Source: a virus
IMG/VR virus record: IMGVR_UViG_3300009164_000169
Span: 1-38,068 of that record
DNA: 38,068 bases
Reading direction: 5' to 3' (one strand)
Shown: in pieces, positions 1-38,068 of the stretch
How positions within the stretch are numbered: the first letter of the stretch is position 1
Layout of the letters: each line of letters opens with the position of its first letter
Notes under the pieces: model-generated
What the model saw: only the letters and a program-made list of their open reading frames with translations
What the model was told of the DNA's origin: nothing
Database searches by the model: none
Translations under genes and position numbers: made by a program

Positions 1-565
1 AATTATGGAGATATTGCCCTTCAATGAATGGCAGGACGAGCATCTAGTTATTACAGGCGGTGAGCCGTTACTAGGTTGGCAAAAAGCATATCCAGCATTG
101 TTAGATAATCCTAAAATGAAAGGGTTAAAAGAAATTACGTTTGAAACAAATGGTTCAATGCGTTTGACTAAAGATTTTAGACAATATCTACTAAACTGGT
201 CATTAGGTAATAAAGAAAGAGGACGCAACGCCCTTACATTTAGTGTAAGCGCAAAACTTCCGTGTTCTGGAGAACCGTGGAAAGATGCTATTAAGCCAGA
301 AGTAGTTTGTGCTTACGAAGAAGTTGGGTACACCTATTTGAAGTTTGTAGTTTCTACAGAACAAGATATTGAAGATGCGCTAAAAGCTACAGACGAATTT
401 CGAAAAGGCGGGTTTAAAGGCCCTGTTTATCTAATGCCAGTTGGCGGAGTTGAGTCAGTATATGCTTTAAATAATAAAGCAGTAGCAGTGGCCGCAATGA
501 AACACGGACTTAGATATAGTGATAGATTACAGGTGCCGTTATTTAAAAACGAGTGGGGAACTTGA
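1..565 (+). CDS. queE: QueE-like 7-carboxy-7-deazaguanine synthase, 5'-truncated by window edge
   Basis: Radical-SAM enzyme of the 7-deazaguanine pathway. QueE converts 6-carboxytetrahydropterin to 7-carboxy-7-deazaguanine, the step before preQ0. The frame stays open to the left edge, so the N-terminus and the CxxxCxxC iron-sulfur motif are outside the window. Counting from the ATG at base 5, VITGGEPLL (residues 15-23) is the SAM-binding GGEP motif, ETNGS (47-51) matches the second conserved QueE strand, and SAKLPCSGE fits the family's substrate-binding loop. About 186 residues are visible, close to a full QueE minus its N-terminus. Its stop TGA overlaps the next ATG. In phages the pathway feeds 7-deazaguanine DNA modification or tRNA queuosine. 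No QueC, QueD, FolE or transglycosylase is visible here, so the end product is unknown. Confidence 0.88.
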   Translation, partial: IMEILPFNEWQDEHLVITGGEPLLGWQKAYPALLDNPKMKGLKEITFETNGSMRLTKDFRQYLLNWSLGNKERGRNALTFSVSAKLPCSGEPWKDAIKPEVVCAYEEVGYTYLKFVVSTEQDIEDALKATDEFRKGGFKGPVYLMPVGGVESVYALNNKAVAVAAMKHGLRYSDRLQVPLFKNEWGT

Positions 566-990
566 TGAAAAATTGGTTAAAGAAAATAACAGGACTTGAC
601 AAGTTAGAAAAAGAACGATCTGACGCATTGGCTAGAGCGGCAGAAGCACTTGTTAAAGAAAAAGAAGCAGTAGAATCAGCTCGCCTTGCTAAACTTAATC
701 CAAAAGAACTTGCTAATGAAAAAGCAGAGCCGTATATAGCAGTACTTGAAACAAAAGTAAACGTAGATAATCCACGTAACGGATTTTTTGAACTTGACTG
801 GAATGAGCACTTTGTTACTCAACTAAAAAATGCCGGGTACTCCGGAGAAACAGATGAAGAAATTGTAGATCAATGGTTCCAGGACCTTTGCCGTAATGTT
901 GGAGCTGAAGCGGGTGTTAGCATGGATCGTAGAGGTAGTGGTTATATAAACGTAAACAAGATAGACGGAAATAGATCGGAAATTGGTTAA
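565..990 (+). CDS. Small charged coiled-coil protein, unknown function
   Basis: I do not recognise a named family. The ATG at 565 overlaps the queE stop (TGATG) and has GGGGAA at 555-560 as ribosome-binding site. I prefer it to the in-frame GTG at 553. The 141-residue product has a Lys/Glu/Ala-rich N-terminal third (about residues 12-60) that reads as a coiled coil, then a more globular C-terminus with FFELDWNEHF and EEIVDQWFQDLCRNVG. The stop TAA overlaps the ATG of the RNase H gene, so the three genes are probably translationally coupled. The position next to queE and rnh suggests nucleic-acid metabolism, but this is inference from context only. Confidence 0.75.
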   Translation: MKNWLKKITGLDKLEKERSDALARAAEALVKEKEAVESARLAKLNPKELANEKAEPYIAVLETKVNVDNPRNGFFELDWNEHFVTQLKNAGYSGETDEEIVDQWFQDLCRNVGAEAGVSMDRRGSGYINVNKIDGNRSEIG

Positions 991-1976
991 TGACTTACAT
1001 TTTAGTAGATACAGCAAATTTGTTCTTTCGTGCTAGGCACGTAGTACGTGGAGATCTTGAAGAAAAGATCGGCATGTGTCTACATGTTACATTTAATAGT
1101 GTACGCAAGGCGTGGCGTGACTTTGGAGGCACACACGTTATCTTCTGTTTGGAGGGACGTAGCTGGCGTAAGAACTTTTACAAGCCGTATAAGGCGCAAC
1201 GAGCAGACGCACGTTCAAAACACACAGTAAAAGAAGCAGAAGAAGAAAAGCTCTTTTGGGAAACGTTTGATAAGTTTAAAGAGTATATTCATGCTCAAAC
1301 TAATTGTACTGTTCTACAACATCCAGAATTAGAAGCTGATGATTTAATTGCGGGTTTTATCCAAAGTCATCCAAATGACAATCATGTTGTGATTTCAACA
1401 GACGGAGATTTTGCACAACTTATTGCTCCAAACGTAAAACAGTATAACGGTGTAATGGGTATTACAACTACGCATGAGGGATACTTTGATGACAAAAATA
1501 AACCTGTCACTGATAAGAAAACTAAACAAGTTAAGCCCGCGCCGGATCCGGCCTGGTTGCTATTTGAGAAGTGTATGCGTGGAGACACCTCCGACAACAT
1601 CTTTAGTGCTTATCCGGGAGTACGTGAGAAAGGGACAAAGAATAAAGTTGGTCTCCGTGAGGCCTTTGCAGACAGAGATTCCAAAGGATATTCTTGGAAC
1701 AATCTCATGTTGCAACGTTGGACTGACCACGAAGGTGTCGAGCATCGTGTACTAGATGATTACAACCGTAATGTTAAATTATGTGACTTAAAAGCACAGC
1801 CAGAAGATATTCGAGCAAAGATGACTGAATGTATTCAGGCAGAATTTGCTAAACACAAAGAAGTAAAACAAGTTGGCATTCGTTTAATGAAGTTTGCTAA
1901 CTCTTACGAACTACAAAAAGTAGTTGAGCAGGCAGAAAGTTATGCTGAACCTTTGAACGCGAGATATCATGTATGA
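990..1976 (+). CDS. rnh: T4 RNase H-like 5'-3' exonuclease / flap nuclease
   Basis: FEN-1/5'-nuclease family enzyme. In T4 the homologue removes RNA primers and adjacent DNA from lagging-strand fragments during phage replication. The acidic metal-binding clusters are in the expected order: VDTANLFFRAR (D7), LEADDL (E115, D117, D118), STDGDF (D138, D140) and RGDTSDN (D199, D202). The KxxYKAQR segment near residues 65-72 fits the helical-arch region. The length of 328 residues is close to the T4 enzyme (about 305). The start ATG overlaps the preceding TAA, and the stop overlaps the next ORF. No replication partner such as the gp32 or gp45 homologue is in the window. Confidence 0.9.
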   Translation: MTYILVDTANLFFRARHVVRGDLEEKIGMCLHVTFNSVRKAWRDFGGTHVIFCLEGRSWRKNFYKPYKAQRADARSKHTVKEAEEEKLFWETFDKFKEYIHAQTNCTVLQHPELEADDLIAGFIQSHPNDNHVVISTDGDFAQLIAPNVKQYNGVMGITTTHEGYFDDKNKPVTDKKTKQVKPAPDPAWLLFEKCMRGDTSDNIFSAYPGVREKGTKNKVGLREAFADRDSKGYSWNNLMLQRWTDHEGVEHRVLDDYNRNVKLCDLKAQPEDIRAKMTECIQAEFAKHKEVKQVGIRLMKFANSYELQKVVEQAESYAEPLNARYHV

Positions 1977-1984
1977 AGGAAATT

Positions 1985-2458
1985 ATGACCAAAGTTAAAG
2001 TATTGATTCCAAACAAAAGTTGGTTAATAGAGAATGGCGGAGAAAAGATAGGAACACTGAGTAAAGAAAAATCAGGATATTCTATTTTACAAAATGGACA
2101 AAAGTATGAAATTGGCAATGCCAATAATGTTCGAGAGCAATTGGGCATCAACATCACAGAAGAACTTGTAAAGACTAAAAAGGTAGCAGTTCCAAAAGAA
2201 CTTACAAATAGTGTTTATGAATTTCCGTGTTCAAGCAAACCATTTAGTCCATTGTACAATGTTCGTAAAAAATTGCCAATATATGCTAAAAGTACAAAAA
2301 GTAAAAGTCAGTATTGTGCCGGATACTATGTAATTCAATTCCGAAAAGGTTGGGTTAAATCGTTCTGTCCTAAACTTATTACACTAGAACGATATCCGTT
2401 TAAAGGCCCGTTTAGAACAGAACAAGAAATGCGTCAACAACTCAACTTACTTAAATGA
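1985..2458 (+). CDS. Conserved T4-like hypothetical protein downstream of rnh
   Basis: A 157-residue protein that I cannot assign a function. The ATG at 1985 is preceded by AAGGAA (1976-1981). An in-frame ATG at 1973 overlaps the rnh stop and would add four residues, and both starts are possible. The N-terminal part (KSWLIENGGEKIGTL) looks like a small beta-rich module. The C-terminal half is rich in Lys, Tyr and aromatic residues with two pairs of cysteines (FPCSSKPF, YCAGYYVIQF, SFCPKLITL). It could be a small nucleic-acid-binding domain. From memory, proteins with this C-terminal half follow rnh in other T4-like aquatic phages, but I could not check this. Confidence 0.75.
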   Translation: MTKVKVLIPNKSWLIENGGEKIGTLSKEKSGYSILQNGQKYEIGNANNVREQLGINITEELVKTKKVAVPKELTNSVYEFPCSSKPFSPLYNVRKKLPIYAKSTKSKSQYCAGYYVIQFRKGWVKSFCPKLITLERYPFKGPFRTEQEMRQQLNLLK

Positions 2459-2685
2459 AACCAATTAACACGGTTCCAATTGAAATGTTCTTGGAAAAGG
2501 CCAGGATTGCTATCAAATCCGGCCAAAAACAAATGAATATTGACATAAAAGACGTTATTGCTATCAATGATAGCATTGCCATTGTTATGACACGTCTGGC
2601 GGGAAAATTAGACGAGCAGATGTATAATGCTCCTAAGCAGGATGATGTTCTCGAAGTAAGAATGGATGGTGGCGGTTTTAAGTAA
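2455..2685 (+). CDS. Small hypothetical protein (76 aa)
   Basis: The start ATG overlaps the stop of the upstream gene (ATGA), which implies translational coupling. The protein has a predicted helical N-terminus (FLEKARIAIKSGQKQ), a stretch of short hydrophobic segments (DVIAINDSIAIVMTRLAG) and a Gly-rich tail. There is no signal peptide and no clear membrane segment. I recognise no family. It is the last gene of the first coupled run, because a late-promoter motif follows its stop codon. Confidence 0.65.
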   Translation: MKPINTVPIEMFLEKARIAIKSGQKQMNIDIKDVIAINDSIAIVMTRLAGKLDEQMYNAPKQDDVLEVRMDGGGFK

Positions 2686-2689
2686 ACTT

Positions 2690-2697
2690 AATAAATA
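2690..2697 (+). promoter_or_regulatory. Late promoter motif (AATAAATA)
   Basis: AATAAATA fits the NATAAATA late-promoter consensus of T4-like cyanophages and is one base off T4 TATAAATA. It lies in the 41-base gap between two + strand genes. With T4 spacing, transcription would start near base 2703, inside the hairpin described next. Confidence 0.5.
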
Positions 2698-2725
2698 TAT
2701 GCGTATATATTTCGGAGTACGCATA
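2698..2725 (+). promoter_or_regulatory. Stem-loop over the ribosome-binding region
   Basis: A perfect 8-bp inverted repeat, TATGCGTA (2698-2705) and TACGCATA (2718-2725), encloses a 12-base loop that ends in the Shine-Dalgarno-like CGGAG (2713-2717). The start ATG is at 2727. In read-through mRNA the helix would sit between Shine-Dalgarno and start codon and hinder the ribosome. A transcript starting near 2703 would lose most of the 5' arm. Confidence 0.5.
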
Positions 2726-2726
2726 A

Positions 2727-3014
2727 ATGAGCCGCCCAAAACCAAATGTTTTATTAGAACTAACAAACAAAAAAACTTTTAAAGTTGAACAAGTTTTAGA
2801 AGCTGAGGCCATTTGGGCTGTGTTTCATAAAGGTAAACCTGTCAATCTTAAAACTAATAGTGTTATTGCACAGGATTTAGGTCCTAAGTATAAAAAGGTA
2901 AGTTTTTCAAATGCTGGTCACGCACATAACCTAGCAGAAAAATTAAACAAGATGTTTAACACATCAGATTTTTCGGTATTCAAACTAACAAATGGTGAAG
3001 AAATTAAAGAGTGA
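2727..3014 (+). CDS. Small hypothetical protein (95 aa)
   Basis: No family recognised. The product is basic and probably of alpha/beta fold, with VLLELTNKKTFKVEQVLEAEAIWAVFHKGKPVNL in the N-terminal half (split here only by reading: residues 8-41), a GHAHNLAEKLNKMF segment, and a short acidic tail. The start is set by CGGAG at 2713-2717. Its own late-promoter motif and RBS hairpin separate it from the upstream run, which suggests separate or late control. Its 3' end overlaps the next gene by 23 bases. Confidence 0.7.
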   Translation: MSRPKPNVLLELTNKKTFKVEQVLEAEAIWAVFHKGKPVNLKTNSVIAQDLGPKYKKVSFSNAGHAHNLAEKLNKMFNTSDFSVFKLTNGEEIKE

Positions 3015-3411
3015 TAAGAGACAAATAATTACTCAAGGAATGATTGAGAAGTTAGGTCTTGATCCGAAAAAAATTAAACAGTATCATGCCGCATGGTGGG
3101 TCAACCCGAGAAGTAAGACAACCGGCGGCTTTCGTTTGACCGAGTTTGGATACAAATCATTTAAGGCGTTAGATATTGAAGAATTCAAAGTTACGTTGGA
3201 TCAAAAGATAGAATGGACCAGTAAAATGGTATTACAACTAGACCATTTTGTAGATGTTCCATTTTATTTGGATACTGATGCTATATACGTATTTGATAGT
3301 AACATGGCTATCCAATTGATACTATTCTCTGGCAATCTTCAAAAATTTGGACAAGCTCGTGCTCGTAGTGTAGCATTAAAACAACAAGAAAAAATAGAAA
3401 AAAACACTTGA
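2992..3411 (+). CDS. Conserved T4-like hypothetical protein (139 aa)
   Basis: I cannot assign a function. The ATG at 2992 lies inside the preceding gene (23-base overlap) and lacks a clear Shine-Dalgarno sequence, so translation probably depends on coupling. An in-frame ATG at 3040, right after AAGGA, is a weaker alternative because the spacing is too short. A conspicuous segment is HAAWWVNPRSKTTGGFRLTE (about residues 36-55), followed by repeated aromatic and hydrophobic strands and a Lys/Gln-rich C-terminus. The stop TGA (3409-3411) sits inside the -35 box of the next promoter, so the gene ends exactly where the next transcription unit begins. Confidence 0.72.
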   Translation: MVKKLKSDKRQIITQGMIEKLGLDPKKIKQYHAAWWVNPRSKTTGGFRLTEFGYKSFKALDIEEFKVTLDQKIEWTSKMVLQLDHFVDVPFYLDTDAIYVFDSNMAIQLILFSGNLQKFGQARARSVALKQQEKIEKNT

Positions 3412-3436
3412 CATTTTACCAAGACCGCTGTATAAT
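3408..3436 (+). promoter_or_regulatory. Consensus sigma-70 promoter for the MoxR ATPase gene
   Basis: TTGACA (3408-3413), a spacer of exactly 17 bases, and TATAAT (3431-3436) match the bacterial housekeeping consensus at all 12 positions. Transcription would begin near base 3443, about 47 bases before the ATG at 3490. The leader carries a 5-bp dyad TACAG/CTGTA (3444-3448, 3456-3460) and AAGG (3480-3483) as ribosome-binding site. This indicates strong expression by unmodified host RNA polymerase. Confidence 0.9.
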
Positions 3437-3489
3437 AAACACATACAGACGCAAACTGTAGCAAATTTTTAATTTTTGAAAGGTCTAAA

Positions 3490-4572
3490 ATGGCAGAGCA
3501 AATTTCCGCAAATCGTAGCGTTACTCCTAATGAAGCAAAACGTAGCCTACGTAAGTGTTTGAAGATTAAGCGTCCGGTCTTCATCTGGGGTGCCCCAGGT
3601 ATTGGCAAATCCGATATTGTTAAACAACTTGGCGATGAATCCAATCGTGAAGTGATTGACGTGCGTTTATCACTTTGGGAACCTACCGACATTAAAGGTA
3701 TTCCTTATTACAATTCCGACAAGGGCACAATGACTTGGGCTCCTCCATCAGAGCTCCCTACAGATCCAGAATCTACCGCAATTTTGTTCCTAGACGAACT
3801 TAACTCTGCGGCTCCTGCTACACAGGCCGCGGCCTATCAACTTATTCTAAACCGTCGTGTAGGTACTTACATCCTGCCAAAGGGCGTTAGCATTGTTGCC
3901 GCCGGTAACCGAGATAGCGACAAGGGTGTAACTTATCGTATGCCTGCTCCGTTGGCTAATCGCTTCCTTCACTTGGAATTAAAAACTAGTTTTGATGACT
4001 GGCTCCAGTGGGCTACTAACAATACCGTAAATGAACAGGTTGTTGGTTATTTGGGCTTTGCCAAACAAGACCTTTACGACTTTGACCCACGTAGCGGTAG
4101 CCGTTCTTTTGCTACTCCTCGCTCTTGGTCCTTTGTTAGCGAGTTGTTGGAAGATGACGACTTGGATGAAAACACGCTAACTGATTTGGTTGCTGGTGCT
4201 GTTGGCGAAGGTCTTGCTGTTAAGTTTATGGCACACCGTAAGGTTGCCAAGCAAATGCCAAATCCAATGGATATTCTAAAAGGTACCGTAGACAAGATTA
4301 CAATTAAAGAAATCTCTGCTATGTATTCTTTGACTATTAGTATGTGCTACGAACTCCGTGATGCCGCAGAAAAGACTCCTAAAGAGTTTGATAAAATGGC
4401 AGATAACTTCTTTAAATTCATTATGGATAACTTTCCAACTGAATTGGTTGTTATGGGTGCTAAGATTGCGCTTACACAATACGACTTGCCGTTTGATCCT
4501 CACGCAATGGACAATTTTGACAAGTTCCATAAGGTGTACGGCAAATACATCCATGCCGCTAACGCAAACTAA
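3490..4572 (+). CDS. MoxR-type AAA+ ATPase
   Basis: AAA+ ATPase of the MoxR/RavA-like group, which as a rule works with VWA-domain partners to remodel or activate protein complexes. The 360-residue protein has Walker A GAPGIGKS (residues 34-41), Walker B ILFLDE (98-103) with catalytic E103, a sensor-1-like VAAGNRD around residue 137, and a PLANRF segment shortly after that fits the arginine-finger region. MWAPPSELPT-like residues before Walker B are typical of the family's insert. A C-terminal helical domain of about 150 residues follows. It has its own consensus promoter and terminator, and the downstream gene encodes the expected VWA partner. This may modify host metabolism or help assemble virions; the target is unknown. 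Confidence 0.88.
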   Translation: MAEQISANRSVTPNEAKRSLRKCLKIKRPVFIWGAPGIGKSDIVKQLGDESNREVIDVRLSLWEPTDIKGIPYYNSDKGTMTWAPPSELPTDPESTAILFLDELNSAAPATQAAAYQLILNRRVGTYILPKGVSIVAAGNRDSDKGVTYRMPAPLANRFLHLELKTSFDDWLQWATNNTVNEQVVGYLGFAKQDLYDFDPRSGSRSFATPRSWSFVSELLEDDDLDENTLTDLVAGAVGEGLAVKFMAHRKVAKQMPNPMDILKGTVDKITIKEISAMYSLTISMCYELRDAAEKTPKEFDKMADNFFKFIMDNFPTELVVMGAKIALTQYDLPFDPHAMDNFDKFHKVYGKYIHAANAN

Positions 4573-4577
4573 AATGG

Positions 4578-4601
4578 TAAAATGGGCTCTTGCCCATTTT
4601 A
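4578..4601 (+). terminator. Intrinsic terminator after the MoxR gene
   Basis: A perfect 10-bp stem, TAAAATGGGC (4578-4587) and GCCCATTTTA (4592-4601), with a 4-base TCTT loop lies 6 bases after the stop codon. The T-rich 3' arm and following TGTTTT resemble a Rho-independent terminator. Its 3' arm overlaps the -35 region of the next promoter. Confidence 0.75.
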
Positions 4602-4618
4602 TGTTTTCAGCGTATAAT
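4590..4618 (+). promoter_or_regulatory. Sigma-70-like promoter for the VWA gene
   Basis: TTGCCC (4590-4595), a 17-base spacer and TATAAT (4613-4618). The -10 box is perfect and the -35 matches four of six positions. Predicted start of transcription is near 4625, 20 bases before the ATG. The -35 box lies within the loop and 3' arm of the terminator. Confidence 0.6.
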
Positions 4619-4644
4619 TATATGTATAGTAACAAGGAGCTCAA

Positions 4645-5910
4645 ATGTCTAGTGTAATGAAAGCAGAAAAGCAAGGCAAAGTTCTTGCTAAAGAATATAC
4701 AGACGCAGAAAAAGCAAAGGCCGTTGACACACTGATTACAGCCCGTGTCCGTTTGCTGTTGCGTCATCCCTTTTTTGGTAACATGGCAACCCGCCTGCGC
4801 CTAGTAGACGGCAGTGACTGGTGTAGTACTCTTGCTACAGACGGTCGTACATTTTACTACAATGTTGGCTTTGTCAATAAATGTGATGCTACAGAAATGG
4901 AATTTGGCTTCGCACACGAAGTTCTACACAACGTATTTGATCACATGGGTCGTCGTCAAAGTCGCGATCCCCAGTTGTCTAATATTGCCGCAGACTATGC
5001 CGCTAATCAAATTCTTGTAGATGAGAAAATTGGAGCAGTGCCTAAGTTTATTAAAATCTTCCAAGATCATAAGTACCGCGGTAAAAGCTACGAAGAAATT
5101 TACGAAGAGTTAGAAGCTAAGGCTATTAAAATTGATTTCTCCAAACTTGGAGAATTGCTAGACGAGCACTTGGACGGTGAAGGAGAAGACGGACAAGACG
5201 GACAAGACGGTGAAGAAATTGACGGTAGCGGTAAAGGCAAAGGACGTCCTAAACTTTCTGAAGAAGAAAAGAAAAAGATTAAAGACGAAATTAAAGAGGC
5301 AATGATCTCTGCGATGCAGAATACCGAGGCAGGTCGTATGCCCGCAGGTATTGCTCGTTTAGTTAAGGACTTTACTGAGCCTAAAATGGACTGGCGTGAA
5401 ATGTTGCGTATGAATATTCAAAGCATTTTCAAAAGCAATTTTAGTTTTAACCGTCCTAATCGTAAGTCACAACATTGCGGAGCAATTTTGCCCGGAATGA
5501 TGAACGATGAAACAATTGATGTAAGTGTCTGTATTGACATGTCAGGTAGTATTTCTGACAAAATGGCTAAAGACTTCTTGTCAGAAGTTAAAGGCATTAT
5601 GGAAGAATATGTAGACTTCAAATTAGACTTGTGGTGCTTTGACACAGAAGTATACGAGTACAAGCGTTTTACTGGTGACACAGCCGATGAAATTAACGAC
5701 TACGAATGTAAAGGTGGTGGCGGTACTGATTTTGATGCTAACTATCGCTTTATGAAAGACGAACTAATTGAGCCTAAAAAACTCATTATGTTTACTGATG
5801 GATATCCTTGCGGTAGTTGGGGTGATGAAGATTACTGCGATACGCTGTTTATTATCCATGGTAACGAAACCATAAAGCCGCCATTCGGCCAAGTAGCATA
5901 TTATAAATAA
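4645..5910 (+). CDS. DUF2201-type protein: zincin-like N-terminus fused to a VWA domain
   Basis: A two-domain partner of MoxR-type ATPases. The N-terminal part carries AHEVLHNVFDH (H91, E92, H95, H100), followed by NIAADYAANQ, the pattern of the DUF2201 putative metallopeptidase region. An acidic, Gly/Asp-rich linker (about residues 175-195) and a charged helix follow. The C-terminal VWA-like domain has a complete MIDAS: DMSGS (D298, S300, S302), GGGGTDF (T361) and FTDG (D385). AAGGAG (4634-4639) fixes the start. In known MoxR-VWA pairs the metal-binding VWA protein recruits the substrate. Whether the HEVLH motif is proteolytically active is unknown. It shares orientation with the MoxR gene but has its own promoter. 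Confidence 0.87.
   Translation: MSSVMKAEKQGKVLAKEYTDAEKAKAVDTLITARVRLLLRHPFFGNMATRLRLVDGSDWCSTLATDGRTFYYNVGFVNKCDATEMEFGFAHEVLHNVFDHMGRRQSRDPQLSNIAADYAANQILVDEKIGAVPKFIKIFQDHKYRGKSYEEIYEELEAKAIKIDFSKLGELLDEHLDGEGEDGQDGQDGEEIDGSGKGKGRPKLSEEEKKKIKDEIKEAMISAMQNTEAGRMPAGIARLVKDFTEPKMDWREMLRMNIQSIFKSNFSFNRPNRKSQHCGAILPGMMNDETIDVSVCIDMSGSISDKMAKDFLSEVKGIMEEYVDFKLDLWCFDTEVYEYKRFTGDTADEINDYECKGGGGTDFDANYRFMKDELIEPKKLIMFTDGYPCGSWGDEDYCDTLFIIHGNETIKPPFGQVAYYK
5902..5909 (+). promoter_or_regulatory. Late promoter, exact TATAAATA
   Basis: An exact match to the T4 late promoter box, overlapping the stop codon of the VWA gene. With T4 spacing transcription starts near 5915, about 10 bases before the ATG at 5925. 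It is well placed to express the three small genes that follow. Confidence 0.65.
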
Positions 5911-5924
5911 AGTACGTATATAAA

Positions 5925-6209
5925 ATGGCGTTAGTTAGAAATAAGGTAAACCCGTTAAATGTGTTAGGTGTAAGAAAGCTAAAACATTTACCGCCCAATT
6001 TTGCCAAGATTACTCTTTCGTTTGAATATATACATAAGATTAAAGATATTGATAGATGGATTTACGCTAACCTAGATAGTAGGTATTGTATCCGAAATAT
6101 CCAAACAGTTGGTAATGACAATAAACTTGTTATGGTAACTGAAGTAGGTATGGAAGACGCAAAAGAGTTAACCTTTCTATCGCTATCTTGTCCATATCTG
6201 AACAACTAA
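5925..6209 (+). CDS. Small basic hypothetical protein (94 aa)
   Basis: No family recognised. The product is basic and contains KHLPPNFAKITLSFEYI and KDIDRWIYANLDSRYCI, which suggest a compact alpha/beta fold. No clear Shine-Dalgarno sequence precedes the ATG. The leader expected from the TATAAATA box just upstream would be only about ten bases, so initiation may be inefficient or leader-independent. The stop codon TAA (6207-6209) is part of the AAGGAGA ribosome-binding site of the next gene, which ties the two genes together. Confidence 0.68.
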   Translation: MALVRNKVNPLNVLGVRKLKHLPPNFAKITLSFEYIHKIKDIDRWIYANLDSRYCIRNIQTVGNDNKLVMVTEVGMEDAKELTFLSLSCPYLNN

Positions 6210-6219
6210 GGAGAAATTG

Positions 6220-6453
6220 ATGTCAGAAGCAGAACAACAAGTAGATCAAACCGCAGAAGAGCAAGCACCCGCTCAACCGGATCTTACTATTACAGATTTA
6301 CAAAATCTAAGAGCAATCATCGACGTAGCATCTACACGTGGCGCATTCAAAGCCGCAGAAATGGCCGCTGTCGGGACTGTCTTTAATAAGTTGGATGCGT
6401 TTTTGAATGCCGTAGCACCAGCACAGCAAGCACAAACACCTCCAGCACAATAA
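6220..6453 (+). CDS. Small Ala/Gln-rich conserved T4-like protein (77 aa)
   Basis: Start ATG 6220 is chosen because of a strong AAGGAGA at 6208-6214; an in-frame TTG at 6217 is less likely. The termini are disordered and rich in Ala, Gln and Pro. The central core, DLTITDLQNLRAIIDVASTR followed by GAFKAAEMAAVGTVFNKLDAFL, reads as helices and is the conserved part. From memory, similar cores occur in T4-like aquatic phages next to a protein like the one that follows, but no function is known to me. It is separated from the next gene by 10 bases that hold a strong ribosome-binding site. Confidence 0.75.
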   Translation: MSEAEQQVDQTAEEQAPAQPDLTITDLQNLRAIIDVASTRGAFKAAEMAAVGTVFNKLDAFLNAVAPAQQAQTPPAQ

Positions 6454-6463
6454 GGAGAATGTC

Positions 6464-7090
6464 ATGAAACATATCGGCAAAATGAAAAACAATGGCGCAA
6501 AAATTGCTATTGTTTTCCGCACATTACCAGGCGATGTCCACAGCGCCTTAGTTGTAGCATCAAATGGACTACCTGACATGTACCACGATTCTTTTATGTC
6601 AGTATTAGAACATTCAAGTGGTCAGTCAGCAAATGAATTAGCGGACATTTTGGCCGTTCGCAAGTTTCCAGATGGTAACAATATTCTTGAATGGCTCCAC
6701 GGTGGCGGCCACTTAAAGAAAGTTTCTACTAAGGCAGTTGTAATGACTCCTGATAGTAAAACTATGGTACCACTTGACGAGTTGAATAGAATTATTGCTG
6801 AGCAAAAAGGTTTGTCTAGCGTAGAAGATCTAAATCCTGCTCCAGTCGGAGAAGCAATAGCATCTCAGAAAGAACAAGCCGCTGGCGCTTATTCTGGAAA
6901 AGAAGTTAAGGAACCCGAAGTTACAGAAGAGTCTAAGTCAAACGCAAGCGCCGCTGGTTTTGAACTAACTCCATCTGAAATGAGATCACGTGCTGATGCG
7001 TTGTTTAAAGAAGCACAACGTTTACGTAAAGAAGCCGATGCTGTTGATCCACCAAAGAAGAAAGCAAAAGCTGAAGAAGCTGAAGCATAA
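6464..7090 (+). CDS. Conserved T4-like hypothetical protein with Lys/Ala-rich tail (208 aa)
   Basis: AAGGAG (6452-6457) precedes the ATG. The N-terminal 120 residues form the globular part: MKHIGKMKNNGAKIAIVFRT, then LPGDVHSALVV, LPDMYHDSFMSVLE and MVPLDELNRIIAEQK. The rest is a low-complexity, Glu/Lys/Ala-rich region (about residues 125-208) likely to be an extended helix or disordered. I believe relatives exist in other T4-like marine phages, but I cannot name a function. The gene ends the + strand block, five or fewer bases before the bidirectional terminator. Confidence 0.75.
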   Translation: MKHIGKMKNNGAKIAIVFRTLPGDVHSALVVASNGLPDMYHDSFMSVLEHSSGQSANELADILAVRKFPDGNNILEWLHGGGHLKKVSTKAVVMTPDSKTMVPLDELNRIIAEQKGLSSVEDLNPAPVGEAIASQKEQAAGAYSGKEVKEPEVTEESKSNASAAGFELTPSEMRSRADALFKEAQRLRKEADAVDPPKKKAKAEEAEA

Positions 7091-7118
7091 AAAAAGCACC
7101 CCTGGGGTGCTTTTTTTT
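7091..7118. terminator. Bidirectional terminator between convergent blocks
   Basis: AAAAAGCACC (7091-7100) pairs with GGTGCTTTTT (7106-7115) around CCTGG, followed by further T residues to 7118. An A-run on one side and a T-run on the other allow termination in both directions. It lies between the stop of the + strand block (7090) and the stop of the - strand operon (7122). Confidence 0.88.
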
Positions 7119-7121
7119 GAC

Positions 7122-8480
7122 TTAGTTTAAGTCTACCCAAGCAGTACCATTGTACCCTTGGAATTTAGTTCCGGTTAATATTAATGTTCCAGACGCAGGG
7201 GTGCCTACGTATGCGGCATCACGTAATGTGGTATTAGCATATACAGGAACTGCTAATCCTGTTAAAGAAACACTATCAGCAACAACGTTGGTAGCATATA
7301 TAGTATCAAATTTCTGAGTAGGTGTTCCGATTGTAGGATTTAATAGTCCGTTTGATTGATCCGGCAATAATGTTCTAACTGTAGCTGTAGTAACTGACGC
7401 AGAATATGAAGTGATATTACGAACATAAGCATTATTAAAACGGTACGGGTCGTTTCCTGGAGTGCCTGTTTTTCCTAAATTTGTTAGGTAATTAATGTTA
7501 GCAGATCTAGTAGAAGGAAGAACATTAACTTCTCCGGCGGCGTCGCCAACTTGAAAGTTAACTACATCAATTAAGCCGCCGCCTGAACCTACGTTAACAC
7601 GTACTGCTAACTTACCACCTGGAATCAAATTAGCAAGAGATGTACTATTATCGTCTTCTGATTTTAATCGAGTTGTATAAGATCCGCTTGAAGCTTGAAT
7701 ATCAAGCCCTTCTTTATTGTCAATGTATAATTTACTAGATAAGCGTGGTGTCGATTTAAAGACAAACTGATCTGAAGAATAACTGTTAAACAACTTAGAG
7801 TTAGCAGATGTTCCCCATAATGAAATTGTCGGAACACCTGTTGCGCTACTATCTTCAGTTGGACTTATACCTGTATCTTTATTAGAACCTGCTAGTGTAA
7901 TACCCTTTTTAACATAGAAAAACTCTGCCTTAACTGATTCAGTTGACGCTACAGTAAATGCCTCTGGACTTGTAATGGCTACTGTATATTTTGTGCCGTT
8001 TGTTTTTTGTATGTTATGCTGTAATACTCTGTGTAAAGCACCATTAATGTCATATAAACTAGCAACTTCCATTAAGTTATTAGCATTTTCTCCGCTAATT
8101 TGCGGGCCAATAACTATGTAATTTGTACCATCAAAGTATTTTAACTTGGAAACAGATTCGTCATACCATAAATCTGTTTTAACAGAACTAGTAGGCTGAG
8201 TAATTCCGCTTTCGATATTAGCAAGAGGCTTGTAAGTAGAACCAATATAAACTTTTAACTTTCCATTAGTACTATCATACCATAGTTGTCCTGTTAAACT
8301 TTTAGTTGGTTGTAATTTACCGGAAAAGTTTTCAAGCAATTTAACAAGGTCTTGATTTACGATTGCTCCGTATCCGGAATAGTTTTTTCCAACAAATACA
8401 AGATCCGTAGTAGAGTCGAGTGACCCGTCTTCTACTGTGGTCAACTTGTTGCCGTTTGTTTTGTATAATGTATAACTCAT
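7122..8480 (-). CDS. Tail-fibre-like protein A (452 aa)
   Basis: The most distal gene of the - strand tail operon. The N-terminal region of about 200 residues is homologous to those of three other proteins in this window: VFVGKNYSGYG, LLENF (48-52), GQLWYD (64-69), a second LWYD-like repeat, IVIGPQ, and a YDINGALHRV segment. The middle is Ser/Thr/Gly-rich and beta-rich. The C-terminus, with VYANTTLRDAAYVGTPASGT (about residues 412-431) and YNGTAWVDLN, is a common end in phage fibre proteins. It is the shortest of the four paralogues, and has its own late-promoter motif just upstream. It probably attaches through the shared N-terminus and exposes its C-terminus to the host surface. Confidence 0.8.
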   Translation of the reverse strand: MSYTLYKTNGNKLTTVEDGSLDSTTDLVFVGKNYSGYGAIVNQDLVKLLENFSGKLQPTKSLTGQLWYDSTNGKLKVYIGSTYKPLANIESGITQPTSSVKTDLWYDESVSKLKYFDGTNYIVIGPQISGENANNLMEVASLYDINGALHRVLQHNIQKTNGTKYTVAITSPEAFTVASTESVKAEFFYVKKGITLAGSNKDTGISPTEDSSATGVPTISLWGTSANSKLFNSYSSDQFVFKSTPRLSSKLYIDNKEGLDIQASSGSYTTRLKSEDDNSTSLANLIPGGKLAVRVNVGSGGGLIDVVNFQVGDAAGEVNVLPSTRSANINYLTNLGKTGTPGNDPYRFNNAYVRNITSYSASVTTATVRTLLPDQSNGLLNPTIGTPTQKFDTIYATNVVADSVSLTGLAVPVYANTTLRDAAYVGTPASGTLILTGTKFQGYNGTAWVDLN

Positions 8481-8496
8481 ATTTGTCTCTGCTCTT

Positions 8497-8504
8497 TATT
8501 TATT
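8497..8504 (-). promoter_or_regulatory. Late promoter motif (AATAAATA on - strand)
   Basis: The motif lies in the 22-base gap between the adhesin gene and fibre A, partly overlapping the adhesin stop codon. Predicted transcription start is near 8491, leaving an 11-base leader with weak GAGA. It could give fibre A extra late expression. Confidence 0.45.
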
Positions 8505-9966
8505 AACCGTAATTTCCACTAGTAAAAGACTCCGGAATAGGAGCACCGCCACTAACAAGTTTCCAAACTCCGTTAGCTTTAGTCCAAGAATTCCGTATTT
8601 CTTTCCACTGTGTTCCTACTTTTATATAGTTGCTTGTAATTTGTTTCCAGCTTCCGCCGACTTTAACTTTACCAGAACCTAATTCTGAAAATGTAACGGA
8701 GCAGTATCCATTAGAACCGTTGAACGGGCCACCTCCCCATCTACCAATTTTACTAAAAGAATATAAGGGATTTATATAATTTGATCCACCATATGCGCCA
8801 CTACTTGGAGCATCATCGTAATATATAAATCCTCCGGCAGCACCTCCTACATAACCACCTCCACCTCCGGGAGTACCGCCAATGTCATATCCATTAGACC
8901 CGTCTTGGCCAGCACCATACGTATAGATATCCGGATTTGATCCGGAGCCTGCCTCGCCGGCATCATATCCTGCTCCGCCGGCAGCACCGTGGCCACCTTC
9001 TGCGCCGCCACCGCCGCCGCCTCCGGCAATTACAACAAGGGTGCCGTTTAAAAAAACTGCACTACCACCGCCGCCGCCGCCGGCGCCCGGATATATGTAA
9101 TTACCGTCAGGGTATGTATTACCTCCATTGCCACCTCTCAACCAGTATGTATTAGCAGGAGGTTGTGGCTGAAGCCGTGTATGCCAAATAACTGTACCAA
9201 CTGCTGCCGCGGCTTTTAATTGGGGAGTTAATCCTGTATCTGGGTCAACTTCAAAATAACCATAATAATAACCCCAGTCGAAGCCGCCACCGTAGTCCAC
9301 AACCGGGTCAGTTCCTCGAGCAATCTCAACAGCAAACCCTGCTGGGCCTCCCCAATTAGATACTGCCATTGTAATAAGATGATTTCCCTGTGTAAGGGAC
9401 ATGTCCGCATATGTACCGTAGACACTTTGAAAGTCACTTGTATTGATAATATTACTACCATCAACATACAAATTCATCCAGTTATCGCATTCTGCTCGAA
9501 TACGATATGTTCCGGTTTCAGGAACATAAAATGTTCTAGTAACTGTAGATGTTGCGTTAACAGGATTTACTCCGTCCGGGTTTACCCAAACAGCATAATC
9601 ATTCATAAACTGAGACCATGCCCAACTTAAGGTAACTGGCCAAACTTGTCCTGAACCTATGCCGGATGTAAAATCACCGATCTTCGGTCCTCTACCTCCA
9701 GGGCCGCCGTAAAAATTATACCCACCTCGTTGGCCACCTTCACCTAGATATACTTCTAATGTGTCTCCGGCTTTTACAGGAATACTACCTTTAAGGATAG
9801 CACCATATCCTCCACCGCCGCCCCCTGCGTAATAGGCCTGGCCACCTTGGCCACCGCCAGCACCTGCTAATTCAATATCAACGGTAGGGGTATATCCATT
9901 AGGTATTGTCAAGGTATAGTACCCTGCCGACCAACCTAGAGTTTTAACAACTTGGCGTGTTGACAT
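8503..9966 (-). CDS. Glycine-rich tail adhesin with inserted PA14-like domain
   Basis: A 487-residue protein dominated by glycine-rich segments (residues about 35-110 and 275-410), with runs of five to seven glycines. Such domains form polyglycine-II-like or Gly-rich tips in phage adhesins, as in T-even gp38. Between them, about residues 120-215, is a glycine-poor segment with TVTRTFYVPETGTYRIRAEC, NLYVDGS and HLITMAVSNWGGPAGFAVEI, the pattern of a PA14/lectin-like carbohydrate-binding domain. The C-terminus repeats a short Trp unit: GGSWKQI, GTQWKEI, NSWTKAN, GVWKLV. The gene starts at the base after the stop of fibre B, preceded by AGAGGGA. The arrangement suggests it is the receptor-binding tip of fibre B; the link to gp38 is by type, not by alignment. 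Confidence 0.72.
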   Translation of the reverse strand: MSTRQVVKTLGWSAGYYTLTIPNGYTPTVDIELAGAGGGQGGQAYYAGGGGGGYGAILKGSIPVKAGDTLEVYLGEGGQRGGYNFYGGPGGRGPKIGDFTSGIGSGQVWPVTLSWAWSQFMNDYAVWVNPDGVNPVNATSTVTRTFYVPETGTYRIRAECDNWMNLYVDGSNIINTSDFQSVYGTYADMSLTQGNHLITMAVSNWGGPAGFAVEIARGTDPVVDYGGGFDWGYYYGYFEVDPDTGLTPQLKAAAAVGTVIWHTRLQPQPPANTYWLRGGNGGNTYPDGNYIYPGAGGGGGGSAVFLNGTLVVIAGGGGGGGAEGGHGAAGGAGYDAGEAGSGSNPDIYTYGAGQDGSNGYDIGGTPGGGGGYVGGAAGGFIYYDDAPSSGAYGGSNYINPLYSFSKIGRWGGGPFNGSNGYCSVTFSELGSGKVKVGGSWKQITSNYIKVGTQWKEIRNSWTKANGVWKLVSGGAPIPESFTSGNYG

Positions 9967-12099
9967 TTATGCTTCCCTCTGGAACCAGAAATCGCCGTCA
10001 ACTCCTTGATCGTTTGTCGGAGCACTTGTACTAATAAATTTATTAGAACCATTCCATAAAACAGAATTATCTGCTACTCCGTGTAATGCGTTACATCCAA
10101 TATCACCATTAACATCCAAGGCGTACCTAGGAGATTGTGTTTTAACACCGACACCCCCTACAGCATTTAGATATAGACTATCTTGTATTGCGCCACTCGG
10201 ATCATTAGCAACTCCAATTTCTAATACAGTTTTTTCTCCAGATACAGCATAATAGCTCATCCATGCTGTATCTCCGCTGCCGCCGCCGGGATCATTAGGG
10301 AATCTAATACCATTGCTTGCGCCAGCAGATGGATAGAATTTTACTGCCGATGCTGAAGTAGCGGAAACATCAGTAGTAGATACCGTTGTAGCATATACGT
10401 CGCCTGTTAAAGTACCAGTTACATTACCTGTTACTCTTCCAGTAAACACAGCGTCTGTGCCGGCGCCGTTATCAAGAATTCTAGTACCATTAGACGCAAT
10501 TATGTCGCCTGTTAAGTTACCCACTACGTTACCAACAACAGGTCCTGTATGTGTTCCGGCTGTGTTGCCTACAAGATTACCTGTTACGTTACCTGTTACA
10601 GCACCTACAACAGGTCCTGTATGTGTACCGACTGTATTACCTGTTACATTCCCCGAAATATTACCTGTAATATTACCTACAACAGGTCCTGTATGTGTAC
10701 CGGCTGTGTTGCCTACAAGATTACCTGTTACGTTACCCACTACAGGTCCTGTATGTGTACCAGATGTATTACCTGTAATGTTACCGGTAACATCTCCAGT
10801 AACTGCTCCCCTTAGAGGACCTAAAAATTCTGTTGCTTTAATCTGTCCTGTACCTGTACGTTTAGCAATAGTATTAATTGTGGCATTTTCATCTGGTAAG
10901 AAAGTATTTCCGTTCCCGTCAATTAATGCTGTAGCTTGCCATGTACTTCCACTACCTAATAGCCATTGTCCTTGAATTGTTCCTACAGCAGGTACGCTTC
11001 CAGATGTTAAAAAAATTGTACTAAGATATCGTGAAGTTAATTTACTGTTTGTAGTTAATCTCCAATCACCCTCTAGTGTTCCTATATTAGTTTCGTTACC
11101 TGATGATACTTGATATGTAAAAAAGTTTTTCCACCTTGAAGCAGTTGACCCTAAGATAACATTGTTATCGTTAAATGGTCTTACTTTACTATTTGTACCA
11201 ACAACAATATCGCCTAAGAATTCTAATTCTTTTAAGGCAGATCCTGATGTAACAGCATTAGTGTATACAGCATCAAACGGTTGTAAATTACTACCAACTG
11301 TAGTATTAACACTATACGGAACTAGACTAGTTCCGTTTACAATAACATTGTTGACTCCAGAATTTAAAACTAAGTTGCCATTTGAATCAGATGCAACAGA
11401 GCTGTTAGATCCTAGTTTAATACCGCTTGAAAAATTCCATTGAGTATTAATTGTTTCAGCATTAGTACGACTAGGAATATCAAGTCCTCTAATTGACGCA
11501 CCGTCTTTTAAAGTTAATCCCCTAACTAAGCTAGTAAATCCTGAAGCAAATTCTGCCTCATTACCACCTATAGAAAATGCATCTTTTGAATATATGCCCA
11601 GTACATCGTTGTCAACTGAGATGTTGATTACAGCATGAGCAGTATCATTAATGTCTTTAATACTTTTAGAAACTAATTTAGTAACACCAAATCCGGTTGT
11701 AACTTCTGGGCCAACTAAAATAAATTCCTCAGCAGTTGCTGAAGTTTTAACCCATATTTGTTTATTAGCAGAATCAAACCAAAAATCACCTAACTTTAAA
11801 TTAGTAGGCTGTGTTGCTGATGTTTGAGAAACTGCTAACCCTCTCCATATGGTCCCGTCATAAACTTTTAAACTATTTGCGCTTTTATCAAACCAAGTTT
11901 GCCCGATCATTTTATGTTCTGGGGCAGTAGTACTGGCAAAATTTTCTAGTAGATAAAGAAAGTTTTCATTTTGCCTAGTTCCATAACTTGTAACATTCTT
12001 ACCAATAAGAAACAGACTAGTTGATACCTGATCGTCTACTGATCCATCGGCAATAGTTACTAGACTTGTTCCATCATAGGTCTTTAAACTGTATGGCAT
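9967..12099 (-). CDS. Tail-fibre-like protein B with THTGPVVGN repeats (710 aa)
   Basis: Second member of the paralogous fibre set. The shared N-terminal region holds LFLIGKNVTSYG, LLENF, GQTWFD, a GDFWFD repeat, LVGPEV and an IKDINDTAHAV segment. Residues about 423-570 form a low-complexity stretch built on GNxTGN and GTHTGPVVGN units, which fits a trimeric beta-helical shaft. After it come an SGEKTVLEIGVANDPSGA segment and a C-terminus ending DGDFWFQREA, which resembles the end of other phage fibre proteins. AAAGGA upstream gives a good ribosome-binding site. Its stop abuts the adhesin start, so it is a candidate shaft for that tip. Confidence 0.8.
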   Translation of the reverse strand: MPYSLKTYDGTSLVTIADGSVDDQVSTSLFLIGKNVTSYGTRQNENFLYLLENFASTTAPEHKMIGQTWFDKSANSLKVYDGTIWRGLAVSQTSATQPTNLKLGDFWFDSANKQIWVKTSATAEEFILVGPEVTTGFGVTKLVSKSIKDINDTAHAVINISVDNDVLGIYSKDAFSIGGNEAEFASGFTSLVRGLTLKDGASIRGLDIPSRTNAETINTQWNFSSGIKLGSNSSVASDSNGNLVLNSGVNNVIVNGTSLVPYSVNTTVGSNLQPFDAVYTNAVTSGSALKELEFLGDIVVGTNSKVRPFNDNNVILGSTASRWKNFFTYQVSSGNETNIGTLEGDWRLTTNSKLTSRYLSTIFLTSGSVPAVGTIQGQWLLGSGSTWQATALIDGNGNTFLPDENATINTIAKRTGTGQIKATEFLGPLRGAVTGDVTGNITGNTSGTHTGPVVGNVTGNLVGNTAGTHTGPVVGNITGNISGNVTGNTVGTHTGPVVGAVTGNVTGNLVGNTAGTHTGPVVGNVVGNLTGDIIASNGTRILDNGAGTDAVFTGRVTGNVTGTLTGDVYATTVSTTDVSATSASAVKFYPSAGASNGIRFPNDPGGGSGDTAWMSYYAVSGEKTVLEIGVANDPSGAIQDSLYLNAVGGVGVKTQSPRYALDVNGDIGCNALHGVADNSVLWNGSNKFISTSAPTNDQGVDGDFWFQREA
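10536..10758 (-). repeat. Tandem repeats encoding THTGPVVGN units in fibre B
   Basis: The + strand sequence ACAGGTCCTGTATGTGT occurs four times, beginning at about 10538, 10610, 10682 and 10742, at intervals of 72, 72 and 60 bases. All intervals are multiples of three, so the reading frame is kept. The surrounding GNVTGN-encoding units are also repetitive. Such repeats can expand or shrink the fibre shaft by recombination. Confidence 0.8.
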
Positions 12100-12125
12100 A
12101 ATTAATTCTTTCCTTTATATTAAGT

Positions 12126-14375
12126 TCACAGGTCTTTAATATAGACCCAACCTTTAAATCCCGGTACCATTGTAAACGTTATTACTCCGGCATTGCTAGG
12201 TATTCCATTTGGACCATAGCTAGTAACAAGTGTGTTTGTACTTAAAATTTCAGTTACAATCTGTCCCTGAGAATAGCCGTTACCGCTTATTACGGCTCCT
12301 GCTCCAATTCCTGCTGTGCTGTCAATGACTAAAGAGGTGCCTGTATGAATAACATATTGAGCAGTCTCTGTAACATTAATCGATCCGTCATTTGAAATAA
12401 CTTGGAACAATTTACTGGTATAATTACATGTCGGTAACGGACCAGTGACTGTTACTAGGCCAGCAACGTCAGTTACTATAGTAGTTGCTGTATTAAATGA
12501 TGTTGTAATACTTGTAACTGTATTTGTGCTTGTTACAGTATACGAATAAGGAATTTTATTTTCGCTTAGGTCTAATATAAATGTAGCACTAGACGCAACG
12601 TATGTAGAACATAAAACTGCGGCTCGTGTTCCTGGAGGCTGAGCATAGTATTTTACATCGCCGCCGTCTACTGGCAATAGAATATCTAAATAATTTTTAA
12701 CTGACGCATTGACATTAGTAAATCCAGTTACATCCATAGACAATGCATGTGTCTTACGACCATAATCGCCCAGAGCACTTGCTAGAGCGTTATCTACATA
12801 TCGTTTATTAACTGCACGTTTATTTTCAACATCGTTTTGATCAGTAATGTATCCAAGATTTGGTTCAGCAACATTAAACAGACCGCTATTATTAAAACTG
12901 ATATACTTATTGTATCCGCCAAGACTGCCCGGCTCGATATAAAGCGGTCCAGTTGATTTAATTGTGCCAGTTGTTAGTATTAACTGACTTGCAGCGTGTG
13001 TACTATCGGACCAAGATATATCACCAATAGTTAACAAATCTAAACCAGATATGCCGGGACTACCAATAGTTCTCAAATACGGAGCGTATAAGACAGCATT
13101 ACCTAATGCGCCGTCTGTTCCTAATACTTTGTTATCGCCTAAATAAATGTCTGCGCCAACTTTTAATCCGTCGTTAGTGGTCCATCTGCCCGATGCTAGT
13201 GTTCCTTGATATAACAAGTAATGGTTTGTACTTCCGGGGTTATCAATTAAAATACCCGAGCCGTTAATACCAGAATCAGTTGCCGGTTGCCCTGTTCCAA
13301 TTAAAATTTGTTTTCCGTTTGCTCTAATTACATCAACTTCAATGTAATTTGTTGATCCCTTAACATTTAAATCTCCGTAGATATCAACGTCTTTATGTAT
13401 CTCAACTTTATTAGAAGCCACGGTTGCTGTAAATAACCCAAGTCCATTGTTAACACTATCAATCATGATAGCATTCTTTTGAGTTTGAGTTACGCCGGTC
13501 TGTGTAGTGTATCGAATAAATGTTTTTGCGCCGGCATCAGTGTTTAATAAAATTGTATCATTTGAAGGAGAGTAAATTCTAAATACTGTACCAGTACCGC
13601 CAGTTACTAACCCAGGGCCAATACCAAGACCTTCAGGATTGTATATTTCCACGGATCCGTAAGTATATTCCATTTGATAATCAGAACTTGTTGTAAGATA
13701 CTTTTTAAATACCTGATCAGCAGAGAATCCAGATAAACTATCAGCACTTGTAGCAGTTCCGTAGAATTTTGTTCCACTAATTGTTGACGCTAGTGTAAAT
13801 CCTTTTCTAATTGTACTTGTAGAAGAAATATGTAACGGATTTGATGCTATGTTTAAAGGAATTTCAATATCGCTTGCCCAACCAATTAATACACCATTTG
13901 TATAAAAATTAATAATGGGGCGTAGCGTATTGGTAGAACTTTCTACTACAGTTTCTACAATCGCTCCAGTCTTTCCGTCAAAGTCACTATAAGGTTTAGC
14001 TAGATCAACTAATGAAACTCCGTTATAATACCATAACTTTTGGGCAGAAGTATCAAACCAAAATTCTCCACCAATTAGTGTAGATGGCTGTGTTGCACTG
14101 ATAACTGGACTGCCTACCGGTTTCCATAAATTATTAGAATAAACTTTCAATTGCCCTTGAGCGGTGTCATACCATAACTGTCCAGATAGTGGACTAGGCG
14201 GAGCAGTTCGTTTGGCAAAATTTTCTAATAGGTGAACAAAATTATTATTAATTGATTCACCGTAGGCATTAGAATTCTTACCGACTAATGTTAAACTTGT
14301 TGAAATACTATCAGCAGACTGATCTGCTAATAGTGCTAACACTCTACCGTTACTATATTTGATTGTATATGCCAT
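12126..14375 (-). CDS. Tail-fibre-like protein C (749 aa)
   Basis: Third paralogue. The shared N-terminal region carries TLVGKNSNAYG, NNNFVHLLENF, GQLWYD, LKVYSNNLWKPVG, GEFWFD, and a RKGFTLAST segment near residue 200. The middle resembles beta-rich fibre shaft with repeated YGDLNVKGS- and GLFTATVASNKVEIH-like strands, and a NKRYVDNAL segment (about residue 525) seen in fibre proteins near chaperone or trimerisation domains. The last 200 residues are Thr/Val/Ser-rich beta strands ending in GFKGWVYIKDL. No enzymatic motif is visible. The ribosome-binding site is weak. It is the only one of the four whose distal part has no recognised end domain. Confidence 0.78.
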   Translation of the reverse strand: MAYTIKYSNGRVLALLADQSADSISTSLTLVGKNSNAYGESINNNFVHLLENFAKRTAPPSPLSGQLWYDTAQGQLKVYSNNLWKPVGSPVISATQPSTLIGGEFWFDTSAQKLWYYNGVSLVDLAKPYSDFDGKTGAIVETVVESSTNTLRPIINFYTNGVLIGWASDIEIPLNIASNPLHISSTSTIRKGFTLASTISGTKFYGTATSADSLSGFSADQVFKKYLTTSSDYQMEYTYGSVEIYNPEGLGIGPGLVTGGTGTVFRIYSPSNDTILLNTDAGAKTFIRYTTQTGVTQTQKNAIMIDSVNNGLGLFTATVASNKVEIHKDVDIYGDLNVKGSTNYIEVDVIRANGKQILIGTGQPATDSGINGSGILIDNPGSTNHYLLYQGTLASGRWTTNDGLKVGADIYLGDNKVLGTDGALGNAVLYAPYLRTIGSPGISGLDLLTIGDISWSDSTHAASQLILTTGTIKSTGPLYIEPGSLGGYNKYISFNNSGLFNVAEPNLGYITDQNDVENKRAVNKRYVDNALASALGDYGRKTHALSMDVTGFTNVNASVKNYLDILLPVDGGDVKYYAQPPGTRAAVLCSTYVASSATFILDLSENKIPYSYTVTSTNTVTSITTSFNTATTIVTDVAGLVTVTGPLPTCNYTSKLFQVISNDGSINVTETAQYVIHTGTSLVIDSTAGIGAGAVISGNGYSQGQIVTEILSTNTLVTSYGPNGIPSNAGVITFTMVPGFKGWVYIKDL
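14212..14233. repeat. 22-base repeat in fibre C, shared with fibre D
   Basis: This stretch, which encodes the conserved LLENFA region, is identical base for base to 16997-17018 in fibre D. A close variant lies in fibre B near 11935-11953. It marks a site where homologous exchange between the fibre genes could occur. Confidence 0.75.
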
Positions 14376-14379
14376 AGTC

Positions 14380-17175
14380 TTATGTCTTTATAATGTAATT
14401 CAATGCGTGAAAATGTAACGCGGTATTTGATGCCGCATTAGTTGAAGTGCTATAAGCAAATCCTGTGCTACCACTAGCATTTATTTGACCAGTTATAGGT
14501 CCTGTAGATCCTAACGCATATGATTGAGCATACTCAGCGTGTACATTTGAAGTCCTGCCTACCCCAGAATTACTTGGTGCTGCCGGTACTAATGCCGCTT
14601 GACCGTTAACTGTTTCAGCATTGGTCATGTTGTCATATCCCATAATAACTCTAGATCTTAAATCTGGAAGTCTAAACTGACTTGTAACTGAGCCCTTTCC
14701 GTATACGTATTTGATAGCATTGAATAAGTTTGGAAAATATCCTGCGTCAACTAATGATCCGTCACATAACAACCAACCTTGCGGTGTATTGTCTACAGGG
14801 CCTGCATAAGGCATAACAGCACCAGTTGGAACTTTGTATTCTGCTAGATCTTTTAATAGGTCATTTTTAGTTGTTTTTCTCAAGGCACCAGTAGCAGTTT
14901 GAGACATTAAGAATGTATCATTATCAGCTACTGTGGTTGCTGAAGCCTGACCAGCTACTGCGGAATTTGTAAGACTAGCTGTGAATGTTTTTAACCCTGC
15001 TTCACCTGCGTAAACAAAACCTGCGGCAGATACTTGACCGGTAATACTCCAAGTTGAACTGTTTGTTAATCTTGTAGCTCCACCAGTTAAATTTCCAACA
15101 AAAGTGTTTTCTAATTTTGTACCACCTTGATATGTTACGCCAGTAACGCTTCTACTTGCGTTTAAAGATATAGGTGTGTTCAATTGAACATTAGCTTGAG
15201 AATCAGATACCGCAATAGTATTGATATCATAAACTCTTAAAATATAATAAATTACATTACTTCCTAATCCTAGAGCATTTGGGCCTCCCGCATTATATGT
15301 TACACCATTAGGACCAGGAATATTAATACTTGATCCCAACGCTAATATAGTGCCATTATATGATGCGCTAATAGTAATCTTTGGAAGAGCAGGGTCAATA
15401 GATTTAATATAGTAAGTTGTACCCGAAACTAATCCGCCGAGTACACTACCTATGGCAGCGGTGTAGCTACCAGATCCTGCTGTTAATGTTAACGATGACG
15501 ATCCCGGAGTAGCAGACACCGTTACACAATTGCCTGTTTGAATACTTTGAATATAATATGTCTGTCCGCCAACTAGCCCACCGATACTATTACTCGGAAC
15601 AATACTCATTCCAATGGCAAATCCAGTAGTATCGCCAAGTTGAACATAATTTGGTCTACCAGCATCTGTTGATGCAAAAGTTTGAATTAATGTTGTGCTT
15701 GAAGAACTAAATGTAAATTTAATAGGCATTCCAACCGATAACCCAACTTTAGAACTTAAAGAGATTGTGTTAACAGCCGGGGGAGTTGTTTGAGTTACTA
15801 TTCCAGTAACCGAAGTATGACTAAAAATAATAGGATCGCCTGAAGATAGCCCTCCTGCGTTGCTAATAGTTAATCTACCTGATGAATCTGTTCCTGTTAC
15901 TGACCCTGGTACAATTGGAGGTCCGGCAAATACCTTGGAATATACTATCCCAAAAGGATTAGTTTCAGAACCAATGTTTGGGGCGTTATTACCTGTCCCA
16001 ACGGGTAAAATTCCCGGAGTACTAATTGGCCAATCCTGTGTTCCAATATACATTGTATTAACAAATGTGCTTGTACTAAATGTACTAGACCCAGATGATA
16101 CAATGTTTTTAAAGTAAGAAATACCTTTAGTTACATTAAGGGCAACAGTCGAAGAAGTAATAGTTAAAGAGTTTGCTACTTTAACACTTCCATTTACATC
16201 TAATTCTGCTTTAGGATTCTCGGTTGATTTTAAATTAATACCAACACCAGACGACGCTCCGTCAATTGTTAGTACGTTAACAGGAAGACTTCCGTTACTT
16301 TCTAATGTAGTTGTTTGGAATACAAACTTACCACCCGGAATAGGATTTTGTAAATTGGCCTGATATCCGTTATCAGCCATGTTCATAATCCACGGAGTAG
16401 TTGTTCCGTTACTAGATGCCTTGCCTACTGCTAGTTCCTTAATATACAATCTAGCATTAATTGTACTATCGCCAGTAGTCTTTACTAAACTATCTCCAGT
16501 AATTGTTGTACCGTCTGCTAAATTTAAAGCGTCTGCTGTAGTAGCTGTAGCATTTAATTTTCCGTTATAGGTTGAACTAAGGTTGACTCCAGGATGAAGG
16601 CCGTCAGCAAATCCACTTATAGGAGGTTGAGGATAAAATGTATCACTGGCAATAATTTCTACAACATTGTCATCAATGTAATTTTTAATAACCCTGTGTG
16701 TTCCTCCAAGATTATCTTTAATTTCGTCAGCATAGCTACCAGTTTTAAGAACATTACTATATGTCGGGCCTACTAAGGTCCAACCGCTTAATGTTCTAAT
16801 GTACAATTGAGCGTTAGCTGTGTTAACCCAAATGTCGCCGCGTTCGGGAGTTTCAGGAGGACTGTCTTGTTGCCAAACACCATTAATAGGTTTCCATACG
16901 GTACTGTCAAATACTTTTAATTTTTTTCCAGTAAGTGTATCGTTAGAACTATCATACCACAACTGGCCTTCGGTAGGATGAAGTGGAGGAGATATGTTGG
17001 CAAAATTTTCTAATAGGTATAAAAAGTCTTGGTTAACAGAAATACCAAAACTTGGAGCACCCTTACCAATAAAGGTTAAACTTGTATCAGTGTCATTAGT
17101 TTTGCCGTCACGAACAATAATTGCTTCGCTAAGTTTGGCAACATTATATTTGTAAAGGGTGATATAATCGGCCAT
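14380..17175 (-). CDS. Tail-fibre-like protein D with C-terminal collar domain (931 aa)
   Basis: The largest of the four paralogues. N-terminal shared region: SLTFIGKGAPSFG, LLENF (54-58), GQLWYD (70-75), GDIWVN, LVGPTYS, and GGTHRVIKNYI. Residues about 430-690 contain repeated SGTTYYIKSI-like and GLSSGDPIIF-like strands. Near the C-terminus (about 780-850) lies a phage tail-collar domain, with PTGAVMPYAG, PQGWLLCDGS and FRLPDLRSRVIMGYDN, the signature also found in T4 gp12 and many tip proteins. The protein ends with HFHALNYIIKT, a common end for collar-domain proteins. AGGAG upstream lies within the end of the preceding gene. The collar domain makes this a good candidate for the short-tail-fibre role, but gp12 identity is not proven. 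Confidence 0.85.
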   Translation of the reverse strand: MADYITLYKYNVAKLSEAIIVRDGKTNDTDTSLTFIGKGAPSFGISVNQDFLYLLENFANISPPLHPTEGQLWYDSSNDTLTGKKLKVFDSTVWKPINGVWQQDSPPETPERGDIWVNTANAQLYIRTLSGWTLVGPTYSNVLKTGSYADEIKDNLGGTHRVIKNYIDDNVVEIIASDTFYPQPPISGFADGLHPGVNLSSTYNGKLNATATTADALNLADGTTITGDSLVKTTGDSTINARLYIKELAVGKASSNGTTTPWIMNMADNGYQANLQNPIPGGKFVFQTTTLESNGSLPVNVLTIDGASSGVGINLKSTENPKAELDVNGSVKVANSLTITSSTVALNVTKGISYFKNIVSSGSSTFSTSTFVNTMYIGTQDWPISTPGILPVGTGNNAPNIGSETNPFGIVYSKVFAGPPIVPGSVTGTDSSGRLTISNAGGLSSGDPIIFSHTSVTGIVTQTTPPAVNTISLSSKVGLSVGMPIKFTFSSSSTTLIQTFASTDAGRPNYVQLGDTTGFAIGMSIVPSNSIGGLVGGQTYYIQSIQTGNCVTVSATPGSSSLTLTAGSGSYTAAIGSVLGGLVSGTTYYIKSIDPALPKITISASYNGTILALGSSINIPGPNGVTYNAGGPNALGLGSNVIYYILRVYDINTIAVSDSQANVQLNTPISLNASRSVTGVTYQGGTKLENTFVGNLTGGATRLTNSSTWSITGQVSAAGFVYAGEAGLKTFTASLTNSAVAGQASATTVADNDTFLMSQTATGALRKTTKNDLLKDLAEYKVPTGAVMPYAGPVDNTPQGWLLCDGSLVDAGYFPNLFNAIKYVYGKGSVTSQFRLPDLRSRVIMGYDNMTNAETVNGQAALVPAAPSNSGVGRTSNVHAEYAQSYALGSTGPITGQINASGSTGFAYSTSTNAASNTALHFHALNYIIKT
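16997..17018. repeat. 22-base repeat in fibre D, shared with fibre C
   Basis: Second copy of the repeat at 14212-14233. It lies at the equivalent codons of the LLENFA region. The surrounding bases are similar but not identical, so the exact match probably reflects shared descent or recent exchange in the N-terminal coding region. Confidence 0.75.
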
Positions 17176-17176
17176 C

Positions 17177-17836
17177 TTATGCTCCTACTCCGCTAATACT
17201 TTGAATACGGATTGTGTAGTCAATTTGAATTAAACGATTTAATGATTTTTGAACAGGGTGAAAGATAACATGAGTTAATAACGGCCCCGAGTTTGCTCCA
17301 TCAGTACTATAAGCCTTCAAACCCAATTCATCAAAAATAAAATCATTTGATAAGTTTGTACCTGTATCAAACGCCAATTGTCCGCTTGGTTCACCGAAAT
17401 CTAACAGACAACTAACTAATAGGTCACTATAAGTGGCTCCCGATACATGACGTGCTTCCATGAAGTTTCGTGTCGGATCCAGGTCTAAAACACTGGATGC
17501 ATCGACGTTTTTGTAGTAAGTTTGATTATAAAGTTGACTATTTTGCCCCAGGGTGTTAGGAGTTAGATAAGTGATAATCCCAGTGGGATCAATACGACTT
17601 CCACCGTTTCCAAAAACCATTTCAGTAATAAAGCCACTGCCAAGATTACCAATACTTCTTACCAAAGCAAGGCTAAAGTTTTCATAATGAATAGCATTAC
17701 GCTTGTCGACATAGACGTGCTTAGTTTCGGGATCAAAAATCTTGATGTGACCCTGTAGTTTTACGGCTCCGGATTCATTTAAATCCGAGCTAGGTTGAGG
17801 TTGTTGTACTGGCATTTTGTTCTCATCATTAGTCAT
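17177..17836 (-). CDS. Conserved structural-like protein in the tail operon (219 aa)
   Basis: I do not recognise a named T4 protein; in particular it does not read like gp8, gp9 or gp11. The start at 17836 (MTNDENK) leaves a 22-base gap after the upstream stop. An in-frame ATG at 17881 would add 15 residues and overlap the collagen-like gene by 23 bases. Neither has a clear Shine-Dalgarno sequence. A Pro/Gln-rich, disordered N-terminus of about 25 residues is followed by VKLQGHIKIFDPETKHVYVD, an NAIHYENFSLALVRSIGN segment, and repeated beta strands ending in LIQIDYTIRIQSISGVGA. It lies among baseplate and fibre genes with gaps of one or a few bases, which points to a virion component, perhaps linking fibres to the baseplate. 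Confidence 0.72.
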   Translation of the reverse strand: MTNDENKMPVQQPQPSSDLNESGAVKLQGHIKIFDPETKHVYVDKRNAIHYENFSLALVRSIGNLGSGFITEMVFGNGGSRIDPTGIITYLTPNTLGQNSQLYNQTYYKNVDASSVLDLDPTRNFMEARHVSGATYSDLLVSCLLDFGEPSGQLAFDTGTNLSNDFIFDELGLKAYSTDGANSGPLLTHVIFHPVQKSLNRLIQIDYTIRIQSISGVGA

Positions 17837-17841
17837 AGTGC

Positions 17842-17849
17842 TATTTATT
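17842..17849 (-). promoter_or_regulatory. Possible late promoter motif (AATAAATA on - strand)
   Basis: The motif lies in the short gap before the 219-residue protein. With T4 spacing the transcript would begin at about 17836, right at the chosen ATG, so it would be leaderless for that gene. It may be a chance match or serve the genes further on. Confidence 0.3.
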
Positions 17850-17858
17850 CTTATAAAA

Positions 17859-19466
17859 TTAGGCGATCTGTGTTCTTCCATTTACTGTAAACCAATTAGT
17901 ACCATTAAAGAAACAAGGTTGTGCTCCGCCAGACGCATCAGTTACATAAACCATTGCTCCTCGCTGTGTAATGCCGCCAAGTGCCGATAATTGTGCTGTA
18001 GTTGCGTTAGTTAATACAAACGGGGCGTTAGTTGTAATTTGCCCAGCGGCTTTAAGTGCTAGATCGTTTCCACTTTGTACTGTAGTAATTCCAACAGTAC
18101 TTACAGTTAGTGTACTTACATACAATGTCTGTACTGTATACGTGTTTCCGGTAATGACCATTGCGCCGGTTGCGCCACTAGAGCCGGCTGCTCCGGTTGC
18201 TCCTGCCGGGCCAGTAGATCCTTGAACACCTGTTGCTCCTTGAGGAGAAACATCACCAATATTAATTGTACCTACCATTGCTGAATGGAACTGACAAATA
18301 TAATATAGGGTACTAGGAGCATTATACGGAACTGCAAAAGTTATAGTTCCAGACTGGGCTCCGTTGTTAGTTACACCAGAACTATAAGCATCGCCAGTTC
18401 CAGTAGATTGGGCAGTTTTGATCCAAAATGGATGTCCTGATGCGTTTACACTAAACGTATAAGTAAATCCGCGTAGTAAGAATAACGTTGGATCATTGGA
18501 TCCATCAATAACATAGGCCGAAGATCCGCTGTTTGTCACTGTATACACTCTTGCGCCACTTAGTCCTTGAACTCCGGTAGCACCAGTAGCACCTACTCCA
18601 GATGGGCCAGTTGCCCCTTGAACGCCAGTTGCGCCAGTTGCGCCATTAAGTCCAGCCGAGCCCGATGCGCCGGTGGCACCTACTCCAGATGGGCCAGTTG
18701 CTCCCATAATACCTTCAGGTCCTCCTGCGCCAGTTGCTCCTGTTGGTCCAGACGCACCTGTTGCTCCTGCGCCAGTAGCACCCGTGTTGCCCTGGGGACC
18801 TGTTGCTCCGGCAGCACCTGTTGCGCCCTGACCTGCAAATAGTCCGTCTAATCCAGTAGCACCTTGAGATCCGGTTACACCAGTAGAACCTCGTATTCCG
18901 GTAGAACCAGTATTTCCAATAGGACCTTGTGTTCCAGTAGCCCCTGTTGCTCCCTGTAATCCTGATTGTCCTTGAGGACCAGTGGACCCAGTTGCTCCCT
19001 GTGCCGCATATAATCCATCTAATCCAGTTGCTCCTTGAGAACCACTTGGTCCTGTAGCACCAGTTGATCCTCTGCCAGTAGCGCCAGTAGCACCTGCTTG
19101 TCCTTGAACACCAGTAGAACCCCTGGCACCTAACCCAGTAGCACCTTGCGGGCCAGTTGCGCCTGTTGCTCCGTCTGGTCCTGTGCCCCCAACAGCAACA
19201 GCAGTACCCGGAGTCCCTTGTGGTCCTTGTGGTCCTGTAGACCCGGTTGCGCCATCATTTCCTGTGGAACCTTTAACTCCTGTAGCACCTGGATTACCCA
19301 CAGGCCCTGTTAAACCAGTTGATCCTGTCGGTCCTTTAAGTTGACTAGCCAGTGTATTCTTTAGTGTACCGATGCTTAATTTATAGTTTGTGCCGCCGTC
19401 TAAAATAGGCATAACAGCCGCATTTGACGGGTTAGTGCTTGTTGTTAAATCTGATATTCTTGCCAT
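17859..19466 (-). CDS. Collagen-like fibre protein with inserted cupredoxin-like domain (535 aa)
   Basis: The N-terminal 45 residues form a small anchor ([20 protein letters not shown]). Residues about 45-305 are Gly-X-Y triplets rich in GATGATG and GPQG, which fold as a collagen-like triple helix in phage fibres. A beta domain interrupts the collagen (about residues 305-405). It ends in [14 protein letters not shown] and has H345 in GHPFWIK plus C391, H394 and M397, the set of ligands of a type-1 copper site. A short collagen stretch and a C-terminal domain with [20 protein letters not shown] and WFTVNGR follow. Its gene lies 1 base from the end of the giant gene. It is probably a trimeric whisker or fibre; copper binding is inferred only from residues. 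Confidence 0.85.
18160..19340 (-). repeat. Gly-X-Y (collagen-like) triplet-repeat coding region
   Basis: About 85 Gly-X-Y triplets in two stretches, broken by the cupredoxin-like domain. The DNA is internally repetitive, with many variants of CCAGTTGCTCC and CCTGTAGCACC on the + strand, and two similar 'LDGL' blocks near 18835-18850 and 19010-19025. Such DNA is prone to in-frame length change. Confidence 0.8.
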
Positions 19467-19467
19467 A

Positions 19468-22400
19468 TTATTCGCCTACAAAAGGTTCTCCGCTTTCGGT
19501 ATCGATGGTGTCACCGAGTTCTGTAACTAGCACAGGTTGTGAATCTGTATTTTGTCCGTATAGATATTTATCTGGCAATCTAGCAGGGCTTGCTCGTAGG
19601 AACCTAACTTGTTCAGTAGTCTGATCAACTAGCGACTTGTCGCTACTAATATCATACCAAATCTCAGTTCCTCTATAAACAACCCTAACTATTGATTCCA
19701 TTTGCTTTGAAACGCCAGTGTTGTCAATAAAAGTAGGATCTAGTGGAACAAATAATTCTAAGAAATATCGATCATTGTAACGTTTAATTCTATATTCATC
19801 ACTGACAATTGGGTCTCCGAACACGCCCTGACTTGTTACTTCTCCACTGTCGTATGTCAACGTACCTTGTTTACGCATTTCTGATAACGAATGTTTCAAC
19901 ATACGACCTTGGTAATATACACTGGCCTGACGAGACAAGTCGTTTTCGCTACCGCTAAACGGAATACCTGTTAGTTCCCAAATTGATGTACCGGTAGTAG
20001 AAATCTGTGTTGACGTTGTAACTTGACGCTTTCCCGGAATAAGTTTTGTAGTAACTACAGTACGGGGTACATTTAAAACATACGCATCTGAAACATTTTG
20101 CCATAACAATTTAACTGCGCTTCCAGGCACAAATGTATATCCCGGATTGATCGTAGCTGTCACGTTTATATACCAAACAGTCGAAGTTGTACCTTGTGAG
20201 TTCTTAACAAATCGAGGGCCAAACAATGGAATCCCAAACGCTGTCTCGTATTCTTTTTTGTATCCGTTATAAAGAGCATTAACATCAAATACAACAGGAC
20301 CTGCTACTAACGATATTGTACCAGATGTTCGATTTGCTACCTGAGTCTGAAGTCTTGTAAACCAAGAAGTATTGGCTCTTGGTTTATTACCAATACTGTC
20401 TTCCGAAATAGCTAACCATTTTACCTCACCTGCTGTAGGATTGTTTCCTGCCCATAGATAGTTTGTATCGGAGTTAAAAGATAAAAATGTTGTATAGTTA
20501 ACTGCATTAACTAAATCAAATGTATAGTCTAATATTGCTCCTTGATCAATATAACTTCTTGTAACTACAGATGTGAATGTAGTTGTAGAAACTGTAACTG
20601 AAGAATCTGGGATTTCAGGACTTGATACAACGTCAAAACTTGATGTAGTGCTTGTAACAGTTGTTGAAATATTGATAGTTTTAGGCGTATCTTTAATTCT
20701 AATAGTTTGATTAATACCTTGATCAAGTACTGAAGATCCGGCAACGTGTTGATCTTTAATGCCTGTTCCCAATGCTCCGCGTTTTAATTGTGTTAAACGA
20801 TTGCCTATCATTTGATAGAACTCAATTCGTTCGCCGTCAACTAATATCACTCCTGGTATGCGATTAACTAAATCAGGAGGTGTTAGTTTATCAGCATCTA
20901 GTACACTGATGCTTTCATCACTAGGATTTAGATCGGCTATTAGTTCAGTTACGTTTGCTCCGCTTAATCGTTTGTAATGTGTACGACCAAAATTATCGTA
21001 GAACATTCTAAATCCAATTAGGTCGTGACTACCGTAGTCAAACGATGTTATAACTACGTCGTCAGTTTCTGCTAGAGAAACATTTAAACGTACTGTCATG
21101 CGATCTGAATCAAGTTTATAATCTTCTTCATTAATTAACGGACGTCCGTTTAGTTCTACCCAAACATAATCAGTATTAAGAGCCGCTCTACTTAACAGAT
21201 AACGTCCACTAGAGTTTCCACTAAATCTTTCTTTTCTAATTCCCAATCCGTCATGATTATTGTATGTTGTAACTCGCAATGTGTCATTACCAGTTTGTTC
21301 AACATTACGCATTAATGTCAAGTATGTTCCGTTAGCAGTTTCGTTAATCTCGTATTCGTGGCCAGCAAGGATAACAATAGCAATAGCATCGCCGTTTACT
21401 ATTTTTCCAGCTTTAAAAGAAATTGTTCCTTTAATTTCTCTAAACTGATAATCTTTGCCTACAAATCTCTTGACTCCGTTTACATAAACTTCAACATCGT
21501 TAGCACTAACAGTACCATAGTCAATTCCTCGAATAACTGGATATGTCTTTTGATTGTTAGCAACAACATAATAAACAATATCAGGCGGTAACAATCTTCT
21601 ACCATCGTATGTAACAATCGCTTGATTGTGTAGTGGTGCTAGTTTACCCGGAGCAGGCTCTAGTTTAAATATACGTTCCTTGTTACTTAGGTTAGCAAAA
21701 ACTTGTTCATTAACTTCATTGAAAGCCTTAACTGGTGCGGCAAAGAACCACACTTGTAATACATCTCCAATAGATAATTCATTAGGTAATTCAATAACTA
21801 TACGACCTCTATTTTTAGAAGTTTTCTTAATATAGTTTGTAATACTAACGCCATTCAAAGTAACATATTCACTTTGAATAGTAGTGTATTCAGATTCAAA
21901 TTCAAACTCTGTAAAAGATAATTCTCTTCCAGTAATTGTAACAGAACTTGATTCTAACATTCTTGTTCCGCCAACGCCCACACTAGTAATTGATAATACT
22001 TGCGGAGTTGATGTAGATATTGTTTGTACTAACCCTTGAGGTTTGAACGGGTCAAAACTTCCCTTGCCGGCGTACTTCCAATCACCGCCATTCTTAGTAC
22101 TATAGAATACGTGGCTAGTGTTGTTAGCAATCTGCGATGGACTTACAATGACCCCTGCTCCAGGATTACCGATTGTTCCGGCATTGGCAATACCAAATAC
22201 TGAACCAATGTCTGATCCTGTTCCAGGGCCAGTGAACAACGTTTCATAAATTGTTTCAACATATTGATTAGTTCCGTCACTGTATAAGGTACATTCATAA
22301 TCGTACGCAGGAATTGTAGGAGTGTCATTTCGTTTTACATAATGACTACCTTGGAATCTCATACGCCAATATTTAAAATTACCAATAGTACCGGTAGCTC

Positions 22401-25400
22401 TAAAGATACCCGGTTCTTCACCAGTTTCTAAAGGTTGGCCGTTTACGCCGTATCCCTGCCATAAGTCAGTATACTCGGCATAGATTGCTGGAAACGGAAG
22501 AACTCCAACAGCCACAGGTGTATACAATCCTGTGCCGCCACCAAATGTCAAGTAGCCGTTTGTTCCTACGTATAGTTCTGTAAACTTTGTTCCAAACATA
22601 TTCCATTCAAAGCCAATTGGGTATGGCCCTTGATAGAAGTCGTCAACGTTACCGCCAGTGTCCTGTATGATATTTTCAAAGTTACCTTCTCTACGAGGAC
22701 CAATAACAGTCTTAGTATAATAAGGACCAGTAACGTCTGTTGTTGTGCTTACAACGTTGGTAACGGTAAACACATTAAGTTGATTAGTATTAAAGTCTAC
22801 TAGATAATCAAGATTCCATGTCATTGGCGTGTTACCTAACAACACCTGTACACTAGCAGTAGATGCTGGTCTAACTCCGATATCAAATACATAATTTGAT
22901 CCGTCGGCAATATATTTTCTCGATGAAATTGTTGCTGAACTTGTAGCAGGTCTTGTATAAACACTAATGCCCAACGTGTCGCTCACACGCCCTGGCAAGT
23001 TTTCTTCTGGACCGTGGCTATTGTCGGGAGTAACAAATCCGTCTCCGTCGATATTGATTCCGGCAATACTGTTATTTCTTGGATCGTCTAGAGTTCTAGC
23101 AATTCTCTTGTCAACAGTTCCACCATCAATGTATGTGTCAATGTCAAGATCAGACGGAGTAACTGAACCATCGTCTGTTGTTAATCTAAAGTCAACAATA
23201 GTATCAGTTGATAGTAATGTGCCAACATTAACAGTATTCTTTATTCCGTTACCGATGAATGTAGAAGTAGTAGCGTATATGTTAGTTGATGCTGTAGTTC
23301 CATAATATGGATCGTCAATTCGTCTTGTAACAACAGTACCATTTACATTGTCAGTTGTGTAAATTGTAAGTTTTTGTCCAACAGCAGGAATATATGGCAA
23401 TGTGTATGACGTAGTTACATCAGACCCGTAAGTGCTATGATATCCAGCAGTTAGAGAATAATCATCCCATGTGCTAGATGCCCAGCCAGTTGTATCCCAG
23501 CCCGCAGAGTTACGGAAAGGCAAGGTGTCAACTGTTACTCCTGGATATTCTAATCCACTCATTAACATTGTTGCTGTGTTACCTGGCATGCCTGCTACTG
23601 GTTGATAGTAGTCACGAATACGGTCAACAGCATTGTATATTGATAGATGTTTATTATATGCTACAGTAACAACATCTTTATTTTTAGGAACTACGCCTAA
23701 AATTATCTTAGAACGCTTCTTAGTATACCCGTCAGTTTCTGTATAGTTTTCTAAGGTATATGTGTTAGGCAATACTAAAATACCATTGATTTTAACTGTA
23801 AAGTTTTCAATATTAGATTCTGGATACCAAGTAAGGTAAAATTCACGAGTACTGTCATCTCCAATGAAGGTGTCAAGAGTTCGTTTTTCTCCAATCTCAT
23901 TATAACCACTCACTCGATCAAGTTTAATATGAAGCTTGTTAGTTCTTACTTTGTTATTGGCAATTCTAGCAACTGCTCTTGCTGGTACTACGTTTACATT
24001 TCCGCCGCCAACAAATTCAACACTCGGGGCACATAAGTATCCTTGTCCAGGATTTGTAATACGAATATCAGTAACTTCACCTAGAGAAATAAATGCTTCG
24101 GCAGTTGCTCCAAACCCTGGATCGCCATAGGCACTGACAATTTTAACTTCTGGTGCTGTTCTATATCCGCTGCCACCACTGTATATCAACGCATTAGAAA
24201 CTGTAAATGTATAATTGTTATACCAGTTCTTATAAGGCTGTTGTAATAGCTGAGGAGAGCCAAACGATACTACAGAGAAACTCTTAGTTTCTGTATTGTA
24301 GTAACTAGGCATGTCAAAGTCAGTAGGAACTACTGATGTAAATTCAGATGCTGTGTAATTACTTTGGAATGTTCTTATCTTAGTATGATAAGGTTTAGTT
24401 TCGTTAATATAACTTTCATAATAACTTGTATTTTGAAGTTTATATGTTGGACGTTGATCTAACGCACCGGCATTGTGATTGATAAAGATAAAGCTAGTTT
24501 TAAAGGCCCAGTCTAAGAATTTTTGTTCTGTTAGGGCATACTTAACAGCCTTAAACCATAACTTGTTGTTATAAATTTGCAAATCATCATTTAAGATATC
24601 AACAACTAAAGCAGAAGTAATGTACTCAAGTTCTTTTTCATTACTTTGACTGAAAGGAGTTTGGTCCCACGATGCCGCACTGTCAAATCCGTAATTGTTT
24701 GTATTGTTGTTCCACAATGTATCTAAGAATTGAATTGTTCCTTTTTCTTTGAATACAATATTGTACTCTCGATTAAATGTGCCCGGCTGATTAGACAATG
24801 CTAGCTTCTGAAGTATAATATACTTGTTATCGCCAGGATTATCAATTCTCACGTAACTACCTTCGTTTACAGAAATGATAGGTAGTTGATATGTGTATTG
24901 TAGTGTTTTAACTATAGTTCGTTGTGGCACAAATCCTGGAGCACTCCAGTCGATGTACTTCCAATAATTTGTAACATCAAAACTAGATGTCTGAACGCGA
25001 GTCCATGTTTTAGTAGTATAATCCCACTCGTATTTGCTCCATCGATTGGCAACTGTATCATCAAGATTTACAATAACTCTATGCGGTCTTGCTGTGCCAA
25101 TTAGATTATTATAGCCGTTGCCCTTAGAAACAATACGTACACCAATAATGCTACCTGATATATCAATTATAGTTTGAACTTTTGCGCCGGTGCCGTCACC
25201 TAAGAAATTGACAACAGGGCCTTTCCATGTTATGAAATTTCCAAACTCATCTGTGCTAATTCCAGAAAATTTTCCGTAGCCAAATCCTGGATCTGTAATT
25301 TCAATGTCACGAATTCTTCCATTCTTAAGAATGAAATTAAATTTTGCCTGACGCCAGTAACGTGTAGCAATTGCATCCTTTTCAATATTATCTTCTACTA

Positions 25401-28400
25401 GAACATCATATTCGCCATCCGAAGCATCTGGGTATTGCTCAGACGCATAGAGTTTTTCAAAGTTATAGTTTTCTTCGTTAACCAAGTGCCGAGTAAAGAT
25501 ACTGTTGAGATATTCAATAAGACTACGAATTGCGCCAATACGATCAACAAACATACTTTGGCGAGGACGAATTCCTACACCGTATTTTAATCTATCAGGC
25601 AATGCTGGATCCGGAACAGGATTTCCTAATCGGTCTCTTCCTATATAGCTGTCAATTAATTTTTGTAATAAAGGACTATCAATTGACAATGTACTTCTTG
25701 GATCATTCTCTCTTAAAATTAACCACTCTGTATGTTTGTTAATATCGGAGCCCAGTGTATCCATCTCAACTGACAAGTGAATTCTTGAATCTTTTAGCGT
25801 AGGCTTGATGTTGGTTAACATTAACGCAGACTCTGAAATTACAGAAGCATACTTAATACCCTGTGCCTTAGGATCAACAATTAAGTTTGCAGTTTCAAAA
25901 GCACTTAATCGTCTTTCAGGATTAGAAGGCAAGTTTATTTTATTCTTAACCCAGAAATAATATACATTGGCAAAATTATTGCTTACAGGGTTGTAGACCT
26001 GTTTAATACTGATAACACTATTGTCAGAAAACTTAGGTTGCCCGCTAACACCCTGTGCTAGCCCTTCGTTGGTATCTGCTAGTGCAGCCCATTGACTAGG
26101 CAAATACTTAGACTTGACCCATTCATAAATGTCCACTGTACATCCTGGGAATAGTTTGCCCCAGTTGTTTCTACGGAATTCTAAGTCACCTTGCTCATAC
26201 TGGACATATTTGATACTACTTAGATCCCACCATAATTCGCCAACATGGTCATCTAACCAGTTTGTGTTTGTATCATTAACTGTTCCTGTAATACCTATAG
26301 AATACACAGCAGGGTCAAATACAGTTTTAAATTTAATTTCTTGATCAGCAATACCAGGAATACGTCCTTTGATAGGATCAATAATTTCTAAGTAGTCCAA
26401 TACTTGTTCTTCTTTACTGTCAATAGTAAAGATTCGATTTACTTTTCTTACATCAACAACTGGCTCTTGAACTCTTAATTGACTCCAAGAAATATCTGAT
26501 CCATTGAATACATAGACTTTACCCTTTTCAGCAGACCCCGGAGCACCAACTAGCACCGCATCATCTAGTGCCGATACTGCTAGCCCATATCCGTCGTTGT
26601 CAAGGACTACATCGTTGTTTAAACTTTGACCAAGTACAAACTTAGTATCTAATTTATTATAAACATATACTGACCCAGATGATTCTATATTTCCAGCAAA
26701 TACTGTAGTCTTACTATCAAATGTTGTTTTAGTATTAGCATTAAGAGAACGATCAAATGTTAGTCCCCTATCAATGCCTTGCCCTTGTGTACCAATAATT
26801 AAAGTATTGTTATTGTAGGCTAGAGAAACACCAAACCTTGTATCTGTTGAAAGATTTGGTGCTTTGATTGTTTGTAATGGTACATAGTCAGTTGAACTTG
26901 CATTTAATAATACATATACATACACACATTGCATATCGGGTGCTGATATAAAAAGTGTAGCACCAGTATCGTCAATCAACACTTGTTCGCCAAAATTACC
27001 ATCGTTATCGGGTGATATAATATCTTGAATTATGGAAACATTGTCACCATAATAAACATATACGTTATTACTTCCGGGGGCGCCGACAGCATAATGCACA
27101 CCGTCTTTGCTAGATGTAATACTTGTACCAAACGCACTTCCGGAAGTTAGTCCAGGAGAGTAAAGAACAGTAGGCACTAGTGAAAGATTATTAAAGTCGT
27201 ATACAAATACACGACCTTCTAAATTACTGTGGCCCGGAGAACCTACATATAATTTTTTGTCGCGCATACAAACAGCAGAACCAAATCTAACCGGAGCTGG
27301 AGGTCCTGAGGGATTAGTTAATGTAGTTGTTCCAGAGATTGTATTGTCACTTAAATTTAATGTAGATATCTGAACCATGCCGTTGTTAGATGCAAATCCC
27401 GGTGCTCCAACAATTATGTCTAATGTATTAGCATCGCTATCGTACACGGAGGTAGAGCAATAGCCAAATTCCGAAGTATCGGTACCACCTGTTAATGTTA
27501 TAGGAATAGATATTAATTTAACTAATTGGTTAGCATCACTTCCAAACTTTTTATAAACAACTACTTCGCCGCCGGTATATCCTACTGTAGTTTTATAGTA
27601 TGGAGATCCAACAATAACAAAGTTACCATCAGTGTTTGAAGAGATACTGTATCCGAACTGTTGATTGCGAGTAGTTAAAACTCCAACTTCAGTATTGGTA
27701 AATGTGAATCGGTCATACGCATCAATTTTTTCATACACTGACCATTGATCATTTCCATTGTTATCTACCCAAACTTTTTCTCCAAATACATAATGCTTGA
27801 GGACTTTGTTATCAGCAAGGGCGTCAAGATTTTCGTGTCTGGCAGAGTTAAACATGAAAAGCAATCCAACACTAGGAACAAACGTTGTTGACATTCCTGT
27901 TAATGTTGTGCGAACTTTAATTACATTATAATCAGATACAACTGAAACTTGATACACTCCATTAATTTCAGTACCAAATTGACTAATTGAAATTAAATCT
28001 CCTGGATTTAAATCATGCGGAACGTCTGTTGTAATTGTTAACTCAGTTCCGGGAATTGTAAGAACTGCGTCAATAACTCTAGGAGTTAGCAATGTATAAC
28101 GATACACATCCCAATCTTTATCATCTCGGAACCCTAACCAAATAGTGTCTCCATCATTTAATGCGCGGTTGTTAGCAATGTCAAGCAGACTAGACTTGCT
28201 AAATGCTGTTGCAGTAATGTCATCTAAGCGAACATACCCTGCTGTCGGTAGAATTGTTTCTGTTGGTAATTCATCAAGTGTTGTTGTAGAGAACGGTGCG
28301 TTGTTATAAAACTCAGGTTTGATTAACAAATCACTTTCTGTTTTGTATAATAAAAAGTCAGTAGGATTAATAGGACGTTGACTTACAAAACTAACTATCT

Positions 28401-31400
28401 GAGGATTCTCTTTAAATTTTTCTTCATTTAGTTCAAATTCTAAAATTTGTTCTGTGGCATAGGCGCCATAGGCACCTGTTCTAAATGCCCACTCTTCATT
28501 AAAATCAATGCTAGTTTCTAAACTGACAAGGCTGGCCTTATCCAGTCGATTAATTGTATTACGTGTTCCTTTTTCTTTTATAAATCCTTGATAAAATTTA
28601 TACTGAGTAGTTTGATCAGTAAAAATATTGTCAAGGTAAGTTCGTGGACTATACCCAATTAAATGCTGACTTAGTTTTTGTTGAGCAATATCAAAGTTAT
28701 CAATATCTGTGCTGTAAAAATCTTCAAACTGATTAATTTTTAAATCAAAGTTTGGTAATAGATCAGCAACTGGTTTATTACCTAACACTTGCCATTGTGT
28801 AAAATTAAATGTAGATTTACCTGCTTCTGAATTAATTGCGCTATAATATGTTCCGTTGTATCTTACAACATCTCCTGCGTCATAATCTGTGTACGCAGAC
28901 CAGTCAGTTATTTTTGCTTCATCATAGATAAATCCGGGACTGTTTAAACTTCCAGTCCACTCGGCAGTACGGAAACCTTTTAATTTAATTCTACGTTGAC
29001 GATAGCCCGACTCAATGTCATAGATAATGTCATTAAAGTAACTAGCATTATTAAGAATAATGTTGTGCTCTTTTTGTACAATATTCAATTGGGCAAAATA
29101 AATGCCATCACGTGTGTTAACTGTTTTAATAGTAAACACATTGTCAAGACGTTGCATACTAATTTGATTGCTTGGCATAATTGTGCCGTCAGCTTTTAAT
29201 ATACTATATTCATAAAAACGATTTAATATATTGTCAACAACTCCGTTGTCACTCTTAAATTTAAGAGCATTAGCAAATGGACTGATTGTAATAACACTGT
29301 CAGTATCCCATCCTTGACTAGACCAATATAAGAATTCTTTTGAAGCATAATTCCAATCAAGAATCTGTGACAAATCTTCTTGATATTCGTCAAATACAAA
29401 TCCTTGAACAGATAACCATTCAGCGTAGCCAACAATTACATCATACACTTCTTGTACTGTTTTAAAGACTGTACCATAAGGAACTAACGATGTAGCGGTT
29501 TCAAAACTTCTTGGCTTAATAACACTTACTCCGCCGTCAACTGGTAGCTTAGATAACTGAACAAAATAATTAGAATTAAATGTAGATCCAGATGTGTGAC
29601 TGGTCTTTACTCTATACCATCCATTATTATAATACACAACTTGTCCGGTTTGATAAAATCTTGCGCCAGTTGGGTTAATTGCTCCAACCTGAATAGGACG
29701 ATCAATCTCTTGGCCGCCGGATTGCCATTCTACATACGGCTCGCTCTTACCACCAACTGTAAGCGCAGAGTCAGTTGTTGTATATACTGGATTAAAAATT
29801 GTAAAATACGGATAAGTCTTATCATATCCCTTAAGAATAAATCCATCGGTAGTACGTTGAACAATTAATCCCGAGATACTGGCAACTTGTACAGGATTTC
29901 CTTGATTTAAAAATATCTGATAGTCTTCTGAATTTAAACTAACACCAGGATTTGATGTACTAGGATTAACAGAGTCAATAATAATTTCTAGTTTATCTTT
30001 AGATAAAAATCCGCCTGCTTTATGTAATAGTTGTAAATTTAAAGACGAAAGTTCTTCTTTAAGTTGACTAATAAAACTTTTACGTTCTTGTTTTCCTACT
30101 TCTACAAGAATTGGACTATAGCCCGCGGCAGTGACTTTTTCGTCGTTAACCACATCGCCGTAAATTGATAAATGCGTTGGATTTAAAAATGTTCCAGTAT
30201 CTGTATAAACGTATTGTCCAGCAACAGATTTTTTCATTCGACTTACGTCAAACATTAAACTAAAATAATCTGCCGGTAATGTTGTTGCCAATAAGATCTG
30301 TACGGCAAACGGCCATAGACTATTTCTTCTCCACGCAGACTCAACTGGGCCGCCGTCACCAAACACCCAACTATCAGTTGTACGAATTGGGTTAACACCT
30401 ATTGCAACATTTGCGTTATCAGGAGTTAAAAGATTTCCAGCACTATCAACTGGAATCATTTCTAACAATCCAGGACGAGAGTACATAGAGTTATATGTTT
30501 CTCCTGCCGGATCAGCAATCTTACCTTCAGATAAATCTTGCCACAACAATAAGTTATCAGATGTGTACGGAGCAGGACCATATACTTCTTGCCACCACAT
30601 TGGCTGAACAGGGAACCCCAACATTTCCCACGGATGAGTATGTGGTCGATCAGTGTCAAAGAAATATCTGTAAATACCTCTCCAGTTTCCTGGAATGCGG
30701 CGATTAATTGTAAAATTCTTAGCTGTAGAATAATTATATGTTTTTGAATTATCAACATCTATAGTTTCGTTTGTCTCATAATCAAAACCATAAAAGCCAG
30801 CCCACTTTAGAAATTCTTTTTCTAAAATTCCCATTACATCCGCATAACCGTAATTACTCTTCCTGAACACACCAGGTAGTACCGAGTTAATATCAATTAG
30901 ATCTGGATTGTAATCTACTTTGATGTTGTTGTAAACACGTTTTTCAAACTCTAAAAGAATATCGTCTCGGAAGTCTCCATACGCTAGAGTTATACTTCCG
31001 TCATGTCCTTCAATAACCATTTGAGGGCCATTGGCATACGTGTCATCGAGATACATACGTGGTTCAAATTTTGGATACAATCCTAACTTAGTCGGAGTGA
31101 ACGGAACAAAACATCCTACAGTACTGGCATAATCTTTAACAGTAATTGTATCACCTTTTGTTAAGACAATGTTTAAAATTACAATAGGAAGATAAGGATC
31201 AAATGTATAATCCTTTTTATATAAAAGTTGTGTTATTTCTCCGGTGCTTACGCTTGTATGATAAACTATCACTCCTCTAGAATTTAACTTGTCTAAAGAA
31301 AATTCACCGTTGGGCAACGAGTATTCGTTATTTCTAATATTAGAAACAGTATAATTTCTAGTAATAACATTAGCACCATACGGAAGCATATCACTATCAC

Positions 31401-34035
31401 TATAGGGATAATTTCCATCGCGAGTTAAATTTACATTGTGTAAAACAACATCCAGCGCATCAGCAGGAGTATATGTTTGTGTAAGGCTAGAAGCATTTTT
31501 TAATAATGTTAATTTAAATTGATTATATTGCCCACTAACTTTTCTTATAGATCTAACAACATCGTGCTCAGGATCACAAACAAAATAACTGGCAAAACTT
31601 AAAGGGTTTTTATTTGTGATTAAACGTGTGCCATATTGATTAAAATCTGGAATGTCTCGGATATTATTATGGCCAAAGAAATCTCCAACAAAATTGGGAT
31701 GACGATCAGCCGCAGACTTTGCGTGGTCGCTTAACTCACTTAGAGTAAATTGACCGTTAGGACCGTTTAATGGGTTATTAGTATAGCCAATAGATGTTTC
31801 ATAATATCCTGTGTCAGTAGGAGTTGCTCCAGAATAAATCTTAAAAGTTACATTGTCGTTAACTGATAAAGAATTATTAAATGTTACAAATAATCTATCA
31901 CGAGACGGCAATACTCTATAGTCAGTTACATTAAAGGCTTTTTTATTATTAACAAATACTTCAATATTAGGAGAAATAAATCCCGGATTTCTAATAGCGG
32001 TAATTTCAACATTTTTAGTTGCTTCTTCAATTACCTGGTATTGGATAATTGGAATAACATACTCTTTTGCTTCGGTCCAAACTGTAAGATATTTTTGTTC
32101 TGTATCGTTAACTTTTAAAAATCCAGAGTTAGTATAAACTGTAGAATTAACCTCGTTTACTAAATTTGTAAATGAGTCAGTCATATAATAGTTGTTAAAC
32201 AAGTAATATCCTTGATCAGCAACGTTTCTATATTCTAAAGGAAATCCTAGAACAGGATCACTAGCCCCAGAACCTACACTATAACCAAACATCTTTGTTC
32301 CAACAAAGTCACTGTTATAATATGTAGAATCAGAAAAACTTCTGCCTTCACTATCAAATACGTCAAACAGGGGCGCTTGGTTTAGTTTCGTTTTTTGTTG
32401 TGCTTTTACCCATGCTCCAACACCGTTAGTAATTGTATAATACCAACTTGTGCCAGCATTAGTTGCGCCATTAGTAACAACAACACTATCTTTTTCATAT
32501 ACTTGACTGTCTTCAACTTCAGCAAAATGAAGTCTAAAAGTGCCATCGTTATCAATAAACTCTGCCTTGTATACCTTATCTCTAACCAACGGATCTGTGT
32601 CAGCGGCAAATATAACACGCTGACCTTGTTCAACTAAATGTTGATCAACATAATATCCTATTTGTCCTTCGGCTTCACTAAACGCATCTGTAGTAATTGT
32701 ATCAATGTGATCAACGTTTAATTGCGATTGGCTTCCAAAATTGGACAATTGAATGTTTGGTTTAAATTCAATAATAGGTCGCTTTGCTCTGTATTGTTGT
32801 GGCAAGTTAACATCAGACTTATTTGCTGTTGCTGTTGCAATTAATACATCTTGATGGAACCAACGATTATATCGTGACCACGGATTTTTATCCTTGCTTA
32901 TTCTTGAAATAGTAATGTATTCAGGAACAATAGGAATAGTTAAAAAGTTATCAAACGGATACTGATCAAACGGACTAGCATCGAAGTCGTCATCAAGATA
33001 ATCTGTATATGCTTCCGGTGTTTGAAGTTCAGCAATATCAATTAATCGAATAGCGGCTCCTACTCCATCAACAATAAAATCTTTGCCGCTATATTTTTCC
33101 GGAATAACGTCACCAACAAAATGAACTTTCATTCCGTTAGTCAATACCACACCAGCATTAGTAGTGTAATTTTGTTTTCCTAAAACTTCTTTTTCAACGT
33201 TAATAACAGTATCTTCTGTTAAGGTCTTGACAACAATTTCTCCGCCTGTTAGAATATTGTCTTCGCCTACATAATACAATTTTTTAGGAGTATCGTCGGT
33301 GATATCAAGTATAACTTGTCCAACAGAAACACCGTTGTTAGATACAGTATCGTTATAAGCATCATCTGTGCCTTCACTACGTTTTGTTTTAATCCAGAAA
33401 TTATGTGTGCTATTAACATTGAAAATGTACTTTACGCCCCTATACAATGTCAACAATGGATTTGGTGTAAGGCCGTCTGGAGTTAATACAAAGTAAGTTT
33501 TTGTCAACGGATCATCAGATACGCTGTATGTACTTGCTGTATTTTTAGCAACACCAACAACAGGAATAGTATCCGGGCCTTGCGGTACCCAATAATACTG
33601 ATCAAAGTTTATAAACTTATCCCAATCAATGTGTGGGTCATAGCTGTAAAATTTTGGGCGAAATAGTCTGTCTAAATTATTAACAGGCGATCCGTCAAAT
33701 GCTAACTGATTAATTAAATCGTCATAGCTAAATGCTTTAGCAATTTTTTGATTTTTATCTTTAACAATTAATCCCGGCTCAAGTTGATATTTTTTTCTAA
33801 AAGGAAGAGCCTCAGGAATATAAAAATCTTTTGAAGGATTGTATGTTGGAGTAATTTTGCTACCAACCCAGCCGCTGATCTTTTCAATCTTAGCCGGTTG
33901 AATAAGTTGGTCTAATGTACCTGCTAAAAATTTTGTATTTTTATCTGTTCTAAAAACACCAGGAAGTAAATCTACACTACGACGATTGCCACCTGGATTG
34001 TTAACGTCAACAACATTAATAATACTGTTACCCAT
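19468..34035 (-). CDS. Giant baseplate/tail structural protein (4855 aa)
   Basis: A single open frame of 14.6 kb, about 530 kDa, in the slot where T4 carries gp7 after gp6. AGGGG precedes its ATG; it starts 3 bases after the gp6 stop. Visible regions: an N-terminal part starting [20 protein letters not shown]; a cupredoxin-like beta domain at about 185-261 that keeps the HNFWIK histidine but not the C/H/M ligands; [18 protein letters not shown] at about 1815, similar in type to a segment of gp7-like proteins; seven FG-GAP-like blades at about 2120-2515; two blocks of GxGY repeats (about 2915-2980 and 3285-3365); a nidogen-like segment at about 3790-3990 ([11 protein letters not shown]); and a C-terminus with [14 protein letters not shown] and [11 protein letters not shown]. 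No transmembrane segment, peptidase or lysozyme motif was seen. A gp7-related role is inferred from position and that one segment. Confidence 0.85.
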
Positions 34036-34038
34036 TTA

Positions 34039-37000
34039 TTATACCCCTGAAGCAGTTGTTACGATTGGAGTTGAAAGTCCAAGTGCGCTTGATGTTATAG
34101 CATCAATAATTTCAATGTTGTCAACCGTTGCGGCATTAACAAATAGTTCGTTTGATTGGCATGACACTTCTAACAAACTTCCAAAAGAAGAATTAGATTT
34201 TGGTACAATTACAAAGTTTGTGATGTCTGGTGTTAATGAGTTCATTACGTAAGTTGAAAGTTCGCTAAAATAGAAAGGCTGGCCAAAGTCCCAATTTTCA
34301 ATAGCAAAGAAATTTTGTATTGCTGTAAAAATTCTAGACTTAAGATCGTTATCACTAACATTATAAGAGCTATTTCTAACTGCTTTAAAAGTTGCCTGTA
34401 ATGATAACGGTGCGTTTGAACCAAATAAAGGTTTGTACTTAATAGGTTGGAAAATAATTGTGTCGCTAATAGCCTTAATCTGTTCAAGAGCAGGAGAATA
34501 GTTTTCTTCTAAACTACTGCTAGTTGGAGGTGTTGGTTCTGTTCCAGCACCCGATACTAACCAATTTCTGTAGGAGGTGTCATATGTCTTAGTCAACATA
34601 AAAATGTCAATTAAGTTTGTCTTGCTAGGATCTAATCTACGATCGTCGCCGCTATTATGCTGATAATGGAATTTTAATCTATTGCGGCCCACAAATGCTA
34701 GATAGTTTGTTGCTAGTTCAAATGTATTTGTAACAGCAGACCATTTCTTAATAACATTAACGTCTGAATTATAAAAATAATATACAAGGCTAGAGTCAAA
34801 TTCTGTCACAACATCTTCATTGGGATAAGCTACCACTGTGTCTTCAGCAGGGTCAACTGGCATGTATTTCAAACCGTCATCTGACAATTTAAAATAAACA
34901 AAGTGATCTTTATATCCAGTATCTGCCGAAATAGCATCAGGCGCAACAATAGCAGTAAAGCTATCGGGGTCGTCTAATTGGCCATCATTTTGAGCATCAT
35001 AAAAACTAACTTTAACTTTTCTAGGATCTTGATAGCCATCTGGCTCAACTACTAAATCGTCAATTTCCCAAGCCAAATCAACTCCTAACGCAGAGTTAGA
35101 AGTATTACTACTGTTAATTCCCAACACGTTAATTTGATCTTTAATAACTTGTGAATTTACAAAGTCGTAATTTTTTTGACTCTTGTCAAAAAAGAACGAA
35201 GTTTCTTGTTCACTTTCAAACAGATATTCTGTTTTTCTATAATACACTTTGTAGCTCTTTCCTGTCCATTCAAACGCAATTAACCAACTAGAGTCTAGAT
35301 TCTGCGATGATGTATCTGCCTGATATAACAATGAGAAAGGGCTGTACAAATCTACGTCTGTTTCAGAAATAATAAACCACTGCCTTGTTTCTCTATCAAA
35401 ACTTAATCCAAAGTTTCTATAAGATACACATAGGTTAACAATTGCAGTTTCTAAACTGTATGACCAAACGTTAACAAGTTTTGGAATAATTTTAGTAGGG
35501 ACTGCGCCAGTAGGAATTGCGTTACTTAAAATAACTGGTCCAGTTCCGTCAATTAATTTTCCGTTGCCGCCGTTTGCGCCATCACCGATTACATTAACTA
35601 CTTTGGCCCAAATATATTTTGTAGCACCTGGGATATTAGCAGAATCTAATACAATCTTTCCGTTGTAAAAACTACGTGGATAAGTTTTTGTGGGATCAGC
35701 TAAGTCTTTCTTGTCGGAAGCAACAAATTTAACTAACGATCCAGCCGTTACATACTGTAAACTATTTCCACTGAAATATCCTGTTTGCTGAGCTTTTTTA
35801 CTAATAGAATCTTGAAAATATCCAGTAGTTTGATTTGTACTCTTTGTTACTAGATTCCATTCTGTTCCCAATACTGTAGCATCGGGGCGTGGCCATTCTT
35901 GATAATAGAAATTTCTCAGTCCGCTTGATGCGACTACTGTAGCGAGGTCACCCTTTAATACGCCATAAATTTCATTGCGACTAGTAAAAGTAAATTCAAT
36001 ATTTTCTTGTGTATTAGTTTTGTACAAGATTCCATCAGTACCAAAAATATTTGTACTAGAATACTTGCCGCTAACATCACTTAACTCGTAATACTTACTA
36101 ATACCACTTGAGGTTCTGTTGATACTTTTAACCTTAAGAATATCTGTACCAGCACTTAACGGACTAATATTGTAATCTTCAGCAGTAATCATGCGATTCT
36201 GCGTATAGTATGTTTGTGGTGCTTTTAGTTTAATGTCAGCACTTGACTCTGCTCCGCTACTATTGCTTACAGTATATTGTAAACTTAGCGTTAACGTTAA
36301 TATATGAGTCTGACCAATTTTATTTTGATAAGGAACACTAATTTGTATGCCGCGCATTTGGTCAGGTTTAATAACGTAGTTCAACCCGTTGCTCTGACGA
36401 TAGAACAAACGGAACGCTCCTTTTGGAAGATTTCCAAAGTTGCCATCAGCAAAGTTCAAATCAATTTGATCACTTTCTCTAGAAATAACCGCATATATGT
36501 TTCTACTTGAAGAATCTAAACTATTGTAAATTACGTTGTTGCCAGTTAAGCTAGGAACTTTTTCCCATTTAGTTGAATGAGTTCCGTTAGCATCTAACTG
36601 CCATAACCAAACATCATCATCGTTAATATCATTAACGTTAACAGCAACAATTTCATTTTCAGTTGGTGTTGAGATATCAAAAGAACTGGCCTTTAATGTA
36701 CCCTGACGGAAGCTAACAAAGAAGCCAGTATTTTGACTTCCGCTTCCTCTGCTGTCATTTTTAAATAACATGTTAAATTGACTTGCTGGGCGAGGTGTAT
36801 CTTCATATACATAACTCTTACCCGAGAATGTGCTACTAACAATTTCAAAAGGCATGTTTGTTCCGTCGATTGCTTTGTTGTATGAAAAGACTGGAACATC
36901 GGGATTGTTGGAATTAATAGTGTATTGTTCTGTATTAATACCGTCAATTACAGCACGGTCGTTTGGGCGGCCAAATGTAAAATTGCCGGGCATAGCAGAA

Positions 37001-37479
37001 TTAAGAATAGAAACAAACTGCTGATACCATTCACTGTTTGTGCTGTCATTCCATGTAATTGTAGTTTCTGATAGGTTAGTACCGTTGGTATCTAACACAT
37101 TATCTGTTGTATTAACCGCGGAAATCTTTAAAAATCCCTTGGCGGCAACGTTTCTTTTTGGATTATAATTGATTAGTTTAGCAAGACGTAGTATGCTTTC
37201 ACGACGCTCTGCTGTTTCTAAAAAGTTTTCTCTAGCGTTAAGATCAACACGGAAAGATAAGTTTTGACCTAGGTACGCAATAAGGTCAATAAGAGCAATA
37301 TACTCACTAGAATCAATGTAATCGTTAAAGTCTTCTGGATAATTTGCACGTAGATAATTGATCATCGTACGGCGTAGTGTTTCAAAGTCATACGACTTGA
37401 AATCCGCGTTACGGAAGCTTTGGTACAGTTTCTTCCAGTCTTCGGCGACTAAAAGTTTTGTATTTGTTGATGGTATCAT
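34039..37479 (-). CDS. 6: Baseplate wedge protein gp6-like, enlarged (1146 aa)
   Basis: T4 gp6 homologue, the protein that links wedges into the inner ring of the baseplate. The N-terminus matches in type: TLRRTMINYLRANYPEDFND, then IDLIAYLGQNLSFRVDLNAR and ETAERRESILRLAKLINYNP (residues about 36-110), followed by a baseplate-J-like region with GRPNDRAVIDGI, NFADGNFGNLPKGAFRLFYR and MITAEDYN. The C-terminal part (NDLKSRIFTAIQNFFAIENW, FYFSELSTYVMNSLTPDITN, then a Ser/Val-rich end) corresponds to the gp6 dimerisation domain. T4 gp6 is about 660 residues, so about 450 extra residues lie between, roughly 500-950, with YKVYYRKTEYLFESEQ-like beta strands. gp25 is upstream, as in T4-like tail modules. 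A late-promoter motif and hairpin precede the start. Confidence 0.9.
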   Translation of the reverse strand: MIPSTNTKLLVAEDWKKLYQSFRNADFKSYDFETLRRTMINYLRANYPEDFNDYIDSSEYIALIDLIAYLGQNLSFRVDLNARENFLETAERRESILRLAKLINYNPKRNVAAKGFLKISAVNTTDNVLDTNGTNLSETTITWNDSTNSEWYQQFVSILNSAMPGNFTFGRPNDRAVIDGINTEQYTINSNNPDVPVFSYNKAIDGTNMPFEIVSSTFSGKSYVYEDTPRPASQFNMLFKNDSRGSGSQNTGFFVSFRQGTLKASSFDISTPTENEIVAVNVNDINDDDVWLWQLDANGTHSTKWEKVPSLTGNNVIYNSLDSSSRNIYAVISRESDQIDLNFADGNFGNLPKGAFRLFYRQSNGLNYVIKPDQMRGIQISVPYQNKIGQTHILTLTLSLQYTVSNSSGAESSADIKLKAPQTYYTQNRMITAEDYNISPLSAGTDILKVKSINRTSSGISKYYELSDVSGKYSSTNIFGTDGILYKTNTQENIEFTFTSRNEIYGVLKGDLATVVASSGLRNFYYQEWPRPDATVLGTEWNLVTKSTNQTTGYFQDSISKKAQQTGYFSGNSLQYVTAGSLVKFVASDKKDLADPTKTYPRSFYNGKIVLDSANIPGATKYIWAKVVNVIGDGANGGNGKLIDGTGPVILSNAIPTGAVPTKIIPKLVNVWSYSLETAIVNLCVSYRNFGLSFDRETRQWFIISETDVDLYSPFSLLYQADTSSQNLDSSWLIAFEWTGKSYKVYYRKTEYLFESEQETSFFFDKSQKNYDFVNSQVIKDQINVLGINSSNTSNSALGVDLAWEIDDLVVEPDGYQDPRKVKVSFYDAQNDGQLDDPDSFTAIVAPDAISADTGYKDHFVYFKLSDDGLKYMPVDPAEDTVVAYPNEDVVTEFDSSLVYYFYNSDVNVIKKWSAVTNTFELATNYLAFVGRNRLKFHYQHNSGDDRRLDPSKTNLIDIFMLTKTYDTSYRNWLVSGAGTEPTPPTSSSLEENYSPALEQIKAISDTIIFQPIKYKPLFGSNAPLSLQATFKAVRNSSYNVSDNDLKSRIFTAIQNFFAIENWDFGQPFYFSELSTYVMNSLTPDITNFVIVPKSNSSFGSLLEVSCQSNELFVNAATVDNIEIIDAITSSALGLSTPIVTTASGV

Positions 37480-37481
37480 TT

Positions 37482-37502
37482 GCTATCTAACCCTTTGATA
37501 GC
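37482..37502 (-). promoter_or_regulatory. Stem-loop over the gp6 ribosome-binding site
   Basis: On the - strand GCTATC (37502-37497) pairs with GATAGC (37487-37482), leaving a 9-base loop that contains AAAGGG as the Shine-Dalgarno sequence. The ATG at 37479 follows the stem by two bases. The predicted late transcription start near 37498 falls inside the 5' arm, as at 2698-2725. Confidence 0.4.
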
Positions 37503-37503
37503 G

Positions 37504-37511
37504 TATTTATG
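37504..37511 (-). promoter_or_regulatory. Late promoter motif (CATAAATA on - strand)
   Basis: CATAAATA fits NATAAATA and lies in the 52-base gap between gp25 and gp6, the largest gap in the - strand block. Expected transcription start is near 37498, giving a leader of about 19 bases that keeps AAAGGG. It could drive the whole gp6-giant-fibre operon. Confidence 0.55.
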
Positions 37512-37531
37512 GCGCAGATAAACCAGGTATA

Positions 37532-37966
37532 TTATACAGACATGCCAACATTTTTGTCAAACGTTATCTGCATATTTTCGCTGATGTCAGTACCTTTGTA
37601 CTTGAGAGTTAGTTCAATTCTAAAGCCATAGTCGGCTTGTGTGATGTCTACTTGTACAGGTATTACACGGGGATCTGAGGCTAAAATACGATTTATATCT
37701 TCTGCTATTTGCTGTTTAATAGCCGGAGTTAACGGTTCAAATAATGTATCCCATATAGTTGTACCATACGTGGGATTCATCAATCTTTCACCTTTCCGTG
37801 TATTAAAATGATTCAGCAAATCTTGTTTAATTAATTCATAGTCAAATAACTTTACACTGGCTGTCTTGTCGTCAACAGTACTAAACCCCTTATAAAAGTG
37901 GCTTTGTTTTACGGTACGTTGTTCTTTACCGTCTGCTGATGTTATTTGTGTTTTTTTATAGGCCAT
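37532..37966 (-). CDS. 25: Baseplate wedge protein gp25-like (144 aa)
   Basis: Homologue of T4 gp25, the conserved core subunit of contractile-tail baseplate wedges, which contacts the first sheath ring. The family's most conserved part is present: LIKQDLLNHFNTRKGERLMN followed by PTYGTTIWDTLFEPL (residues about 44-78), then a helix (IKQQIAEDINRILASDP) and C-terminal strands (VQVDITQADYGFRIELTLKY). The length is close to T4 gp25 (132). It has an N-terminal extension of about 25 residues. No clear Shine-Dalgarno sequence was found before the ATG. It directly precedes gp6, as in T4-like tail gene clusters. Confidence 0.92.
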   Translation of the reverse strand: MAYKKTQITSADGKEQRTVKQSHFYKGFSTVDDKTASVKLFDYELIKQDLLNHFNTRKGERLMNPTYGTTIWDTLFEPLTPAIKQQIAEDINRILASDPRVIPVQVDITQADYGFRIELTLKYKGTDISENMQITFDKNVGMSV

Positions 37967-37981
37967 GACATTATTTAACCG

Positions 37982-38068
37982 TTACGCAGTCATGGTTCCG
38001 CCGCCCTTTTTAATTAGGGCAAGGGCAGTGCCCATGTCTTTTGGATGTTGATTGTACGGTGATCCTGG
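37982..38068 (-). CDS. C-terminal end of an unidentified gene, truncated by window edge
   Basis: An open - strand frame runs from the right edge to TAA at 37984-37982, giving 28 residues that include YNQHPKDMGTALALIKKGGG. It ends 15 bases before the gp25 start and is in the same direction, so it is probably another baseplate or tail gene. The fragment is too short to identify. Confidence 0.6.
   Translation of the reverse strand, partial: PGSPYNQHPKDMGTALALIKKGGGTMTA

Follow-up and report, generated by a model that had tools for sequence, protein, structure and literature searches.

A 4,855-residue predicted virion protein encoded behind gp25 and gp6 is a plausible gp7 equivalent in a family of jumbo phage giants

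The window analysed here is an entire IMG/VR record (IMGVR_UViG_3300009164_000169), a linear stretch of 38,068 bases that is certainly a fragment of a virus genome. Its minus strand encodes, in this order, a gp25-like baseplate wedge protein (144 aa; 37532..37966; phrog_261 and phrog_43), a gp6-like baseplate wedge protein (1,146 aa; 34039..37479; 972 bits to phrog_10646 and 83 bits to the gp6-type phrog_219), a giant predicted virion structural protein (4,855 aa; 19468..34035), a collagen-type tail fibre protein (535 aa; 17859..19466; Pfam Collagen at 110 bits, phrog_6320 and others), and more fibre- or spike-like genes as far as position 7122. The giant ORF starts with ATG, contains no internal stops and occupies 38% of the window. 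At the base composition of the window, the chance of a stop-free run of 4,855 codons is about 1e-140. The gap between the gp6-like gene and the giant gene is 3 bases. An initial annotation had described this uninterrupted 14.6-kb frame and placed it directly after gp6 and before the fibre genes, and the ORF call and the PHROG and Pfam matches agree with both points. The minus strand of the gene was left unstated there; the rest of the description was accurate.

A contig from another assembly (G001; IMG/VR 3300027969_000044, 166,311 bases) contains the same 38 kb with four mismatches, of which one falls in the giant gene, and carries a frame of identical length (4,855 residues). Another locus (L010) agrees with the window at 99.96% across 17 kb. 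In a comparison with a locus of 91% nucleotide identity (L012; 2,284 codons), dN was 0.019 and dS was 0.459, and the resulting dN/dS of about 0.04 points to purifying selection. Intact frames of 4,442–5,461 aa were found in 22 further, longer IMG/VR records. The agreement with G001, the dN/dS of L012 and the 22 long frames rule out an assembly artefact, and it is exceedingly improbable that the gene is a chimera or a fused pseudogene, a reading that has the unusual length as its sole point in favour. The suggestion that a reassembly might reveal a frameshift or chimera thus fails, because G001 and L010 agree with the window and L012 shows such a low dN/dS.

The giant is a member of a known family rather than a unique protein. 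Its phrog_10938 match (1117.7 bits) consists of four stretches that span positions 19–2479 of the 3324-position profile, most of its length, and the gene lies directly behind gp25 and gp6. A tblastn search with residues 1–1000 retrieved 88 phage records, among which jumbo phages gave the best matches and made up the majority, and one scan found relatives coded on at least 175 IMG/VR contigs. Two scans aimed at more distant relatives yielded two loci and none, respectively. Of 80 IMG/VR loci, 75 have the order gp25-gp6-giant, and the other five are truncated at contig ends. Homologues behind gp25 and gp6 were found in Sinorhizobium phage Phosso (4,555 aa), Agrobacterium phage Atu_ph07 (4,449 aa), Pseudomonas phage PA5oct (3,857 aa) and PBECO4 (3,333 aa), and the divergent phage RAS14 apparently has the same gene order. 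According to published tables, AP-J-162 gp58 (4,455 aa; PMC11242549) and RsoM2USA ORF361 (2,541 aa; PMC8504454) are relatives in the same position. Such giants are the rule in this phage group. The phrog_10938 members PBECO4 gp538, RaK2_0070, CBB_236, GAP32_230 and phAPEC6 gp245 show 25–28% identity to the giant of the window; PBECO4 gp538 occupies the same slot after gp25 and gp6 and shares the profile, whereas these relatives are without the long C-terminal part of the window's giant and several of its modules. Atu_ph07 gp180, AP-J-162 gp58, PA5oct gp355 and the Phosso protein are homologous to it along much of the backbone (27–28% identity), with the same neighbours where checked (Atu_ph07, Phosso and PA5oct), whereas their middle and C-terminal modules differ. 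The PHROG category of the family is head and packaging.

In cyanophages, the proteins in the same slot are 2,995 to about 4,450 residues long, and several are annotated as gp7, the baseplate wedge initiator (S-SM2, 4,156 aa; P-HM1, about 4,450 aa; S-8S55, 3,891 aa). Given the widespread phrog_10938 relatives and these annotated gp7 giants, the novelty implied by the initial annotation was overstated. The cyanophage gp7s and the jumbo phage giant are alike in the gp25-gp6 slot, in size and in having repeat modules in common. A core is common to the cyanophage gp7s, phiN3 gp7 and T4 gp7 (hhalign probability 97–99.7%; Pfam Baseplate_wedge, PF23786). The cyanophage core matches PF23786 and is N-terminal, whereas the jumbo giant has an internal candidate core and no PF23786 match. 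T4 gp7 (1,032 aa) and the giant share the slot behind gp6 and a long N-terminal extension before the core or candidate core, whereas no significant sequence or fold match was found between the two. The earlier description is thus borne out in that the protein fills the gp7 slot after gp25 and gp6, exceeds T4 gp7 several-fold in length and has scattered modules. The gp6-like protein is also longer than its T4 counterpart (1,146 versus 660 aa), and the gp6 of relatives is nearly doubled too.

Homologues of the giant have been found in virions by mass spectrometry. The record of PA5oct gp355 annotates its detection by ESI-MS/MS. The 381.9-kDa phAPEC6 gp245 was identified by 17 peptides in virion MS and adjoins the baseplate wedge gp244 (PMC7247149), and CBB_236 was identified by 21 peptides and adjoins the baseplate wedge CBB_237 (PMC5259590). 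By analogy, the giant of the window is a predicted virion structural protein, as had been proposed from the initial reading.

Column conservation over 39 giants defines a conserved backbone at residues 1–3500 (23536..34035). Residues 3501–4855 vary between relatives, which are under-sampled past about residue 4330. Within this variable part, residues 3751–4000 (22036..22785) form an insertion found almost exclusively in the window's giant, with a coverage of 5–13% of the 39 giants. A cupredoxin-like beta-sandwich was placed by reading at about residues 165–280 (33196..33543), on the basis of an AlphaFold2 model and Foldseek; the usual copper ligands are not conserved when the sequence is read by eye. 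A CBM5/12-like module of the chitin-binding type lies at about residues 1437–1490 (29566..29727; chitin-binding profile matches and Foldseek), and a second at residues 1712–1739 (28819..28902). The latter matches Pfam PF02839 with an E-value of 4e-5 on the piece searched and 23.9 bits, under the curated cut-off of 26.2; this Pfam family is also matched by seven of 11 giants and cyanophage gp7s. FG-GAP repeats at about residues 2118–2530 (26446..27684; Pfam FG-GAP_2, 33.4 bits, over the cut-off) look by eye like seven beta-propeller blades, and an FG-GAP match was obtained in three of 11 members. Two repeat modules follow. One, at about residues 2885–2975 (25111..25383), was identified by hmmsearch of giant profiles against gp7s and is common to cyanophage gp7s. 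The other, a GxGYxxxP module at about residues 3285–3345 (24001..24183; hmmsearch and sequence reading), also occurs in cyanophage gp7s and in other cyanophage structural proteins. With its chitin-binding-like, cupredoxin-like and FG-GAP modules, the giant looks like a wedge scaffold that has been enlarged and bears domains for surface contact.

Structure prediction of two pieces, an approach that the initial annotation had recommended, did not reveal a gp7 fold in either of them. The AlphaFold2 model of residues 1–1039 (pLDDT 81.7) was mostly beta, and its Foldseek matches were to plastocyanin and multicopper oxidases, with a weak match to the N-terminal part of the CBA120 tailspike TSP4; no gp7 fold was found for it among solved structures. 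The model of residues 1040–1990, built from 47 sequences, had an overall pLDDT of 73.9. It matched its own family in BFVD, and the PDB matches listed were to chitin-binding modules, one of them part of the Milano baseplate receptor complex, with E-values of at least 0.05. No gp7 fold was among the 50 PDB matches listed for this model, in which the candidate core was modelled at a pLDDT of about 50 as helices around a KG turn. A profile of residues 1040–1990 likewise retrieved chitin-binding domains alone from solved structures, and a sequence search with the whole giant against solved structures retrieved nothing.

Profile searches gave a similar picture. The gp7 models phrog_964, PF21427, PF21428, PF21456 and PF23786 had zero matches to the giant, whereas the control proteins of T4, S-SM2, S-8S55 and phiN3 each matched one or more of them. 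The profiles of gp8 (PF09215) and of the gp9/10 N-terminus (PF07880) did not match the giant either, so that the proposed comparison with gp7, gp8 and gp10 profiles came out empty throughout. Neither a T4-type gp7 (phrog_964) nor a gp8 (PF09215) was present in four complete related genomes; T4 and S-SM2 were detected as controls. Of the original idea of a wedge protein that has absorbed peripheral functions, a gp7-type role is plausible, whereas the uptake of gp8 and gp10 is not reflected in any profile match to the giant. The gp7 identity of the giant is plausible and unproven.

A candidate for a gp7-like two-helix core was obtained by hhalign scans at residues 1764–1841 (28513..28746), with an invariant KG[TS] at residues 1822–1824. 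When a profile of the gp7 KG helix was slid along the giant alignment, the score peaked at residues 1819–1852 (25.4), compared with 19.2 at the next site and at most 16.8 when reversed, and none of 300 column shuffles matched the single-helix score. The second-best site for the profile of gp7 helix 1 was at residues 1766–1781, just upstream of the KG helix, which is a gp7-like order. With a two-helix profile over residues 1–3650, the site at 1764–1841 scored 30.1 (E-value 4.7e-4, probability 32%, 74 columns), compared with 22.5 at the next distinct site and at most 20.5 for reversed decoys, with gap penalties lowered after a first look; the default penalties gave a probability of at most 8%. 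These numbers overstate the case because they come out of trials with several profiles and settings, the gap setting itself having been picked after the first look. T4-only profiles gave no signal at this site, and hhalign of the gp7 core gave nothing significant when the windows were wide and the gp7 sequences few. When the giants were searched with the gp7 KG helix by hmmsearch, the KG site was the best-scoring site in many giants, with scores no better than those of shuffled sequences. The N-terminal LPGVFR motif (residue 24, with a second copy at 1053) was considered as gp7 helix 1 and rejected, the scan having favoured residues 1528–1545 and 1766–1781. KG[TS] is kept in all 12 distant lineages compared (SCTP-2, RaK2, CBB, GAP32, XaC1, Vibrio 2.275.O, EJP2, Phosso, Atu_ph07, PA5oct, PBECO4 and RAS14). 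The helical stretch around it is the most deeply conserved part checked (113 bits in RAS14), and the FYxxKG motif of T4 gp7 resembles this site. On sequence grounds, the gp7-like core at residues 1764–1841 is suggestive, a lead and not proof.

We consider that the giant is probably an enlarged gp7 equivalent of the baseplate wedge. This reading is based on the kept slot, the cyanophage gp7s in the same slot, the lack of T4-type gp7 and gp8 in four relatives, the homologues in virions, the peak of the core profiles, the KG[TS] in every lineage compared, and the (gp6)2-gp7 wedge core, which is a general feature of contractile systems (PMC6300606, PMC10457771). Against it stand the failure of the gp7 models, the core probability of no more than 32%, the lack of a gp7 fold and the PHROG label. 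The gp7 role, the stoichiometry, the contacts and the carbohydrate binding of the giant are inferred. T4 gp7 is a monomer present in six copies (PMC3004832), and there would similarly be one giant per wedge and six per virion. The short helical core around residues 1764–1841 may join two copies of the gp6-like protein, and this assembly would sit atop the gp25-like sheath initiator. The remaining chain, mostly beta-rich modules on both sides of the core, would form the outer baseplate on two long arms and may hold the fibres and spikes there. The carbohydrate-binding-type modules and the propeller may contact the cell surface, and the giant could relay receptor binding to sheath contraction.

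An appreciable, smaller chance remains that the giant is a scaffold or receptor-contact protein at the periphery of the baseplate and has no gp7 core; another, unrecognised small protein or the enlarged gp6-like protein would then supply the third strand of the bundle. In favour of this alternative, neither the gp7 models nor Foldseek pick up gp7 in the giant, its modules look like surface-binding domains and the gp6 of relatives is nearly twice as long. However, the deepest conservation checked coincides with the site at which the gp7 core profiles peak, and the gp7 slot is kept, with no T4-type gp7 found elsewhere in the four complete genomes. It is unlikely that the giant goes further than a gp7 equivalent and, as a protein of 4.4–5.5 thousand residues with an internal gp7 core, also does in one chain the outer-baseplate work that gp8 and other proteins do in T4. 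If this were true, the wedge beyond gp6, gp25 and gp53 would be essentially a single polypeptide in this large phage group.

Several virion proteins are cleaved in phages with T4-type prohead proteases, and a polyprotein processed into several baseplate proteins would accord with the large, many-moduled chain and with the lack of gp8 elsewhere in the four complete relatives. We regard this as improbable, since the sources consulted gave neither a cleavage site nor a processed band and annotation treats the same-slot cyanophage giants as single gp7 proteins. That the giant is a tape-measure or tail-whisker protein, related to the wedge genes by position alone, is still more doubtful: its size is within the range of long tail proteins and whiskers line the tail of relatives, but the modelled parts are beta-rich and not long helical, the position behind gp6 is fixed, and the tape measure of Atu_ph07 is predicted elsewhere (gp701; PMC6102473).

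The addition made here to the gp7 reading is a case for the jumbo phage family as the likely gp7 equivalent, together with a defined core site to test. Naming such an equivalent would turn a large unknown of jumbo virions into a concrete question, namely the growth of contractile baseplates through modules added to one wedge protein. Dozens of isolated jumbo phages carry members of the family, which are mostly annotated as "hypothetical" and wrongly in some records.

The giant structural protein matches the PHROG family phrog_10938, which is filed under the category head and packaging. However, the position of the family behind gp25 and gp6 is constant, which suggests a baseplate protein. The EJP2 homologue of the giant (EJP2_232, OQ411014; locus L281) is annotated as a D-alanyl-D-alanine carboxypeptidase, which is probably a wrong annotation transfer.

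Residues 4385-4440 of the giant form a short beta module (15 residues, not shown, followed by ...LKRGALGT). In cyanophage gp7, the giant baseplate wedge initiator of the same gene slot, the core carries an inserted module, which this one resembles when judged by eye and with weak support from profiles. In L035 the frame of the giant is carried by two ORFs, 9992-18955 (2,988 aa) and 19047-21905 (at least 953 aa), whereas the close locus L036 has a single long frame. The division in L035 may be either a sequencing error or a real split.

The near-identical 166,311-base contig G001 contains, away from the giant, a 3,073-residue open frame matching the T4 gp9/gp10 N-terminal family above the cut-off (31.7 bits; G001:C1:11927-12037, on the contig behind L011). 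This frame would be a second giant structural gene.

In the window, three fibre- or spike-like genes on the minus strand (12126-14375, 9967-12099 and 7122-8480; phrog_14394 and phrog_15511) share a common N-terminal domain, and phrog_14394 is also matched by 14380-17175. This series of genes would encode a tandem set of fibres or spikes that share their attachment end.

At the left edge, the plus strand encodes a QueE-like radical SAM protein cut by the record end (2-565), which might belong to a 7-deazaguanine pathway, either for DNA modification or for tRNA. Also on the plus strand, 3490-5910 contains an ATPase gene (phrog_1297) and, after it, a gene for an HNH-endonuclease-like protein (phrog_1314).
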